DNA from: Flavipsychrobacter sp.
Lineage (GTDB): Bacteria > Bacteroidota > Bacteroidia > Chitinophagales > Chitinophagaceae
Assembly (NCBI GenBank): GCA_031292525.1
Contig: JARLGY010000064.1
Location: forward strand, 62,001-126,000
Length of the DNA: 64,000 nucleotides
Direction: 5' to 3'
The first letter of the stretch is position 1. Each line of letters begins with the position of its first letter. The position numbers and the translations under genes are program-made. Below the pieces are notes generated by a model that had not been told where the DNA came from, ran no database searches, and saw only the letters and a program-made list of their open reading frames with translations. Below are positions 1 through 64,000 of this stretch, piece by piece.

Positions 1-93
1 ATTGGTTTAATTTAATAAGCACACTTGATTATTAAATTATCAATAACCATCGAACACTTAGTGAAATGCAACAATAAATATTAATTTCGCCCT

Positions 94-1146
94 ATGGGAA
101 AAAAAATCTTGATCACAGGTGGTGCAGGCTTTATAGGCTCGCATGTTGTTCGTCTGTTTGTACAAAAATATCCTGACTACCACATCTATAACCTAGATGC
201 CCTTACATATGCTGGCAACCTTGAAAACCTGGCAGATATTGAAGACGCCCCTAACTATACCTTCATAAAAGAAGATATTAATGATGGTGTAACAATAAAT
301 GAATTGTTTGTAAAACACCATTTTGATGGAGTGATACACTTAGCTGCAGAAAGCCATGTTGATCGTTCTATTACTGACCCCAATGCGTTCATACAAACAA
401 ATGTAATGGGTACAGCTAACTTGCTGAATGCAGCACGCAGCTTGTGGAAAAGCAATGAAGAAGGAAAGCGATTTCACCATGTTTCAACCGACGAAGTTTT
501 TGGTTCATTAGGCGACGAAGGCTTTTTCCTGGAAACAACTTCATACGATCCGCAATCTCCATACTCTGCTTCTAAGGCAGCGTCCGATCATTTAGTACGT
601 GCCTATGGCAATACTTATCATTTGCCGTTCGTTATCACCAACTGCTCTAACAATTATGGTCCGAATCATTTTCCAGAGAAGTTGATACCTCTATTCATCA
701 ACAATATTTGCAACAACAAACCTTTGCCTGTATATGGCGATGGTAAGTACACACGCGACTGGCTGTATGTTATAGACCATGCAAGAGCTATAGACATAGT
801 ATTCCACAATGGAAGGAATGGCGAAAGCTATAATATAGGCGGCTTTAACGAGTGGCAAAATATAGAATTGGTAAAACTACTGTGCAAAGAAATGGATGAG
901 AAACTAGGTAGGGAGCCTGGCACATCAGAAAAGCTCATCAGCTATATTAAAGACCGGCCAGGTCATGATCGTCGTTACGCTATTGATGCTAACAAGATCA
1001 ATAAAGAACTAGGCTGGTATCCATCCGTAACATTTGAGGAAGGCTTAAGTAAAACAATAGACTGGTACCTGAACAATGAAGAATGGCTGAACCATGTTAC
1101 CAGTGGTGATTATCAAAAATACTATAACAACCAGTACGCGGGATAG
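94..1146 (+). CDS. rfbB: dTDP-glucose 4,6-dehydratase
   Basis: Converts dTDP-glucose to dTDP-4-keto-6-deoxyglucose, the second step of dTDP-rhamnose and related deoxysugar synthesis, in the cytoplasm. The 350-residue protein is full length. It is an extended short-chain dehydrogenase with the NAD-binding Rossmann motif [10 protein letters not shown] at residues 8-17, the family-typical Thr-Asp-Glu at 132-134 and the catalytic YxxxK at Tyr157/Lys161. The next gene is rfbA, 47 bases downstream, so the two probably form a dTDP-sugar operon; rfbC and rfbD are not in the window. The start ATG follows a TAATTTCG element (82-89) by only four bases, so the leader may be very short or the real promoter may lie further upstream. 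Identification is firm. Confidence 0.96.
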
Positions 1147-1193
1147 TAGCAACCAAGAATAACTTATTCATACTATCCACTAACTACTTAAAC

Positions 1194-2060
1194 ATGAAAG
1201 GTATAATATTAGCCGGCGGTTCCGGCACACGTCTTTACCCGCTTACCATTGCTGTTAGCAAGCAGTTGATGCCGGTTTACGATAAACCAATGATCTATTA
1301 TCCTTTATCAACCTTGCTGCTGGCAGGTATCAGGGAAATACTCATCATTACTACCCCAGATGACCAAGCGGGCTTTAAAAAACTACTGGGCGATGGTTCT
1401 TCAATTGGTTGCTCTTTCGAATACGTGATCCAACCCAGCCCAGATGGACTAGCACAAGCGTTCATTTTAGGCGCTGATTTTATTGGTAATTCTCCTGCTG
1501 CTTTGGTTTTAGGCGACAACATTTTTCATGGCTCGGGCATGGGTACTATGCTAAAAAGCAAGTCCAACCCCGATGGAGCTGTAGTATTCGCTTATCAAGT
1601 ACATGACCCTGAAAGATATGGAGTAGTTGAATTTGACAAAAGTTTTAAGGCTTTAAGCATTGAAGAAAAACCCGTAAAACCAAAGTCTAACTACGCAGTA
1701 CCCGGTTTGTACTTCTACGATAACAATGTAGTGGACTATGCAAAAAACATGAAACCATCACCCCGTGGCGAATTGGAAATAACAGACATCAATAAAATAT
1801 ATCTGGAAAATAATAAACTGGAAGTTGGTGTGCTAGACAGGGGTACTGCATGGCTGGATACTGGCACTTTCGATTCATTGATACAAGCTGGTCAGTTTAT
1901 TGAAGTGATTGAAAAACGCCAGGGTCTTAAAATAGGTTGTATAGAAGAGATCGCTTACCGCAACGGTTGGATAGGTGACGAACAAATGGAAAAATTGGCC
2001 ACCACATACAAGAAAAGTGGTTACGGCGACTACCTGAAAAATTTGATAGGACATATTTGA
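1194..2060 (+). CDS. rfbA: glucose-1-phosphate thymidylyltransferase
   Basis: Makes dTDP-glucose from dTTP and glucose-1-phosphate, the first step of dTDP-sugar synthesis and the supplier of substrate for rfbB. The 288-residue length is normal for the family. The N-terminal nucleotide-binding signature [13 protein letters not shown] (about residues 6-18) is intact, followed by the LGDNIFHG motif near residue 105 and the conserved TGTFDSL stretch in the C-terminal half. The gene is co-oriented with rfbB and ends about 25 bases before a perfect 16-bp hairpin that probably terminates the rfbBA transcript. Confidence 0.96.
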
Positions 2061-2084
2061 TTCCTTATTTTTAATGATAAATTT

Positions 2085-2120
2085 TGACACTGCAATATCA
2101 TTTATGATATTGCAGTGTCA
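2085..2120 (+). terminator. perfect 16-bp hairpin after rfbA
   Basis: Arms TGACACTGCAATATCA (2085-2100) and its exact reverse complement (2105-2120) flank a TTTA loop. The right arm is followed by TTTATAAC, a weak T tract, and the left arm is preceded by AATTTT. Factor-independent termination after rfbA is the simplest reading. The structure ends only 8 bases before the GTG start (17 before the ATG) of the next gene, so it could also act on that gene's initiation. Confidence 0.7.
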
Positions 2121-2128
2121 TTTATAAC

Positions 2129-3736
2129 GTGCCGCTTATGCAAAGCAATCATCCTACCGCGGTATTGATACTATCGGCAGGTTCTGTAAAAAATAAATAC
2201 CAGTCATTTTCATTCTTATATAATAGTCCCGCACTGGTACCTATTGCTTCACGGAGCAGTGTGTCTTTCATTGTCGATTTTTATAGAAGTCACCCTGTAA
2301 ACATCTACCTGGTAATCAATAAAGAAGATGAAGCCTTAGTATCTAAAGAGCTTGCCTATTACCATGGGCTGAGCATTATAACAATAGAAAACAGTACAGG
2401 TGTTAACCAAACACTTTCGCAGGCGCTTAAAATAATAAAAGAAGAGACTGTTGTAGTAAATGTGGTCACCACCATACCTACAGTCTACCCTCACTTGAAC
2501 ACTGTTTTTATTGAGAACACGCTATCGGCCAGCAATTACTATTCAGGGATTATAAATAATGGTGATCAAACCATTTATAAATTTAAGAAAGACGACAATA
2601 CACTGCTGTTCCATGCATTTACTGGCATTTTTCATGCAGAACGAAAATTCTTAACAGAAACAGTTGATGGCATAACAAACCAGACCGATCTCCTTGAAGT
2701 AGTGAAAAAATTAAGCGAAAGCACAAAAATTAATTTCAATGAATGTGAATGGATTGATACCGGCCACGAGATAAACTATGCTGATGCTCGTAAAAAACTT
2801 ATGTCCAGCCGTTCTTTCAATTCCATATCGGTAGATAATCACTTAGGTATTCTTACCAAAAAAAGTAAAGAGAAAGTAAAACTCGCCAACGAGGTAAATT
2901 ACGTAGCCATGCTGCCTGCGGCTTTACAGATATTATATCCACGCATATTGCCCGGTGGCTATAAAGAAGGCGAGGTGATGATGGAATACTATGGGTATCC
3001 TAATCTTTCTGAATACCAGCTGTACCGCGCTATTGTTCCTGCACAATGGAAGAAAATATTTGATGGTTTGGGATATGCTCTTACATTTATGGGTAAGTTC
3101 AAATTCTCCATAGGGGTACAGGCTTTTGTTGATTTCTATTACGAGAAAACAATTAACCGGATCAATGAATACTTGCTGCAATTACCACCAGACGATGTTC
3201 TGATAACTGCACAACAACTCAAAATCAATGGCGTGATCTGTAAAAACTACAACCAGCTAATACCATTGATAAAGCAAAGAATAGAATACCTATATAATGA
3301 AAATGATTTCAGCATTATGCATGGAGACTTCTGTTTTAACAATATCCTTTACGATACTTTTAGCAATACAATAAAGCTGATAGACCCTCGTGGAAGCTTT
3401 GGCGATAATTGTATAGGCATTTACGGCGATAGAAAATACGACATTGCCAAGCTCTTGCATTCCACCGCTGGCCATTACGATTACATGGCCAATAATCTAT
3501 TCCAATACACGCAAAACGGAACAGAAATTAGCTATAGCTTTCCTTTGCGCAACAATTCAGACTTATTAGTGGAATATAGCAAAATGCTTATGGCAGAGCA
3601 GCATGTAAAAGAAAATGACATTATGTTTATTGTAGGCTTGCTATTTTTGTCTATGTGCCCACTGCATAGGGAAAACCCATCCCGGCAGAAGCTGATGTAC
3701 ACTCACGGGATTCACTTTATTAATAAATATTTATAG
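2129..3736 (+). CDS. degenerate nucleotidyltransferase fused to a choline kinase/APH-like kinase
   Basis: Two-domain protein of 535 residues. The N-terminal roughly 230 residues have the layout of a sugar-nucleotidyltransferase, but the usual GxGxR...PK signature is absent (LSAGSVKNKYQSFSF at its place), so this half is probably not catalytic. The C-terminal half looks like an aminoglycoside/choline kinase: Brenner motif HGDFCFNN with His398 and Asp400, and a DFG-like Asp419 in IDPRG. This suggests phosphorylation of a small alcohol or sugar, perhaps before activation by the nucleotidyltransferase at 4130. Starts are GTG 2129 or ATG 2138; the latter gives more room after the hairpin. The next gene follows after 7 bases. 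The substrate cannot be read from sequence. Confidence 0.7.
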   Translation: MPLMQSNHPTAVLILSAGSVKNKYQSFSFLYNSPALVPIASRSSVSFIVDFYRSHPVNIYLVINKEDEALVSKELAYYHGLSIITIENSTGVNQTLSQALKIIKEETVVVNVVTTIPTVYPHLNTVFIENTLSASNYYSGIINNGDQTIYKFKKDDNTLLFHAFTGIFHAERKFLTETVDGITNQTDLLEVVKKLSESTKINFNECEWIDTGHEINYADARKKLMSSRSFNSISVDNHLGILTKKSKEKVKLANEVNYVAMLPAALQILYPRILPGGYKEGEVMMEYYGYPNLSEYQLYRAIVPAQWKKIFDGLGYALTFMGKFKFSIGVQAFVDFYYEKTINRINEYLLQLPPDDVLITAQQLKINGVICKNYNQLIPLIKQRIEYLYNENDFSIMHGDFCFNNILYDTFSNTIKLIDPRGSFGDNCIGIYGDRKYDIAKLLHSTAGHYDYMANNLFQYTQNGTEISYSFPLRNNSDLLVEYSKMLMAEQHVKENDIMFIVGLLFLSMCPLHRENPSRQKLMYTHGIHFINKYL

Positions 3737-3743
3737 ACAAAAA

Positions 3744-4133
3744 ATGACAAGAATTTGTATAGACCTTGACGGTGTGATATGCGATTTTAAAAAAGAAGGC
3801 GAGACTTATGCAGATGTAAGGCCTATACCTGGTGCTATAGAAAAGCTAAAAGAACTGCGTGCCAATGGCCACTATCTCATAATACATACTGCCCGTCATA
3901 TGAAAACATGTGAGGGCAATGTTGGACGTGTAATAAGCAAAGTAGGCGCGGTAACTTTACAATGGCTTGCAGACCACAATGTAGAATATGACGAAATATA
4001 TTTTGGCAAACCCTGGGCGGAGGTATATATAGATGATAATGCACTAAGGTTTGCCAATTGGCAGAATATAGAAGGCAATGGCAGCAACCTGCCGCGTTCT
4101 ACAGAAAGTAAAAAACACATTGAACAGCAATGA
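3744..4133 (+). CDS. HAD-family phosphatase, capsule-biosynthesis type
   Basis: Small cytoplasmic HAD hydrolase of 129 residues without a separate cap domain. The nucleophile motif DLDGV (Asp7, Asp9) sits at the N terminus, HTAR forms motif II, and GKPWAEVYIDDNA supplies the motif III lysine and the motif IV acidic pair, so all catalytic residues seem present. Proteins of this size and pattern occur in capsule and lipopolysaccharide clusters as sugar- or alditol-phosphate phosphatases. It lies between a kinase and a nucleotidyltransferase and overlaps the latter by 4 bases (ATGA), which points to a shared pathway. The exact substrate is unknown. Confidence 0.75.
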   Translation: MTRICIDLDGVICDFKKEGETYADVRPIPGAIEKLKELRANGHYLIIHTARHMKTCEGNVGRVISKVGAVTLQWLADHNVEYDEIYFGKPWAEVYIDDNALRFANWQNIEGNGSNLPRSTESKKHIEQQ

Positions 4134-4858
4134 ACTTTGTAATACCCATGGCCGGTCGTGGCCAACGCTTTATAGATGCAGGATATGAGGTACCCAAAAT
4201 GCTGATAGAGGCACATGGTAAAACCTTGTTGGAATGGAGTATAGACTCCTTACCGCTCGAACTGTGCACTAATATGATATGTATACTACTACGCGAGCAC
4301 GAAGTGCTACACAGTTTATCAACAATTATTAAAGACAAGTATGGCCACCGGGTAAATATTAGCTTCCATTATCTTGATGGAGTTACCCAGGGACAAGCCG
4401 AAACTGTTTATCTGGCAAAAGATCTGTACGACATGGACACAGACTTGGTCATATTCAACATTGATACTTACTTCCATTCTCACACATTGAGCGAAGCGTT
4501 GCAAAGAACAGATACAGATGGTGTGCTGGGTGCTTTCAAGAGCGTGGAGAATCGGTTTAGTTTTGCTGTTACAGATGTTGATGGTCATGTGCTGAAAACC
4601 GCCGAAAAGGAAGTCATATCGAACAATGCCCTTACCGGCCTGTATCATTTTAAATATGTTCAGGATTTTCTTGAAACAGCAGAATACCATTTCAAAAACA
4701 ACATAAGGGTGAATAACGAATACTATATAGCCCCAATGTACAACTATCTTATAGGTAAAGGAAAAACATACACTATTGACCAGGTTGACAATCATCATAT
4801 TTTGGGTACGCCTGCGGAACTTGTAAAATTTACAGAAGTAGCCTATGATACTCTTTAG
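4130..4858 (+). CDS. nucleotidyltransferase (NTP_transferase family)
   Basis: A 242-residue cytoplasmic nucleotidyltransferase that should transfer a nucleotide to a phosphorylated sugar or alcohol. The N terminus has an intact signature, AGRGQRF followed by YEVPK, with the Lys expected to contact phosphate. A later FNIDTYF stretch supplies an Asp in the metal-binding position. Unlike the upstream fused domain, this one looks active. It starts inside the HAD gene (ATGA overlap) and its last 14 bases overlap the GT14-like gene, so the three are translationally coupled. Base and acceptor specificity are not evident. Confidence 0.78.
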   Translation: MNFVIPMAGRGQRFIDAGYEVPKMLIEAHGKTLLEWSIDSLPLELCTNMICILLREHEVLHSLSTIIKDKYGHRVNISFHYLDGVTQGQAETVYLAKDLYDMDTDLVIFNIDTYFHSHTLSEALQRTDTDGVLGAFKSVENRFSFAVTDVDGHVLKTAEKEVISNNALTGLYHFKYVQDFLETAEYHFKNNIRVNNEYYIAPMYNYLIGKGKTYTIDQVDNHHILGTPAELVKFTEVAYDTL

Positions 4859-5771
4859 CATACCTGTGCATGAGCAACCAGATGTTATTGTTAACCAGGT
4901 AGAAAATTTTACATGGTTCAATCCAGACTGTAAGATCGTTTTGCACGTTTCGGGCTGGATGAGCAAGGCTGATGTAAAAGAGATGTACACTAAGCTTTCC
5001 AGGTACCGTCATGTTTTTATAAATGATACGCGGTTATGGTCGGGCCATATGGATGGCACGCAATTGAAAATGCATGTGGTCAATTGCCTGTATGCTCAGA
5101 AGAATAACATAGCCTACGATCATTTTTGCATCAATGCAAGCAACGATATGTTTGTAAAAAGTGGCTTGCAAGATCATATCGGCAATTACGATACGGGTAA
5201 TTTATTTAGAGATGAAGCTAAGATCCATCTAATACAAAAAGACTGGGACGAGTTAGCACATGCGAAAAAAGACCCGCTTTTAAAAAAAATAATGGATAAA
5301 AATGATCTCCAAACTATTTATAGTTCACAGATAGAAGGTAGTTTCTATAAAAAGGAGATAATGGACACCATGGTGAAATGGATAATGGAGGATGGCTATT
5401 ATGAGATACCTGGTATATACGCACACGGCACCCATCGTTTAAATAACAGGGTTGCACGCAATATCATTTACTATATTATCAAGCCTACAATTAAAGGAAT
5501 GCTTTATGGCAAAGAAGAGATATACTTCCCTACCCTTTGCCAGAATTTGTTCTCTACTATATTACGATATAATTATTGCTATATCAACTGGGAGAATGGC
5601 CTTAAAATAAGTAAGGAAGAAATAGATTTGATAAGGTGCGGTGATACTGACCAGTTACCTTACAAAAAATTCATCCCCTATCAGGAAAAACCGCCACTAT
5701 TTTGCGTAAAACGGGTAGATAGGGTACTGAACGACCCCATCCGGCAATACATTACCAGTTTGCAGTCATAA
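4845..5771 (+). CDS. GT14-like (core-2/I-branching type) glycosyltransferase
   Basis: The 308-residue protein has features of the Branch/GT14 family: an N-terminal IPVHEQPDVIVNQ motif, an NASNDMFVKSG segment, a SQIEGSFY segment and the KEEIYFPTL motif near residue 225, where the acidic pair is expected to take part in catalysis. There is no signal peptide or membrane segment, so it should act on the cytoplasmic side. It overlaps the nucleotidyltransferase gene by 14 bases and closes the four-gene module that starts at 2129. It may attach the activated residue made by the upstream genes to a glycan; this is inferred from context. Confidence 0.6.
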   Translation: MILFSIPVHEQPDVIVNQVENFTWFNPDCKIVLHVSGWMSKADVKEMYTKLSRYRHVFINDTRLWSGHMDGTQLKMHVVNCLYAQKNNIAYDHFCINASNDMFVKSGLQDHIGNYDTGNLFRDEAKIHLIQKDWDELAHAKKDPLLKKIMDKNDLQTIYSSQIEGSFYKKEIMDTMVKWIMEDGYYEIPGIYAHGTHRLNNRVARNIIYYIIKPTIKGMLYGKEEIYFPTLCQNLFSTILRYNYCYINWENGLKISKEEIDLIRCGDTDQLPYKKFIPYQEKPPLFCVKRVDRVLNDPIRQYITSLQS

Positions 5772-5846
5772 TGTCACATCCCGCCTGATTTTTAAACATC
5801 TGCCCGATTTTTGCTATTTCTATTTCAATTAGTTTAGATTTTATTC

Positions 5847-6449
5847 ATGCATCTAATAATGTTTTACCTGCAGCCCTTCGTAGCTGCATTTACGGGGTGG
5901 TTCACCACATGGATAGCCATATATATGTTGTTTCACCCTCGTGAACCCAAAAGATTCTTCGGCATTACAATACAGGGTATCTTTCCCAAAAGGCAGAAGC
6001 AGTTTGCAGCAAAATTGGGTGCAGTTGTAGCCAATGAGCTATTGCATTTTAACGATATTGCAGCCCTTATAAAAGATCCGGATCAATTAGCTGACCTGAA
6101 ACCTGGTATAGAAGCCCATGTCGATACATTTTTGCATGTTAAGCTTAAAGAAAAACTTCCGGTGATCTCTATGTTTGTGGGCGAAGGAATGCTCAACAAA
6201 ATAAAGGAAGGCTTAATGGAAGAGATAGACCTTTTATTACCTGAGATCATCAGTAAATACACCAATAACCTTACCCAAAAGGTAGATATAGAAAAGATGG
6301 TTACCGAAAGAGTATCTAACTTTTCATCTGACAAACTAGAGGAAATACTGGCGGCTGTTATGAGCAAAGAATTTAGGTTTGTGGAGCTCATAGGCGGGGT
6401 GCTGGGATTTGTAATCGGTCTCATACAAATGGGCCTTTCATTTCTATGA
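5847..6449 (+). CDS. DUF445 family membrane protein
   Basis: A 200-residue protein with hydrophobic segments at both ends (about residues 3-28 and 178-199) and a soluble, amphipathic centre. This layout, with FVAAFTGWFTTWIAIYMLF and FVIGLIQMGLSFL at the two ends, is typical of short DUF445 (YheB/YjiN-like) proteins, whose function is unknown. It stands alone between the surface-sugar genes and the tyrosine catabolic genes. The start ATG at 5847 keeps the whole first membrane segment; an internal ATG at 5859 is possible. Confidence 0.75.
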   Translation: MHLIMFYLQPFVAAFTGWFTTWIAIYMLFHPREPKRFFGITIQGIFPKRQKQFAAKLGAVVANELLHFNDIAALIKDPDQLADLKPGIEAHVDTFLHVKLKEKLPVISMFVGEGMLNKIKEGLMEEIDLLLPEIISKYTNNLTQKVDIEKMVTERVSNFSSDKLEEILAAVMSKEFRFVELIGGVLGFVIGLIQMGLSFL

Positions 6450-6476
6450 TTTACGTCATGTTTAACGGTTAATATG

Positions 6477-6506
6477 TTGCAATAATTGAGGGATATCGTA
6501 ATTTTG
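6477..6506 (+). promoter_or_regulatory. candidate promoter of hmgA
   Basis: TTG at 6477-6479 and TAATTTTG at 6499-6506 are separated by 19 bases, an exact match to the Bacteroidota -33/-7 pattern TTG-N19-TAnnTTTG. Initiation would fall near 6512, giving about a 10-base leader before the hmgA ATG at 6522. Confidence 0.65.
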
Positions 6507-6521
6507 ATGAAACTAACTTAA

Positions 6522-7682
6522 ATGCCACATTATTATTCGTTAGGCAGTATACCCCATAAGCGCCACACGCAGTTTCGCAAACCCGATGGCACTTTATATT
6601 CAGAGCAGTTATTTAGTACCGAAGGCTTTTCATCCAACTCTTCATTACTATACCATCTTTACCCACCTACACAAATTATTAAAAGCGGAGAACCTGTAAA
6701 CGTAGCTCCTGTCGCGGCTACAGAAAACATTCTGAAACATCGCAGTTTCAAGGGTTTTGATGTTAATCCAGGAGGCAGCTACCTCGAGAGTCGCAAAATT
6801 GTGCTCTTTAATAATGATGTCCAGCTCACGCTTGCAGCACCTAAAACTGGTATGGCTGATGATGTATTCTACAAGAATGCCGATACTGATGAAGTATTGT
6901 TCATTCACGAAGGTAAAGGGACTTTAAAAACACAATATGGTGAGTTAGCATTTGGTTATGGCGACTATGTGGTTATCCCGCGTGGTACTATATACCAAGT
7001 GTCGTTCGACACAGAAGATAATCGGTTGTTTATTATCGACTCATTCAGTCCTATTGTTTTTCCAAAGCGATATTTATCAAAATATGGTCAGTTACTTGAA
7101 AATTCACCCTATTGTGAGCGCGACCTCCGTAAACCAGAGAATCTGCAAACACATGACAAGAAAGGCGAATTTCTGATACAGGTAAGAAAGAATGGGTTGC
7201 TCTACCCTATTTGGTATGGCTCACATCCTTTTGACGTTATTGGTTGGGATGGCTGCGAATACCCATACATAATCAGCATTCACGATTTCGAACCTATCAC
7301 AGGTCGTGTGCACCAACCGCCACCAGTACACCAGACATTCGATGCGCACAACTTTGTTATCTGCTCTTTTGTACCCCGTTTATTCGATTATCACCCGCAA
7401 TCGATTCCGGCCCCATATAACCACAGCAATATAGATAGCGACGAAGTTCTATACTATGTAGATGGAGATTTCATGAGCCGTAAGCATGTAGAGCGTGGCA
7501 TGATAACTTTACACCCCGCAGGCATACCGCACGGTCCTCACCCCGGTACTGTAGAGAAAAGTATAGGCAAAGCTGATACTAAGGAACTAGCGGTGATGGT
7601 AGATACCTTTCATCCTTTAAAACTCACAAATGCAGCTTTAGGCATAGAAGATGACCGGTATATGATAAGCTGGATTGAATAA
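6522..7682 (+). CDS. hmgA: homogentisate 1,2-dioxygenase
   Basis: Opens the ring of homogentisate to maleylacetoacetate in tyrosine and phenylalanine breakdown, using Fe(II) and oxygen in the cytoplasm. The 386-residue protein has the two-cupin layout of the bacterial short form. Likely iron ligands are His301 and Glu308 in NHSNIDSDEV and His337 in GIPHGPHPG. hppD, which makes its substrate, follows 60 bases downstream in the same direction; the later steps (fumarylacetoacetase, isomerase) are not in the window. A well-matched promoter precedes the gene. Confidence 0.95.
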   Translation: MPHYYSLGSIPHKRHTQFRKPDGTLYSEQLFSTEGFSSNSSLLYHLYPPTQIIKSGEPVNVAPVAATENILKHRSFKGFDVNPGGSYLESRKIVLFNNDVQLTLAAPKTGMADDVFYKNADTDEVLFIHEGKGTLKTQYGELAFGYGDYVVIPRGTIYQVSFDTEDNRLFIIDSFSPIVFPKRYLSKYGQLLENSPYCERDLRKPENLQTHDKKGEFLIQVRKNGLLYPIWYGSHPFDVIGWDGCEYPYIISIHDFEPITGRVHQPPPVHQTFDAHNFVICSFVPRLFDYHPQSIPAPYNHSNIDSDEVLYYVDGDFMSRKHVERGMITLHPAGIPHGPHPGTVEKSIGKADTKELAVMVDTFHPLKLTNAALGIEDDRYMISWIE

Positions 7683-7742
7683 TGACACTAACAACAAAAA
7701 AATAACACCCAATATATTTCTTCAAAATTTTAATTCATACTC

Positions 7743-8873
7743 ATGGAGACGCTAACAACCAGCCAGAAAATGAAGACAGCGCAGGATTTCCTGCCTATTA
7801 ATGGTACAGACCATGTGGAGCTGTATGTAGGGAACGCTAAACAAGCCGCCCATTTTTACAAGTCCGCTTTCGGATTTAAGACCGTTGCCTACGCAGGTCC
7901 TGAGACCGGTATAAAAGATATCGCATCGTATGTATTGCAACAGGGTAAGATACGCCTGGTGCTTACTACTCCTTTAAAATCTTCAAATCCAATATCTGAA
8001 CACATCTTCAAGCATGGCGATGGTGTAAAGATTCTGGCCCTTTGGGTAGATGATGCCTACAAAGCTTATGAAGATACAGTAGCACGTGGTGCGAAAGTGT
8101 ACATGGAGCCCAAAACGCTCACCGATAAGAATGGTGAAGTACGCATGAGCGGCATCTATACTTACGGTGAAACCGTGCACCTGTTTGTAGAACGTAAGAA
8201 CTACAATGGTGTTTTCATGCCGGGTTATGAGCCTTATACAAGCGATTATAATCCTGAGGATACCGGCCTGCTATACATAGACCATTGCGTAGGTAATGTG
8301 GGATGGAACCGTATGAACGATACAATCAAATGGTATGAAGATGTGATGGGCTTTGTCAACATCCTTTCGTTCGATGACAAGCAGATCAACACTGAATATT
8401 CTGCACTCATGAGCAAGGTGATGAGTAACAACAATGGTTACGTGAAATTCCCGATTAACGAACCTGCTGAAGGAAAGAAAAAATCTCAAATAGAAGAATA
8501 CCTGGACTTTTACGAAGGTGAGGGGGTACAGCATATTGCTATCGCTACCAATGATATTGTAAAAACTGTTCGCGCACTAAAATCACGTGGTGTAGAGTTC
8601 TTGAGCGCACCACCAAATGCATATTATGAAGATATGCAGACTCGTGTAGGCAAAATAGATGAAGACATCGCGCCATTGCAGGAATTGGGCATTTTGGTAG
8701 ATTGTGATGAGGAAGGATACTTGTTGCAGATATTCACTAAACCGGTAGAAGATCGCCCTACCCTGTTCTTCGAAATTATACAGCGTAAAGGCGCACAGAG
8801 CTTCGGTGCTGGTAACTTTAAAGCATTATTTGAATCTATTGAACGTGAACAGGCCAAACGTGGTAACCTGTAA
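7743..8873 (+). CDS. hppD: 4-hydroxyphenylpyruvate dioxygenase
   Basis: Converts 4-hydroxyphenylpyruvate to homogentisate, the substrate of the neighbouring hmgA product. The 376-residue protein contains two vicinal-oxygen-chelate domains. The N-terminal one carries DHVELYVGN, and the C-terminal one holds the probable iron ligands: His in DHCVGNV, His in VQHIAIATNDI and Glu in LFFEIIQRKG. The C-terminal GAGNFKALFESIEREQ signature is also typical. A factor-independent terminator follows within 25 bases. hmgA and hppD probably form a two-gene operon. Confidence 0.97.
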   Translation: METLTTSQKMKTAQDFLPINGTDHVELYVGNAKQAAHFYKSAFGFKTVAYAGPETGIKDIASYVLQQGKIRLVLTTPLKSSNPISEHIFKHGDGVKILALWVDDAYKAYEDTVARGAKVYMEPKTLTDKNGEVRMSGIYTYGETVHLFVERKNYNGVFMPGYEPYTSDYNPEDTGLLYIDHCVGNVGWNRMNDTIKWYEDVMGFVNILSFDDKQINTEYSALMSKVMSNNNGYVKFPINEPAEGKKKSQIEEYLDFYEGEGVQHIAIATNDIVKTVRALKSRGVEFLSAPPNAYYEDMQTRVGKIDEDIAPLQELGILVDCDEEGYLLQIFTKPVEDRPTLFFEIIQRKGAQSFGAGNFKALFESIEREQAKRGNL

Positions 8874-8893
8874 TATAAAGAATATTGTTCTTG

Positions 8894-8924
8894 AACGCCT
8901 CCTCAACAGGAGGCGTTTCTTTTT
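8894..8924 (+). terminator. factor-independent terminator of hppD
   Basis: AACGCCTCC (8894-8902) pairs perfectly with GGAGGCGTT (8909-8917) around a 6-base loop, and a TTCTTTTT tract follows. It closes the hmgA-hppD transcript and may also slow transcription arriving from the convergent gene at 8942. Confidence 0.88.
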
Positions 8925-8941
8925 GCCTCTACAGACTTCGA

Positions 8942-11164
8942 CTAATGCTTTACAAAACGCGTAGTTGTTATTTTATTGTTCATTACGGTTTTTAGCAGAT
9001 ACATTCCATTAGTAAGATCACCAATAGGTATCGTTAAAGATGTCTCTGAAGTACTTAATACTTTTACTATTTGCCCCAATGTATTTAATATCCTGATCTC
9101 TTTCATTCCTACGTTTCCAAAGTGTATAGAAATTCTAGTAGTAGCCGGATTGGGCACTAAACTTACATCAGCACAGTTAGCTATACCTGTTATACCCATA
9201 TTATTAATATCATTAAAAACAAGCTCCATCCTGTACCTCCCTTGCGATGCAGTATCAGCATTTACAGTGAATGGATAATTTACACCATTACCCAGTAACA
9301 CGTACGCATTGGCATATTTATCATGCAGGTATACGATCTTATTGTTGGGTAATGAGTATCCTGTCACTACAAGATTATAACTTAACGGCTGCACCGATCT
9401 TATACCCAGAAGCACCACTCCACCATCGGCTATACTATCTCCATCGCGTGCATCTACGTTCAGTAATACATTATCTGCCGACATAGAATATAAGTCAAAC
9501 TGAGCATTCGATATTTTATCGAGATCCCCGTTATCTCCCGCCTTTGCACTGGCTCCAGTTTTAAATTGCAGCCTCCAGGTATCCCATATGTTATTCTCGA
9601 AAAATGTAGTCAGCTCAAGCGTAGAAGCGTTATTGGTAACCTTAAACAGGTTATTTACTGGCGTACTTGCAGTTTTAGCAGATTCCGGGAAGGTAAGTGT
9701 TATATCAGATGCTGTTGGGTTGTGAGCTAGAAAAGCACCATTTACAGGTATCACGGTACTGGAAGAAACAGAAATATATTGTGACCCATTAGTCGATAAA
9801 ACACCTCCATTCTGCCCTGCCGGGTTAACTATCTCAAATGCATCAAGACTATCATAGTTAATAATGCTACTTATAGTTATCTGAGAGGGTAAAGGATTGC
9901 AAATAAGGTTCCAACCACCTGCTGGCACCGTTTCTGTAACCCCACCTGTATTTATTACACCGGTAGTAACCATACTAATGGTAGAGGGTGTATAAATGCC
10001 TCCACTACATCCTTGTCCGGTTGCACCACGTACGAATACAAGTATTCCATTGGAATGAGTACTACCCGAACTAGCAGAAGGAAAGGTGTTACTCCCTATA
10101 GCGGTCACGCCTATATATGCTGGCGTTGTTCCTGGAGTGTAATTATAAATGGAGGGATTATTGCTGGTACATGGCCCTATATTACCTGTGGTAAGTCCTG
10201 TAATATCAAAAAAACTACCGAGGGTAGCTATGTTCTGACTGGAAGTATATGGTAGTCCTAACAAACGATAACCACGTTGAGCATTTAGTTGTGTTTCTAT
10301 TACTACCTTTCCTGTTATAGTGCCATTCATTGTACCAATGCGTGCGCCAGACATCAAAACAAGACTATCATTTGTAGTGAGCGTACTCCCCGACGCTACT
10401 GATATGGCTTTACCGGCAGTTACCATTATTTTTGCGTTTACACTATGCCCGGTAATAGCAAAAGAGGTATCTGCTACTATTTTAGAGCCTGTGCCTGACA
10501 CTGTCCAGTCTGCGCTAAGTACACCAGTATTGTTATTAATTAAGTGATACGTTTTACTATTCCCAGTAAAATTGTTGGGGTGCGTACCACTCCCATCTGT
10601 ATGCCTCCCAAAAGTTGCGGTATTATTGATGTTGCCTATTGCTGCTGAATAGAACCTGGTATCATTAAAAATAAGTTCCATCCTGAAGTTACCGTGAGAC
10701 CCTGTATCCGAATTAACAGAGAAGGTATAGGTAACCCCATTGCCCAACAGCAGGTACGTGCCTGTGTACTTATCATGCAGGTATACTGCTTTGTCTGTAG
10801 GCAATGAATCCTGAGTCACTGTAATGGTATATGTATATAACGGTACAGAGGTAATACCCAAACGCACAACATCGCCGTCAGCCATACTGTCTGCATCGCG
10901 TGCGTCCACATTCAATGCTACATTATTACTCGAAAGAGAATAAATATTAAATTGTGCATTAGATATTTTAGTCAAGTCACCATTATCCCCCGATATTTCA
11001 CGTGTACCTGGCTTCATTACAAAATCCCAATCATCCCAGAACGAGCTGTTGTGTGTTACAGTAAGCACAAGCTTAGGGTACACTATTGTTTGCGCTCCAA
11101 CCTTTACAGATAATACAGATAGCAAGACAAGGCAGAACAAAACTACGCGTGATAGGCTCATCAA
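8942..11164 (-). CDS. T9SS type A sorting domain surface protein with duplicated module
   Basis: A 740-residue exported protein. It has a signal peptide (about residues 1-24, ending VGAQ) and a C-terminal Por/T9SS sorting domain (last 75 residues; VPNPATTRISIHF, LTNGMYLLK). A module of about 140 residues occurs twice, near residues 30-170 and 515-655, with shared blocks GDNGDL-KISNAQF, NVDARD, LGNGV and RMEL-FND. The central part is a low-complexity, Ser/Thr/Gly-rich beta region. Transport across the outer membrane by the type IX system and surface anchoring or release are expected. No enzymatic motif was recognised; adhesion or matrix binding is possible. It stands alone, convergent to hppD. 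Confidence 0.85.
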   Translation of the reverse strand: MMSLSRVVLFCLVLLSVLSVKVGAQTIVYPKLVLTVTHNSSFWDDWDFVMKPGTREISGDNGDLTKISNAQFNIYSLSSNNVALNVDARDADSMADGDVVRLGITSVPLYTYTITVTQDSLPTDKAVYLHDKYTGTYLLLGNGVTYTFSVNSDTGSHGNFRMELIFNDTRFYSAAIGNINNTATFGRHTDGSGTHPNNFTGNSKTYHLINNNTGVLSADWTVSGTGSKIVADTSFAITGHSVNAKIMVTAGKAISVASGSTLTTNDSLVLMSGARIGTMNGTITGKVVIETQLNAQRGYRLLGLPYTSSQNIATLGSFFDITGLTTGNIGPCTSNNPSIYNYTPGTTPAYIGVTAIGSNTFPSASSGSTHSNGILVFVRGATGQGCSGGIYTPSTISMVTTGVINTGGVTETVPAGGWNLICNPLPSQITISSIINYDSLDAFEIVNPAGQNGGVLSTNGSQYISVSSSTVIPVNGAFLAHNPTASDITLTFPESAKTASTPVNNLFKVTNNASTLELTTFFENNIWDTWRLQFKTGASAKAGDNGDLDKISNAQFDLYSMSADNVLLNVDARDGDSIADGGVVLLGIRSVQPLSYNLVVTGYSLPNNKIVYLHDKYANAYVLLGNGVNYPFTVNADTASQGRYRMELVFNDINNMGITGIANCADVSLVPNPATTRISIHFGNVGMKEIRILNTLGQIVKVLSTSETSLTIPIGDLTNGMYLLKTVMNNKITTTRFVKH

Positions 11165-11472
11165 AACTTAATTATGATAAAAATATTTTTATACATATCG
11201 TATTGTAAAGCATCAAATTTAGGTATAAAACTATTCCAGAAAATAAAATTTATAAGTTAATTTAATGATTAATCTGGTAGTAGTTGCAGGTATAAACTTA
11301 ACTCAGATCCACCCATTCTTTTTCCAATAGAATTATGCTATTTTTATTGGGTTATTTTACCTTTACCGTAAATAAAAAAAGCCGAACAAAATTTTATTTT
11401 TATTGTTTTCCTCTGTGTACTTTTAACCGTTATATTATATAGTAAGCAATAGATTATTAATTATCGTAGTGG
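11165..11472. other. AT-rich divergent intergenic region
   Basis: This stretch separates the minus-strand T9SS gene from the plus-strand response regulator. On the minus strand, an exact TAAATTTG (-7 type) element is present at 11214-11221, about 50 bases before the T9SS gene start, though no clear TTG lies at the right distance. On the plus side no convincing promoter was found. No hairpin, repeat or small gene is apparent. Confidence 0.4.
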
Positions 11473-12129
11473 ATGTTACAAGAATTTATAACAGTTGCCT
11501 ACGCCGATGACCATGCATTAGTAAGAAATGGCATCAGTAGTATTTTAAATAATATTGGCGGTATAAAAGTGGTTATTCAGGCTCGCCATGGTATAGAGCT
11601 TATATCAAAGATTCAAAATGCTTCGGAACTGCCAGATATTTGCCTTTTGGATATTAATATGCCAGAGATGGATGGTTTTGAAACCATTCTCAATTTGAAA
11701 AAAAACTGGCCACAAATGAAAATATTAGTGCTCACTGTTTTTGATTCAGATCTTTATATCACAAGGATGATAAGGTATGGAGCTAGTGGTTATTTACTAA
11801 AAAGCAGTGACCCTGAAGAGCTAAAAGCCGCTTTAATCAGTGCGTATAAGTCAGGCTACTATTATGCCGACGCTAATACCAATGAATTGATGGAGCAAGT
11901 AAAAAATAAAGAAATTGAGATGCCAGTTGTTTCTGATGGGGAGGCCTTATTTTTAAAATACATATGCACAGAAAAAAGCTATGTAACTATTGCTGAAACT
12001 TTAGATACATCACTTGAAACTATAAATAGATACCGGGATAGTATTTATCAGAAATTTGAAATGAATAACCGAACCAATCTTGCTTTATTAGCGATGCAAC
12101 TCGGAAAAGCCGAAATTGAAACAAAGTAA
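11473..12129 (+). CDS. NarL/LuxR-type response regulator
   Basis: Two-component transcriptional regulator of 218 residues. The N-terminal receiver domain has the acidic pair in ADDHALV, the phosphoacceptor Asp60 in CLLDINMPEMDGF, and the conserved Lys in GYLLKSSD. The C-terminal part (about 150-210) is a LuxR-type helix-turn-helix, with IAETLDTSLETINRYRDSIYQK as the recognition region. It opens a four-gene run that also encodes a lipoprotein, a membrane protein and the probable partner kinase at 13371. Confidence 0.9.
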   Translation: MLQEFITVAYADDHALVRNGISSILNNIGGIKVVIQARHGIELISKIQNASELPDICLLDINMPEMDGFETILNLKKNWPQMKILVLTVFDSDLYITRMIRYGASGYLLKSSDPEELKAALISAYKSGYYYADANTNELMEQVKNKEIEMPVVSDGEALFLKYICTEKSYVTIAETLDTSLETINRYRDSIYQKFEMNNRTNLALLAMQLGKAEIETK

Positions 12130-12166
12130 AAAGTAGTTTTGAACTCTCTCTCAAAAATCAATACTT

Positions 12167-12721
12167 ATGAAAAAGTCACAATGGTTATCTATTGTTATTA
12201 CATGCATTGGCTTCATAACATCATGTTGTCAACCTACCCCACCGGCAAGCTGCTCCGCGCAAGCCGACTATCAGAAAAAGCATATAGGTACAGGACACAG
12301 ACCTGGTAATGGTGCAGGAAGCTCTGCGTTCATCCCAATGGATTCTGCAAATAAAATGATAGGCAGTTACCTGGCAAGTGTAAATGCACCCGCTACCGAT
12401 ACGGCCTTAGACTGTGTTATTGTAGATGCAGATATGCTAAGATCTTATCTCAACGACACATGCAACGGTAAAATAAAAAATGTAAAATTTATGCTTGCAC
12501 ATACGCTTAATTATATCAATACAGGTCATGGGGGACAATATGCTGGTTACAAGCCAAATGCGCTTACAATAATCGTATCGGGCTATGATGCCACAGGAAA
12601 TTATATTTTAGCAGCAGGTAATACAGTACTGGACCAAGGTCAAGCATGTCCAGTTTCTTGCCCTATTTCCGGCAATGCAACAAACAATATTGTAATAAAT
12701 GCATCACAAAGCCCAAAGTGA
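12167..12721 (+). CDS. uncharacterised lipoprotein of a two-component cassette
   Basis: A 184-residue probable lipoprotein. The first 20 residues form a signal peptide ending in ITSCCQ, with a lipobox cysteine. The mature part has no recognised domain but shows ordered conserved-looking blocks (MIGSYLASV, VDADMLRSYL, VKFMLAHTL, NALTIIVSGYD) and four further cysteines, including a CPVSC pair near the end. It lies between the response regulator and a membrane protein, 37 bases after the former and overlapping the latter by 4 bases if that gene starts at GTG 12718. A periplasmic sensing role is inference from the neighbourhood. Confidence 0.65.
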   Translation: MKKSQWLSIVITCIGFITSCCQPTPPASCSAQADYQKKHIGTGHRPGNGAGSSAFIPMDSANKMIGSYLASVNAPATDTALDCVIVDADMLRSYLNDTCNGKIKNVKFMLAHTLNYINTGHGGQYAGYKPNALTIIVSGYDATGNYILAAGNTVLDQGQACPVSCPISGNATNNIVINASQSPK

Positions 12722-13377
12722 GGTTTACCTACCTTTTAATGTACTGCAGCGATTTCCTCCTATGGCCTATTGCGGCAATTGCAGTTAGTAGATATAACAT
12801 ATTAGATCAGGCAGCAAAAATCATTTGCTGCCTCACTGTGCTTACATGTTTTACAGAAACAATAGCTCTATACTATTCTCATTTTTATCATTTCAATATG
12901 CCTGTCTATGCGGTTTTTAACATCATACAGATGGCACTTATATGTGTTTATTTTAATTATTCTATAGATATATTTTATAAAAAAAACTTGGGGTATCACT
13001 TTGCATGCATATCAATAATATTAGGAATACTAAACCTTATATATCTCCAGCCTATAAATTCATTCAATAGCTATTATCTAGTATTTGAAAGTCTTGGTAT
13101 TATTTCCATGTCATTATTTTCATTTTTCCGTTTGCTATTGATGCATGAGCAACTAAGAATAAAATATTATATTCATTTCTGGATACCTGTTTGTTTTGTC
13201 TTCTTTTGGAGCGTTACGTTCTTAAGTTGGTCGCTGCATGACTACATTGTTCTCTTTCATGCAAGTCCGCTAAATATCCTGATACTTGAGGCGCTTACGG
13301 TCATCGCGGAAATTATCACATATAGCGCAATTGGCTTTTTATTTTACTATTATCCAAAAATGCGAGAAAAATGTTGA
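12718..13377 (+). CDS. polytopic membrane protein of a two-component cassette
   Basis: About 219 residues with roughly seven hydrophobic segments and few soluble residues, ending in a short basic tail (YYYPKMREKC). The open frame extends upstream to 12646, but that would overlap the lipoprotein gene by 76 bases and start with a non-membrane stretch. GTG 12718 gives a GTGA overlap with the lipoprotein stop and is preferred; ATG 12739 is another choice. It overlaps the kinase gene by 7 bases, so coupled translation is likely. The kinase has only one membrane segment, so this protein may serve as its sensor or partner; that is inference. Confidence 0.6.
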   Translation: MRFTYLLMYCSDFLLWPIAAIAVSRYNILDQAAKIICCLTVLTCFTETIALYYSHFYHFNMPVYAVFNIIQMALICVYFNYSIDIFYKKNLGYHFACISIILGILNLIYLQPINSFNSYYLVFESLGIISMSLFSFFRLLLMHEQLRIKYYIHFWIPVCFVFFWSVTFLSWSLHDYIVLFHASPLNILILEALTVIAEIITYSAIGFLFYYYPKMREKC

Positions 13378-14195
13378 CTGATAAGTATATAGTGCTCGTA
13401 TTTATTGGTGGTACCGTAATTTTTGTATTATTCGTTTTCTTTCTGATAGCATATCTGCTGGTGCAAAAAAACAAACAGAATGTTTTTCACTTGGAAAAAC
13501 AACGTATGATATATGATCACCAGAATAAATTGCTCAATACCAAACTGGAGGAGCAGGAACTGGTGATGGAGCAAATATCCAAGGAGATACATGACAACCT
13601 GGGGCAAGTGCTCAGCTTCCTGAAAATGAATACGGGCATGATCAGGAAAATGGCAGTTACTGAACAACAGGAAGCTTTGGTGGATAAGCACGCAGAATTA
13701 CTTACCCAACTAATAAAAGATATTCGGAACATAAGCCATACACTTAATAGTGATTATATTAAAGGTAAAGGGCTGCATGAAATATTAAAATCTGAGTTCG
13801 AATATTTGAATGCGACAAGAGATATTAAATGCAACGTAGAAGTCATCGGTTCCCAGAATCTGGTAAGTCCTGAAAAGCAACTTATCATATACAGGATTGC
13901 ACAAGAGGCAGTACACAACACCGTAAAACATGCCAAAGCAACCGAGATTTCAATTATTCTTAATTTTGATGCTGAAGGGCTAACTATGACAGTCAAAGAC
14001 AATGGCGTTGGCTTTGAGAAAGAAAAAATATTTTCGTTTGACGGGATTGGATTTATAAATATGTTTAATCGGGCAAAACACCTTAATGGACATCTGGATA
14101 TACAATCGGAGCAAGGCAAAGGGTGCGCCATTACACTCACCGCTAATTATTCTGACGATAAAACCAATCTCGAACGGGAAGATTTTTCACATTAG
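13371..14195 (+). CDS. sensor histidine kinase, NarX/DegS-like (HisKA_3)
   Basis: A 274-residue membrane kinase. One N-terminal membrane segment (about residues 7-31) is followed by a coiled linker, the HisKA_3 dimerisation helix with the phospho-accepting His74 in SKEIHDNLGQVLS, and a HATPase domain with QEAVHNTVKHAKA (N box), VKDNGVGF (G1) and GIGFINMFNRA. There is no recognisable input domain, so sensing may rest on the neighbouring membrane protein or lipoprotein. The NarL-type regulator at 11473 is the natural phosphotransfer partner. Confidence 0.88.
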   Translation: MLTDKYIVLVFIGGTVIFVLFVFFLIAYLLVQKNKQNVFHLEKQRMIYDHQNKLLNTKLEEQELVMEQISKEIHDNLGQVLSFLKMNTGMIRKMAVTEQQEALVDKHAELLTQLIKDIRNISHTLNSDYIKGKGLHEILKSEFEYLNATRDIKCNVEVIGSQNLVSPEKQLIIYRIAQEAVHNTVKHAKATEISIILNFDAEGLTMTVKDNGVGFEKEKIFSFDGIGFINMFNRAKHLNGHLDIQSEQGKGCAITLTANYSDDKTNLEREDFSH

Positions 14196-14338
14196 CATTG
14201 TGCCTAGGGCAACGGAGAAATAGCAACTTAAATTTTATACACCTATAAAAACAATTTTACAAGCAAACGATAACTATATCCACCATTCTTCTAGGGACAC
14301 AAATTTCATGTTGCCTATGTCACAAATCCCAACGAGTT

Positions 14339-14791
14339 CTAGGCCATAACAGTAATGCCACTCAGGTCAAGCTCCATACCTTTTAAGGCATAAAAAATGT
14401 TTTGCAGCTGGTGCAGGTATTTGCAGGTGTAATGAAATTCTTTCTGGTCTTCAATATAAATGACCGCCCCTTCAGAATACATAAAAGTGTAGTTACCTAC
14501 TTCATTGCTAACGTCCAATCTTGACTGTACAAAACCTGCTTGAGCAACAATGGCAGAGGTAAGTACAACAGGTTCTAACTCTGCCAGGCTTCTGAAAACA
14601 ATACCTTTCGGTATGGGGCCGTCTTCAAAAAATTCTACCCGGTGGTCTATATTGGGCGATATATAACCAATTTTATCTGGCAGTATAGCCGCTATTTCTA
14701 TGTGGAGAGCAGGCAGCGTTATTGCCGCATCTTTAAGCGCTGGATTCCAGCAAATAATGTTGCCTAACCTGTATTCTGATGGATTAATCAT
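14339..14791 (-). CDS. conserved hypothetical protein
   Basis: A 150-residue soluble protein without signal peptide or membrane segment. The N terminus (INPSEYRLGNIICW) and C terminus (YLHQLQNIFYALKGMEL) resemble a family of small Bacteroidota proteins of unknown function that also occur in phage genomes; this is from memory of the pattern. It stands alone, convergent with the kinase gene and divergent from the GH39 gene. A -7 like TACCTTTA lies just upstream on the minus strand. Confidence 0.55.
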   Translation of the reverse strand: MINPSEYRLGNIICWNPALKDAAITLPALHIEIAAILPDKIGYISPNIDHRVEFFEDGPIPKGIVFRSLAELEPVVLTSAIVAQAGFVQSRLDVSNEVGNYTFMYSEGAVIYIEDQKEFHYTCKYLHQLQNIFYALKGMELDLSGITVMA

Positions 14792-14852
14792 AGCTGTTTA
14801 AAGGTATAACAATATAACAGGAATTAAAACAAAACCATTGCAGTACAAGTAG

Positions 14853-14882
14853 TTGCAACAGAATGGCACGATTTTATACTTG
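14853..14882 (+). promoter_or_regulatory. candidate promoter of the GH39 gene
   Basis: TTG at 14853-14855 and TATACTTG at 14875-14882 are separated by 19 bases, one mismatch from the Bacteroidota TTG-N19-TAnnTTTG pattern, and lie 20 bases before the start at 14903. Confidence 0.5.
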
Positions 14883-14902
14883 CCGTAAATATATACTTAC
14901 CC

Positions 14903-16345
14903 ATGGATAAAAACCTTGTTGGTTTTCAGTGCGACCTCACCGGCAGCACAACACCTTTTCCTCATTTCTGGGAGCACACTGTGGGTAGCGACCACGCACT
15001 TATGGCCTTGCGTGCCGACTGGCAAAGAGATCTGAAACGTTGCCACGATGAACTTGGTTTTAAATATGTGCGATTCCATGGAATACTAGACGATGATATG
15101 GGTACGTTGATGATGGAAAATGATCAACTAGTATATTCATTTTTTAATGCCGACCAAATATTCGATTACTTACTATCTATAGGAATGAAGCCGTTTGTTG
15201 AGTTATCATTTATGCCCTCAACCTTGTCTTCTGGCAGTGATGTTGTTTTCAAATACAAAGGATACATTACCCCTCCACGTAATATCAATGCATGGAATAC
15301 ACTTATCAGCAAGCTTGTTACCCATTGGGTAGATAGGTATGGCATAGGGGAAGTAAGCCAATGGATGTTTGAGGTTTGGAATGAACCCAACCTGGATGCT
15401 TTTTGGAAGGGCACACAAGCACAGTATTTCGATTTGTATCTTAACACTGCTAATACCATAAAAAAAGTAAACAACACACTTCAAGTTGGTGGACCCGCTA
15501 CAGCAGATAATGATTGGATAACTGCTTTTTTAGACTTTTGTGAAAAGAATAATGCAGCCGTTGACTTTGTATCTACCCACCACTACCCTACCGATTCTTT
15601 TGGCAAACCAGGCGATGATACAATAACACAGCTAGCTGAAAGCACACGAAGTGCATTGCAAAAAGAAGCAGGCATTGCAAAAGCAGAGGCCAGAGACAAG
15701 CCGTTATACTACACAGAATGGTGTACATCATCTAATCCTTTTGACTCGATGCACGACCAACCATATGCCGCAGCATTTGTAACCAAAACAGTAATAGAAG
15801 CACAAGGCCTGGTAAACGGTTACAGCTACTGGACGTTTTCAGATATCTTCGAGGAAAATTACTTTTCGTCTGTTCCTTTTCACGGAGGTTTCGGATTGAT
15901 GAATATATATGGGATTCCTAAACCCTCCTATAGAGCTTTTGAACTTCTGCATCAATGTGGCGATACGCAACTAACAGTTGAGGGGAAGCACGAAACTATT
16001 GATGTTTGGCTATTTAAAAAAAACAATACTTTCAACATCGTAAGTACTAACTGGGCGTTGCCAAGGCATAACATACAAACAGAGAAAGTACGTATCAAAC
16101 TGCTGAATGCGGGCAATATAAAAAACAGCAGGGTAACGTATATAGATGATAACAACAGTAACGCACCAAAAGAATGGGAAAATATGGGTAGCCCAGATAG
16201 CCTGTTACCCAAAGAAGTGGAGCTATTGGAAGCAAAATCTAACCTTGTTGCCGCTCCCATTGAAATAACTACTGAAGATGGCATAGACTATTTAGAACTA
16301 ACACTATTACCACAGGCAACCGCCTGCATCACTTTTGAAATATGA
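14903..16345 (+). CDS. glycoside hydrolase family 39, beta-xylosidase-like
   Basis: A 480-residue enzyme with a retaining (alpha/beta)8 barrel followed by a beta-rich C-terminal domain. The acid/base residue is probably Glu161 in MFEVWNEPNLDAFW, and the nucleophile Glu272 in YYTEWCTSSNP; both match GH39 (xylosidase or iduronidase) pattern. There is no signal peptide, so it should act in the cytoplasm on oligosaccharides taken up by the cell. Its stop overlaps the next gene's start (ATGA), so the two enzymes are made together. The exact sugar preference cannot be set from sequence. Confidence 0.85.
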   Translation: MDKNLVGFQCDLTGSTTPFPHFWEHTVGSDHALMALRADWQRDLKRCHDELGFKYVRFHGILDDDMGTLMMENDQLVYSFFNADQIFDYLLSIGMKPFVELSFMPSTLSSGSDVVFKYKGYITPPRNINAWNTLISKLVTHWVDRYGIGEVSQWMFEVWNEPNLDAFWKGTQAQYFDLYLNTANTIKKVNNTLQVGGPATADNDWITAFLDFCEKNNAAVDFVSTHHYPTDSFGKPGDDTITQLAESTRSALQKEAGIAKAEARDKPLYYTEWCTSSNPFDSMHDQPYAAAFVTKTVIEAQGLVNGYSYWTFSDIFEENYFSSVPFHGGFGLMNIYGIPKPSYRAFELLHQCGDTQLTVEGKHETIDVWLFKKNNTFNIVSTNWALPRHNIQTEKVRIKLLNAGNIKNSRVTYIDDNNSNAPKEWENMGSPDSLLPKEVELLEAKSNLVAAPIEITTEDGIDYLELTLLPQATACITFEI

Positions 16346-17694
16346 GTAAAGAAACACGCTATAAGAATATGGCCGGTGCAGGCAATGCGGGCACAGACCA
16401 GGAGATGCTAACTGAACTGCAACATGAAAGTATTAATTATTTCTTTCAGCAGGCCAATCCTGCTAATGGACTTATTGCAGACAAAACAGATATTGATTCA
16501 CCCGCGAGTATTGCTGTGGTAGGCATTGCGCTGAGCTGCTACATAGTGGCAGACAAACAAGGCTACCTTACCCGGCCTGAAGCTGCTAAGAAGACGCTGA
16601 CCACATTACGTTTTTTCAGGGATGCACCACAGGGCACCGGCCCATACGATACAGGGTACAAGGGCTTCTATTACCACTACCTGCATATGGAGACCGGCCA
16701 AAGAGTGTGGGAAAGTGAACTTTCTACTATCGATACAGCATTACTAATTGTCGGTGCACTCACCTCACGTGCCTACTTTGACCAGCAGAATGATGTGGAA
16801 ACTGAAATAAGGGAAATTGCTGATGACTTGTACCGTCGCGTAGATTGGCAATGGGCATTGAATGGTGGCAGTACAATTAGTCATGGCTGGAAACCAGAAA
16901 GTGGATTTATCAACTACCACTGGAATACCGGCTATAGCGAGGCCATGATCCTGTATATACTGGCCATGGGGTCGCCTACCTACCCCATTAGCGAAACAGG
17001 TTACAAGGAGTGGACATCTACGTTTGAATGGAAGGAGTTATACGGCATTCATCATTTATATGCAGCGCCATTATTCATACATCAGCTATCGCACCTATGG
17101 ATAGACTTTAGGGGAATACATGATGACTTTAACCGGAAGGTAGGTATAGATTATTTTGAGAATAGCAGGCGTGCCGTACATATACAGCAACAGTACGCCA
17201 TTGAAAATCCGCTTGGGTTTAAAGGGTATGGAAAAACCTGCTGGGGACTTTCTGCCAGCGATGGACCCGGCCCAGCCAAGCTCATTGTGGATGGCAAGCA
17301 GGTTACCTTTTATAACTACATTGCCCGCGGTATCAACTGGACCGACGATGGAACATTATCCCCCTGGGCAGTAGCTGCCTCATTGCCTTTTGCACCAGAG
17401 CTGGTATTAGAATCCTTACGCTATGGCATAGAGAACCTCAACACAATAAAAGGGGACTCCGGTTTACACGCCAGTTTTAACCCTACTTTCCCCGACAAGA
17501 CAGATAAGCTGAAAGGATGGGTGTCACCATTACAGTTCGGGCTTAACCAGGGACCGGTGGTCTTGATGCTGGAGAACTACCACACAGGGCTGATATGGGA
17601 TGTAGTAAAGAAATGTCCTTATATAACGAAAGGGTTGCTGCGAGCAGGTTTCGGCGGGGGCTGGCTTGACGGCAAAAAAGAAGATAATGAATAG
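16342..17694 (+). CDS. glucoamylase-like domain protein (GH144/GH162-type)
   Basis: A 450-residue (alpha/alpha)6-type protein with the glycoamylase-like domain (PF10091 pattern). Characteristic stretches are the opening DKTDIDSPASIAVVGIALSCY region, SELSTIDTALLIVGAL, GWKPESGFINYHWNTGYSEAM, LYGIHHLYAAPLFIHQLSHLWID and the late GLNQGPVVLMLENYHTGLIW. Characterised relatives include beta-1,2-glucan hydrolases and other exo-acting enzymes. There is no signal peptide. It overlaps the GH39 gene by 4 bases, which suggests sequential action on one imported substrate. Confidence 0.82.
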   Translation: MSKETRYKNMAGAGNAGTDQEMLTELQHESINYFFQQANPANGLIADKTDIDSPASIAVVGIALSCYIVADKQGYLTRPEAAKKTLTTLRFFRDAPQGTGPYDTGYKGFYYHYLHMETGQRVWESELSTIDTALLIVGALTSRAYFDQQNDVETEIREIADDLYRRVDWQWALNGGSTISHGWKPESGFINYHWNTGYSEAMILYILAMGSPTYPISETGYKEWTSTFEWKELYGIHHLYAAPLFIHQLSHLWIDFRGIHDDFNRKVGIDYFENSRRAVHIQQQYAIENPLGFKGYGKTCWGLSASDGPGPAKLIVDGKQVTFYNYIARGINWTDDGTLSPWAVAASLPFAPELVLESLRYGIENLNTIKGDSGLHASFNPTFPDKTDKLKGWVSPLQFGLNQGPVVLMLENYHTGLIWDVVKKCPYITKGLLRAGFGGGWLDGKKEDNE

Positions 17695-17757
17695 CCCACA
17701 CTAATAATAGGTTTTAAACTATTGTTACGCAAAGCATAAGCTTGCATATTGTATACT

Positions 17758-18831
17758 TTAAAACAATGGTAACTGACCGTTTTTCACTCTTCTGAAAGCG
17801 GTCAGATTCCAGTCCATTTTTGTTTCGTTCAGATGGTACTTACGGCAATACAAGTCAAACTGGGTTTTTATCAACTCTGCAAATTTGCCGTCACCTACTA
17901 TACGGTTGCCCCAGCGGCTGTCATTCACATTACCTTCGTGGCAGGCACATATCAAGTTCCACACTTTTTCTGCCCTATCTGGGAATGCCTTGTGCAGCCA
18001 GTCGTGAAATATACCGCCTATTGCACCATTTAGCCTTACTACAGTATAGCCCGCCCATTTGGCCCCGGCTTCAGATGCCGCTTTCAGCACATCGTGCATG
18101 TGGTTATCATTCAGTCCAGGTATCAATGGAGCATTCATTATACCGGTAGGTATGCCTTTCTTCGAAAGCGTTTCCACCACATTCAAGCGCGACTTGTAGC
18201 TGGCCGTACGTGGTTCCATCTTCCTTCTCAGATCTTCATCAAGCGATGTAATGGACGAGAATACCCGTACCAGGTTTAGCTTGGCTAGTTCCTGTATAAT
18301 ATCCAGATCACGTAGTACCAGAGCGTTTTTAGAGAGTATGCCCACTGGATTCCTGAAATCCAGGCATATCTCCAGCAGGTGCCGGGTGATGCGCATTTTA
18401 CGTTCTATTGGCTGATAACAATCTGTATTGCCGGATAGGGAAATAACGGCAGGTTGCCAGTTCTTATTCTCGAAAAACTTGCGCAACAGGGCAGGCGCAT
18501 TTTTCTTCACCACTATCCTGCTTTCAAAATCTACCCCGGCGCTATAGCCCCAATACTCGTGGCTGTTGCGGGCATAGCAATAGATGCAGCCATGTTCGCA
18601 ACCCTGATAGGGATTAGCACTATACATCATGCCCACATCAGGGCTTTTTACTTCGTTTACAAGGGTTTTACTATCGTCCAGTATATACTCCGTTTTTCGG
18701 GGTTCCTGTTCCCAATCATCAATACCTTCTGCATGTTCCTGCACATAAGCTCCTTTTAAAAAACGATTTTTGGGGTTGTACTGTGCTCCTCTCCCCTTCT
18801 CAAACCTATCATTTGCTTGTTGGTTTACCAT
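17758..18831 (-). CDS. PA0069-type radical SAM protein, SplB-like
   Basis: A 357-residue radical SAM enzyme with the cluster-binding motif C78-x3-C82-x2-C85 in GCEHGCIYCYARNSHEYWG, which is diagnostic of the PA0069/SplB-like group. Related proteins include spore photoproduct lyase, but the reaction of this subgroup is not established. It is the second gene of a minus-strand pair, starting 18 bases after the Y-family DNA polymerase stop. Co-transcription with a translesion polymerase favours a role in DNA lesion handling; this is inference. Confidence 0.88.
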   Translation of the reverse strand: MVNQQANDRFEKGRGAQYNPKNRFLKGAYVQEHAEGIDDWEQEPRKTEYILDDSKTLVNEVKSPDVGMMYSANPYQGCEHGCIYCYARNSHEYWGYSAGVDFESRIVVKKNAPALLRKFFENKNWQPAVISLSGNTDCYQPIERKMRITRHLLEICLDFRNPVGILSKNALVLRDLDIIQELAKLNLVRVFSSITSLDEDLRRKMEPRTASYKSRLNVVETLSKKGIPTGIMNAPLIPGLNDNHMHDVLKAASEAGAKWAGYTVVRLNGAIGGIFHDWLHKAFPDRAEKVWNLICACHEGNVNDSRWGNRIVGDGKFAELIKTQFDLYCRKYHLNETKMDWNLTAFRRVKNGQLPLF

Positions 18832-18849
18832 TTCTCACGGTTTTATAGG

Positions 18850-20166
18850 TTATTCGTCATCTTCATCATCCTCAATAGCATACTGGTTAAAGTTGTTGGC
18901 ATACATATCTTTTACCGATCCAAAACCAATGGCATCGCGCATTACCTTGGGTTCAAAAAGTTCGGATGCCTTGCGGATGATGTTCTTACCGTAGGTATCT
19001 TTGATATTATACACCGCCTTTCTCAGCACATCGTGCCGTATGCGATTATCAAACAGGCTGTATTGCATACAAGTATCACTGCTAAATTTCTGTATACCTA
19101 CGCCCATCTGGGCTACCTGGTTGGTAAATATGGTTTCGATTTTCCGATCTACTTCCAGTTGATTCACCTTTTGCAGTATGTACTTACGCAATTCCATAGC
19201 ATCCTGTACCGGCTGTGTGAACTTTATAGCAGTGTCCCATGAGGTGTAGTTGTGATACCGGATAAAGAAAGAAGCCTCATTGCAAAACACACCTTGTTTC
19301 ACCATGCGCTGCTCCAGCTTTGTGCATAAAGAAATGAGCATACTATCCAGCGTTTGCCTCGATTCACTCTGCTTACTCGATATAGTGCGGGTGGCACTCA
19401 TAGTGCGGAAGTTGTTGGAATACAGATCTACCTCGCCAAAGTTGAGCCGTGTATGCCAATAATTGCCCACTACACCACCAAAAGCTTTGCGCAATAGCGC
19501 AGGTGAAGCATGCCGCATCTGCAACGGGGTTTTGATGCCTATCATTTGCAGCCTACGCTCGTTGCGGCTGGCTATACCCGGCAGATCTTTAAGTGACAGC
19601 TTTGCCAGTTGCTCGTCAATATTTTCCCGGGTTATCTGCACCAGGCCATCGCGTTTTTGCAATTCTGTACCTAGCTTGGCTAAAAAAGAGTTCGGTGCAA
19701 TGCCTATCGAACACTTCAGGTAATCCATTCTTTCATCATTGGTAATATCGGCCTTTATTTGTCGGCCCAGGGCCAGCATATCTTTATACACCAACCTGTA
19801 ATTGGTCAGGTTTAGCAGTGCCTCATCAATACTTTTCACCATCACATCGTTGCAATAGTGCTGTAGTATATCTACAATGCGGATGTGCAATTGCCGGTAC
19901 TTAGGCGGCCTGGCCAATACGGGTATTATTTGCGGACAAAGCAGCTTGCAATCGTTTAGCCGCATACCCGTTTTCACACCAAAATCTTTAGCTTCTTTAG
20001 AAGGGGCAATAACACAGGCGGTAGCACTAGGATGCGTAATAACACCAACTGGCTTACCACGCAGTTCTGGTCTCAGCTGCTGTTCGCAACTGGCAAAGAA
20101 ACTATTCATGTCAATATACATGACAATAGTATCCTTAACTGCTATTGAATTTTCTGAATATTGCAT
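18850..20166 (-). CDS. Y-family translesion DNA polymerase (DinB/UmuC-like)
   Basis: A 438-residue error-prone polymerase. The palm motifs are intact: MYIDMNSFFAS with Asp19, and KSIDEALL with Asp114/Glu115 (SIDEA is the canonical metal site). A helix-hairpin-helix stretch (LKDLPGIASRNERRLQMIGI) and a little-finger domain follow. The C terminus ends in an acidic DDEDDE tail. The Leu after SIDEA is less usual than Tyr. A palindrome lies upstream at 20192-20208, and the SplB-like radical SAM gene follows closely, so a damage-inducible operon is plausible. ATG at 20121 is an alternative start that would remove a short N-terminal extension. Confidence 0.9.
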   Translation of the reverse strand: MQYSENSIAVKDTIVMYIDMNSFFASCEQQLRPELRGKPVGVITHPSATACVIAPSKEAKDFGVKTGMRLNDCKLLCPQIIPVLARPPKYRQLHIRIVDILQHYCNDVMVKSIDEALLNLTNYRLVYKDMLALGRQIKADITNDERMDYLKCSIGIAPNSFLAKLGTELQKRDGLVQITRENIDEQLAKLSLKDLPGIASRNERRLQMIGIKTPLQMRHASPALLRKAFGGVVGNYWHTRLNFGEVDLYSNNFRTMSATRTISSKQSESRQTLDSMLISLCTKLEQRMVKQGVFCNEASFFIRYHNYTSWDTAIKFTQPVQDAMELRKYILQKVNQLEVDRKIETIFTNQVAQMGVGIQKFSSDTCMQYSLFDNRIRHDVLRKAVYNIKDTYGKNIIRKASELFEPKVMRDAIGFGSVKDMYANNFNQYAIEDDEDDE

Positions 20167-20176
20167 ATCTCCAATG

Positions 20177-20209
20177 TAAAGATAGCAATAATGTCAATAA
20201 AATTGACAA
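20177..20209 (-). promoter_or_regulatory. candidate promoter with palindromic operator for the polymerase operon
   Basis: A perfect palindrome TGTCAAT-AAA-ATTGACA occupies 20192-20208. On the minus strand a TATCTTTA (-7 like, one mismatch) lies at 20184-20177, and a TTG 22 bases further upstream overlaps the palindrome's outer end. The palindrome thus sits in the promoter spacer, where a repressor would block transcription. A LexA-type role is possible but unproven. Confidence 0.5.
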
Positions 20210-20280
20210 AAAAGAAAAGAAAAATGACAAACCAACTTTTACAAGTGCCTTAAGCAATATTTTCTCACTGAATAACTAAG

Positions 20281-20883
20281 TCAATGTAGCCTATCGCCCC
20301 GCGGGGTCAATTGCGCCAGCACCTCGGTCTCTACTTGCAGCCACCATTGCCATGCAGCTCTTACCACAGGTTCGGGGTAGTATATCTCGGCGAGCTCTAT
20401 AAACAGGCGGTAGTGGCCTGCCTCAGATACCATGAACTTTCTATAAAACTCACGCAATGTCTCTTCCTCCAGGTTTTCGCTTAATAAGCGGAACCGTTCA
20501 CAACTGCGCGCTTCTACCATAGCAAAAAGCAGTAGCTTATGCAGCAGTCCCTCGTTCTTGCCATTATCAAGCGGTATACGTTGCATAAGGCCATTCACAT
20601 ACTCATCCTTGCGTTGGCGACCTAAGGCATAGCCGCGCTTCTTCAACTCGGCCCATACCATTCTAAAATGCCCCCATTCTTCTGTTACTACAGGAGCAAG
20701 AGCATTCACCAGTTCTATTTTATCAGGATGTTTTTGTATCAGCGTAATGAACGAAGTGGCCGCCTTTTGCTCACAAAAAGCATGGTCGGTAAGTATATCA
20801 TCCAACGATATGCTGGCCAGATCTACCCAACGGGGGTCGGTAGGTAGCTTTAAACCAAGAATAGTATTCTCTGTAGTACTCAT
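20281..20883 (-). CDS. miaE: tRNA-(ms2io6A)-hydroxylase, MiaE-like
   Basis: A 200-residue ferritin-like diiron protein of MiaE type, which hydroxylates the isopentenyl group of ms2i6A at tRNA position 37. Probable metal ligands are Glu in DHAFCEQKAA, Glu and His in EEWGHFRMV, Glu in MVEARSCERF, and Glu/His in SEAGHYRLF, giving the expected two Glu...ExxH pairs. Length and spacing fit the family. It ends 114 bases from the polymerase gene start and is probably transcribed separately; a terminator from the upstream gene lies just before it. Confidence 0.88.
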   Translation of the reverse strand: MSTTENTILGLKLPTDPRWVDLASISLDDILTDHAFCEQKAATSFITLIQKHPDKIELVNALAPVVTEEWGHFRMVWAELKKRGYALGRQRKDEYVNGLMQRIPLDNGKNEGLLHKLLLFAMVEARSCERFRLLSENLEEETLREFYRKFMVSEAGHYRLFIELAEIYYPEPVVRAAWQWWLQVETEVLAQLTPRGDRLH

Positions 20884-20920
20884 TCAACAATATAGGTGGT
20901 AAATAGTGAGCTGATTATTA

Positions 20921-20953
20921 TCAAAAAAGAGCCCCGGTTTTGAGGTCGGGGCT
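20921..20953 (-). terminator. terminator of the thioredoxin-like gene
   Basis: AGCCCCG (20930-20936) pairs with CGGGGCT (20947-20953). Read on the minus strand the stem is followed by CTTTTTTGA. It closes the transcript of the gene at 21018 before miaE. Confidence 0.8.
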
Positions 20954-21017
20954 GGTAATAAAAGTAAATAATTTTAGTTAATTAGAGCATGACAGTACAT
21001 GCATATGCCCGACAAAA

Positions 21018-21632
21018 CTAGCTGCGCTTGATACTACAACCTATAGATTTTGTTTTATCTGGGTCGATGCTCTTCTGTGCAAGCATGCTGTTGATAGCGT
21101 CTTTCAGGTACATTTTAGTACTGCTGGCAGGCTCGCTTGGATTGTCTTCCATAGCGCCTTTATATACTAACTTTTTGTTTGCATCAAAAAGATACACCTC
21201 TGGTGTGTGCGTAGCGCCAAACACGTCGGCTACCTGTGCATGTACATCCATTACGTAAGGCACAGTATAGCCTTGTTTCTTAGCATATTTCTCCATTTCC
21301 TTGTAGCTGTCCACATCCTCGCTTTGCGCCTCGTTAGAGTTGATGATCACCATACCCACCCCCTTTTCGGCAGCGTATTTCATGATCTCCTTAGTGCGTG
21401 GCTGGCTTTTGATGACATACGGACAAGTATTGCAGCTAAACATAACAAGCAGGCCCTTAGCCGTAGCCGATGTACCCAATGTTATGGTCTTGCCATTAGT
21501 TGCACTGGGCATATTCACCTGTTGCAAAGGCAAAGTTTCGCCAATTTGTAGTTGCTGTACCTTATGCCCCTGGGCATATGTGGTTCCTATTGCGGCTATG
21601 CTAAACGCAAGCACTGTGAAGATATTTTTCAT
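21018..21632 (-). CDS. exported thioredoxin-fold (AhpC/TSA-like) protein
   Basis: A 204-residue protein with a signal peptide (about residues 1-20, ending TTYAQ) and a thioredoxin fold. The active-site pair is Cys67/Cys70 in FSCNTCPYV. The stretches GVGMVIINSNEAQ and VPYVMDVHAQVADVFGATHTPEVYLFD, which includes the cis-Pro region, place it with the peroxiredoxin-like PRX_like1 group. It should act in the periplasm in thiol redox or peroxide handling. It is monocistronic, with its own terminator, and faces an AT-rich block upstream. Confidence 0.82.
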   Translation of the reverse strand: MKNIFTVLAFSIAAIGTTYAQGHKVQQLQIGETLPLQQVNMPSATNGKTITLGTSATAKGLLVMFSCNTCPYVIKSQPRTKEIMKYAAEKGVGMVIINSNEAQSEDVDSYKEMEKYAKKQGYTVPYVMDVHAQVADVFGATHTPEVYLFDANKKLVYKGAMEDNPSEPASSTKMYLKDAINSMLAQKSIDPDKTKSIGCSIKRS

Positions 21633-22177
21633 GGTTGTTTTTTATAAAAATAACGAATTGTGAAATTAAAGAAATGGTAAAGATTTTGTAAAATACACAT
21701 TAACTTTAAATATTATACATAAGCACTATTTAGAGACTGGAAAAAGGAAATGCCCGACGGGCAAAAAAAAAGAAAACCGGGCATTAAATGTGATGGTGTA
21801 CCCACCAAATGCCTTGTGGTAGCTATTATTAATATTTATTTATAACTTAAAAATGCCCGGTAATGCCCGATTTCTGCCCTACACCGGGCATAATGAACTA
21901 CTTGAATTTATTGAATTTAAAGATGAAATAATATGCATAGATACCCCGGTATTACAGTTTACAGTTAGCAAGGCAAGATACGAAATGCGAGTAGGTAGTT
22001 CCAAATAAACATATGCACATTTTTTTTGCAGCCCTCCAATATCAAATGTAAAATTAATATATCACCTATCACATTCCTAATTCTAAAAAATATACCATAT
22101 GTATATTTATCGCGTAACCCATAAATTAGAATATAATATTAGTAAGATAGTCAACTCTGCTCTTTAATCACTATTTT
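21633..22177. other. AT-rich non-coding block with repeated ATGCCCGG-type elements
   Basis: This block lies between divergent genes and holds no convincing gene. Short GC-rich words recur in both directions: TGCCCG (21751), CGGGCA (21758), CCGGGCAT (21777), ATGCCCGGT (21853), ATGCCCGA (21863) and ACCGGGCAT (21883). 21853-21861 pairs perfectly with 21883-21891, and TGCCCG at 21751 can pair with CGGGCA at 21778-21783; the remaining copies lie in the loops and could form alternative pairs. The rest (21900-22177) is about two-thirds AT, with no promoter or terminator I could settle on. Confidence 0.5.
21751..21891. repeat. cluster of inverted ATGCCCGG-type repeats
   Basis: Six short copies in alternating orientation within 141 bases, including one perfect 9-bp inverted pair (21853-21861 and 21883-21891, 21-base loop) and a 6-bp pair (21751-21756 and 21778-21783). 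A run of nine A lies between the first copies. No function is assigned; an RNA structure or a multi-site operator are both possible. Confidence 0.55.
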
Positions 22178-23384
22178 GTGAATATGAAAGAACTGTATGA
22201 ATATATCGAATTTAAGGAAAAACAACTTGATATTGCTTCTAATGTTAGGATAGTTGATAAATATAAAGCAAACACTTTTTCCTATAGAACGGATGCAGAT
22301 GTAGATTATTCTAGGGTACTTTATTCTTCGGCCTGTAGAAGACTACAAGGAAAAATGCAATTATTCATTCCCAAAAATGAGGTTTTATACAGGAATAGGT
22401 TAACCCATAGCCACGAAGTTGCGCAAGTTGCAAAAACAATCGCAAAAAAAATTCAATATGAAAGACACCTTAACAACTCAAACCTGTGCTTTAGCTCATG
22501 ATCTTGGGAATCCTCCTTTTGGGCATGCAGGAGAAATATTTTTAAGTAATTGTTCCGATCTACCATATGAAGGGAATGCTCAATCTTTCAGAATTTTAAG
22601 TGCTATAGAAGAAAGACACTATGATTTTAATGGATTGAATCTCACTATAAGAACTATGCTAGGAATAGTAAAATATTTCAATATGCATTCTGAAAATAAA
22701 AATAAATTTCTTTATGACAGTGATTATAGCCATGTAGCTGCTTGGCTGGAACATTACAATATTCAACATAAAACAATTGATTGTGAAATAATGGATATTT
22801 CTGATGAAATTGCTTATGCTGTTCACGATTTGGAAGACGCGTTGAAATTAAAATATTTTACAATAGATGAACTATTACATGAATTTAGTATTAAAGAAGA
22901 ATACAAAGAAATAACAGCTGAATTTAAAAGAATAATTACTTCCGCTAAAGAGTTTGCAGAAAAAGCAAAAGTATACGGAACCTCGGAGGAATATTCAATG
23001 CTATTGCGGAAAGAGCTAACATCCTTACTGATAAGCACTTTGATTCAAGATGTAGGATTAACTTTAGACGAAAAAATAGGTTATTTGACTTTAGAAAAGC
23101 TATCTAAAGGTTTGAAAAGACTTACGTTTGAAGCTATAAAAAGACAGCCTGACATTATTGAATATGAGCAATTGGGGAAACATATTTTAAATAAGCTATT
23201 CCAACTTTACTCTGATGAAACATTCAATAAAGACTTAGTGCTATTACCTGCAAACTATAGGTTTATGGAATATAAAAATCGGAATATTCTTGACTACTTA
23301 GGAGGTATGACAGACATTTATGCTATCCAACAATATGAAAAATACTATGGTTCACTAAATAACAAAGGGCTATATTTTAAATAA
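22178..23384 (+). pseudogene. dGTPase (HD-domain deoxynucleoside triphosphohydrolase), frameshifted
   Basis: Two frames together encode a complete dGTPase-like protein of about 401 residues. The first (22178-22501) gives RRLQGKMQ and RLTHSHEVAQVAKTIAKK; the second continues with CALAHDLGNPPFGHAGE. Removing one A from the A8 run at 22444-22451 joins them exactly and restores normal spacing between the HD ligands: His77, His107/Asp108 and Asp209 (in SDEIAYAVHDL). The enzyme would cleave dGTP to deoxyguanosine and triphosphate. The tract may reflect a real inactivating mutation, phase variation or a sequencing error. The gene is clearly more AT-rich than its neighbours, which suggests acquisition. 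Confidence 0.85.
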
Positions 23385-23449
23385 AAACCTATAGTCATCC
23401 ATCAAATTTAATATAGAATGAGTGATGTTATTTCCAAAAATATAATAGC

Positions 23450-23674
23450 ATGAAAAGAACTGGAATGCCATGGCCCCAACGGTTACTTACAGCATCAGGT
23501 TTATTAATGATCAGCCTTCCTTTATTGTTCAGTAGGTATGTAACAATACCAGACTTTTATCGCGGTTTAATTATGGGACTTGGACTGGCGTTAATGATCC
23601 TTAGTTTAATACTACAGAGAAAAACGAACAAGGTATGTTTTAAAGAAGGCAGGGATTTGCGTTCCACAAAATAA
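23450..23674 (+). CDS. small membrane protein
   Basis: A 74-residue protein with two predicted membrane segments (about residues 10-27 and 37-58) joined by a short loop, and a basic C terminus. It matches no family I recognise. It follows the dGTPase in the same direction after 65 bases and converges on the siderophore-interacting protein gene. The composition is like genuine small membrane proteins, but expression is uncertain. Confidence 0.5.
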   Translation: MKRTGMPWPQRLLTASGLLMISLPLLFSRYVTIPDFYRGLIMGLGLALMILSLILQRKTNKVCFKEGRDLRSTK

Positions 23675-23698
23675 GACAGTTACAGCACGAGACATACA

Positions 23699-24418
23699 CT
23701 ACCTCCAAAACCCTTGCGCATCTATTTGTTTGCTGCTATAGCCCATCACTCTTAGTTGTTGCCGCAGGGCTGTCACCATGTGTACATTGCCTGCAAGAAA
23801 AACCATATCGTTATCTATGCCATGGTATTCCAGCCACCGTGCCAGCGCCTGGGTACTGCCATCTTCAGCCGAAAGGGTATGCAGATTCAGATCAGGGTAA
23901 TATGCATTAAATTCCGTGCGGTGGGCAGCCCGTGTTATCACAATAGCCCCTTCTATATGAGCACCAGGTTCAGCCAACTGCTGCAGCGCCAAAAAATGCC
24001 CAACTGAGCTTTGGTCGCCAAGCATCAAAAGCTTTTTATTATCCGGATTGTTATACCTGTGCGATTCCACGTTCAGGTAGCTCATGACATCATTCTTTTT
24101 CAGGTTTTTTACCCATTCACTTCCGGGTCCAGAATGTGCAGCATCTACAAACAGTGTGCAAGTCTTGGTTTCAACATCCCACATGGCAATGGTATAGTCG
24201 CGGTAGGTAAGCTGATTTACCCTGCACTTCATGTATTTTACACCCGGCCTATCGAAATCGGCGTCGGGTACATGCAGATCCACTTCATAAAAAGAATTGG
24301 CTGCCCATGAGCGGGTAGCAAGCACAAGTGCTGTTTTGGTGATCCGCCGCTCCAGCAGCCCTATAGTTTTGTCTTTAATGTTCATGGCAGCTAACATTTG
24401 CAACAAATCTGCAAACAT
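23699..24418 (-). CDS. siderophore-interacting protein (FAD-dependent ferric reductase family)
   Basis: A 239-residue cytoplasmic flavoprotein of the SIP/ViuB group, which reduces ferric siderophores to release iron. The N-terminal FAD-binding barrel includes YMKCRVNQLTYRDYTIAMWD; the C-terminal NAD(P)H-binding part contains LMLGDQSSVGHFLAL and VFLAGNVHMVTALRQQL, and ends with the family-typical GFWR. It lies at the downstream end of a minus-strand run, 104 bases after the GT39 gene. No siderophore uptake genes are nearby. Confidence 0.82.
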   Translation of the reverse strand: MFADLLQMLAAMNIKDKTIGLLERRITKTALVLATRSWAANSFYEVDLHVPDADFDRPGVKYMKCRVNQLTYRDYTIAMWDVETKTCTLFVDAAHSGPGSEWVKNLKKNDVMSYLNVESHRYNNPDNKKLLMLGDQSSVGHFLALQQLAEPGAHIEGAIVITRAAHRTEFNAYYPDLNLHTLSAEDGSTQALARWLEYHGIDNDMVFLAGNVHMVTALRQQLRVMGYSSKQIDAQGFWR

Positions 24419-24522
24419 TATCTCCTATTGTAAATAGCTAATAGGTTAGCAACCTTAGGTTAAAGGTGAGAGAAGGGATTTTGTCGGTGAATGGAGATGT
24501 GCTTTACAGGGCTGTTACCTCC

Positions 24523-25998
24523 TCATTCCACTACCAGCAGGCAGCAATCATCAAAGTATCCAATAGTTTTTACACCGCCGAGAGGTAACGCAACTAACTG
24601 ATCTTTTTTCAATACCAGTACTATGTTTTTATTGAGGCCTGCAATTGATAACCGATCTGTTTTTACCAATGGAATATCCAGCCACTCCAGATACAAGAAA
24701 ATCCGTTGTGCAGGTTGCACATTTGCTATTACTACCTGTTTGCATTGTTTAAAATACGCATTACCCGGGTTGAACATGTCGTGCAGTTCATGTGGCCGGG
24801 TACTCAGATAAAAAAACTGCCGGCTAATAGCAAACACAAAAAGGCAGCAGCATATAGCAAATAAAGGCTTCCACCTGCCGGTTAAATACATTAAGCCCTT
24901 AACAGTAACAAAAGCTATACAGCCAAATGCCGGTGCCAAATACCATGCATGCTTATTAGTGGCCACAGTAAGAACAGCTACCAATGGTGTTGCCAGGAAC
25001 AAAGAAAATAGTGTTAACCTGTTTGATGGCCTTTTAATGAACACTAAAAGAAACTTCCTATTGTGGTATAGAATAACCAAGCCAGTGAGCACGCTAACGT
25101 AAAACAGATAATTCCACAGGTTAAGGCGGCTGTCGATGGTAGTGAAGAAGAAAAAATGATCAGGAACATACACCTGCTCAAAATTGGTGCTGGCAAGCCT
25201 CCTGATAGTATCGTGGAACAGCATTGTCTCCAAGGCGTTTTTACTGCCGTAAAATGATTGCGTATTGTATTGACCATGCAGCAATATTAACCCTACCCAA
25301 CTAGTACAGATTATTACAAACAGCAACAAAGCCATCCATGTTCTTCTATCTTTAATGAATTGACGAAACTTCTGCCTGTATAGGAGGTACATAAAAAAAC
25401 CAGGCAAATAAATAAAAGCAGCCGTACCTTTTGTATAGAAAGCCAACCCTGTAAACAAGGCCACGCCAAATATAGCATTGGCTTTACCGCATTCGGCATA
25501 GAGTACAAAGTAATATGCAGAGATAGTAAGCAGACACAATAACAGTGCATCATAGTCGCCGGTAATGCCCACGTGCGTGCCTAATACAGCCTTGCAAGAC
25601 AAGAGGATCAAACAAGTTAAAAAAGCAGTAAGCGGCGCTTCCAGTTTCTCAATAAGTTTAAAGAAGAAAATAAAAAACACAACAGAACTGATAACAGACG
25701 GCAACCTCAGCGCAAATTCATTAAACCCAAATAAATGGTAACAAACAACTATGAGCCAAGTCATTAACGGCGGCTTTGCATTCCATGTATCGGGTATGCC
25801 ATTATAATAAAGGTTTACAAAATCTTTGTTGTGGTACATCTCATAGGCATTTACACCATTCCTGGCTTCATCCCAGTCATTCAGGTCGGCCACGCCGCAT
25901 TTCCAAAATGCCATGAATGTTGCAAGCAGCACTATCAGCAGCAGATATACACGTCTATCTTTAAGAATCATAGCAGGTTTATAGGAATCACTGTTCAC
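24523..25998 (-). CDS. GT39/ArnT-like membrane glycosyltransferase
   Basis: A 491-residue polytopic protein of the GT-C fold with about ten to twelve membrane segments and a soluble C-terminal part. The first periplasmic loop holds DWDEARN with the catalytic Asp-Glu, and TWNAKPPLMTWL follows, as in dolichyl/undecaprenyl-phosphate-sugar dependent mannosyl- and aminoarabinose transferases. It would transfer a lipid-linked sugar to lipid A or protein on the periplasmic side. It starts 40 bases after the monooxygenase-like gene stop and may be co-transcribed with it. Confidence 0.85.
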   Translation of the reverse strand: MNSDSYKPAMILKDRRVYLLLIVLLATFMAFWKCGVADLNDWDEARNGVNAYEMYHNKDFVNLYYNGIPDTWNAKPPLMTWLIVVCYHLFGFNEFALRLPSVISSVVFFIFFFKLIEKLEAPLTAFLTCLILLSCKAVLGTHVGITGDYDALLLCLLTISAYYFVLYAECGKANAIFGVALFTGLAFYTKGTAAFIYLPGFFMYLLYRQKFRQFIKDRRTWMALLLFVIICTSWVGLILLHGQYNTQSFYGSKNALETMLFHDTIRRLASTNFEQVYVPDHFFFFTTIDSRLNLWNYLFYVSVLTGLVILYHNRKFLLVFIKRPSNRLTLFSLFLATPLVAVLTVATNKHAWYLAPAFGCIAFVTVKGLMYLTGRWKPLFAICCCLFVFAISRQFFYLSTRPHELHDMFNPGNAYFKQCKQVVIANVQPAQRIFLYLEWLDIPLVKTDRLSIAGLNKNIVLVLKKDQLVALPLGGVKTIGYFDDCCLLVVE

Positions 25999-26038
25999 CA
26001 GCCAATATACCTATTATTTTATAATAGACATTTTATAC

Positions 26039-27409
26039 TTACCGCTCCAGGCTCACATTTTCATCTCCATCTACATACGGTAGGTAAGTAATAATGAATT
26101 GGAACATCTCGTCTGTGGCCTTCATGCTGCCATTGCGATCGCGCACTAACTGCGGGGGACTGAATGGGTTGTTTGGGTTCTGGCGGGTATTATCATACAC
26201 ACCTTCGGCCACTATGGTACTGCCGGCAGGTATCTTCACCATTTTTTTAAAGGTGTAGAAATACTGCCAGTTAAAGTCCCAATTAGGTATGGATATAAGC
26301 CGTATAGTATCGCCATTGGGCTGCAGGGCATATGCTTTAAAACTCTTGCCCAGCAGGTGCATATGTGGGTTGATGGTAAGTACAGAAATATCTTTGGGTA
26401 CTTTAAAACGGCTACTTACATGCTTTACCGTATTGGGCTGTACAATAAGATCTGGCTCAACAGGCGATACACCCAGCGTACCCAGCTGAAACTCTTTTAC
26501 AGGTCTGGATGGTGGTGTTTTTGCAAAGAATATATTGATGTATGAACTATCCCAGATATCGTCTTTGGATGTGAAACCATAGTGCAGATCGTTGAGCAAA
26601 AAAGCACCTTTACGTGGCAGGAAGTATCCTCCAAGCCCTTCTGGGTAACGCTGGGCAAATACCCCTGGCAGGTAGTTAACTACAGATTTCTGCAACACGG
26701 GATACGAGCCGTCATCATTAGGCAATTTTAACCGCTGGTAGGCTTGTATAATAGTAGAATCTTCCACCATATCCACTACCTTTTCGCCTGCAAACACGTC
26801 GGCTTTTTTATCAAACTGGTATTTTATCATATCCCCATTTACATGGTGTACCACGTTCTTATTACCAGGGGCAAATTCTATTACACTGGCAAAAGTATCA
26901 TTGGGTAACTCAAACGGCACTTTCACCAGCAGGAAACGATCGCTGCTATTTGCCTTTAGAAAGAACGGTTGCACCGGGATGCGCATGTCGGGTGTACCTA
27001 TTGTAGAACCCACAGGGTATTTAGGTAGTACTGGCAATTGGGTGGCCGGGCCTTCTTCACTACCCTGTTCCACCCACTTTTGCAGCACTTTTATATCGCG
27101 TTCACTTAGCAGACGTTGCCCTACAAACTGGGTATAATGCGGGTCTGCGGGCCATGGTGGCATCAGGTGCTCACGAGTAACATAGGCTATGGCACCAGCA
27201 TAGTTTTTGGCTTCGGCATAAGTAACCAGCGAAAAATGTGCATTGCCTCCCGGCCTGTGGCATATAGCGCAGTTGGCATATAGTATAGGCGCTACATGTT
27301 CTGTAAAATTTACCCGGGAGGGTACACTTTCTTTATCATTACATGCGGTAATGAGCAGTATAGCTGCAAGCAGCAAGCTATAAGTCTGTATCAGTTTCGT
27401 CTTCAACAT
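26039..27409 (-). CDS. lipoprotein with cytochrome c and copper monooxygenase-like domains
   Basis: A 456-residue lipoprotein, with a signal peptide and lipobox Cys23 in LITACND. A short cytochrome c-type segment follows with the heme motif Cys47-x2-Cys50-His51 (NCAICHRPGG) and a possible Met ligand in LMPPWP. The larger part resembles the copper type II ascorbate-dependent monooxygenase fold, with VVHHVNGD and TINPHMHLLGKSFK as histidine-containing motifs. It should face the periplasm. The start overlaps the end of the YihY gene by 32 bases. The reaction is unknown. Confidence 0.75.
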   Translation of the reverse strand: MLKTKLIQTYSLLLAAILLITACNDKESVPSRVNFTEHVAPILYANCAICHRPGGNAHFSLVTYAEAKNYAGAIAYVTREHLMPPWPADPHYTQFVGQRLLSERDIKVLQKWVEQGSEEGPATQLPVLPKYPVGSTIGTPDMRIPVQPFFLKANSSDRFLLVKVPFELPNDTFASVIEFAPGNKNVVHHVNGDMIKYQFDKKADVFAGEKVVDMVEDSTIIQAYQRLKLPNDDGSYPVLQKSVVNYLPGVFAQRYPEGLGGYFLPRKGAFLLNDLHYGFTSKDDIWDSSYINIFFAKTPPSRPVKEFQLGTLGVSPVEPDLIVQPNTVKHVSSRFKVPKDISVLTINPHMHLLGKSFKAYALQPNGDTIRLISIPNWDFNWQYFYTFKKMVKIPAGSTIVAEGVYDNTRQNPNNPFSPPQLVRDRNGSMKATDEMFQFIITYLPYVDGDENVSLER

Positions 27410-28316
27410 GAGAAAGTTTACCCAGTATGAGGCTTACATTCAGCTCATACCCCAACAAAATTACAAGCACATTCAGCCATACCCAAACCATAAATGCGGT
27501 TACCGTACCTACTGAACCATAGAACCTGTTGTAATTGATGAAATTATTTACCAGGAAGAAAAATATAGAGGTAATGAGCATGGTGAACAACGTAGCAAAT
27601 ATAGACCCTGCAGATATAAATTTTACCTTTTGAGTGAGCGAAGGACCATAGGTGTAAATAATAGATATAGCCACAAACACAATAAGGATAAGAATAACGA
27701 TGCTGACGATCTTAACAGCTATCAAATTATGAAACGTATGTAAGATCCATGAGTTCAGCTTATTTACCTGCAATATGAGTACAGCCAGCGAAACCATAGC
27801 CTGGCACAAGAGTACAAACGTAAGTTTAATAGCCGTCCAGCGGCGTTGTAGACCTGTTCTCTTTTTATATAAAGATTCATTCCGGTCGAAGCTCCTCATC
27901 AACCCCATAACTCCGTTTGAAGAGAAAAAGAGTACCAGCACAATACCAAAGGACAGGAACCCTCGCCGTTGGGTATTCATAAAATCAATAACTATAGTAC
28001 TTACGCTATGATACGCGTTATTATTTGGCGTAATAAATTGCAGCGTGGTCAGTATTGTTTTTTGCACATCGCTTAAATGCAGGTAAGGCACAAGGGAAAA
28101 CAATATGAGGAATGTAGGCGGCATAGCCATAAGGAAGTTGTAGGTAACTGCCGCTGCTTTTTCGCTTAGCTTCAGATTACCTATCTCTATAAAAAAGTAG
28201 CGTACTACCTCGTATAGCGACGCACCTTTAAGGCCGGGCAAAATGATCTTTTTTGCGCGCCTTATTGTGTACCTAACAGGGGGCCACTTATATATAGCTA
28301 CTTCAAATTGCGTCAT
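27378..28316 (-). CDS. YihY/virulence factor BrkB family membrane protein
   Basis: A 312-residue inner-membrane protein with about six membrane segments. Family-typical regions are SEKAAAVTYNFLMAMPPTFLILFSLVPYL in the first segment, RRGFLSFGIVLVLFFSSNGVMGLM, and the C-terminal NRFYGSVGTVTAFMVWVWLNVLVILLGYELN. The family was once called ribonuclease BN but has no proven function. The gene starts 7 bases after the DPP-IV gene stop and overlaps the next gene, so it sits inside an operon. Confidence 0.9.
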   Translation of the reverse strand: MTQFEVAIYKWPPVRYTIRRAKKIILPGLKGASLYEVVRYFFIEIGNLKLSEKAAAVTYNFLMAMPPTFLILFSLVPYLHLSDVQKTILTTLQFITPNNNAYHSVSTIVIDFMNTQRRGFLSFGIVLVLFFSSNGVMGLMRSFDRNESLYKKRTGLQRRWTAIKLTFVLLCQAMVSLAVLILQVNKLNSWILHTFHNLIAVKIVSIVILILIVFVAISIIYTYGPSLTQKVKFISAGSIFATLFTMLITSIFFFLVNNFINYNRFYGSVGTVTAFMVWVWLNVLVILLGYELNVSLILGKLSHVEDETDTDL

Positions 28317-28323
28317 TTGATGG

Positions 28324-30495
28324 TTACAGGTTTTCTAATATAAACTTCGTCATCCGGTGATACAGGTGGTAGCGGGTGATACCGCCATAAATACCATGGT
28401 TCTTGTTGGGATAATATTCACTGTCAAACTCCTTGTTGGCTTTAATCATAGCATCTACCAGCATTACAGAATTCTGGAAGTGTACATTATCATCGGCAGT
28501 GCCGTGTATCAACAGGAACTTACCTTTCAGGTTACCAGCCATCTTTTCAGGTGCATTATCGTCATACCCTTTCTCGTTTTCCTGTGGGCGGCGCATGTAG
28601 CGCTCTGTATATATATTATCGTAGTAACGCCAGTTGGTAACCGGGGCCACAGCTATAGCCATTTTAAACACATCATTGCCCTTAAATAAACATGTAGAGC
28701 TTGTAAAGGCGCCGAAGCTCCATCCCCATATTCCAATACGGTCTTTATCTACAAACGGAAGCGTGCCCAAATACCTTGCTACAGCAATCTGATCGTCACT
28801 TTCGTACTTACCCAATTGCAGGTAAGTTTTCTTTTTAAATGCTTCACCTCTAAAGCCAGTACCTGTACCATCTGCACACACAATGATATATCCTTTTTCT
28901 GCCAGCATCTGGTACCAGAAGTAATCGTTGGCCCTTGCAGGAAAGCCATCTGTAACCTCCTGGCTGCCAGGACCGCTATACTGGTACATTAGTACCGGGT
29001 ATTTTTTTGTACTATCAAAGCCCGGTGGCGTCATGATCCATGCATTCAGTTTTTCTGTTACACCTTTCACTTTTATCAAGCGCACATTGCCCATTGCATA
29101 TTCTGCTCTTTTTTCATTCAGCGCATGATTATCTTCAAGCGTGCGCACTATCTTGCCCTTGCTATCGCGCAGGTAGTACACTGCTGGTGTATTTATTTTA
29201 GAATACTTATCCAGAAAATAATTATAACCCAAACAAGGAGTGATGCTGTGGTAACCTTTTTCTGGTGTAAGGCATTTGGTATTTTTACCATTCCAGTCTG
29301 CAACATATAGTTTACGTTGCAATGGCGTAGGTGCAGCAGCAGTATAGTAAACAAGGTGGTGTTCTGTATCTACCCCAACCAGTTGGTCTACATCAAAGTC
29401 GCCAGACGTTATAGCTGTAAGCCTTTGTTTTTCCCAATTCCAGCGATACAGGTGGTTGTAACCGCTGCGCTCACTATTTAATATAAAGGAATGACCACCT
29501 GGTAAGAATTGGATATTGTCATTTATCTCCACATAAGTTTTGCTCTCTTCTCTATATATCTGCTTTGTCTTTCCATCAGGTATGGCAGCAGCCAACAATT
29601 CAAGTTTGTTTTGTAGCCTGTTCATACGATACACACACAAGCTTTCTGCATCTATCCACTTAATACGGGGTATGTACTGGTCGGTTTCCTTACCTACATT
29701 TACATTTATCGTTTTGCCATCAGCCAGGTTATAAATTTTGATCTCTACCAATGAATTGCGCTCACCTGCTTTAGGATACTTGTATGTATCCATATCAGGA
29801 TATAGAGCATGGTACATAGGAATGGTATATTCAGGTACAAGACTCTCGTCAAATCTGTAAAATGCTATATTTTTCCCGTCAGGTGCCCAGTCGAAAGCGC
29901 GTGTAAACTCAAACTCTTCTTCATATACCCAGTCGCAATTGCCATTGATGATCTTGTTTTTCTCGCCGTCTTTGGTTATAGGCATAGTTTCACCGCTAGC
30001 CAGATCTTTGTAATACAAGTTATTATTCTTTACGAAGGCTACCTTACTGCCATCGGGCGAAAAAGTGGCATGGAGGACTTTATCGTAGTCAAGAAGATTA
30101 AGTGAACCAGTCTTTATATCATAAACATATACGCGGTATAGTATTGAACGGCGATATATATGTTCACCTTCAGTATATAGCAACATTTTTTGCTCGTCCG
30201 CACTGAATTCGTAATTATCAACAGATAATTCTTTCCCGGCTATGGATTGTGTTGCATTATCAAACAAAGTCTTTTCAACGCCGCCGGTTGCCAGATTGTA
30301 CACCCTTATATATTGATGCTTTTTTTCCGCATCAAGCTGTGTGTAATACTTACCATCCTTCATGGCGCTAAAACCCGGCACATCTTTTACCCTGAAAGTG
30401 TAATCTTTCCATACATCTTCAAGCGATATATTTTTTAAGGTTTGAGCCTGCACATGAAACGAAAACAGGATTGCGACAAGCAGAAATTTACGCAT
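28324..30495 (-). CDS. S9 family dipeptidyl peptidase IV
   Basis: A 723-residue exported serine peptidase that removes X-Pro dipeptides from peptide N termini. It has a signal peptide (first 17 residues, ending VQAQ), an N-terminal eight-bladed propeller containing the substrate-binding pair in YEEEFEFTRAF, and a C-terminal alpha/beta hydrolase domain. The triad is visible: Ser in GWSFGAF, Asp in HGTADDNVHF and His in NKNHGIYGG. Length and layout are normal for Bacteroidota DPP-IV. It leads a minus-strand run ending at the siderophore-interacting gene. Confidence 0.93.
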   Translation of the reverse strand: MRKFLLVAILFSFHVQAQTLKNISLEDVWKDYTFRVKDVPGFSAMKDGKYYTQLDAEKKHQYIRVYNLATGGVEKTLFDNATQSIAGKELSVDNYEFSADEQKMLLYTEGEHIYRRSILYRVYVYDIKTGSLNLLDYDKVLHATFSPDGSKVAFVKNNNLYYKDLASGETMPITKDGEKNKIINGNCDWVYEEEFEFTRAFDWAPDGKNIAFYRFDESLVPEYTIPMYHALYPDMDTYKYPKAGERNSLVEIKIYNLADGKTINVNVGKETDQYIPRIKWIDAESLCVYRMNRLQNKLELLAAAIPDGKTKQIYREESKTYVEINDNIQFLPGGHSFILNSERSGYNHLYRWNWEKQRLTAITSGDFDVDQLVGVDTEHHLVYYTAAAPTPLQRKLYVADWNGKNTKCLTPEKGYHSITPCLGYNYFLDKYSKINTPAVYYLRDSKGKIVRTLEDNHALNEKRAEYAMGNVRLIKVKGVTEKLNAWIMTPPGFDSTKKYPVLMYQYSGPGSQEVTDGFPARANDYFWYQMLAEKGYIIVCADGTGTGFRGEAFKKKTYLQLGKYESDDQIAVARYLGTLPFVDKDRIGIWGWSFGAFTSSTCLFKGNDVFKMAIAVAPVTNWRYYDNIYTERYMRRPQENEKGYDDNAPEKMAGNLKGKFLLIHGTADDNVHFQNSVMLVDAMIKANKEFDSEYYPNKNHGIYGGITRYHLYHRMTKFILENL

Positions 30496-30664
30496 ACTAC
30501 ATATATCTTTTAGAGAAGCAGTAAAAGTAGTATCTAAACTCGACAGCAGGAAACATACGCGCCAATTGAAACCTAGTTTTCAAATATTAATATGGTTTTT
30601 ACAATTCAATTCATTAACTTGGTATAACTTTTATAGATAAACCTATAAGAAATAAAAGAGAGCA

Positions 30665-31150
30665 ATGAAGAAACTGATTATTGTGATGCTGATTGCATAT
30701 TTAAGCTGCCCGGCGGTTTGCCTGGCAGGTGAAGGGTCATTTGACGACATAGTGTCGCTCATTAATATGAAACCCGGAGAGGCTACCCCCCAGGATGTGA
30801 CATCCAAGTTTGGCAAGCCTGCTACCATTGAAGAAAGCAGAAAAACACACATCTGGCATTATGTAACCAATAAGGGGGATTTGTCTATCTATTGGGATAA
30901 TGACAACCTGAAGATGGAAAAAATATCGTTTACAACTGTAGCCGGAACACAGGTGAAAGCATTTGATAATAGCTACGCACCATTTCTAAGGGCAGGCAAA
31001 AGCAAGCTGAGTGAAGTGCTTGGAGCTCTTGGAGCGCCGCACAACATGACGATAAAACCTGTAAACCAGGAATTGCACTATTCTTACCAAAATAAGATAT
31101 TACACCTGTTCTTTAGAAAGGGAACACTGGTGAATTATAGTTTCTTCTAA
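30665..31150 (+). CDS. exported protein with two BamE/SmpA-like repeats
   Basis: A 161-residue exported protein, with a signal peptide (about residues 1-20, ending CLAG). Two regions share the pattern of a small BamE/SmpA-type fold, which often occurs in outer-membrane accessory lipoproteins: GEATPQDVTSKFGKPATIEES, then GKSKLSEVLGALGAPHNM. No lipobox is evident. It is monocistronic and ends at a strong bidirectional palindrome. The repeat assignment is by pattern only. Confidence 0.55.
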   Translation: MKKLIIVMLIAYLSCPAVCLAGEGSFDDIVSLINMKPGEATPQDVTSKFGKPATIEESRKTHIWHYVTNKGDLSIYWDNDNLKMEKISFTTVAGTQVKAFDNSYAPFLRAGKSKLSEVLGALGAPHNMTIKPVNQELHYSYQNKILHLFFRKGTLVNYSFF

Positions 31151-31175
31151 TTATATAAACGTCGACCAATTTATA

Positions 31176-31203
31176 GTAAAAGGCTGCATATGCAGCCTTT
31201 TAC
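31176..31203. terminator. bidirectional terminator (28-bp perfect palindrome)
   Basis: A 28-base perfect palindrome centred on CATATG, with the AGGCTGCA arms flanked by AAAA and TTTT so that both strands carry a T tract after the stem. It lies between the convergent genes at 30665 and 31211 and ends transcription from both sides. Confidence 0.85.
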
Positions 31204-31210
31204 ATTTATA

Positions 31211-31513
31211 TTAAGCATCTATAGTAGCTTGTATGCCTCTATCTATAAGCGCTTCGCAACGTGGGCGCAGAAAATCAAAGTCGCCTCTTTTTACTGCATA
31301 CTTCCCTCTGTGATGTATGATGAGTGCACTTTGTTCAGCCTGTTCGTGAGAGTGTTCACAAACATCTATAAGAGACGCAATAACGTGATCGAACGTATTC
31401 ACGTCATCGTTCCAGACAATGATATTATGAATCGGTTCTTCAAGCACATCGGTATCAGAATTTTCCTGAACCTCCCACTGAATACCGGGATTTACTTCCA
31501 GTTTGGTACTCAT
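31211..31513 (-). CDS. clpS: ClpS adaptor
   Basis: A 100-residue adaptor that brings N-degron substrates to ClpAP. The core VWNDDVNTFDHVIASL, VCEHSHEQAEQSALIIHHRGKYAVKRGDF and the C-terminal helix are all present, including the Asn-Asp pair that binds the substrate N terminus and the histidine in the conserved H-x-x-G turn. Length is normal. It is divergent from the TrmH gene, with an 85-base gap. Confidence 0.9.
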   Translation of the reverse strand: MSTKLEVNPGIQWEVQENSDTDVLEEPIHNIIVWNDDVNTFDHVIASLIDVCEHSHEQAEQSALIIHHRGKYAVKRGDFDFLRPRCEALIDRGIQATIDA

Positions 31514-31582
31514 ATCTTATTTATTTTCTGCAAAGTTACTGCAATTGTAATCGTAAAAACAAACAACTGTTTTAGGATGCTT

Positions 31583-31590
31583 TACCTTTG
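31583..31590 (+). promoter_or_regulatory. candidate -7 element upstream of the RNA methyltransferase
   Basis: TACCTTTG matches TAnnTTTG exactly and is followed by C, as in many Bacteroidota promoters. No TTG lies 19 bases upstream. It is 8 bases before the ATG at 31599, implying a very short leader. Confidence 0.45.
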
Positions 31591-31598
31591 CACCCAAT

Positions 31599-32141
31599 AT
31601 GTTTGAAAAAAAGAAACCTGAAGAACTTGGTCGCACCGGAGCAGATGATGTGCATGAAAGCAATAAGAACAAGATCATCATTATACTAGACGATGTACGT
31701 AGTATGCACAATGTAGGTTCCACCTTCCGTACCTGCGATGCATTTGCAATAGAAGCTATATACCTTTGTGGTTACACCCCGATACCACCCCATCGCGACA
31801 TACATAAAACCGCCCTCGGAGCTACAGAAACGGTAGCCTGGAAACACTTTACTACCATAACAGATGCTGTTGCAGCCGCAAAGGCAAACGGCTATGCCAT
31901 AGTTGCAGTAGAACAGGTACATAATAGTACCAGCTTGCAGGATTTTAAATCTGATGGTACCCCCATAGCACTTGTTTTCGGAAATGAGGTATCGGGGGTT
32001 AATGATAATATACTTGCCATTGCAGATGCAGCCATTGAGATACCGCAATGGGGAGCCAAACATTCGTTGAATATATCTGTTAGTGTGGGGATAGTATTAT
32101 GGGAATTGGTAAGGGGTATGCGGGGAATGGCTTCTAATTAG
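31599..32141 (+). CDS. TrmH/SpoU family RNA 2'-O-methyltransferase
   Basis: A 180-residue SPOUT-fold methyltransferase that should methylate a ribose of tRNA or rRNA. The three motifs are complete: VRSMHNVGSTFRTCDAF (motif 1, Asn-Arg), LVFGNEVSGVND (motif 2, Gly-rich with Glu) and IPQWGAKHSLNISVSVGIVLWEL (motif 3, Asn-x-Ser). The short form without a substrate-binding N-terminal domain is common in Bacteroidota. The target site cannot be deduced. Its last 4 bases overlap the end of the convergent GNAT gene. Confidence 0.9.
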   Translation: MFEKKKPEELGRTGADDVHESNKNKIIIILDDVRSMHNVGSTFRTCDAFAIEAIYLCGYTPIPPHRDIHKTALGATETVAWKHFTTITDAVAAAKANGYAIVAVEQVHNSTSLQDFKSDGTPIALVFGNEVSGVNDNILAIADAAIEIPQWGAKHSLNISVSVGIVLWELVRGMRGMASN

Positions 32142-32710
32142 CGGCTCGTTCTTTCAATTTCATATAGTAAACAGCGTTTCAGCCATTCATAGCTTAGCAG
32201 TAATGGATGATCGAACGTCTTTATTTTCCGCATTCCTATTTTTTGCATTATCGCTTCAGAATGTTTGTTCACTTCAGGGCAGACAGACACGATTTTCACC
32301 AATCCTAATTCGTTAAAGGCATATTCAAGACATCGCTTTGCGCCTTCGGTTGCGTAACCATTACCCCATTGTTTTGGTGCCAACCGCCAGCCTATGTCGA
32401 CACACGGAGTAAAGTCAGATTCATATGTCTGTTCTGAAATACCAATAAAACCTATAAACTCGCCCGTATCCAGCCTGTCAACGGCGAAGTAGCAAAAGCG
32501 GTTTTGCTCAAACTGTTTCCTCATTCTTTCCACAAAAGCTTCAGTTTGCTGGTGCGTAGCAATAGCAGGAAAAAACTCCATAACTTTTGGATCTGCGTTA
32601 ATGGCACTCATTTTCAAAATGTCAGACCACATCCAATTCCTAAAACCTAAGCGTTCCGACTGAAATATATAAGGTCCGTTCATTAGCTTATATTGGTACT
32701 GTATCGACAA
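32138..32710 (-). CDS. GNAT family N-acetyltransferase (RimJ/RimL-like)
   Basis: A 190-residue acetyltransferase of the Acetyltransf_3 type. Recognisable parts are the N-terminal SERLGFRNW, DTGEFIGFIGI, the acetyl-CoA-binding region RLAPKQWGNGYATEGAKRCLEYAF (Q/RxxGxA/G pattern) and KIVSVCPEVNKHSEAIMQKIGM. Such proteins modify ribosomal protein N termini or small amines; the substrate is unknown. It follows the MBL gene after 22 bases on the same strand. Confidence 0.85.
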   Translation of the reverse strand: MSIQYQYKLMNGPYIFQSERLGFRNWMWSDILKMSAINADPKVMEFFPAIATHQQTEAFVERMRKQFEQNRFCYFAVDRLDTGEFIGFIGISEQTYESDFTPCVDIGWRLAPKQWGNGYATEGAKRCLEYAFNELGLVKIVSVCPEVNKHSEAIMQKIGMRKIKTFDHPLLLSYEWLKRCLLYEIERTSR

Positions 32711-32732
32711 ACATGAGTAGAATGGGCTATAC

Positions 32733-33563
32733 CTAAAACAAAGATATCTGTTGCGATTTAGCAGGTCTGATCCTTATTACAGGTGCTTTTATCTCACTGG
32801 TGGTTACATGGTAAACAGCAGATTCTTCATCACGGGAAGCCACAACTACATGTGTATTCCCGGCATAAGCCCGGAAGGTGTCCAAGGCAAGTTTAGGGCT
32901 ATTGTTGTCTTTAGAGAGATGTGACAAAAGTAAGTGGCTCATATAGACAGGCTTGTATTGCCTGAAAAGATCCAATGCCTGCTTATTTGATAAATGTCCT
33001 TCATCACCTTGGATGCGTTTTTTCAGGTGATATGGATAGCGCCCTTTCTCCAGCATCTCGTCATCATAGTTAGCCTCCAAAAAAGCTGCATGACATTGTT
33101 TAAAATGCTCGACTACGTGTTTGCACACACTTCCTATATCAGTCAGCACGCCTATTTTCACTCCATTACCCTCTATAACAAAACTATGCGGATCGGCCGC
33201 ATCATGAAATTTAGGAAATGTATGAATGGTTAATCCCCCTATATAAACCTTCTGGTATGCATCTAAGGGCATTGTGCGTTCCTTATCCAATTTCAACCGG
33301 CTATGTCGCAAAGTACCTTCGGTAATGTAAACCGGGAGTTTATGCTTTGCAGACAACACCTCTACTCCCTTTATATGATCTCCGTGCTCATGGCTAATAA
33401 AAATTGCTTTTACTTTTTCCATCAACAAGCCAGCTCGTTTCATCCGTTTTTCAGTTTCACGGCAAGTAAGACCAGCATCTATGATCACGGCTTCTGTTTC
33501 ATTGCCCACGTAGTAGCAGTTGCCGTTGCTTCCGGAATTAATAGAACAGATAGTTAAGGACAT
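32733..33563 (-). CDS. MBL-fold metallo-hydrolase (WalJ/YycJ-like)
   Basis: A metallo-beta-lactamase-fold hydrolase of about 276 residues. The metal-binding motif is SHEHGDHIKG, with later ligands in HDAADPHS, GVLTDIGS and HLLLSHLSKDNNSP. The N-terminal LTICSINSGSNGNCYYV is the signature of the YycJ/WalJ group, linked to DNA metabolism or cell-wall control in other phyla. A TTG nine bases upstream (33572) extends the frame, but ATG at 33563 matches the family N terminus. It may be co-transcribed with the GNAT gene. Confidence 0.88.
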   Translation of the reverse strand: MSLTICSINSGSNGNCYYVGNETEAVIIDAGLTCRETEKRMKRAGLLMEKVKAIFISHEHGDHIKGVEVLSAKHKLPVYITEGTLRHSRLKLDKERTMPLDAYQKVYIGGLTIHTFPKFHDAADPHSFVIEGNGVKIGVLTDIGSVCKHVVEHFKQCHAAFLEANYDDEMLEKGRYPYHLKKRIQGDEGHLSNKQALDLFRQYKPVYMSHLLLSHLSKDNNSPKLALDTFRAYAGNTHVVVASRDEESAVYHVTTSEIKAPVIRIRPAKSQQISLF

Positions 33564-33584
33564 GAAACACAAAAATAAATTGAA

Positions 33585-33869
33585 ATGAGCAGATTAATCT
33601 GCAAATTATCTCAGGATACCCAAACCTTTTTTGCCTGGCTTTCGTACTTATTTTATCTGGAGTCTCTTCTCATTTTAATTATACAGGCAACTATAAAGGC
33701 AATGCAGTCCAGAACATTTGATAAAATTTCACTATGGGCATGTGTGGCATTCTCGATTATGACACTTGCTTTCTCTATTCGTGTATATACACTAACCCAA
33801 TCAGGAGCTATGAAAAACAAAAAGGGTGTTATGCTCCCGCAAAATCAGTTCAATACAAGAGGAAGATAA
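33585..33869 (+). CDS. possible small membrane protein
   Basis: A 94-residue frame with two hydrophobic segments (about residues 17-40 and 48-68) and a basic, soluble C terminus (QNQFNTRGR). No family is recognised. Its start is only 21 bases from the divergent MBL start, so each gene's promoter would have to lie within the other. That makes it doubtful, but the ordered membrane/soluble layout keeps it worth listing. Confidence 0.3.
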   Translation: MSRLICKLSQDTQTFFAWLSYLFYLESLLILIIQATIKAMQSRTFDKISLWACVAFSIMTLAFSIRVYTLTQSGAMKNKKGVMLPQNQFNTRGR

Positions 33870-33948
33870 GCTAGGTTTAGTTTATCTGTATTTTAATGCG
33901 GTGTTCAACCAAGCGATTGCTGTATAATTTCCCGTATTTTTAGGGAAG

Positions 33949-34509
33949 ATGAATCCATTACGCATCTTTCAACTGTTTATCGTCCTCTTGATCTGCAACA
34001 TAAGCAGTGGACAAGAGAAAGGTGTTTATAAATTAAAAAGTAGTAAGGTTACTTTTTCTTCTTTTTCTGCACAAGAATTGATACATGCATCCTCCAATCA
34101 ATTAAAAGGATTAATTGATCCTGATAAAAAAACGTTTGTCTTTAGCATAGACGTAATTTCATTTATGGGTTTCAATAGCGAATTGCAAAGAGAACATTTT
34201 AATGAAAATTACATGGAAACCCCTGTTTACCCTACTGCAACTTACCTGGGCAAAATAATTGAAGATATCGATCTGCAAAAAAATGGTGAATATAATGTAA
34301 GGGCTAAAGGGAAGTTTAAAATACATGGTGTAGAACAAGAACGTATAATAAAAACACAGATCATTTGCAAAGATGGGACCATTGTCATCCATAGCCTTTT
34401 TAATGTTTTGTTATCGGAACACAATATCAAAATCCCAAGAATAGTTAATAATAAGATATCAAACAACATAAATATTACTGTAGATGCTATATTTGTACGC
34501 AGTACCTAA
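33949..34509 (+). CDS. YceI family exported protein (first paralogue)
   Basis: A 186-residue exported lipocalin-like protein of the YceI family, with a signal peptide (about residues 1-21) and the mature YceI barrel. The block QREHFNENYMETPVYPTATY and the later IHGVEQERIIKTQI match the second YceI protein in the same cluster (39075), so the two are paralogues. YceI proteins bind polyisoprenoids in crystal structures; the physiological role is open. It precedes the sensor kinase gene by only 3 bases, so the two are probably co-transcribed. Confidence 0.85.
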   Translation: MNPLRIFQLFIVLLICNISSGQEKGVYKLKSSKVTFSSFSAQELIHASSNQLKGLIDPDKKTFVFSIDVISFMGFNSELQREHFNENYMETPVYPTATYLGKIIEDIDLQKNGEYNVRAKGKFKIHGVEQERIIKTQIICKDGTIVIHSLFNVLLSEHNIKIPRIVNNKISNNINITVDAIFVRST

Positions 34510-34512
34510 CCC

Positions 34513-37356
34513 ATGCGCACCATTTTTCTTCTTCTTTTACTGTGCATCTCTCCTATCATAAAGGCCCAAAAACCTTTTACCAGGGATTTTTGGCTCAATG
34601 AAGCAGCAACGCCTATAAAGGTAAATGCCATGCTACAGGACACTGTTGGATACATATGGCTGGGTACTGATGAAGGTCTTCTTTCTTACGACGGCATGAG
34701 CTTTACCAAAATTACAGACAGCATATATAAACCTGTAACCGCAATAGCAAATGAGAACGGCAATATATGGATTGGTTATGCCAACGGCAAAGTAGGCTTA
34801 GTAAACAAACAGCATGTTGAGGAAGTAAAAATAAGTAATTGTCCTACATCGCCTATAAACAGTATTTACGTAGAAGCAGAGGGGCATCTAATTTTTATAA
34901 GTACTGAAAATGGTGTTTTTGCGGTTTTAAACAATACTGCAGCAAAACTGGATGAAACCAAAGGATTAGGAGACAATTTTACGTATGGTATGTGCGTGTA
35001 CCCCAACCACGTACTGGTGGGTTGCGATAAAGGCATAAATGATATAAGAATTATAAATAACAAATTAACAATAGCCCACATAACCAGCCTTCAAGGTCTT
35101 TCTGATAATATTGTACGGGTTATAAAGAAAGTGCCAGGTACACAGCTATGCTGGATAGGCACTCAGCAAAATGGCATTGATTTATATAATGAAAAGACAA
35201 AAAAGATTATAAGAACCAACCTGTCAGGGTCTTGGAAGTGGGGGCAGATAAATGATATACTTCCCGTAACCACTACACACGCATGGATAGCTACGGAGAG
35301 TGGCTACTTGCTTGAGGCAAATATAATAGACGATACATCTATTGGCATTACTCCATATTACAACCCAGACAAAGCCTATAAGAAACTATTGCTCGACGCC
35401 GCTGGAAATGTATGGTGTGGCACCAACAAGGGCCTTACACTAATGACAGGTGAATACCTTCGATATATTAAACTGGATATGCCTTACCTATTGCATGATG
35501 CGACAGCAATGGTAATTGAGAATGACACGCTTTTTATTGCACTGCAAAACCAACTGTTCCAGCTTTCTATAAAAAATCCTGACGCCAAGCTTATCCCGAT
35601 ATTCAGTACTCAAACACCTATTACCAGCTTATACATAGACAAGGATAAGCGACTATGGATAGGCACATGGGGCGATGGCGTTTTTTATATGGAGCATCAT
35701 AATGCCATCACAAATATCAATAACACTATAATAAAAGGGGGCATAATCAACATTGCGGGCACTTCAGACAACCTCTGGGTATCAGGATTGAATGGGGTGG
35801 AACAACTCACCTATCCCGACAAGCAAAAAGTAACATTAGTAAAACACCATGATAAGAAATCGGGAATAGGCAGTGATTACGTGTACCAACTATACCCCGA
35901 TCATCATGGCAATATATGGATGGCGACAGACGGGGCCGGAGTATGTATGTACGATGGTAATCAATACCACCACTGGAGTTCATTCTCAACCTCCAATAGC
36001 CGGGTGGCTTATAGTATTGCAGAAGATACGGCGGGCGATATATGGGCTGGTGTACTTTATAAAGACATATATCACCTGCACAACAACCAATGGGATAATA
36101 TACGGCGACACGAAACGCAATACGTTGACATTAATATTTCAAGCGTTGCAGCAAATGCTACAGGGCAGGTTGTGAGTGTGTCGCAACGTTGCATTGACGA
36201 ATGGTACCCGCGCAGCAAATATTTCAGGCATTTCAACAATGCTATGCGAATGGGTATAGATAGCACATCCAATGTATTAAACTGTATAGCAAAAGATAAG
36301 TTTGGAAATGTGTATCTGCCCTACCAGCACGGCATACTTATATTTAAGAACCAGGACAGAGCGTACAGTATACAGCCGCATGTACATATCACTCGTGTAA
36401 ATCTTTTCCTGAAACCGGTTGATATCAGCAATCACAAGTTTAGCTACGATGAGAATTATCTCAGTTTTTTCTTTGGAGGCATTAACTTCAGCAATCCGGA
36501 ACGGCTCAACTACCGATACACACTGGAAGGCTACAACAACGATTGGGTAAATACCCGAGATGGTGGAGTTACTTATCCTAAACTGCCACCCGGGAAATAC
36601 AACTTTAGGGTACAAACCTCACTAAATAGTGGATTTGAAGGTGCCCATGAAGACAGTTATTCTTTCACAATCGATAATCCATTCTGGAAAACGCTTTGGT
36701 TTTACATTATAGTCATTCTAGCCTGCCTGGGTATTATATATGCTTACATACAAATAAGAGAAAAGCGCCTCAACAAAATATTACAGTTGAAACAGGAACG
36801 GATGCGTTTTGAATATGAACATCTTAAAAGTCAGATAAATCCACACTTTTTGTTCAACAGCCTCAACACTCTTACCGACCTGATAGAGGAAAACAAAGAA
36901 CATGCAATTGACTATACCGTACACCTATCTGACCTGTATCGCTATATATTGGCGTATCCTGATAAAGATCTCATTCTGTTATCAGAGGAAATGGAGATAT
37001 TAAACAATTACATGCACATACAAAAAAGCCGGTTTGGCACTGCATTGGATATTAGCCTCGATATACCGTCTAATGTGCTTAATTCAAAAAAAATAATTCC
37101 GTTAGCACTTCAGATGCTAGTTGAGAATGCTATAAAACACAATATAGTTTCTGCCGCACAACCATTGATCGTATCCATTACCGCTAACAACAACGAAATT
37201 GTAATCAGCAATACATTGCGGCCTAAGATAAGTACAGAAAAAAAATCAGGTTTGGGACTTATAAATATTGTAAAGCGCTATAGATTGCTTACAGAACGGC
37301 CGGTTACCTACGGAATATTCCAAAATGAGTATATTGTAACATTACCACTGTTATGA
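34513..37356 (+). CDS. LytS-type sensor histidine kinase with propeller and Y_Y_Y domains
   Basis: A 947-residue membrane kinase. It has a signal peptide (first 18 residues), a large periplasmic region of repeated two-component propeller blades (for example WLGTDEGLLSYDG, WIGTWGDGVFY, WMATDGAGVCMYDG), a Y_Y_Y domain near 645-715 (YTLEGYNNDWV, PPGKYNFRVQ), one membrane segment (about 730-750), and a cytoplasmic His_kinase domain with the phosphoacceptor His778 in INPHFLFNSLNTL and an ATPase part (LVENAIKHN, GLGLINI). It overlaps the LytTR regulator gene by 4 bases. The signal it senses is unknown, but its neighbours point to envelope or electron-transfer stress. Confidence 0.92.
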   Translation: MRTIFLLLLLCISPIIKAQKPFTRDFWLNEAATPIKVNAMLQDTVGYIWLGTDEGLLSYDGMSFTKITDSIYKPVTAIANENGNIWIGYANGKVGLVNKQHVEEVKISNCPTSPINSIYVEAEGHLIFISTENGVFAVLNNTAAKLDETKGLGDNFTYGMCVYPNHVLVGCDKGINDIRIINNKLTIAHITSLQGLSDNIVRVIKKVPGTQLCWIGTQQNGIDLYNEKTKKIIRTNLSGSWKWGQINDILPVTTTHAWIATESGYLLEANIIDDTSIGITPYYNPDKAYKKLLLDAAGNVWCGTNKGLTLMTGEYLRYIKLDMPYLLHDATAMVIENDTLFIALQNQLFQLSIKNPDAKLIPIFSTQTPITSLYIDKDKRLWIGTWGDGVFYMEHHNAITNINNTIIKGGIINIAGTSDNLWVSGLNGVEQLTYPDKQKVTLVKHHDKKSGIGSDYVYQLYPDHHGNIWMATDGAGVCMYDGNQYHHWSSFSTSNSRVAYSIAEDTAGDIWAGVLYKDIYHLHNNQWDNIRRHETQYVDINISSVAANATGQVVSVSQRCIDEWYPRSKYFRHFNNAMRMGIDSTSNVLNCIAKDKFGNVYLPYQHGILIFKNQDRAYSIQPHVHITRVNLFLKPVDISNHKFSYDENYLSFFFGGINFSNPERLNYRYTLEGYNNDWVNTRDGGVTYPKLPPGKYNFRVQTSLNSGFEGAHEDSYSFTIDNPFWKTLWFYIIVILACLGIIYAYIQIREKRLNKILQLKQERMRFEYEHLKSQINPHFLFNSLNTLTDLIEENKEHAIDYTVHLSDLYRYILAYPDKDLILLSEEMEILNNYMHIQKSRFGTALDISLDIPSNVLNSKKIIPLALQMLVENAIKHNIVSAAQPLIVSITANNNEIVISNTLRPKISTEKKSGLGLINIVKRYRLLTERPVTYGIFQNEYIVTLPLL

Positions 37357-38114
37357 ATGTAGTATTGATTGAAGACGAAAAACCAGCAGCTAACAGGATA
37401 ATTAAACTGTTGAAAGAAATACTGCCTGCTACAAAAATAGTTGCGCATCACGATAGCGTGCAAGCTTCTTTAAAATGGTTTCAGAAAAATGCGCTACCAG
37501 ATCTTGTACTGATGGACATACAGCTAGCAGACGGCACAGCATTCGACCTGTTAAAACTGACCAATATCGATTGTCCCATCATATTTACAACAGCATTTGA
37601 CAAATATGCCATTGAAGCTTTTAAGACAACCAGCATAGATTATCTGCTGAAGCCCGTAAAGAAAGAAGAGCTTGAAAAAGCATTAAAAAAACTGGAAGGA
37701 TTTAAACAGATATTCAATGGCGCAGATAATACTGCGATAGCTAAAACAACCCCACAGCCTGTTGAGTATAAGAAAAGGTTTATTATCCGTTTTGGGGAAC
37801 ATATCAAAACACTTCCCGTTGAAAACATTTCGTACTTCACCAGCGAAAATAAAAATACTTTCGCCCGTACTTTCGACGGTATGAAATATCCTATGGATCA
37901 CAACCTGGACACACTGGAAGAAATGCTGAATACCCAGGATTTTTTCAGGATAAACAGGCAATTCCTTATTAATATAAAAGCTATTGAGGAGATGAAAGTA
38001 TATACCAAGGCGCGTGTAATAGTAAAACTTAATCCTCCTGTAAAAGAAGCCCCAATTGTAAGCTCTGAAAGAGCTGCTGATTTTAAATTGTGGCTAGCAG
38101 GCGATATTTCATAA
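37353..38114 (+). CDS. LytTR family response regulator
   Basis: A 253-residue regulator, the partner of the kinase above (ATGA overlap). The receiver domain has IEDEKPAANR, the phosphoacceptor Asp55 in LVLMDIQLADG, and the switch Lys in YLLKPVKKEEL. The C-terminal LytTR DNA-binding domain spans about 145-245 (IRFGEHIKTLPVENISYFTSENK, FFRINRQFLINIKAI). It probably controls the adjacent OB-fold, heme-like and YceI genes downstream; no LytTR site pair was identified. Confidence 0.93.
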   Translation: MNVVLIEDEKPAANRIIKLLKEILPATKIVAHHDSVQASLKWFQKNALPDLVLMDIQLADGTAFDLLKLTNIDCPIIFTTAFDKYAIEAFKTTSIDYLLKPVKKEELEKALKKLEGFKQIFNGADNTAIAKTTPQPVEYKKRFIIRFGEHIKTLPVENISYFTSENKNTFARTFDGMKYPMDHNLDTLEEMLNTQDFFRINRQFLINIKAIEEMKVYTKARVIVKLNPPVKEAPIVSSERAADFKLWLAGDIS

Positions 38115-38237
38115 ATATTAGCCGCACCTTACATAGATTTTAATTGCCTTCGTAAGCTCTTTTTCCCATTTCATCTTATTCCTATAAAAAGATGAGTGCT
38201 ATCTTCTTATTTTTAACCTAATGTTAAACTGCGCACT

Positions 38238-38639
38238 ATGATCAAGAAAATATTTACTGCTATACTTGCACTCGCAATTATAGGAGGGTGCATAGCATAT
38301 TATCAGTGGCATAAACCGCATCAAAAAGCTGAAGATGCGCAAGGTATAGTTATTACCGCAGTAGAGTTGGCCAAACAATATAAAGCCGATGAAAAGGCTG
38401 CCGACTTGAAATACCTGAGTAAGGTAATAGAAGTTTCCGGAACTATAAACGAAGTTGATAAGAATCAGGACGGTGGCTCTATGCTGATATTAGAAACCGG
38501 CGATCCTATGGCAGGTGTTCAATGCAGCATACGCGACAAGAATAAAACCGCGGCAAAGGGGCAAAACGTAGTGATAAAAGGTTTTTGTTCCGGTAGCGGC
38601 ATAACAGGTATTGCGCTTACAGATTGCATAATAAAATAG
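38238..38639 (+). CDS. tRNA_anti-like OB-fold exported protein
   Basis: A 133-residue protein with an N-terminal hydrophobic anchor or signal segment (about residues 5-22) and an OB-fold of the tRNA_anti-like group (PF12869 pattern): LSKVIEVSGTINEVDKN, MLILETGDPMAGVQCSI, KGQNVVIKGFCSG. In Bacteroidota this small family is often found in exported or lipid-anchored form, with unknown ligand. It is 23 bases before the heme-like lipoprotein gene and belongs to the cluster downstream of the LytTR gene. Confidence 0.72.
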   Translation: MIKKIFTAILALAIIGGCIAYYQWHKPHQKAEDAQGIVITAVELAKQYKADEKAADLKYLSKVIEVSGTINEVDKNQDGGSMLILETGDPMAGVQCSIRDKNKTAAKGQNVVIKGFCSGSGITGIALTDCIIK

Positions 38640-38662
38640 TATAAATATATCTACAAAAAGAA

Positions 38663-39061
38663 ATGAAACGATCAGTAATAATGGCCTTAATGTTTATAGC
38701 TATCATAGTAATAAACAGTTGCTCAAACGATAAGTATGATAAGTTATACCCTATTAGCACTACACAGGTAGTTACCTGCGACACTACTACCATAACCTAT
38801 ACTAAAGACATTTTGCCCATTGTACAAAACTACTGCTACAGTCCCGGTTCGGGCTGTCACGATGCCTCAGGTGCTTCAACCAGCAATTTTGATTTCACAA
38901 ACTTCAATGTCTTACAAGCCGTTTCTCAGTCAGGTTTATTACTCGGCGATATAAACTGGGCTTCAGGCCACAACCAAATGCCAAAAAATGCTGCAAAACT
39001 TTCTGCTTGCGACATCAACAAATTTACACGTTGGATAAACCAGGGTGCACTTAACAACTAA
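38663..39061 (+). CDS. cytochrome c-like lipoprotein with unusual C-x6-CH motif
   Basis: A 132-residue lipoprotein with lipobox Cys20 (VINSCSND). The mature part matches a small Bacteroidota cytochrome-like family: a CDTT start, DILPIVQNYC, WASGHNQMPK with a possible Met ligand, and an LSACDINKFTRWINQGA end. The heme motif is Cys58-Tyr-Ser-Pro-Gly-Ser-Gly-Cys65-His66, i.e. C-x6-CH, where C-x2-CH or C-x4-CH would be expected. Two more cysteines (39 and one near 117) could form a disulfide. Heme attachment is therefore uncertain. It sits between the OB-fold and second YceI genes. Confidence 0.7.
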   Translation: MKRSVIMALMFIAIIVINSCSNDKYDKLYPISTTQVVTCDTTTITYTKDILPIVQNYCYSPGSGCHDASGASTSNFDFTNFNVLQAVSQSGLLLGDINWASGHNQMPKNAAKLSACDINKFTRWINQGALNN

Positions 39062-39074
39062 TAAAATCAACACC

Positions 39075-39629
39075 ATGAAAAAGATAATATTAACGATCTC
39101 TGTATTTGCAGCAAGTACACTTGTTGTTTCTGCACAGAAATACATGACAAGGACAGGTAAAATATCTTTCGATGCCTCTACAAATGGTTCACCAGAAAAG
39201 ATATATGCCATCAATAACGAAGTAGCAAATATCATGGATGCCTCAACTGGCGACATCATTTTCCAGGTGCCTGTTAAGAGTTTTAAATTTGAACGTGAAC
39301 TGATGCAGGAGCACTTCAATGAAAACTATATGGAAAGTGATAAATACCCTAAAGCTGAGTTCAAGGGTAAAATAGCTAATCCAGCCGAAGTGACTCTTAC
39401 AAAAGACGGTACCTATAACGCTAAAGTTTCTGGCAAATTAACAATACATGGCGTTACTAACGATGTAACCGTGCCTGGAACAATAACCATTAAAGGTAGT
39501 TCCGTTAAACTCAAAGCAAAATTTGCAGTTAAAATGCACGACTACAAAATTGATGTCCCTTCCCTTGTTGCTGACAAGGTTAGTAAGGATGCAAGTATTA
39601 CCCTTGAGAGCGATCTCACACAAAAATAA
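39075..39629 (+). CDS. YceI family exported protein (second paralogue)
   Basis: A 184-residue exported protein of the YceI family; ATG 39075 gives a proper signal peptide (KKIILTISVFAASTLVVSAQ), whereas the frame could extend ten codons upstream into the previous gene. The barrel contains FERELMQEHFNENYMESDKYPKAEF, split here only by the family core, and LTIHGVTNDVTVPG. It is closely similar in core blocks to the protein at 33949. It is followed by the DUF5777 gene after 28 bases. Confidence 0.88.
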   Translation: MKKIILTISVFAASTLVVSAQKYMTRTGKISFDASTNGSPEKIYAINNEVANIMDASTGDIIFQVPVKSFKFERELMQEHFNENYMESDKYPKAEFKGKIANPAEVTLTKDGTYNAKVSGKLTIHGVTNDVTVPGTITIKGSSVKLKAKFAVKMHDYKIDVPSLVADKVSKDASITLESDLTQK

Positions 39630-39657
39630 TTAATTTTAGTTTTTATCTTTCTCACAC

Positions 39658-40587
39658 ATGCGCAAATCATTACTGCTAATTATACTTTTTTCCAGCGTTT
39701 CTGTACTGTCATTTGCACAAGATGATAGCCTGCTCAATATGCTGAATACAGGCATAAAACCTAAAAAAGAACCTGTATCAGCCACATTTAAAGCTACGCG
39801 CATCATTGACGGCAACAGTGTTGAAAATCTGGGAGCTGGCATCCTTGATTTTAGAATATTACATCGTTTTGGACAGTTAAACCAGGGAGCCAGCAACTTC
39901 TATGGTCTTGACGATGCCACTACAAAAATAGATCTTGATTATGGCATCACTAAATGGTTAATGGTAGGTATAGGCCATAATGTATTGAATAAGGAAGATG
40001 ATGGGTTGCTGAAAATAAAACTATTACAACAGCAAAATATAGGTATGCCGGTAACCGTAAGTTATGCAGGTGCTTTATCTATACAAACAACGCCTGCACC
40101 AACGTTGCCAACAGGAGATACATGGAAGTTCACCAACCGGCTCTACTACACAAACCAGATACTCATAGCCCGGAAATTCTCCAACAGACTTTCACTGCAG
40201 TTAATGCCATCTATTGTGCATTATAACCTTGTTGATAGCACCAAATTCTCAAACAACACTTTTGCGCTCGGTGCGGGTGGAAGGTTTAAAATAAGCAAGC
40301 GTATAGCTATAACCGGCGAATACTATTATAGGCTCAGCAATACAGATATGCTGTATAATGGCCAGCCAACTTACAATTCATTTTCTGTGGGTATTGACAT
40401 TGAAACCGGCGGCCATGTATTCCAGCTCATGCTGACCAATTCACAGAGCCTGAGCGAAAGAGGCTTTATTGGTCAAACCACAGATAGCTGGTCAAAAGGA
40501 CAGATACATTTTGGCTTCAATATCTCAAGAGTATTTACTATAGTAAAACCTAAAGAATTTAAAGACGCTGATAATAAGAAGTGGTAA
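39658..40587 (+). CDS. DUF5777 family beta-barrel protein
   Basis: A 309-residue exported protein, probably an outer-membrane barrel. The signal peptide covers about residues 1-20 (ending SFAQ). The segments ATRIIDGNSVENLGAGILDFRI and HRFGQLNQGASNFYGLDD and alternating hydrophobic strands up to the end match DUF5777 proteins of Bacteroidota. It ends the YceI/heme/OB-fold cluster and is followed by a strong hairpin. Function is unknown; transport or anchoring of a periplasmic redox component is one possibility. Confidence 0.8.
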   Translation: MRKSLLLIILFSSVSVLSFAQDDSLLNMLNTGIKPKKEPVSATFKATRIIDGNSVENLGAGILDFRILHRFGQLNQGASNFYGLDDATTKIDLDYGITKWLMVGIGHNVLNKEDDGLLKIKLLQQQNIGMPVTVSYAGALSIQTTPAPTLPTGDTWKFTNRLYYTNQILIARKFSNRLSLQLMPSIVHYNLVDSTKFSNNTFALGAGGRFKISKRIAITGEYYYRLSNTDMLYNGQPTYNSFSVGIDIETGGHVFQLMLTNSQSLSERGFIGQTTDSWSKGQIHFGFNISRVFTIVKPKEFKDADNKKW

Positions 40588-40625
40588 TCTGCCTCAAGGC
40601 ATCTTCAGCTTGGTTCAAATGATTT

Positions 40626-40663
40626 GCGGTAAAAACAGCCTGTTCATTAACTGTTTTTACCGC
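40626..40663 (+). terminator. terminator of the DUF5777 cluster
   Basis: GCGGTAAAAACAG (40626-40638) pairs perfectly with CTGTTTTTACCGC (40651-40663) around a 12-base loop. The T run lies within the right arm rather than after it. It separates the cluster from the glutathione peroxidase gene. Confidence 0.7.
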
Positions 40664-40680
40664 TTCATCAAATTCGGTAT

Positions 40681-40710
40681 TTGATATAGGGGAAATTAAT
40701 CTTAAATTTC
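40681..40710 (+). promoter_or_regulatory. candidate promoter of the glutathione peroxidase gene
   Basis: TTG (40681-40683, preceded by T) and TAAATTTC (40703-40710) are separated by 19 bases, one mismatch from TTTG-N19-TAnnTTTG. The predicted leader is about 45 bases. Confidence 0.5.
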
Positions 40711-40760
40711 ACTTTTAGTGTCCAAAAACAGTAAGCATTTCTTACATCAAATACATCATC

Positions 40761-41315
40761 ATGAAATCCAGGTTCCTTGCACTACTTGCAGTATTATTTG
40801 CAACCATGCCTTCTATACAGGCAAAAACAACAATACCAGCCACTATTTATGGCTTTAAGGTAGCCTCGTTAAACGGCAAAACCATAGATCTATCAAAATA
40901 TGCCGGTAAGAAAATACTAATTGTTAATACGGCATCTAAATGTGGCCACACTCCCCAATATGCCGCATTAGAAAAGCTGTCGAAAAAATATAGCAATAAC
41001 CTTGTAGTCATAGGTTTTCCTGCAAACAATTTTGGTGAGCAAGAGCCGGGTACAAACCAGGAAATAGCAACATTTTGCCAGAAAAATTATGGAGTGTCGT
41101 TTCCAATGGCAGCAAAAATTTCTGTAAAAGGGAATGACATTGCTCCCATATACCAATGGTTAACGCAAAAAAAATACAATAATTTTAAAGATAATGAGGT
41201 AACATGGAATTTCCAGAAGTACCTGTTTAATGAAAAAGGTCAGTTAGTAGCTATTTTTGATCCAGCTACAGAGCCAGATGCCCCTGAAATAACTCAAGCA
41301 ATAGAGAAAAAATAA
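40761..41315 (+). CDS. exported glutathione peroxidase-family thiol peroxidase
   Basis: A 184-residue protein with a signal peptide (about residues 1-21) and a thioredoxin-fold peroxidase domain. The peroxidatic Cys61 is in NTASKCGHTPQY. The other tetrad positions are visible in GFPANNFGEQEPG (Gln) and TWNFQKYLF (Trp-Asn). Such non-seleno enzymes reduce peroxides with thioredoxin-like donors. The export signal places it in the periplasm. It stands alone ahead of the polysaccharide locus, 33 bases before the Wzz-like gene. Confidence 0.9.
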   Translation: MKSRFLALLAVLFATMPSIQAKTTIPATIYGFKVASLNGKTIDLSKYAGKKILIVNTASKCGHTPQYAALEKLSKKYSNNLVVIGFPANNFGEQEPGTNQEIATFCQKNYGVSFPMAAKISVKGNDIAPIYQWLTQKKYNNFKDNEVTWNFQKYLFNEKGQLVAIFDPATEPDAPEITQAIEKK

Positions 41316-41348
41316 CATCGCGTAGTTCCCCTATCATAAAGTCTGCTT

Positions 41349-42245
41349 ATGGATCAATACAGGATGATTGACAGCAAGGACTTTATTTCCTTCGTAGCGG
41401 GTTTTTCAGCCTTCGCTAAAAAAGTCCTTTATTACCTCCTTAGTTCGGTAAGGTCTGGCATTGCTATTTTCATAGTTATACTTGTTGCCACATCCTCAAT
41501 TGGGCTTTGGCATTGGTATAATACTAAGCCTTATTACGAGGCACAGATGGCGTGCACCTTCAACGACCTTACAAAGAAGGCCTACGGAGAGATGATACAT
41601 AATCTGGACATTCTGGTTAAAGATCATTCTTATAACAATCTGGCTGTTTTATTGAATATATCTCCAACCGATGCTCATAATATCATAAGTATAGAAGGGA
41701 AGAATATGGCTGGTAGTATGTTGTATGAAGATATTACACCCAATAGAGACCTTGAGCCTTTTTATATTGACGTAAAAACTAACGACAATAAACTATTGGT
41801 TGTTCTGCAACCTGTATTGATTAATTATTTGAATACAGCAAGCCCATTGTCTGTTAGGAGACAAAAAACCAATTCAGCTGCCATACAACATAAAATGGCT
41901 TATTTCAAAACAGCCATGCGGCGTACTGACTCTATTATATCTGAGTACAGAGTACGAATAAACAAAACTAATACCCCAACAGTATCAGCAGATACTTTGG
42001 CGAGCCTTATTGCATCAACTGACACTATGGACAATAGGTATATGGAGTTGAGGATGAAAGAACAGACAGGGAATGTTCCTGTTCAGATACTCCATGGTTT
42101 TGTATTTTCTGAGCAGCCAGTTACAGAAAGAAATAAAGCTTTAAAGATCACTGTTGTTGCCGCAATTATCTTTGCATGTAGCGCATCTGTTGCAGCCCGT
42201 GTAATAAAAGAATCAAATACTATCACTAAAAGCACAAGTGCCTAG
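41349..42245 (+). CDS. Wzz-like chain-length determinant membrane protein
   Basis: A 298-residue protein with two membrane segments (about 34-54 and 266-284) and a periplasmic domain between them, the layout of polysaccharide co-polymerases. The region before the second segment contains FSEQPVTERNKALKI, close to the proline-containing motif of Wzz proteins. The central part diverges from well-known members. It opens the plus-strand operon of the polysaccharide locus; the first radical SAM gene starts right at its stop. Confidence 0.68.
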   Translation: MDQYRMIDSKDFISFVAGFSAFAKKVLYYLLSSVRSGIAIFIVILVATSSIGLWHWYNTKPYYEAQMACTFNDLTKKAYGEMIHNLDILVKDHSYNNLAVLLNISPTDAHNIISIEGKNMAGSMLYEDITPNRDLEPFYIDVKTNDNKLLVVLQPVLINYLNTASPLSVRRQKTNSAAIQHKMAYFKTAMRRTDSIISEYRVRINKTNTPTVSADTLASLIASTDTMDNRYMELRMKEQTGNVPVQILHGFVFSEQPVTERNKALKITVVAAIIFACSASVAARVIKESNTITKSTSA

Positions 42246-42246
42246 T

Positions 42247-43716
42247 ATGGAAATACTCTTTTCTCACTCCTATTTTTTACGCTTCGATCCTAAACAATGG
42301 GCGTTGCAGCAGCCGTATGCTCCGCTGGGCACGTTATACGCTGCAGCATTGATGAGAGAAGAAGGACATAGCATATCCTTATTCGATACTATGTTTGTAG
42401 AAGCTCCTGAAGAGGTTTTACCCGTATTGGAAACACATAAACCAACTGTATTTGTTATTTACGATGATGGGTTTAACTACCTCACAAAGATGTGCCTCAC
42501 CAATATGCGCGAGGCTGCATTCAAAATGATAAAAATTGCAAAAGATAAAAATTGCAATGTCATCGTCTCCAGCTCAGACTCAACGGATCATTACGAGCAA
42601 TACCTTGCAGAAGGCGCAGACTTTGTATTAATGGGTGAAGGGGAGATAACACTAAGTGAATTAACAAAGGCTATTCAAAATAATGAGCACGATTTTTCGG
42701 CGATTAAGGGCCTGGCATATAAGAACAAAGGTTGCATTATAAAAACATCCGGCAGAGGTGTTATCAAAGACTTGGATGCCCTGCCATTACCTGCATGGGA
42801 TTTAGCAGACATTAATGCCTACAAACAACGTTGGATAAAGAGCACTGGTTATTTTTCTATTAACATAGGTACTACCCGTGGTTGCCCTTTTAAATGCAAT
42901 TGGTGTGCTAAGCCTATATATGGTAATCGATACAATTCCAGATCTCCCAAGAATGTGGTTACTGAGTTAGTATTATTGAAAAAAATGTATCAGTTTGATC
43001 ATGTATGGTTTTGCGATGACATTTTTGGGCTGAAGCCAGGCTGGGTAAATGAATTCGCCACCTTGGTACAAGAAGAAAAACTACAGTTTAAATTCAAAAT
43101 ACAATCGCGTGCCGACTTATTATTGCAAGACAACTACATAAAAGCATTATCAAAGGCTGGATGCGATAATGTATGGATGGGTGCAGAAAGTGGAAGCCAG
43201 AAAATACTGGATGCCATGGATAAAGGGATAACCACAGCGCAGATAGCAGAAGCTACAAAATTGCTAAAAAACAACAATATAAAGCCTTCATTCTTTATTC
43301 AGTTTGGTTATCTTGGAGAAACGAAGGAAGATATAAAGGCAACCATACAGATGATCACCACCCTGCTTCCTTCAAGCATTGGCATTTCGGTATCTTATCC
43401 GCTTAAGGGTACATTGTTTTATGAAAAGGTGAAGACGGATATGCATGAAAAAACAAACTGGACAGATTCTGATGAATTGCAAATGATGTTTAATAATACA
43501 TACCAACCAGCCTTTTACAAACAGCTGCACAAGTATGTACAAAAAAATCACAGGAAATACATTGCTTACGATTTCCTGAAGAAGATAGTAAGGCATCCTT
43601 CTTTACTATCAATAGCAACAGCCAGGAAGATCGTTTCAATACTTTATTATATACCTGCAGTGTTTTATGAGAAAATGAAACTTGAGGCACTTGAAAAACA
43701 GCAATTGTATGAATAA
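42247..43716 (+). CDS. radical SAM protein with B12-binding-like N-terminal domain (first)
   Basis: A 489-residue radical SAM enzyme. The [4Fe-4S] motif is C213-x3-C217-x2-C220 in TTRGCPFKCNWCAKP. The N-terminal part (YAPLGTLYAAALMREEGHSISLFD) follows the B12-binding domain pattern of this superfamily, but no DxHxxG cobalt-ligand motif was seen. Later parts ADLLLQ, WMGAESGSQKILDAMDKG and FFIQFGYLGET are typical of the MiaB/BchE-like barrel. The frame extends to GTG 42238; ATG 42247 just after the previous stop is preferred. It overlaps the next radical SAM gene by 8 bases. Substrate unknown, probably a sugar or lipid of the polysaccharide pathway. Confidence 0.85.
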   Translation: MEILFSHSYFLRFDPKQWALQQPYAPLGTLYAAALMREEGHSISLFDTMFVEAPEEVLPVLETHKPTVFVIYDDGFNYLTKMCLTNMREAAFKMIKIAKDKNCNVIVSSSDSTDHYEQYLAEGADFVLMGEGEITLSELTKAIQNNEHDFSAIKGLAYKNKGCIIKTSGRGVIKDLDALPLPAWDLADINAYKQRWIKSTGYFSINIGTTRGCPFKCNWCAKPIYGNRYNSRSPKNVVTELVLLKKMYQFDHVWFCDDIFGLKPGWVNEFATLVQEEKLQFKFKIQSRADLLLQDNYIKALSKAGCDNVWMGAESGSQKILDAMDKGITTAQIAEATKLLKNNNIKPSFFIQFGYLGETKEDIKATIQMITTLLPSSIGISVSYPLKGTLFYEKVKTDMHEKTNWTDSDELQMMFNNTYQPAFYKQLHKYVQKNHRKYIAYDFLKKIVRHPSLLSIATARKIVSILYYIPAVFYEKMKLEALEKQQLYE

Positions 43717-45208
43717 GATACTATTATTTAATCCTCGTAGTGGCGTGGCTAAAGCACGTGTGCCTAACGCCATAATGAATATAGCAGCGTCTGTTAATGA
43801 TAAATACGATTGGGTTATTGTTGATGGTAACCAGGAAACAGACCCTTATCTGAAAATAGCCAGCCATTTAAAGACCGGCGAATTTAAATACTTAGGGTTT
43901 ACAGTTATGCCTGGCCCCCAATTGAAGCAAGCTATACCGTACGCGAAGCAAATAAAAGAACAATTTCCTGACACTAAAATGATTTGGGGAGGCTACTTCC
44001 CCTCTAATCATTACAAAGTAGTATTAGACTCCGGATATGTTGATTTTATCGTTAACGGCCCGGGAGATAATGCGTTTCCACGCCTTATAGATGCACTTGA
44101 AAACAACGCACCCTATGAACTTATTAAGAACCTCATCTTTAAGTCTGGAGATACCATACTAAAAACCATAAAAGAAGATCTTATAGAACAAGATGATCTT
44201 CCTCCACTGCCATACGATAAACTAGATAAACTCTACCCTATTCCCAAATACCTTGGTAAGACTTATTTGGGTAAAAAAACATTTGCGTATCATTCCAGTA
44301 TTGGGTGCCCTTTTACTTGTTCATTTTGCGCAGTAGTCCCCATATATGAAGCCAGGTGGAAAGCCAAATCTGCACAACATGTTTATAATGACGTAAAATA
44401 CGCAAAAGATAAATGGGGAGCAGACGCAGTTGAATTCCACGATAACAACTTCTTCGTTTCCGAAAAGAGAGTTATAGAATTTTCTAAACTCATAGAGCCA
44501 GAAAACATGAAATGGTGGGGCATGGCCCGCATAGATACCATGTCTAAGTTTAAAGACTCAACGCTGCAACTGCTAAGCGATGCCGGATGTGCTATGATAT
44601 TTTTTGGTGCCGAAAGTGGTAGTAACGAAATTTTGAAGGAAATGGATAAAGGAGGCACACAAACAGGCGAGCAGATCCTGGCTTTCGCAGAAAGGCTCAA
44701 GAAATACAATATTGTTCCAGAATATTCCTTTGTTTTAGGGACACCTGGGCCTACCCCAGAAAAGGTATCGGCACAAATAGATTTCGAAATAGATTTCATA
44801 AAGAAAGTAAAAGACATAAATCCTAAAACAGAGATCATCATTTATACATATAGTCCAGTTCCTACAGAAGGCTCTGAAATGTATAAACAGGTTTTGGAGA
44901 AAGGTTTTAAATTTCCACAAAAACTGGACGATTGGATAAGCCCGGCATGGGAGAACTTCGATCTACGTAAGAATCCACTCACACCATGGCTTACGCCCGA
45001 AATGATAAATAAAATACGGGATTTCGAAACGGTGCTCAATGGATACTACCCTACGGCAGCCGATATAAGAATGAGTACTTTTAAACGTAATGCTATCCGC
45101 TTTTTTGCATCTATACGGTACAAAACCAATTTCTATTGGAAGCCCTATGAACTGAAAGCATTACAAATATGGTGGAAGTACCGTCAACCTGAAATTGAAG
45201 GATTTTGA
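43709..45208 (+). CDS. radical SAM protein with B12-binding-like N-terminal domain (second)
   Basis: A 499-residue radical SAM enzyme, paralogous to the upstream gene. The cluster motif is C200-x3-C204-x2-C207 in SSIGCPFTCSFCAVVP. The N-terminal FNPRSGVAKARVPNAIMNIAASV and the MIWGGYFPSNHYKVVLDSG region resemble a B12-binding domain without the usual histidine motif. The barrel shows FFGAESGSNEILKEMDKGG and VLGTPGPTPE. ATG 43709 (overlapping the previous stop by 8 bases) is preferred to the extended frame at 43682. The pair probably performs two steps, or one heteromeric step, on the same substrate. Confidence 0.85.
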   Translation: MNKILLFNPRSGVAKARVPNAIMNIAASVNDKYDWVIVDGNQETDPYLKIASHLKTGEFKYLGFTVMPGPQLKQAIPYAKQIKEQFPDTKMIWGGYFPSNHYKVVLDSGYVDFIVNGPGDNAFPRLIDALENNAPYELIKNLIFKSGDTILKTIKEDLIEQDDLPPLPYDKLDKLYPIPKYLGKTYLGKKTFAYHSSIGCPFTCSFCAVVPIYEARWKAKSAQHVYNDVKYAKDKWGADAVEFHDNNFFVSEKRVIEFSKLIEPENMKWWGMARIDTMSKFKDSTLQLLSDAGCAMIFFGAESGSNEILKEMDKGGTQTGEQILAFAERLKKYNIVPEYSFVLGTPGPTPEKVSAQIDFEIDFIKKVKDINPKTEIIIYTYSPVPTEGSEMYKQVLEKGFKFPQKLDDWISPAWENFDLRKNPLTPWLTPEMINKIRDFETVLNGYYPTAADIRMSTFKRNAIRFFASIRYKTNFYWKPYELKALQIWWKYRQPEIEGF

Positions 45209-45234
45209 TAGGGTTATTTCATAATGAGGATCAG

Positions 45235-46038
45235 ATGGATAATGAGCATCTTTCAGCCAGCGCTTTTACGAGGCAATCGGTAGTCTTTGACGATACATAT
45301 GCGTCAAATACCATCATCCAATACAAAAGGGCAAGAGTAAGAAATCATATTGATCAATTCTTGCCGCACAATAGCCAAATATTGGAGTTGAATGCAGGCA
45401 CAGGAGAAGATGCTATTTATTTTGCACAAGAGGGACATCAGGTACATGCTACAGATATTTCTTCTGGCATGTTAGACAAGCTAAGGGCAAAGGTGAAAAA
45501 CCAAAAACTGGAGAACAACATTTCTATCGAACAATGTTCATTTACTCAATTAGCCGGCCTAAAGAGAAAGGTTCCATACAATCTTATTTTCTCCAATTTC
45601 GCTGGGCTTAATTGTACCGAAAATCTGGAAGACGTACTCCGATCTTTCAAACCATTACTTGCTGATAATGGACTGGTTACACTTGTTATACTCCCCCCCT
45701 TCTGCATGTGGGAGTTCCTGCTGTTATTTAAAGGGAAATTCAAAACAGCTTTCAGGCGACTTAATAGTAAAACTGGCGCTGATGCACACCTAGAGGGCAT
45801 AAATTTTAAATGCTGGTACTACAGTCCATCTTTTATTGTCCATACACTAAAAGACGATTATGAGCTATTAGGAGTAGAAGGATTATGCAGTATTGTGCCT
45901 CCATCATACCTAGAAGGTTTCGCTGAAAAATATCCAAAACTCTTCACAAAACTTAAAGCATTTGAAGATCGTCATAAAGCCCAATGGCCATGGAAGAACA
46001 TTGGCGACTATTATATAATAACCCTGCGTAAGAAATGA
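45235..46038 (+). CDS. class I SAM-dependent methyltransferase
   Basis: A 267-residue methyltransferase with the SAM-binding motif ILELNAGTGEDAIYFAQEG, the acidic HATDISSGML loop and NLIFSNFAGLNCTENLEDVL as later motifs. ATG 45235 follows a GAGG sequence and is preferred over the TTG at 45205. It starts shortly after the second radical SAM gene and overlaps the glycosyltransferase gene by 4 bases. A role in O- or N-methylation of a sugar, or in finishing the product of the radical SAM pair, is inferred. Confidence 0.82.
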   Translation: MDNEHLSASAFTRQSVVFDDTYASNTIIQYKRARVRNHIDQFLPHNSQILELNAGTGEDAIYFAQEGHQVHATDISSGMLDKLRAKVKNQKLENNISIEQCSFTQLAGLKRKVPYNLIFSNFAGLNCTENLEDVLRSFKPLLADNGLVTLVILPPFCMWEFLLLFKGKFKTAFRRLNSKTGADAHLEGINFKCWYYSPSFIVHTLKDDYELLGVEGLCSIVPPSYLEGFAEKYPKLFTKLKAFEDRHKAQWPWKNIGDYYIITLRKK

Positions 46039-47141
46039 TACGACTTATTGATGTAACATACTATACGCACCTGGAGTATGACACACCAGAGCAGATACTT
46101 CATCATCACAAAGAGTCTTTGGGTTATATCCATTATTTAAAGGACCGAATGCAAGTGCAGGTAATAAAGCACTTAAATTATGAAGGGGTTCTAGAGATTG
46201 ATGGGACTAAGATTTCCTTTTTAAAAAGCAGGAATAAGTTTTTTCACATCCCTTTAAAAACACACCGATACATAAAATCACAAAATCCCGACATAATGAT
46301 TGTACAGGGATTGGTATTCCCGGTACAACTCATCTTTCTGAAAATGTTGTTAGGTAAACAGTGTCACTTCTTGGTACAGCATCATGGAGAAACGCCATTT
46401 AAAGGCGTGAAAGGCTTATTTCAAAGATTGGCAGATTATTTTATTGATGGCTACCTATTCACCGCAGCAGGCAACATCCATATTTGGAAGCAGCGTAGTG
46501 TTATAAAACAGGGGAAACCAGATTATGAAGTATTGGAAGCAGCCACCCATATGACAAGACAAGACAAAGCAAAATGCCAGGCATCTTTAGGGATAAACAG
46601 TACTGATACCTTTTTATGGGTAGGCAGGCTGGAGGGGAATAAAGATCCGATAACGGTATTGCTTGGTTTTGAAAAATATGCCAAAGAAAACCCTAGCACC
46701 TGCCTTTACATGATATACCAGGAAACCGACCTGCTGGCGGAGGTGCAAAGTTTGATAAAGGGAAGCCATATTTTAAGTGCAACGGTGCACCTGGTTGGGA
46801 AAGTAACTAAAGAAGAATTGCCGACATGGTTCAGTGCTGCCGATTTCTATTTATCTGGCAGCCATAAAGAGGCCGCAGGATTTGCTTTGATAGAAAGCAT
46901 GACCTGTGGATGCATCCCTATTGTTACAGACATTCCGCCATTCAGGAAAATAACAAATGGATACGGCCTTTTATATAGTCCCGGCAACGCGGACGATTTG
47001 TATGCAGCGCTCAAAAAGACAAAAGAAATATCCAAAGAAAATGTATCTGCCGCTATAACACGTTACGCGCAACAAAAACTATCCTTTAAGTCCATAGCAG
47101 AAGACATCTATAAGATAGCAAGGGATATTACACGTAAATAA
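46035..47141 (+). CDS. GT4-like glycosyltransferase
   Basis: A 368-residue GT-B transferase. The C-terminal nucleotide-sugar domain has FLWVGRLEGNKDPITVL, ATVHLVGKVTKEELPTWFSAADFYLSGS and KEAAGFALIESMTCGCIPIVTDI, with the E-x7-E-like pair of family 4. There is no membrane segment. It ends the plus-strand operon and nearly touches the convergent minus-strand operon (9 bases apart). Donor and acceptor sugars are unknown. Confidence 0.85.
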   Translation: MIRLIDVTYYTHLEYDTPEQILHHHKESLGYIHYLKDRMQVQVIKHLNYEGVLEIDGTKISFLKSRNKFFHIPLKTHRYIKSQNPDIMIVQGLVFPVQLIFLKMLLGKQCHFLVQHHGETPFKGVKGLFQRLADYFIDGYLFTAAGNIHIWKQRSVIKQGKPDYEVLEAATHMTRQDKAKCQASLGINSTDTFLWVGRLEGNKDPITVLLGFEKYAKENPSTCLYMIYQETDLLAEVQSLIKGSHILSATVHLVGKVTKEELPTWFSAADFYLSGSHKEAAGFALIESMTCGCIPIVTDIPPFRKITNGYGLLYSPGNADDLYAALKKTKEISKENVSAAITRYAQQKLSFKSIAEDIYKIARDITRK

Positions 47142-47150
47142 AACCCCGCA

Positions 47151-48209
47151 TCAGCTTTCAAATAACGCCATCATTGCAATAGCAACGTCATCAGCTTTAT
47201 ATGGTGTTACGGAGTAAAAAGGAGTAAGTTCATCAGTCAAAAGCTCCTTAACCTTCATTACCATCTCATCCTTATTACTTACATGGTGCCAGTGCGGGAT
47301 AGTGACATCCATAGGCTGGGTAAAGCTCACTACATGAGCACCCGCATGCAATGCTTCCAGACATACAGTGCCAAAACCCTCATAATTAGATGTGTGCAGA
47401 AAGATCTTTGTACGCTGCATATATTGCAGCACATCTGCATGGGGAACCTCACCCTTTAAACTCATATTCTCCTGTATCTTTAAAGCTATAACATGGTTGA
47501 TGATTAGGTTACGCTCAGGACCATCCCCACACAATACAGCCTGCAACTCAGGGAGTTCCTGCACTAAACTCCCAACCACTTTAGTGAAAATATCATATTG
47601 CTTTAAAGGTATCAGCGAGCCCGCACCCAGTACATCAATGGTTCGTTCGCTGCATTGTGCCGTAAACTGGTTCGTATCCACGCCTATCGGTATCACTTGC
47701 CCAGGTTCAACACCATGATTTTTATAAAATTCTCTTTTTAGAAAATCAGACATCGCTATTAACTCATTAGCTCCCGGACGAATGTATTTCACGTATTTGT
47801 TGCTCTTCTTTGCATCCTGTCCACATAACCACGTATAGTGCTGTATGTCTTTTTGTTTACCAAAATAGTGGCCCACTAATGCGCACTCTGTACACCACAG
47901 ACTAAACAATGCTATTATATTTTTAGTCTTTTGTATTTGCCTTAGTTTACGCCATACTCTTCTCCACACAAATACTCTGTGTAATTTCCCCCGTTCTTTC
48001 CCACCAAAACTTATCACCTCATTGTTCTCCCATTTATATATGTCTTCAAAAAATGGATATTGAAACGCAAGTATAATGATCTCTAACCTGGGATATGCTC
48101 TGTTCAGTGCACGCACATGGGTTTGTAAAAATGGCAGGCAAGTAGTATCATCCTTATTTTCAGGAAAGCCAGGAGTAAGTATTACAAGTGTTTTATCTTT
48201 CGGGCTCAT
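47151..48209 (-). CDS. GT4-like glycosyltransferase
   Basis: A 352-residue GT-B transferase with LVILTPGFPENKDDT at the N terminus and the donor-binding parts DVLGAGSLIPLKQYDIFTKVV, AVLCGDGPERN, and SNYEGFGTVCLEALHAGAHVVS in the C-terminal half. It is the last gene of the minus-strand polysaccharide operon, 9 bases after the amidohydrolase gene. It acts in the cytoplasm on a lipid-linked intermediate; specificity is not known. Confidence 0.88.
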   Translation of the reverse strand: MSPKDKTLVILTPGFPENKDDTTCLPFLQTHVRALNRAYPRLEIIILAFQYPFFEDIYKWENNEVISFGGKERGKLHRVFVWRRVWRKLRQIQKTKNIIALFSLWCTECALVGHYFGKQKDIQHYTWLCGQDAKKSNKYVKYIRPGANELIAMSDFLKREFYKNHGVEPGQVIPIGVDTNQFTAQCSERTIDVLGAGSLIPLKQYDIFTKVVGSLVQELPELQAVLCGDGPERNLIINHVIALKIQENMSLKGEVPHADVLQYMQRTKIFLHTSNYEGFGTVCLEALHAGAHVVSFTQPMDVTIPHWHHVSNKDEMVMKVKELLTDELTPFYSVTPYKADDVAIAMMALFES

Positions 48210-48218
48210 ATCATGTCA

Positions 48219-49370
48219 TCAATAAACCTTACAGGGGAAAATGGCATCTGGATAATACTCCCTTATCTCACTCATCAAACCAGGTAGGTCGCCATAAATA
48301 TACTTTATAGAATCACCTAAACTTATCTGACTAAAAGTATTCAGATCAATATTTGCATTGACCTGATCTAATATTGATTCATCAAATAATTTCACCTTTC
48401 CCTTCCGCATCACCAACAGTATATCTTGTGGTGCAATAGCATAAAAAGCATTATAGCCGGTCAAATCGTTTTTTTGTTTTGCCACAACAATATCAGCATC
48501 ATAATGGTTCTTGAGTTGTCCACTTTTTTTCAACTTCCACACTCTCGCGGGTTGTACAGTCAGCATTTTATACAATTCTTCCGGGCTAGCTTTCTGTGTA
48601 CTAAGTGCAGTACGCAATTGTGCCCATATATCCCATTGGGCAGACACAGTAGAGTCTGTACCAAAGAGCATATTAGTTCTGTTCTTCAAACGCTCAACAG
48701 GAGCTGTATTACCTATCAAAAAGAAATTGGATGAAGGGCACCACACAAGCGCTTTAAACGATTCTGCTTGCCTTTCATTCATTGCTATGCCATGCACGGC
48801 TACAATGCTCCTGTTCCATAAGTTCCATCTTATCAGGTTATCTATTTCATAATGGCTGCTTTCATCTGTGCCTTCGCCGGCGTGTATTACATAAGGTATT
48901 CGCCGTGCTATAAGATCATTCAGTTTATATTTCCAACCTTTCTCAAGCTGCACAGAATGCAGTGTATAGCAATCTTGAAAAACAGTGAGCAGATCATCTG
49001 CAACGCTCAGCCTTGGAGCATGGTTTACAACCGTTGTTATGCCATTAAGCAGATTCTTATACATACCCCATCTTACCCTCAAATGGCTGGGCACTTTTAG
49101 CACTGCATCAATTATTTCTTTATCCTGCAGGTGTATATCTTCGCCCCACTCCACATAGTTTTTATATATTCTATTACCTAATTGCGGAAAAAGATTAAAA
49201 TCGAGATGGTCGTGCGAGTTAATCAATCCAGGAAATACAATGGCATGCTCAAAGTAAATATCACTATTCCCGCCAGCGCTAACAGCACCAACCGCAGTAA
49301 TGTAACCATCAGTTACCTGGAGGTCAATAATACTATCATGAGTTATCTCTTGCAGGTTACGCAGTACCAT
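48219..49370 (-). CDS. amidohydrolase superfamily protein (cytosine deaminase/TRZ-ATZ-like)
   Basis: A 383-residue metal-dependent hydrolase. The metal motif INSHDHLDFN (His53, His55), VIHAGEGTDE, VAVHGIAMN and MLFGTDSTVSAQ are in the order expected of TrzA/AtzB/cytosine deaminase-like enzymes. It overlaps the methyltransferase gene by 14 bases and is followed by a glycosyltransferase, so it belongs to the polysaccharide operon, where such an enzyme is unusual. It may deaminate or deamidate a nucleotide-linked sugar or a building block; that is inference. Confidence 0.82.
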   Translation of the reverse strand: MVLRNLQEITHDSIIDLQVTDGYITAVGAVSAGGNSDIYFEHAIVFPGLINSHDHLDFNLFPQLGNRIYKNYVEWGEDIHLQDKEIIDAVLKVPSHLRVRWGMYKNLLNGITTVVNHAPRLSVADDLLTVFQDCYTLHSVQLEKGWKYKLNDLIARRIPYVIHAGEGTDESSHYEIDNLIRWNLWNRSIVAVHGIAMNERQAESFKALVWCPSSNFFLIGNTAPVERLKNRTNMLFGTDSTVSAQWDIWAQLRTALSTQKASPEELYKMLTVQPARVWKLKKSGQLKNHYDADIVVAKQKNDLTGYNAFYAIAPQDILLVMRKGKVKLFDESILDQVNANIDLNTFSQISLGDSIKYIYGDLPGLMSEIREYYPDAIFPCKVY

Positions 49371-50106
49371 TTTTCTTTTTTAAATGCACCCCATACACAA
49401 TGGGTACATTCCTGAATTTTTCAAAAACATGCAAAGCATTTTTCTCTTCATAATAATGCTTTAGGGAATCATCAATTACCTTTTCATTCCATGAAATAAC
49501 CTGTATATCCATTGGCAAAATAATGCTCAATATCTTTTCAATAGGATGCACATAGTTCTTTATAGAAATAAGTCTATCATGATGCACAAATGTTCTGTCA
49601 CCATTATTTGCCAATGCTGTAGGATGATAATCAGTTAGTATTATTTCACCTCCTGGCTTTAATACCCTGTTCCATTCGTTTAACGCAGCCCTTACGTCTT
49701 CAATATGGGCCAGAGTAAGTGTTGAAACAATAACGTCACAACTTTTGTCTGCCATTCCTGCTAACCTGTTATTGCTCAATTGATAAGTAACCGCAGCAGG
49801 GTATTTAATATTCAATTTAGCCAACATACCTGCTGATACATCATAACCCGTTATACCAGCCGGAGATTGCCTAAGCATTTCATGCCAGTGCCTACCGGTG
49901 CCGCAACCTACATCAATAACTTTCTTTCCCGTCAGTATTTCGCCTTGCAGCATATCTGTGAACAACTCCGCCTCAAGTATCAACATTAAGTTGTCAGGCT
50001 GGGCATCATATTGTTGCGCCCATAAGTCATATGCCTGTTCAGGGTTTATAGCTCTTATCGGTCTGTGAATGCTCAAATGTTTTCTAAGCTTTTCAATAAA
50101 TGTCAT
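49357..50106 (-). CDS. class I SAM-dependent methyltransferase (Methyltransf_11)
   Basis: A 249-residue methyltransferase with the SAM motif KKVIDVGCGTGRHW, the acidic YDVSAGMLAKL loop, CDVIVSTLTLAHIEDV and LKPGGEIILTDYHP. It lies between the nucleotidyltransferase-like gene (4-base overlap) and the amidohydrolase gene (14-base overlap), so their translation is coupled. Substrate is unknown; small molecule or sugar methylation is expected. Confidence 0.85.
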   Translation of the reverse strand: MTFIEKLRKHLSIHRPIRAINPEQAYDLWAQQYDAQPDNLMLILEAELFTDMLQGEILTGKKVIDVGCGTGRHWHEMLRQSPAGITGYDVSAGMLAKLNIKYPAAVTYQLSNNRLAGMADKSCDVIVSTLTLAHIEDVRAALNEWNRVLKPGGEIILTDYHPTALANNGDRTFVHHDRLISIKNYVHPIEKILSIILPMDIQVISWNEKVIDDSLKHYYEEKNALHVFEKFRNVPIVYGVHLKKKNGTA

Positions 50107-51038
50107 ACTGATAAGTTTTTATCTTCAAATTTAGAAAGTACAGTTAGCACTCTTTTCTGATGGTTTGCAGGATGATTTTTTGATATGTGCGGCGTTGTCT
50201 TAAAAGCAACATTATAGTCTTCCTCCGGGAAATTTTTCCGTGCCCATTTTTTCCTCCATTTTGCATCAGTTATCCGCATCAACAGTATATTCATTTTTCC
50301 AGGAAACGAAATGTTTGCAACGATCTCCAGCAATGCCTTAAAAAGGCCACCCTTAACAACTGCATTATTTTTATCATCGTCACCTCTCACATATCCGTTT
50401 GGCAGGTGATTGCTTACCCATAAATTATTATTCATCAGCAGAGTATATACCTCACTACCCGCTGCCGGTATCATGCTTGAAAGTTCAATTGCAGTAAAAC
50501 GATTTTGCTCTTCCAGCTGCATATTATGCATGTCAATAAAGTAGTTCATACAAAACTTATGTTGCTGCCCAAACAAAAAGGTTGTTTTTTTAAACAGGTG
50601 AAGCAGTGTGCGGCATATCCACAGTCTATTTTTTTCCGTTACTATAAAGAAATCAAAATCACTCTTTTGGTCCGCATACCCCTTTGACAAAGACCCTGAA
50701 ATACCAACAAAACGGACAAAAGGAAACTTGTAAATAAATTTACCTACTGCAAGGGCCTTTACTTTTTTTTCATTCGCCAGGCTATTTGCATCCTTTCTCC
50801 GCAGTACTTGTTCTTTTATATTTGCATCAAGACTAAAATAGCCTTTATGCATGTAAAGGCTTTCCGCTTCTTTCATATCTTCCAGGGTAACCAACAACTC
50901 CGAAAAAGGACAAATAATAGATAGATTACCAAAAATCTCATCAGCCTTCAATGGATAATTGAATATTACATAGTAACGCAATACACTAAGCACCGCATTC
51001 TCAATAGAGTCATCCATACAACGGCTTTCCAATCTCAT
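50103..51038 (-). CDS. nucleotidyltransferase-fold protein with winged-helix-like N terminus
   Basis: A 311-residue protein. The N-terminal region (about 10-75) has a helical, winged-helix-like pattern (LSVLRYYVIFNYPLKADEIF). A nucleotidyltransferase (Pol beta-like) core follows with SGSLSKGYADQKSDFDFFI, i.e. the GS...DxD metal site. It overlaps the sugar transferase gene by 4 bases (ATGA); ATG at 51017 is an alternative start. It occurs in the polysaccharide operon next to a methyltransferase and an amidohydrolase. Whether it modifies a sugar, nucleotide or protein is unknown. Confidence 0.7.
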   Translation of the reverse strand: MRLESRCMDDSIENAVLSVLRYYVIFNYPLKADEIFGNLSIICPFSELLVTLEDMKEAESLYMHKGYFSLDANIKEQVLRRKDANSLANEKKVKALAVGKFIYKFPFVRFVGISGSLSKGYADQKSDFDFFIVTEKNRLWICRTLLHLFKKTTFLFGQQHKFCMNYFIDMHNMQLEEQNRFTAIELSSMIPAAGSEVYTLLMNNNLWVSNHLPNGYVRGDDDKNNAVVKGGLFKALLEIVANISFPGKMNILLMRITDAKWRKKWARKNFPEEDYNVAFKTTPHISKNHPANHQKRVLTVLSKFEDKNLSV

Positions 51039-51739
51039 CGCTGTATATTTTTATTGAATGAAAGCACTACCGAAACGGTTTTTAAAAGTATCATCATATC
51101 CAAGCCAAACGATGACCTTTGCACATAAAATAAGTCGAGACGCGTCCGTCCATATATATCGTACTTATCTCGTAGCCCGCCATGATACCCTTTCACTTGT
51201 GCCAGCCCGGTTATCCCTGGTTTCATCCAATGCCTGTAATTATATTGTGGCAGTTCCGCAGAAAATCGCTGATGATGATAAAGCATATGCGGCCTGGGTC
51301 CAACAATACTCATCTCCCCTTTTAGCACATTTATCAATTGTGGCAGTTCATCTATATATGTAGCCCTAAGTATTCTTCCTATGCGGGTAATACGTTTGTC
51401 ATTCCATGCTGCACCAACAAGATCAGATTTATCATTAATCACCATCGTCCTGAACTTCAGGCACCTGAATACTTGACCATTGAGTCCAACCCGCTTCTGT
51501 ATGAATAAAGTGCCTCCTTTTGATGACATGTTAATGATCAAAGCCAACAAAGGATATAGCCAACTAAGCACACATAATATTAAGATCAACGATGCCATAA
51601 CATCAAAGGCGCGCTTTACATATAAATAATACCCTGCTTGCCCCCTACTATACCCAACAGTATAATATAGAGGATATAACCTATGATCTATGATGTTTAG
51701 ATCACTATTCCTGGTCGTTTCCTTTGTAACTGTATCCAT
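51035..51739 (-). CDS. undecaprenyl-phosphate sugar-1-phosphate transferase (WcaJ/WbaP-like core)
   Basis: A 234-residue priming transferase of the bacterial sugar transferase family, which puts the first sugar-1-phosphate on undecaprenyl phosphate at the inner membrane. It has one hydrophobic segment (about 47-70) preceded by KRAFDVM, then QKRVGLNGQVFRCLKFRTM, the RATYIDELPQLINVLKGEMSIVGPRPH core with the Asp-Glu pair, and GITGLAQVKGY. Length corresponds to the minimal catalytic form. It overlaps the upstream Wzy-like gene by 43 bases. Confidence 0.93.
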   Translation of the reverse strand: MDTVTKETTRNSDLNIIDHRLYPLYYTVGYSRGQAGYYLYVKRAFDVMASLILILCVLSWLYPLLALIINMSSKGGTLFIQKRVGLNGQVFRCLKFRTMVINDKSDLVGAAWNDKRITRIGRILRATYIDELPQLINVLKGEMSIVGPRPHMLYHHQRFSAELPQYNYRHWMKPGITGLAQVKGYHGGLRDKYDIYGRTRLDLFYVQRSSFGLDMMILLKTVSVVLSFNKNIQR

Positions 51740-52983
51740 TCCCCACTTATTATAATTGTAAATAAGAGTATTCCCGATTGTGTTTCCAGCACCGACTCCG
51801 TTAAGAAAAAAACCATAAACAACACTACCGCATAAACCAACATTGCATTGCTATAACGCACTGCTAAATACAAAGCATATCCCAATACTGTTAAAATCAA
51901 GATACCACCTGCTATACCATATTGCATATAGCTCTCCATGTATTGATTATGCATATTGTAATTCAGGTAACCTGTATCTCCATTTTTGCTATTGCCTGTG
52001 TACAGTTGGTAGTTCATCATTTTGGCATTAAGGTCTTCTTTGTAGTGTGCGCCGCCGTCGCCCTTTAACCACAGTCCTTTTTCATTCATCAATTCATAGC
52101 CGAGGCGCCATAGTACCAGTCGTAAACTCAAACCATCAAATGGATAATCTTTGAAATTCGTAGCGGTCAAGGCAGAAGAATAACTGGCAATGGTCACATC
52201 TGCAAACCGTTTTCGTATAGGGTTTACTGTAGTGGTAAGTATTAAGTAAACTCCGGCTGCTACTATCAGTAAAGTCACCTTTTGCCAGTTATTTTTTATT
52301 GCTTTGAATAACAGGATCAGCAACAATAAAGACCCAATAGCAATAGCAATTTTAGAACTAAGCAGCAATAGGTTGATGTAAAGAAATATACCAATACCTT
52401 TTACAAAATAAGGATTGAACGATGTTTGGTTTAGAACGACATACCCTATTGATGTGAGCAGATAAAGAGAAAAATAAATAGCATTCAGCCCTACAGCGCT
52501 GGAATAACTATGGTAAAAAAACACACCTGCGTCATGGGTATGGCTGTATTGTACAATAGCAATAGTCATGCACCATAGAGATGCAGCGATACACCCTAAA
52601 ACAAAACTGTTCAAACCTCTGTGCCATATATCTTCATAAGTAAGCGTCAGCATATATAACAACAATGGTATTCCTAATAGTGCCGCTTTCTCTTCTATCT
52701 CATGAATATTATCAAATACAGGATATCCATAGCATGCGACCAACTGCAAAACGAAATAGATTCCAAATGCAATCACGGTCAACTGTTTCCCATAAAAAGA
52801 ATAATCAATCCGAAATATGCCGGTAAACAATAAGGCAACACCAGTAAGTATAAACAATATGGTAGATACATGCGCCTGGTTAAGCCAAGGCAATGCAAAA
52901 AGAGCACACAAGAACATGCTATATATTATACGGTGTAGAGTACCTGTCGGTACTTTTCCCCGTACTTCCATTGGTTGAAACAT
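51697..52983 (-). CDS. O-antigen ligase/polymerase-like membrane protein (Wzy-like, first)
   Basis: A 428-residue membrane protein with ten or more hydrophobic segments and a larger periplasmic loop near residues 275-335 (LVLWRLGYELMNEKGLWLKGDGG, YNMHNQYMESYMQYG) that matches the O-antigen ligase family (Wzy_C). It probably polymerises repeat units or transfers them. The first ATG (52983) would overlap the upstream gene by 58 bases; ATG 52917, with no overlap, is also possible. A second Wzy-like protein is encoded at 55206. Confidence 0.82.
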   Translation of the reverse strand: MFQPMEVRGKVPTGTLHRIIYSMFLCALFALPWLNQAHVSTILFILTGVALLFTGIFRIDYSFYGKQLTVIAFGIYFVLQLVACYGYPVFDNIHEIEEKAALLGIPLLLYMLTLTYEDIWHRGLNSFVLGCIAASLWCMTIAIVQYSHTHDAGVFFYHSYSSAVGLNAIYFSLYLLTSIGYVVLNQTSFNPYFVKGIGIFLYINLLLLSSKIAIAIGSLLLLILLFKAIKNNWQKVTLLIVAAGVYLILTTTVNPIRKRFADVTIASYSSALTATNFKDYPFDGLSLRLVLWRLGYELMNEKGLWLKGDGGAHYKEDLNAKMMNYQLYTGNSKNGDTGYLNYNMHNQYMESYMQYGIAGGILILTVLGYALYLAVRYSNAMLVYAVVLFMVFFLTESVLETQSGILLFTIIISGEWIQLQRKRPGIVI

Positions 52984-54056
52984 GTTTCAATTTTTTCAGT
53001 TATCCTATCCCAATTGTATTCATTAGCGATCTTCAACCTATTGTTGAACAGCCATTTTTCCTGTTCCTTTTTTACATATGGTGCAGATATGATAGATACA
53101 AGATCTTTCGAATTCTTAAAGTAATAAGCATCTTTGCCCAGCACGTGTTTATTAAACTGGTTTTCATGTGCGCAGATCAGGGCATTACAACCCATGGCTT
53201 CCAATAGAGATGGATTTGTTCCGCCCACAGAATGTCCATGAATGTATAAGCGCGAATGATACCGCAACGCATTAAGCTGCATGGGGTCAAATATCGATCC
53301 GGAAAATACCACATCTGGATTCATCCCATACTCCTTATATAACCGTCGCCCGAAAGATGTATCATTATGATTACCGATTAGTACAATTTTCCTTCCTGGC
53401 ACAGCAGTATATGCTTTAAGCGTAGTTTCAATATTGTTTTCAGGTTCAAAACGGGCTATCAGCAGATCATAACCATTCGGTTGTACTGAGAACTCTGCCA
53501 AAACACTATAATCGTCATCAGTAGATTCATAAATATCCGCACCGTACGGTATCAGTTCAGCATCAGCATTATATTTGTCACGCAGGTATTCTTGTATTCC
53601 TTTTGAATCGGCAATGAGATGATCGCTATTGCGTACCCCCCATTTTTCAGCGTAGGTCAGAAAATACTGTATCGCTTTATTATACTTTGCTCTAGACCAT
53701 TCAAGCCCATCCATATTAGTTACAAGTATAGATGACTTAGGATAAAGCCATGACCATATTGTACTGCTTGTATAACCCAGTTGCAATATCACATCAAAAT
53801 TCTGTTTACGGCTATCACGTATACAGTTCAGGTCGTAAATGAATTGCCCCGCAGTACCTAACAAAAATTCAGGATCATAACAGCTTACTATCTGTACATC
53901 TTTATAGCTTTTTTGTTGGTAAGGATGCCTGTGCGAATTATAAACAGTTACCTCATGTCCCTTCTCTACCATACGTGTCGAAAACGTCTCAGCAAATTGC
54001 TCAAACCCTCCGTATTGATTGGGTATGCCTCTTGTTCCAATTATCCCGATCTTCAT
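52926..54056 (-). CDS. DUF1972/GT4 family glycosyltransferase
   Basis: A 376-residue GT-B transferase. The N-terminal MKIGIIGTRGIPNQYGGFEQ is the DUF1972 signature, common to rhamnosyl- and glucosyltransferases of capsule loci. The C-terminal GT4 part shows YDLLIARFEPENNIETTLKAY, VVFSGSIFDPMQLNALRYHS and HGHSVGGTNPSLLEAMGCN. Acts in the cytoplasm during repeat-unit assembly. It follows the next upstream glycosyltransferase gene after 10 bases. Confidence 0.92.
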   Translation of the reverse strand: MKIGIIGTRGIPNQYGGFEQFAETFSTRMVEKGHEVTVYNSHRHPYQQKSYKDVQIVSCYDPEFLLGTAGQFIYDLNCIRDSRKQNFDVILQLGYTSSTIWSWLYPKSSILVTNMDGLEWSRAKYNKAIQYFLTYAEKWGVRNSDHLIADSKGIQEYLRDKYNADAELIPYGADIYESTDDDYSVLAEFSVQPNGYDLLIARFEPENNIETTLKAYTAVPGRKIVLIGNHNDTSFGRRLYKEYGMNPDVVFSGSIFDPMQLNALRYHSRLYIHGHSVGGTNPSLLEAMGCNALICAHENQFNKHVLGKDAYYFKNSKDLVSIISAPYVKKEQEKWLFNNRLKIANEYNWDRITEKIETCFNQWKYGEKYRQVLYTV

Positions 54057-54066
54057 ACACTAAATA

Positions 54067-55209
54067 TTAAATAGTGACCTTAATTTGCTCCTCATACTGA
54101 TGAACTTCTTTCACTTTTGCAATAGACTCTATATTCAAAACTTCTTTGTAAACCATAAGCGTATCCGCTGCAGCCTTCTGCCAATTATATTCAGTGAGTA
54201 TCTTGTCGTGCAACCTATCGTTCAAAGGTGCTTCCGACGCTTTAACTATGGCATCATATATTGACTGTGGACTACCTGGGTCACAATACCATGCATCATT
54301 CCCATAGTATTCAACCGTATCACCTTTCGCGCTGATCACTATATTACAGTTCATATATGCAGCTTCCATACTACTCAGGCCACAGGTCTCGTTCCAGCTG
54401 GGCAGTACATGCACCTTTGCACTCATATAGTGTCTTATCAGTTCTTCCTGCGATATAAACCCTTCAAAGCTTACGTTGTCTGATGCTGCATTGCGACATT
54501 GCTCGTAGTATTTCATATGATTAGGTGCAGGCTTGCCCACCAGCTTTAGCTTAAAGGGGGTATCATTAAGCGCCTTTATAAGGTTCAGTTGATTTTTGTT
54601 GCCTTCTATTCTCCCTACACACAATACAAGCATTGGATCATGTACCGTTTCTTGTTTTTTATATCCTCCAAAAACTTCAATGTCTATTCCATTATATATC
54701 ACACTGTGTGGGGCGGGCACCTGGTATCTGTTTACAAACCTGATATACTCATTTTCAGAATTTGGCAAGAGCATAGCGGCACCATTTACCAAGCGCACAA
54801 TGGAACCTTTATGGCCGTAATAAAGGTATTGTCTGCTCTTTATGGATTCACCGTTTTTTAGCCAGCGCGCTATGGTTTTTACATATTCTATCCTATCAGC
54901 AGAAATATACTTGCTGGCCATACCTCTTATTCCCTTATCTACTTTTTGCGATTCTTCATGATCCAGGAATATTGTTGATATCACATACGGCAAACCACTG
55001 TTCTCAACATGCACAAGAGCATCTGCAGGCCGCGTTATATTAAACAGGTGCAACAGATCATACTCTTCATAATTAATTTCTTCGTGCGATAGTTTAATAT
55101 CAACTATCACTCCTTGCATTCGTAAATATTTTGCAGTAGATACTATCTGAACAGTATCTCCACCATATACGCTGTATAAAGTTGATCGTGCTATGTAAAG
55201 TATCTTCAT
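54067..55209 (-). CDS. GT4-like glycosyltransferase
   Basis: A 380-residue GT-B transferase. ATG 55209 forms an ATGA overlap with the upstream Wzy-like gene and gives the family-typical MKILYIARSTLYSVYGGDTVQ start; the frame is open ten codons further. The donor domain has VLCVGRIEGNKNQLNLIKAL, DNVSFEGFISQEELIRHY and VHVLPSWNETCGLSSMEAAY. It belongs to the minus-strand polysaccharide operon. Sugar specificity cannot be deduced. Confidence 0.9.
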   Translation of the reverse strand: MKILYIARSTLYSVYGGDTVQIVSTAKYLRMQGVIVDIKLSHEEINYEEYDLLHLFNITRPADALVHVENSGLPYVISTIFLDHEESQKVDKGIRGMASKYISADRIEYVKTIARWLKNGESIKSRQYLYYGHKGSIVRLVNGAAMLLPNSENEYIRFVNRYQVPAPHSVIYNGIDIEVFGGYKKQETVHDPMLVLCVGRIEGNKNQLNLIKALNDTPFKLKLVGKPAPNHMKYYEQCRNAASDNVSFEGFISQEELIRHYMSAKVHVLPSWNETCGLSSMEAAYMNCNIVISAKGDTVEYYGNDAWYCDPGSPQSIYDAIVKASEAPLNDRLHDKILTEYNWQKAAADTLMVYKEVLNIESIAKVKEVHQYEEQIKVTI

Positions 55210-56444
55210 GCTTTTAAGGGTTTTAGCGTCGCTATCCACACTTTCTCATATTCAGGAAAAATAGAAGAAAACGCAATGATCCACACCAGGTATTCTGCTG
55301 TGTTTGTTATATAGCTACCGGTGAACTGATAAATAAAAGCAAATGCAAAAAGCCATAGCCTGTAGGGGCTTGTATATACTTTTGTTATAAAGAATAAAAC
55401 CGCTTCAACAACTAAACGAAGACAAAACCCAGCATACCCAAAGCAGACGATAGTTTCTGCGCAAGCATTAGGTATTCTTATGACTTCAGGTATTTTAGAA
55501 TACAAGTAGTACTGCACTATTATGTCACGGCCTATCAACTTTAGCTGACCGGGACCTAGACCCCACAAATAGCTTTTCTGTGCAATTACTTTGTTAGCCA
55601 ATATAAATGCTTCATAGGTCCTCCCACGTGCAGAAGTATCATCGCCATTGAAAATATTATGTATCCGAAGGAATAATATATTTTCGGGATTAATTCTATA
55701 CCAAACTAGAAGCAGGGCTATAATTGCCGTAACACCCACAAAAAAACTAACCCTGCTTTTTACGGTTGAAAACAACCGGGTAAAATATACTGTAAATACA
55801 ACAATGCTTCCAAAAACGATAGCGCTCAATACGCCCAGAGAAAAAGATGCAAGAAAGGGGACAGTAATAATAAAAAGAGTTAGTAATGGATTGGTGGTTT
55901 TAAAAAATATAGCTCTGCTATAAAAATAAATAGCCACCGGCGCCAGCAAGTAGCTATAATGCGACGCCTCTTCTGTAAACAACTTCAACCGAGGTACGTC
56001 TATGTTCAGGGAAACAGGCACCTTGTACCATACAATAGAATTGATGGAAGGGAAAAAGAGCAAACAAAAACTTAATAATGTAAAAAAGAAATTCAGAATA
56101 GCTATATCCTTGAAAATGAGGTCCCAATTAATAGCTGAGCTATTAACAAAAAAAGAACTCACTATAAGGAATGTTGTCATCCCTGCTATCATCAATACAG
56201 ATCGCGAATAGTAGATTATATCTACACCATGCAGCAGATGAATAGCTGCAAAAATGGTAAGAGGCATTAAAATACCTGCAACAATACTAAGCTTCCCCTG
56301 CAGGTATAAGAGATACAGCCACATTGGCGTCAATAAAAGGGTGTACGTAAGGCCCTCTGGCAGCAGAAAAGAGTTGAAGAAAAAGATGAGTATGGCAGAT
56401 ATCCAAACCCATCCATGCTTTACATGTAAGGTGTTTGTTGCCAT
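55206..56444 (-). CDS. Wzy-like O-antigen polymerase membrane protein (second)
   Basis: A 412-residue protein with about eleven membrane segments and a periplasmic loop near residues 270-325 containing NGDDTSARGRTYEAF and WGLGPGQLKLIGR, as in Wzy/EpsG-like polymerases. It is the second polymerase/ligase-type protein of the operon. It overlaps the flippase gene by 25 bases upstream and the glycosyltransferase gene by 4 bases downstream. One of the two may ligate rather than polymerise. Confidence 0.78.
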   Translation of the reverse strand: MATNTLHVKHGWVWISAILIFFFNSFLLPEGLTYTLLLTPMWLYLLYLQGKLSIVAGILMPLTIFAAIHLLHGVDIIYYSRSVLMIAGMTTFLIVSSFFVNSSAINWDLIFKDIAILNFFFTLLSFCLLFFPSINSIVWYKVPVSLNIDVPRLKLFTEEASHYSYLLAPVAIYFYSRAIFFKTTNPLLTLFIITVPFLASFSLGVLSAIVFGSIVVFTVYFTRLFSTVKSRVSFFVGVTAIIALLLVWYRINPENILFLRIHNIFNGDDTSARGRTYEAFILANKVIAQKSYLWGLGPGQLKLIGRDIIVQYYLYSKIPEVIRIPNACAETIVCFGYAGFCLRLVVEAVLFFITKVYTSPYRLWLFAFAFIYQFTGSYITNTAEYLVWIIAFSSIFPEYEKVWIATLKPLKA

Positions 56445-57913
56445 CTTCTGTTATTAAATAGGTTCGATAAATAGAATTTCCATAATAGCATACTTACTAT
56501 AATGGCAAGCACAATATATGCCCACATATTATTATCATTATAGAGCAATAATATGGCGCCATACATAGGTAACATTTCAAATAAAGCTTGCCTCCAGGAA
56601 TAAGTTTGATACATCTCTTTCTGCACCACAGCATTCACGGCAGGCATGGTAACACACATGGCAATCGTCATTCCACCAATCATAGCCATGGGTGTATGGT
56701 AGAGCCACAAACCACACAGCATAAACATGTAACAAACAGAACAGTAAACCAAAATAAGTTTTGTTGCTAAACGACCCTTACCTGCCGCATTTAGGTAGAA
56801 CGATGGCATTATGCTGTGGGCAAATACAATTTCAAAACCCACAAAATATTTTATATATACAAGCAGCATAGCCGATGTGTCCTTTCCCGCCCAGAAAGGT
56901 AAGAGCATTGGTGCTGCATAATTGAATGATAGGAGCGCAATTACTATGATTCCCAATACTGTTCCGCGTACCAGGTAATACAGTTTTGCCGGGTCTTCTC
57001 CTTTTTTCACCATCAAAGCTATCCGCGGCAATATCCAAAAGGCCATTGCAGTAAATATCATATGAATGTGGTTGAAAATGGTAGATACCAAACCATACCC
57101 TGAAACTACTTTCAACCCGAAATTCGAAGACACCCAAAAACGATCTGTTTGAAAAGTAAGCACAACTATAACCACTTGTATCCAGGGCCATATACTAATG
57201 TGTAAGATGCTTTTATATTGTCCACTTTCCCTTAGCTTGCCTATGCGCCAGGCTGGCATTATCCATTTTACGCAGCAGAATTGCAAAATGAGGTAAGCAA
57301 TTAAAAAAACTATGTTAGCCCACAATATTTTATCAAGCGAATAATGTGCTACAGCCATTACCAATGTTAGTCCCAGCGAGCCAAACCGGTATATCATATT
57401 AAGTATCGAAGACATTTTGAAACGTTCATAAGCCTTTATGATACTTTGAAATACCTGGTCGAAATATTTAAGGCCGGCTATTATAGTTGCCAGTAGAATG
57501 CACAATGCTACGTTCGTCCCTTTTGCATTGCCCAATCCCCACCATCCATTTTGCACAGCAACCAATGATAGGATATACCCAATACCTACTATACCAATAA
57601 AAAAAAGAAGAATGATGTGTAGCGTTCCGTTGACTATATCATTCATTTGCCGGGTATCATTATCTCCCGGTGCGGCAGAAACATTTCTTACGGTTGCCAT
57701 TCCCATGTTTGCAACCCCGGTATTAAAGTTGAATAATTGCAAAATGGTGATCATCGAGTTAAGCAGTATCCATAAGCCAAAGGTCACTAACCCCATACCA
57801 TGTATCATGATGGGAATTGTAGCTATAGATACAACCGGGTACAAGGCAGCATCTATCACACCCCACAAGGAGTGCTTTACGCCCTTCGGTATTTGCATCT
57901 TTTTATAAGCCAT
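56420..57913 (-). CDS. Wzx-like polysaccharide flippase
   Basis: A 497-residue MATE/MOP-superfamily transporter with about twelve to fourteen membrane segments, which would flip lipid-linked repeat units across the inner membrane. The start region GVIDAALYPVVSIATIPIMI and the FNTGVANMGMATVRN loop agree with polysaccharide flippases. It is the first gene of the ten-gene minus-strand operon. The region upstream (57914-58276) must hold the operon promoter. Confidence 0.87.
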   Translation of the reverse strand: MAYKKMQIPKGVKHSLWGVIDAALYPVVSIATIPIMIHGMGLVTFGLWILLNSMITILQLFNFNTGVANMGMATVRNVSAAPGDNDTRQMNDIVNGTLHIILLFFIGIVGIGYILSLVAVQNGWWGLGNAKGTNVALCILLATIIAGLKYFDQVFQSIIKAYERFKMSSILNMIYRFGSLGLTLVMAVAHYSLDKILWANIVFLIAYLILQFCCVKWIMPAWRIGKLRESGQYKSILHISIWPWIQVVIVVLTFQTDRFWVSSNFGLKVVSGYGLVSTIFNHIHMIFTAMAFWILPRIALMVKKGEDPAKLYYLVRGTVLGIIVIALLSFNYAAPMLLPFWAGKDTSAMLLVYIKYFVGFEIVFAHSIMPSFYLNAAGKGRLATKLILVYCSVCYMFMLCGLWLYHTPMAMIGGMTIAMCVTMPAVNAVVQKEMYQTYSWRQALFEMLPMYGAILLLYNDNNMWAYIVLAIIVSMLLWKFYLSNLFNNRRWQQTPYM

Positions 57914-58276
57914 TGAATAGGGTACTTAAAACAACACTAATGCCTTTTTAGTCATGTGGTACAATTTATCGTACTTACAATTTGCCTTCGTGTCAATAAT
58001 TCTTAATACAAAATACCCATAACATACACTGTAACCAATTCATTTATTACAGTATGGGATTGTTAGTAACCTAAACAAGAAAAAACTAAGATAAAGCCGA
58101 AGAGTAAAATAGGTAAAAGTCCAAGTTAATAATTATTATTTTATAAGTAGAGTCTTCTATGAAACATCCAGTGGCTTTTCATCCGCCTCCGCTGTAATTA
58201 TAAGTTGATAAGATATTTCTGTTATTTTGTACTGCAAGCCGAACGTAACCAATCACTTCATTTTTTAATAACCGTA
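57914..58276. other. divergent intergenic region upstream of the polysaccharide operon
   Basis: AT-rich region between wzx (minus) and the DUF2520 gene (plus). It contains an imperfect inverted repeat, CATAC/GTATG plus TGTAA/TTACA with a 2-base bulge (58023-58056). A TATTTTG on the minus strand near 58010 is one base short of the -7 pattern. No tRNA or small gene was found; the open frame upstream of 58277 starts with TTG and looks like read-through. Confidence 0.4.
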
Positions 58277-59074
58277 ATGACATTTAGTATCATAGGTACA
58301 GGAAATATGGCGTGGTTCCTTGCCAAAAGGTTAACTACGGCCGGTCATCAGTGCATCGGAATTTATGGACGAGATAAAGCTGCTACTATAGAATTAGCAG
58401 AATGGATACAGGCAAAATCATACTCTAACATAGCGGATATTTACGATGGAGAGATAGATGTCTGTCTGCTATCTATATCAGATCATGCTATAGAAACGGT
58501 TGCGCCCGGGCTACATTTTAAGAAAACAGTACTCATACATACTGCAGGATCAGTAGATCTGGACCTTTTATCTAAATCCGCGGTTGACTATGCAGTATTA
58601 TGGCCGGTATATTCAGTAGTAAAAAATAATCTACCCAATCACCGCAATATTCCATGTGCGTGGCAAGCATCTACACCTAAAGCACAGCGCTACGTACTCT
58701 CCCTGGCACATGGCATAACTGATGTAATATTTGAGGCTAAAGACGAACAGAGAAAATGGTTGCACCTGTCTGCAGTTGTTTGCAATAATTTTGTCAACCA
58801 TCTTATGGCCATTGGCGAACAGACTTGCCATGATCAGCAGCTCGATTTCAATATTCTCCATCCCATTATCGCCCAAACATTTGAAAGGCTGCAAAAAACA
58901 TCCCCTTTCTTGTTACAAACTGGCCCAGCTAAGCGTGGCGATAGTATTACAATAGCCCGCCACATGAAATTATTAGACAATAACACAGATTGGCAAAGGG
59001 TTTATAGTGCTATAACTACCTCCATAGAAAACATGTATAGACAAAATGACACAAAAAATGAAGTGAAGCCTTAA
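58277..59074 (+). CDS. Rossmann-like and DUF2520 domain protein
   Basis: A 265-residue cytoplasmic protein with an N-terminal NAD(P)-binding Rossmann domain (FSIIGTGNMAWFLAKRL, then VCLLSISDHAIE) and a C-terminal helical DUF2520 domain (WLHLSAVVCNNFVNHLMAIGEQ, HPIIAQTFERL). It resembles pyrroline-carboxylate reductase/prephenate dehydrogenase-type oxidoreductases, but the substrate is unknown. ATG 58277 puts the nucleotide-binding motif at the N terminus; the frame extends to a TTG at 58205, which is less likely. The ferredoxin gene follows after 27 bases. Confidence 0.87.
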   Translation: MTFSIIGTGNMAWFLAKRLTTAGHQCIGIYGRDKAATIELAEWIQAKSYSNIADIYDGEIDVCLLSISDHAIETVAPGLHFKKTVLIHTAGSVDLDLLSKSAVDYAVLWPVYSVVKNNLPNHRNIPCAWQASTPKAQRYVLSLAHGITDVIFEAKDEQRKWLHLSAVVCNNFVNHLMAIGEQTCHDQQLDFNILHPIIAQTFERLQKTSPFLLQTGPAKRGDSITIARHMKLLDNNTDWQRVYSAITTSIENMYRQNDTKNEVKP

Positions 59075-59079
59075 CTTTG
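59072..59079 (+). promoter_or_regulatory. candidate -7 element of the ferredoxin gene
   Basis: TAACTTTG followed by C matches the Bacteroidota -7 consensus TAnnTTTG exactly and overlaps the stop of the preceding gene, 22 bases before ATG 59102. No TTG lies 19 bases upstream. Confidence 0.45.
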
Positions 59080-59101
59080 CGCAAAAGTTGCATACTTCCG
59101 A

Positions 59102-59437
59102 ATGTATAAGATAAATTTTAAGTTTGAGCAAAAAGGACTGGAACCCATAATAATTGATAATGTAGCATCAGGACAAAGCATCCTGGAAGTTGCACTTGAT
59201 AATAATATAGAACTTCACCACAACTGCGGCATGGTCTGCGCCTGCAGCACTTGTCACCTCTATCTTGAGAAAGGTGATGAATTTGTACCTGAGATCAGCG
59301 ACCGCGAAGAAGATTTCATCGACAGGGCACGCAATCCACGCATCAATTCGCGCTTGGGATGCCAGTGTGTACTTGAAGATGGCAGCGGCGAGCTTATGGT
59401 CACTATACCAGACCAATCAGTAATTCACGGAGAATAA
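59102..59437 (+). CDS. fdx: adrenodoxin-type 2Fe-2S ferredoxin
   Basis: A 111-residue electron carrier. The cluster ligands are probably Cys42, Cys48 and Cys51 in HNCGMVCACSTCH (C-x5-C-x2-C) and Cys87 or Cys89 in RLGCQCV. This is the Isc-type (vertebrate-like) ferredoxin, which delivers electrons for Fe-S cluster assembly. The iscX gene follows after 51 bases, supporting that role. Other isc genes are not in the window. Confidence 0.92.
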   Translation: MYKINFKFEQKGLEPIIIDNVASGQSILEVALDNNIELHHNCGMVCACSTCHLYLEKGDEFVPEISDREEDFIDRARNPRINSRLGCQCVLEDGSGELMVTIPDQSVIHGE

Positions 59438-59488
59438 TTAATCTACTAAAGCAGGGTACCTCATTGTGTACCTAAACATAAAATAAAT

Positions 59489-59728
59489 ATGGCCCAGTAC
59501 GAACCGCCTATAAAATGGAATGACTATGAAGATATAGCTATAAAGCTATATGAACGCTTTGGCAGTGACTATGGCGATAGCAAAATATATCGTGTACGCT
59601 TTACAGACCTTATGAATTGGGTGCTTGAGATACCAAATTTTGCTGGCACAAAAGAAGAGTGCAATGAAGGCCATTTAGAGATGATACAAACAAATTGGGT
59701 GTACGAATGGCGCGACAATAAAAGCTAA
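59489..59728 (+). CDS. iscX: IscX-like Fe-S assembly protein
   Basis: A 79-residue acidic protein of the IscX (YfhJ) family, an iron-binding regulator of IscS desulfurase. The core KWNDYEDIAIKLYERFGSDYGD, RFTDLMNWVLEIPNF and the terminal IQTNWVYEWRDN are all typical, with the Asp/Glu-rich iron-binding surface. It is co-oriented with the ferredoxin gene and the KdsC-like gene (5 bases downstream). Confidence 0.93.
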   Translation: MAQYEPPIKWNDYEDIAIKLYERFGSDYGDSKIYRVRFTDLMNWVLEIPNFAGTKEECNEGHLEMIQTNWVYEWRDNKS

Positions 59729-59733
59729 AGCAA

Positions 59734-60219
59734 ATGAATTTGCTGGAACTGTTCAAACCTATAAACACCTTTGTTTTTGAAATAGAAGGTGTGCTTGCAG
59801 ATAATGTGGTATCTCTAACCGAAGCAGGGGGAATGCTCCATTATTTGCATAGCAGAGACATTTACGCATTACAGGCTGCTCTTACCAGAGGTTATAAACT
59901 ATGGTTCATAACCTCTGGTAAAGATGAATGGCTTGCGGAGTGGCACGACAAGGGTGTGCACATTATAAATAGGATATACAATAATCCCCAGGAAATATTG
60001 CGCAGCATACAATCAGGCACCGATTATCGGAATATTTTGTTTGCAGGTGCAGATATGCCAGCAGTGTCACTGATGAAAGATTATTGGCTATCTGTCTGTC
60101 CCGCCGATGCAGTAGCCGAAGTTAAAAAGCTTGCTCAGTATATATCTCCATCTGCCGGGGGCAATGGTTGCGTAAGAGATGTTGTAGAAAAAGTATTAAA
60201 GCTAAATGGTCACTGGTAA
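59734..60219 (+). CDS. KdsC-like HAD protein with lost catalytic aspartates
   Basis: A 161-residue protein with the fold and end of the KDO-8-phosphate phosphatase-like HAD group (SPSAGGNGCVRDVVEKVLKLNGHW). The catalytic motif I is TFVFEIEGV instead of the usual FDVDGV, so both aspartates are glutamates (Glu16, Glu18). The later GDDxxD acidic motif reads AGADMPAV, losing two more acids. Phosphatase activity is therefore unlikely. It follows iscX by 5 bases. It may be a regulatory or structural paralogue of KdsC. Confidence 0.8.
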   Translation: MNLLELFKPINTFVFEIEGVLADNVVSLTEAGGMLHYLHSRDIYALQAALTRGYKLWFITSGKDEWLAEWHDKGVHIINRIYNNPQEILRSIQSGTDYRNILFAGADMPAVSLMKDYWLSVCPADAVAEVKKLAQYISPSAGGNGCVRDVVEKVLKLNGHW

Positions 60220-60294
60220 GACACCGCTTAATCGCCTAAGTCGGAGGCAAAACAGGTTTTTGTTTATTAAGGCAACCAGGCTAAAAATAGTTAC

Positions 60295-60657
60295 CTAGAT
60301 ATAGGCATATTCAAAATTACCACCCAATTCAAAAAAGAAATTATCTCCATTCTTGAAGGAGGCATCTACCATATAGCGGCCGGTTTCATTCATATCCCAG
60401 CTTATATCTATTACTGGCTGCACATCAGCTGTTATAAGCTGTAAAAATTTCACATTCACTGCATTACGCAGCCATAAAGACATGCCAAGCGTTTGCTGCA
60501 GTAACTCTTTTACCATTTCCATCATACACACACCTGGCACTACAGGCTGCGTACTTTCTTTAAAAATGTCATGTGCTTCATTAAACACCACCTTGCACGA
60601 AAATTTATTATCATCCCGGCTCACATCCACATATGTATAAAAATCATTTAAAAGCAT
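60295..60657 (-). CDS. hotdog-fold protein related to 3-hydroxyacyl-ACP dehydratase, without the catalytic His
   Basis: A 120-residue single hotdog domain of FabZ-like type. The stretch AHDIFKESTQPVVPGVCMMEMVKELL aligns with the family motif H-x-IF-x-GHFPG-x-PV-x-PGV, but GHFPG is replaced by a shorter EST region (residues 34-36), so the catalytic His and two conserved residues are missing. It may bind an acyl chain without dehydrating it. It stands alone, convergent with the KdsC-like gene. Start ATG 60657 gives the full domain. Confidence 0.65.
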   Translation of the reverse strand: MLLNDFYTYVDVSRDDNKFSCKVVFNEAHDIFKESTQPVVPGVCMMEMVKELLQQTLGMSLWLRNAVNVKFLQLITADVQPVIDISWDMNETGRYMVDASFKNGDNFFFELGGNFEYAYI

Positions 60658-60876
60658 ATCGTAAATAATTTTATCCGGTTAATTTAAACACTCTGTATTA
60701 AGATATTGAAATGGGGCAATTATTATGCCGTTTAATTATTTCGCGGCAAATACTTATTAACATATTAATTATAAAAATAAGAAAGCCACCCATTTTCTTG
60801 TATTCAAGAGGTTTTTCTAGCTACATATAACGTTTACTAATACACAATATTATAAATAGGCAGCTTCTCAAATAAA

Positions 60877-60909
60877 AAATGGATGTCAGGCCAATGCAGA
60901 CATCCATTT
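60877..60909 (-). terminator. terminator of the HtrA gene
   Basis: AAATGGATGTC (60877-60887) pairs with GACATCCATTT (60899-60909) around an 11-base loop. On the minus strand the stem is followed by TTTTATTTG. It lies just downstream of the HtrA stop. Confidence 0.85.
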
Positions 60910-60932
60910 CCTATTACATCTTTAACTAAATC

Positions 60933-62432
60933 CTATTGTTCAGTATTCGCTGCAGCAGAGGCATTTACACCGTAATAGTACATTCCCTGACCTCCTGGGT
61001 AGAAACCTGCTATTTGAATTTTATTTGTACTTGCAGACAATGCACTTTGCATATCTTCAACACTGCCTACTTCTGCATCATTAATGCTTGTTATTACAAA
61101 ACCTTTTTTCATGCTGGTCTGGGTAGCAAGTACACCCTTCCCTATTTCGGTTACCTGCAGCCCCCCATTTACGCCGTATCTGCTAAGATCAGCCGCACTC
61201 AATGCTTTAAAACTTGCTCCCAGTAATCTGGTTACGTCATGCTGTTTCACAATGCCTGTTGTACCGTCTATGTTCTTCAATTCTACGGTTGTAGTGTGTA
61301 CACTTCCATTGCGTAAGTAAGTAACACTAATATTATCTCCTGGTTGGTAACGTGCTATTTGTTCCAGCAATTGTGGTTCGGTAACTACATTATTTCCGTT
61401 GATCTGGGTTATAAAATCACCCTTTTGCAATCCGGCTTTTGCAGCGCCCATGTTAGGTACTGTGGCCGCAACATATACACCATCTGTCTTATCAATACCT
61501 AGCGAACTCAATTGTTCATTACTTAGCTTCTTGCTATCCATAAACTCTACACCCATATAAGCGCGCTGTACAGAGCCATATTTCATAAGGTCGCTAACAG
61601 CTTTCTTCACAATATTTGATGGTACCGCGTAAGAATATCCTGCATAGGAACCGGTTGGCGAAGCGATAGCAGAATTGATACCTATAAGCTGCCCTGCAGT
61701 GTTTACCAGCGCACCACCACTGTTGCCAGGGTTTACTGCAGCATCGGTTTGTATATACGCCTCTATGGCAGATGTCTGTCTGTTTATGCCAATATTTCTT
61801 CCCTTGGCACTCACAATACCCGCGGTCACAGTCGCATCAAGGGAAAGGGGATAACCCACCGCAAGCACCCACTGGCCAAGCTTTACATCATCAGAATTGC
61901 CAAAATCCATAAATGGGAGGTTCTTTTCATTTACCTTCAACACGGCTATATCTGTAGATGGGTCTGTGGCTACTACCTTGGCTTGTGTGGTGTACCGGTC
62001 GTTAAAAGTTACGGTCACTTCATTCGCATCGGCAACCACGTGGTTATTGGTAACTATATACCCGTCGTTTGATATGACAACACCCGATCCCGACCCGGAT
62101 TGTGAAGGAATATAATATTGCTGTTTACCAAAAATATCTCCAAAAATACCCCCAAACGGATCTTGCGCCTGTGCTATCACCGTACGAGCTTTTGTGGTGG
62201 TTTTAATGTGTACAACAGCTTTTACAGATGCTTCAGCGGCATTCTCAAAATTCACAGGGCCACCACTAGCAACGGCACCATTGCCAGTAAAGCTTGCAAA
62301 ACGCACTGGTAGCGCATTTTGATTATTGCCCGCAAAAATGGGAAATTGATGTGAATAATGCGACGCTACAAAGAGTGTTAATAAAGAAGTAAGTACCGCT
62401 GTTAAAATGACAGGAATTAGTTTCATTTTCAT
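60933..62432 (-). CDS. HtrA/Do-like periplasmic serine protease
   Basis: A 499-residue envelope-stress protease. The signal anchor (about residues 3-23) is followed by a trypsin-like domain with the triad His131 (VTNNHVV), Asp161 (DPSTDIAVL) and Ser238 (NPGNSGGAL), then two PDZ domains (PDZ1 with AKAGLQKGDFITQIN; a more divergent PDZ2 near the end). ATG 62432 gives a short basic start before the hydrophobic anchor; the frame is open to 62471. A TATTTTTG (-7 like) precedes the gene, and a terminator follows. Confidence 0.93.
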   Translation of the reverse strand: MKMKLIPVILTAVLTSLLTLFVASHYSHQFPIFAGNNQNALPVRFASFTGNGAVASGGPVNFENAAEASVKAVVHIKTTTKARTVIAQAQDPFGGIFGDIFGKQQYYIPSQSGSGSGVVISNDGYIVTNNHVVADANEVTVTFNDRYTTQAKVVATDPSTDIAVLKVNEKNLPFMDFGNSDDVKLGQWVLAVGYPLSLDATVTAGIVSAKGRNIGINRQTSAIEAYIQTDAAVNPGNSGGALVNTAGQLIGINSAIASPTGSYAGYSYAVPSNIVKKAVSDLMKYGSVQRAYMGVEFMDSKKLSNEQLSSLGIDKTDGVYVAATVPNMGAAKAGLQKGDFITQINGNNVVTEPQLLEQIARYQPGDNISVTYLRNGSVHTTTVELKNIDGTTGIVKQHDVTRLLGASFKALSAADLSRYGVNGGLQVTEIGKGVLATQTSMKKGFVITSINDAEVGSVEDMQSALSASTNKIQIAGFYPGGQGMYYYGVNASAAANTEQ

Positions 62433-62468
62433 AACATGTTCAGTTTTAATAGTCTGGTTTATATATAG

Positions 62469-62476
62469 CAAAAATA
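62469..62476 (-). promoter_or_regulatory. candidate -7 element of the HtrA gene
   Basis: On the minus strand, TATTTTTG matches TAnnTTTG exactly, about 37 bases before ATG 62432. A TTG lies 16 bases upstream, shorter than the usual 19. Confidence 0.4.
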
Positions 62477-62660
62477 TTGCCTTACTATATTACAAAAGTG
62501 TTAAAACATAACGAACATTGCAACTATAACATACCGTATAAACCGGTCAGATCATTGTCAGTATCCCTTATTTTTTTCAGTTTCCTCCATAGCTCATTTT
62601 ACCCATCAATAGCTTTAAAATAGACAGAAAAGAGTACCTTAACAACAAACATATCCATAC

Positions 62661-63893
62661 ATGAATCGCTTCACCGGGCTTATTGGTATAGTATTTATAT
62701 TGGGTGTAGCCTTTCTTTGCTCAAACAATAGAAAACGTATTAATCTGCGCCTTGTGCTAAGCGGGCTTGCATTGCAAGTAGCAATAGCTGTTTTATTACT
62801 AAAGGTACCGCCAGTCACACATTTTTTCCAGTATATGGGTCGGGGCATGCAGCGGCTCGAAGAGTTTGCAAAAGCAGGCGCAGCCTTTGTATATGGAGGT
62901 GTCGGCGCCGTAAATAAAGACGGCAATATAGTTAATTACAATACGCAAGGCACTTTTGTATTTGCATTCAATATAACAGCAACCATCATACTGGTTTGCA
63001 TATTGGTAGCTATCTTTTATTATTTCGGTATCATGCAGCGCATAGTAGCCGTTGCAGCAAAGGCTATGAACGTTATAATGAAGGTAAGCGGCGCTGAAGC
63101 ACTAAGCAATGTAGCCAGTACCTTTGTAGGGCAGATAGAGGCGCAGATCATGATACGCCCCTACCTTGCAACTATGACTATGAGCGAGCTGCTTGCATCC
63201 ATGAGTGGCAGCCTGGCTTGCATAGCCGGCGGCATACTTATAATTTATACCAACATGGGCGCCCGTCCCGAATATCTTATCGCAGCAAGCATCATGGCTG
63301 CTCCTGGTGCGCTCGTTATCTCCAAGATCGTATTCCCTGAGACTGAGACCTCGCCAACCATGAACAATGTGAAGCTAGAGGTAAAGAATCAATATACCAA
63401 CCTTGTAGATGCCATAACCCACGGCGCAACAGATGGCTTTAAAATAGCCATGAATGTGATAGCAATGCTCATTGGCTTCATTGCCCTGATAACCATGCTT
63501 AACTGGATATTGAGCCATATATATACTGGTCTTACTTTGGATGTGATCTTTGCAAAATTGTTTTTTCCATTTGCATGGGCAATGGGAGTGCCAGCGGCAG
63601 ACATCAACAACGCAGCTACATTGCTGGGCCAAAAGCTAACAGTAAATGAGTTTGTTGCTTTTAGCAATCTCACTTCTAAAACAGTACCTATACTCACCGA
63701 GAAGGGCTTAATGATAGTAACCATTGCCATTTGCGGTTTTGCTAACTTCAGTAGTGTTGGCATGCAAATAGGCGGCATTGGAGTACTGGCACCCGAACGG
63801 CGTACAGACCTTGCCAGGCTTGGTATGCGCGCATTATTATGTGGCACCTTAGCATCTTATCTTTCTGCCACTATAGCAGGCATGCTGATGTAA
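62661..63893 (+). CDS. NupC-type concentrative nucleoside transporter
   Basis: A 410-residue inner-membrane nucleoside symporter of the CNT family. It has three N-terminal segments (Nucleos_tra2_N), then a gate domain with GAEALSNVASTFVGQIEAQIMIRP and a C-terminal transport domain (MGVPAADINNAATLLGQKLTVNEFVAF, ICGFANFSSVGMQIGGIG). The motif order is complete and the length normal. It is divergent from the HtrA gene. Confidence 0.93.
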   Translation: MNRFTGLIGIVFILGVAFLCSNNRKRINLRLVLSGLALQVAIAVLLLKVPPVTHFFQYMGRGMQRLEEFAKAGAAFVYGGVGAVNKDGNIVNYNTQGTFVFAFNITATIILVCILVAIFYYFGIMQRIVAVAAKAMNVIMKVSGAEALSNVASTFVGQIEAQIMIRPYLATMTMSELLASMSGSLACIAGGILIIYTNMGARPEYLIAASIMAAPGALVISKIVFPETETSPTMNNVKLEVKNQYTNLVDAITHGATDGFKIAMNVIAMLIGFIALITMLNWILSHIYTGLTLDVIFAKLFFPFAWAMGVPAADINNAATLLGQKLTVNEFVAFSNLTSKTVPILTEKGLMIVTIAICGFANFSSVGMQIGGIGVLAPERRTDLARLGMRALLCGTLASYLSATIAGMLM

Positions 63894-63911
63894 TACATCC
63901 CAGCAAGCAAC

Positions 63912-64000
63912 CTAAAAATACCCCAGGTACAATCGTGAATGAGTGGTAAATTCCAGACTTATCTCATCTCCAATATTCATATCGTAAAAATGCGCTTGCG
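63912..64000 (-). CDS. C-terminal end of an unidentified protein (partial)
   Basis: An open minus-strand frame runs in from the window edge and stops at 63912, giving 28 residues that end in THSRLYLGYF. It is uninterrupted and begins only 18 bases after the NupC stop, as expected for a convergent gene. Too little is present to name the product. Confidence 0.4.
   Translation of the reverse strand, partial: QAHFYDMNIGDEISLEFTTHSRLYLGYF

Follow-up and report, generated by a model that had tools for sequence, protein, structure and literature searches.

The window, that is, the whole stretch of 64,000 nucleotides of Flavipsychrobacter sp. DNA that was analysed, carries two intact radical SAM genes, A (42247-43716) and B (43709-45208), which adjoin genes for a Wzz-like protein, a methyltransferase and a glycosyltransferase. 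The segment 41349-47141 in which they lie is the plus-strand half only of a larger unit, which extends beyond it up to position 57913 on the minus strand. The minus-strand half is composed of an amidohydrolase (F8), a methyltransferase (F9), a putative nucleotidyltransferase (F3) and a Wzx/Wzy-type backbone. The plus-strand genes overlap or abut, with the exception of F1 if it is started at ATG 45235, 26 bases past B. In base composition, G+C shows no step at the locus. The features of the locus are the following:

41349..42245, plus strand: Wzz-like protein with two membrane segments, chain-length/copolymerase type (membrane segments; context of relatives)
42247..43716, plus strand: radical SAM enzyme A, family F0 (PF04055, AF2 fold; likelier start ATG 42247, earliest start and opening of the ORF GTG 42238)
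42883..42906, plus strand: CxxxCxxC iron-sulfur motif of A, CPFKCNWC
43709..45208, plus strand: radical SAM enzyme B, family F2 (PF04055 and PF02310; likelier start ATG 43709, ORF opens at TTG 43682)
44306..44329, plus strand: CxxxCxxC iron-sulfur motif of B, CPFTCSFC
45205..46038, plus strand: class I methyltransferase F1, partner of A (Methyltransf_25, 47.2 bits; possible start ATG 45235)
46035..47141, plus strand: GT4 glycosyltransferase F7 (PF00534, 62.6 bits; in 49/81 loci)
47151..48209, minus strand: GT4 glycosyltransferase F6 (PF00534, 73.8 bits; in 51/81 loci)
48219..49370, minus strand: amidohydrolase F8 with a deaminase-type metal site (PF01979, 62.8 bits)
49357..50106, minus strand: class I methyltransferase F9, coupled to F8 (Methyltransf_11, 72.2 bits)
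50103..51038, minus strand: F3, winged helix plus putative polymerase-beta-type nucleotidyltransferase (weak Pfam matches below cut-off; invariant GS and DxD)
51035..51739, minus strand: initiating sugar-phosphate transferase F17 (PF02397, 203.6 bits)
51697..52983, minus strand: Wzy-type polymerase or ligase (PF04932, 34.4 bits against a cut-off of 31.7; 8 membrane segments)
52926..54056, minus strand: GT4 glycosyltransferase with a DUF1972 domain, F11 (PF09314, 79.6 bits)
54067..55239, minus strand: GT4 glycosyltransferase F13 (PF00534, 66.2 bits)
55206..56444, minus strand: multi-membrane protein, second polymerase/ligase-like candidate (no Pfam match; 7 segments)
56420..57913, minus strand: Wzx-like flippase candidate (no Pfam match; 12 segments)

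The first-pass annotation had recognised two radical SAM proteins with intact CxxxCxxC motifs, and both reading frames lie where it placed them; its methyltransferase and GT4 glycosyltransferase neighbours were confirmed by Pfam matches. As for the Wzz-like neighbour, two membrane segments (residues 30-48 and 264-282) do surround a central domain, but the protein has no Pfam or NCBIfam match. Its relatives adjoin the same Wzx-like gene in genomes G093, G159 and G032.

The PF02397 match and four GT4 genes above the PF00534 cut-off fit a Wzx/Wzy-type locus; Wzy_C exceeds its cut-off, and the Wzx and Wzz candidates come from membrane segments only. The second polymerase/ligase-like candidate has relatives in the radical SAM-free loci of G093, G159 and G168, and the Wzx-like candidate in G093 and G159. 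In the comparison of loci with and without the pair, which had been proposed as a check, most or all of the backbone exists without either enzyme in G093 (8/8 genes), G159 (7/8) and G168 (7/8, with F3 present), in contrast to the window and G032. By gene content, then, the tailoring genes are joined to a polysaccharide backbone which is found without them as well.

Concerning the enzymes themselves, PF04055 (Radical_SAM) reaches 78 bits on A and 52.4 bits on B against a cut-off of 29.5, which places both in the superfamily. The CxxxCxxC cysteines are complete in 81/81 A rows and 67/67 B rows, the window's own proteins included (after length filters the alignments hold 81 of 82 A rows and 67 of 69 B rows). 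F1 lies directly after A in 76/82 cases, and in one relative, G286, the two are naturally fused. Since the motif is complete in every row and F1 follows A so regularly, the arrangement of A and B is not due to chance.

B12-like N-terminal domains had been proposed for both proteins. For B this holds, PF02310 scoring 36.7 bits against a cut-off of 32.1, but A stays below it with 28.1 bits; the predicted domain is secure in B and weaker in A. Moreover, the GG loop of the B12 domain, which we take to be the cobalamin loop, is present in 67/67 B rows, and at this position A carries SS-D (S112 in 79/81, S113 in 80/81 and D114 in 80/81 aligned rows). The cobalamin histidine motif had been described as missing, and in fact none of 82 A-family and 67 B-family proteins has DxHxxG within its first 200 residues. 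This is uninformative and no argument against cobalamin, because the motif is usually missing from established cobalamin radical SAM enzymes too. Three further B12-binding proteins above cut-off are encoded elsewhere in the genome, and they were counted as support for the explanation preferred below.

Predicted folds cover A and F3, and the statements on B rest on sequence. The AF2 model of A folds like a cobalamin radical SAM enzyme, with B12 domain and core over the whole chain. VIA-align gave the highest Z with OxsB (27.8; 385 residues aligned, 2.9 Å), followed by AprD4 (26.2; 412 residues, 3.4 Å), MgmA (25.3; 370 residues, 4.0 Å) and TsrM (25.1); CysS and TsrM are within about 3 Z units of the top match, and TokK is also among the fold matches. 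By Foldseek E-value the order differs, with the methylases MgmA (1.7e-19) and TsrM ahead of OxsB and AprD4. The sequence profile of A ranks the solved proteins as MgmA (77.6 bits), AprD4 (69.9) and OxsB (52.2), and the profiles of A and of B both find AprD4.

These relatives resemble A in architecture and differ in what they do. OxsB, the cobalamin radical SAM enzyme of the oxetanocin A pathway, shares the B12-type N-terminal domain and the radical SAM core. Its partner is the HD-domain protein OxsA, and no HD domain was matched among the window genes scanned; we know of no polysaccharide context for OxsB. It is only 15% identical to A, and PMC13142503 gives its substrate as a nucleotide. AprD4, a radical SAM 1,2-diol dehydratase that acts on an aminosugar in the apramycin pathway, was solved with paromamine according to its entry title, but it is 17% identical to A and belongs to a secondary-metabolite pathway; membership of its family (NF033070) was rejected, with 62.2 bits for A and 42.5 for B against a cut-off of 500. 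MgmA, the methyl-coenzyme M reductase glutamine methylase, is A's best solved relative by sequence and by Foldseek E-value, but it acts on a protein, and A scores 102.2 bits with the MgmA model TIGR04014, where the cut-off is 360.

PMC13142503 describes cobalamin radical SAM enzymes as mostly methylating, and A and B could both be plain cobalamin-dependent C-methyltransferases that place two C-methyl groups on a sugar. The lead of MgmA and the presence of TsrM, CysS and TokK among A's fold matches would fit this, but A's loop is altered and its highest Z values are with OxsB and AprD4, both non-methylating. Double C-methylation is thus a possible but rather doubtful account.

Among curated NCBIfam models, BchE comes first for A and HpnJ second, with a ladderane-type model in fourth place; HpnJ and BchE are also the top two for B, where HpnJ leads. 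In PMC12583986, HpnJ, an enzyme of hopanoid cyclitol ether synthesis, acts after a glycosyltransferase on lipid-borne glucosamine. A and B could modify a polyprenyl carrier or a membrane lipid in the manner of HpnJ or ladderane-type enzymes, and the A-F1-A' sets of G096 and G162 do lie apart from the recurrent glycan families. However, the HpnJ model (TIGR03471) gives A 130.1 and B 106.4 bits against a cut-off of 577.6, under a quarter, the neighbours of HpnJ differ from those of A and B, and the representatives of the recurrent families carry no lipid-synthesis domain (F14 and F35 are matchless; F32-F34 were outside the scan). Action on a lipid is accordingly considered unlikely. BchE, the Mg-protoporphyrin ester cyclase, has a tetrapyrrole as its own substrate, and its model (TIGR02026) was rejected with 153.5 bits for A and 104.8 for B against 481.35. 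Membership of other curated families was rejected likewise, the scores falling far short of what those models require.

Of the recurrent partners, F1 and F3 go with A, and F9 together with F8, or else F18, mostly with B. F8 shows the metal-ligand pattern HxH, HxxE, H, D in 47/47 aligned rows, which is the pattern of COG0402-type deaminases. Its best solved relative by profile is TM0936 (1.1e-9, over an alignment that covers parts only), which we take to be an adenine-type (SAH/MTA) deaminase and which shares the metal-ligand pattern and HxxE; F8 differs in its accompanying methyltransferase F9. F8 fails to reach the cut-off of any named deaminase model among the NCBIfam matches listed, 25 of 43 in all (aminofutalosine deaminase family, 40.6 against 320; 5'-deoxyadenosine deaminase, 33.4 against 522). 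F8 and F9 are neighbours in 43 pairs, with a median overlap of 14 bases, and F9 accompanies F8 in 44/45 B loci having F8.

F18 is a methyltransferase with an NPPY or NPPF motif in 19/19 cases, a motif characteristic of enzymes that methylate planar amines. F8/F9 and F18 exclude each other, with 0 co-occurrences in 81 loci (the window and the best 80 of at least 544 confirmed relatives, the set behind the counts out of 81 loci given here; named Mucilaginibacter and Terrimonas strains are among the relatives). The swap between them is repeated, with 10 changes at the fewest, a rough minimum read from a quick tree of A with weak forks (82 A rows, 71 with a state). Against a strict tie to B, F8, F9 or F18 is present in 5/12 loci where no B was called; genes of related loci are longest-ORF calls that missed some overlapping genes, which makes a missing gene a less secure result than one that was found. 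The TM0936 likeness would allow F8 simply to recycle 5'-deoxyadenosine or SAH, but this is disfavoured by the exchange of F8 and F9 for a methyltransferase. As F8 plus F9 is interchangeable with a methyltransferase, a role on the product is preferred for F8.

Regarding F3, its GS and DxD motifs are invariant in 66/66 rows, and the Pfam nucleotidyltransferase matches (20 and 19.2 bits) are below their cut-offs (26.9 and 21). The AF2 model (pLDDT 88) has no Foldseek match at 0.001; the best, MntA-type, is weak at E 0.015. F3 shares GS and DxD with the ANT(4'') and MNT nucleotidyltransferases, the match to ANT being weak (Z 8.1 over 113 residues), but has in addition a winged helix at its N-terminus and helices at its C-terminus. 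No solved nucleotidyltransferase matches the whole model, whose best rows are winged helices and only then ANT.

These partners also admit a reading in which the glycan is decorated with a nucleoside-like group or amino heterocycle: F3 would add a nucleotide, the radical enzymes would rebuild its ribose ring as OxsB does, and F8 would hydrolyse an exocyclic amine or F18 would N-methylate it. The invariant F3 motif, the TM0936 likeness of F8 with its invariant HxxE, and the planar-amine motif of F18 as the alternative to F8 are all consistent with it, as is OxsB, A's highest Z, which according to PMC13142503 contracts the ring of a nucleotide. Nevertheless, every link is a superfamily-level resemblance, F8 falls short of the deaminase models listed, and F3 is also found next to an epimerase-type gene where no radical enzyme is present. 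A nucleoside-bearing bacterial coat polymer would follow if this were true, which we regard as quite improbable.

Among 149 genomes of the class, A was found in 21, B in 18 and both in 17, and the two co-occur even when unlinked. F3 is in 24 genomes, including 21/21 with A, even where A and B are far apart; F8 is in 3, each with A, B and F3. Against a fixed pairing, G128 has B but lacks A, and G032, G063, G094 and G107 have A but lack B. The Fisher and hypergeometric values leave relatedness out of account. In G096 and G162, B-F18-F3 adjoins the same backbone as in the window and A is on another contig; in G096 the A-F1-A' set is beside PEP carboxykinase with no recurrent glycosyltransferase nearby, and the A locus of G449 also has none nearby. 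A plasmid search with A at 1e-20 returned 4 distant matches only, none covering 80% of A, and spread on plasmids was rejected.

In the locus set, a recurrent glycosyltransferase family is present in 68/81 loci and missing from 13/81. Counted more widely, with Wzy, flippase, ABC and sugar-phosphate transferase families besides glycosyltransferases, 72/81 loci have at least one such family (one of those counted is a membrane family that has no Pfam match), and 9/81 have none, some of them on short contigs. Loci truncated at a contig end are included in these counts, and the annotation of each neighbour family comes from a single representative. A third radical SAM enzyme, of the SPASM type, is found in 63/81 loci and is missing from the window's locus; like F8, F9 and F3 on the opposite strand, it was outside the first-pass annotation.

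With its three radical SAM enzymes, its methyltransferases and an ABC protein, the gene set looks like clusters for a ribosomal peptide or another secreted small molecule. The SPASM-type enzyme and the ABC protein are in many of the loci, and distant matches to models of radical SAM enzymes that modify peptides point the same way. However, among 432 short frames in core-gene gaps of more than 60 bases none had more than 3 matches in other loci, so that no conserved precursor lies between the core genes, and it is glycosyltransferases, Wzy and the sugar-phosphate transferase that recur instead. Such a product is very unlikely.

The reading that we prefer, and hold to be probable with some reserve, is that A and B are part of a modular tailoring kit found in Bacteroidota, by which a single sugar of a surface polysaccharide of the Wzx/Wzy type is remodelled. 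The recurrent set of partner genes is apparently undescribed, judged from one open-licence literature collection, in which no paper on this locus or gene set was found. Each radical enzyme would cleave SAM to a 5'-deoxyadenosyl radical that abstracts hydrogen from a sugar carbon that is not activated, and the substrate could be an amino sugar on a lipid or nucleotide carrier, prior to flipping. B probably uses cobalamin, because its GG loop is intact, and may add a C-methyl group or rearrange the ring. For A, dehydration or rearrangement would be more likely, since its loop is altered and its highest Z values are with OxsB and AprD4. F1 would methylate the product of A, F9/F8 or F18 may act on the group exposed by B, and F3 could transfer a nucleotide that activates or marks an intermediate. 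The assignment of any single step is a guess, more doubtful than the kit as a whole. The matches disagree on the reaction type, with MgmA leading by sequence and Foldseek E-value and OxsB and AprD4 by Z. Of the radical chemistry on a surface polymer predicted at first pass, the tie between a cobalamin-type architecture and a polysaccharide locus stands, and C-methylation and rearrangement are both candidate reactions, as a sugar and a lipid carrier are both candidate substrates.

If the preferred reading is right, radical carbon chemistry of the aminoglycoside, oxetanocin and hopanoid type would be a recurrent option for the surface polysaccharides of soil and water Bacteroidota, and it would point to a sugar made by no standard pathway. 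The loci would then offer natural comparisons with and without the kit, interchangeable steps and new radical enzymes with defined partner proteins.

The first-pass annotation had described the plus-strand genes at the start of this locus as a Wzz-like protein, two radical SAM enzymes, a methyltransferase and a glycosyltransferase, and the reading frames and domain matches confirmed these genes. Neighbouring genes of the plus-strand row abut or overlap one another, and the preferred starts of the radical SAM genes are ATG 42247 for A (family F0) and ATG 43709 for B (family F2). The locus continues on the opposite strand and is organised as follows:

41349-47141, plus strand: Wzz-like protein, A, B, class I methyltransferase F1 and a GT4 glycosyltransferase, in this order
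47151-57913, minus strand: GT4 glycosyltransferase F6, amidohydrolase F8, methyltransferase F9, nucleotidyltransferase F3 and the initiating sugar-phosphate transferase F17, then Wzy, the GT4 genes F11 and F13, a multi-membrane protein and a Wzx-like protein with 12 segments

At E 0.001, the genome that contains the window has 24 places matching the GT4 domain, of which three fall within this locus. Just upstream (33949-40587), proteins of 947 and 253 residues lie between two related small proteins (family F32); a similar gene row precedes B in locus L107, and part of it is near A of genome G037 (L076, about 15 kb from A). About 5 kb past the locus, at 62661-63893, there is a membrane protein which we take to resemble a nucleoside transporter.

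Concerning the radical SAM enzymes, the iron-sulfur motif CxxxCxxC, proposed as intact from the sequence, is kept in 81/81 A rows and 67/67 B rows. The B12-like N-terminal domains proposed for both enzymes are secure for B, whose domain scored above the Pfam cut-off, and weaker for A, whose domain remained below it. The canonical cobalamin histidine motif, already reported as missing, was not found among 82 A-family and 67 B-family proteins, but this decides nothing because cobalamin-binding radical SAM enzymes usually lack it. In the B12 domain, the loop that presumably contacts cobalamin carries GG in all 67 B rows and Ser-Ser-Asp in A (79, 80 and 80 of 81 per position), and the GG of CysS was aligned to the SS of A in the profile alignment. 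Neither enzyme was placed in a curated family, the top scores being 153.5 for A (BchE, cut-off 481.35) and 106.4 for B (HpnJ, cut-off 577.6). Three further B12-binding proteins above the cut-off are encoded in the window's genome, so cobalamin is plausibly available.

The structure predicted for A by AF2 has a pLDDT of 83 (below 50 in loops 79-85, 221-231 and 405-411) and can be aligned over almost its whole length to cobalamin radical SAM enzymes and AprD4. VIA-align gave the highest scores to OxsB (Z 27.8, 385 aligned, 2.9 Å) and AprD4 (Z 26.2, 412 aligned, 3.4 Å), followed by MgmA (25.3), CysS (25.2) and TsrM (25.1). OxsB is a ring-contracting, non-methylating enzyme (PMC13142503), and the structure-entry title of AprD4 is that of a diol dehydratase with paromamine. 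The nearness of A to non-methylating enzymes is a lean rather than a result, since both the Foldseek E-value ranking (MgmA, TsrM, OxsB, AprD4) and the sequence-profile scores (MgmA 77.6, AprD4 69.9, OxsB 52.2 bits) put MgmA first.

Scanning one genome per species confirmed at least 544 relatives of A, and the best 80 of these were fetched. Every record title that names a group points to Bacteroidota; one title reads only "bacterium". Among these 80 loci plus the window (81 loci, some ending at contig ends), F1 occurs in 78, B in 69, F3 in 68, the radical SAM family F4 in 63, the methyltransferase F5 in 53, the GT4 families F6 and F7 in 51 and 49, F8 in 48 and F9 in 47. F4 is a third radical SAM enzyme of the SPASM type (e.g. 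L123:8734-9783), and most relatives have it between B and A; a SPASM domain was matched in a G010 relative, and radical SAM and SPASM-type models in L123. Both F4 and F5 are absent from the window's locus. The core genes are tightly spaced: A and F1 overlap by a median of 4 bases (76 pairs), and F8 and F9 by 14 bases (43 pairs). Recurrent glycosyltransferase families are present in 68/81 loci and wider glycan families in 72/81; glycosyltransferase neighbours are absent at the A locus of G096, at G449 and in 13/81 loci, which counts against a polysaccharide role.

Some loci have, next to the radical SAM genes, proteins (F19, F25 and a relative) whose flavin-reductase-like domain match is weak and stays below the cut-off; perhaps they serve as electron-transfer partners:

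L133:4092-5024, flavin-reductase-like protein
L090:3110-4081, flavin-reductase-like protein
L061:1504-2406, flavin-reductase-like protein

Membrane proteins also precede A in some loci (L128, L116, L162, L119 and others), F24 and F30 with weak PMT_2-type domains and F35 with no match; possibly they are lipid-linked-sugar glycosyltransferases.

Regarding F3, its GS and DxD motifs are conserved in 66/66 rows, and its N-terminus is a winged helix. Its domain is similar to that of ANT (Z 8.1 over 113 residues), and no strong fold match was found for F3.

One step of the set appears in two forms. F8/F9 or the methyltransferase F18 are present in 65/69 B loci (F8 in 45, F18 in 18) and in 5/12 loci without a called B, and F18 was never found together with F8 or F9 in the 81 loci (hypergeometric 7.8e-12, relatedness ignored). 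A quick tree of A requires no fewer than 10 switches between these two states. All 19 F18 proteins carry NPPY (18) or NPPF (1), a motif type found in 0/47 F9 proteins. The metal and acid residues of F8 are invariant in 47/47 rows, and among solved structures its best relative is TM0936, presumably an SAH/MTA deaminase. Read most simply, the product bears a group, perhaps an amine, with two alternative treatments.

Co-occurrence was analysed in 149 genomes of the class, with E thresholds of at most 1e-60 for A, 1e-100 for B, 1e-20 for F3 and 1e-40 for F8. A was found in 21 genomes, B in 18 and both in 17, leaving A without B in 4/21 and B without A in 1/18, exceptions that weigh against a common role. 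F3 is present in 24 genomes, including 21/21 A genomes, and F8 in 3, each also with A, B and F3. Fisher tests, which ignore relatedness, gave 1.1e-17 for the co-occurrence of A and B and 1.0e-22 for that of A and F3. A and B are at most 6 kb apart in 9 of the 17 shared genomes and farther apart or on separate contigs in 8, of which G153 and G165 are possible assembly breaks. A diverged second A copy (A') is present in 13/21 class genomes (e.g. G158, L166:13971-15341), with the order B-F18-F3-A-F1-A' in G158, G135 and G181. Two genomes, G096 and G162, have B-F18-F3 next to the backbone operon known from the window, and A-F1 and the second A copy on another contig. Moreover, A and F1 are naturally fused in G286 (L199:9741-11924) into a single protein of 727 residues. 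Across the phylum, A (1e-100) was found in 24/296 genomes, and in G323, from outside the class, A, B, F1, F3, F5, F6, F8 and F9 are still together.

Loci with and without the pair, a comparison suggested by the first-pass annotation, could be set side by side using eight backbone genes (Wzz-like, Wzx-like, 412-residue membrane protein, F13, F11, Wzy, F17 and F3). Relatives of 8/8 were found in G093, 7/8 in G159 (F11 not called) and 7/8 in G168 (no Wzx-like match), and none of the three has A or B at the class thresholds; G032 has 8/8 with A and F1 and without B. In G168, F17 and F3 form a single 556-residue frame (L176:9356-11026), the second natural fusion of the set. An epimerase-type gene adjoins F3 in G159, where the Pfam match was checked (L174), and in G093 and G168, judging by position, length and weak similarity to the window gene at 94-1146:

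L174:10428-11363, epimerase-type gene
L175:8959-9867, epimerase-type gene
L176:8452-9366, epimerase-type gene

Beside F3, these three genomes also have a protein distantly related to F1 (26 to 29% identity). From such gene contents, the backbone looks like the host and the radical enzymes like an add-on.

No published description of such a gene set was found in one open-licence literature library; superfamily enzymes with sugar substrates are already known. The radical SAM sites are intact, partner genes accompany them, their occurrence is linked, and the set is attached to a polysaccharide backbone. In the proposed mechanism, A and B would abstract hydrogen at a carbon of a sugar residue in activated or lipid-linked form, and methylation or rearrangement would follow; F1 and F9 or F18 may methylate further, and F3 would perform nucleotidyl transfer. 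The set probably acts as a modular kit remodelling one sugar of a Wzx/Wzy-type surface polysaccharide.
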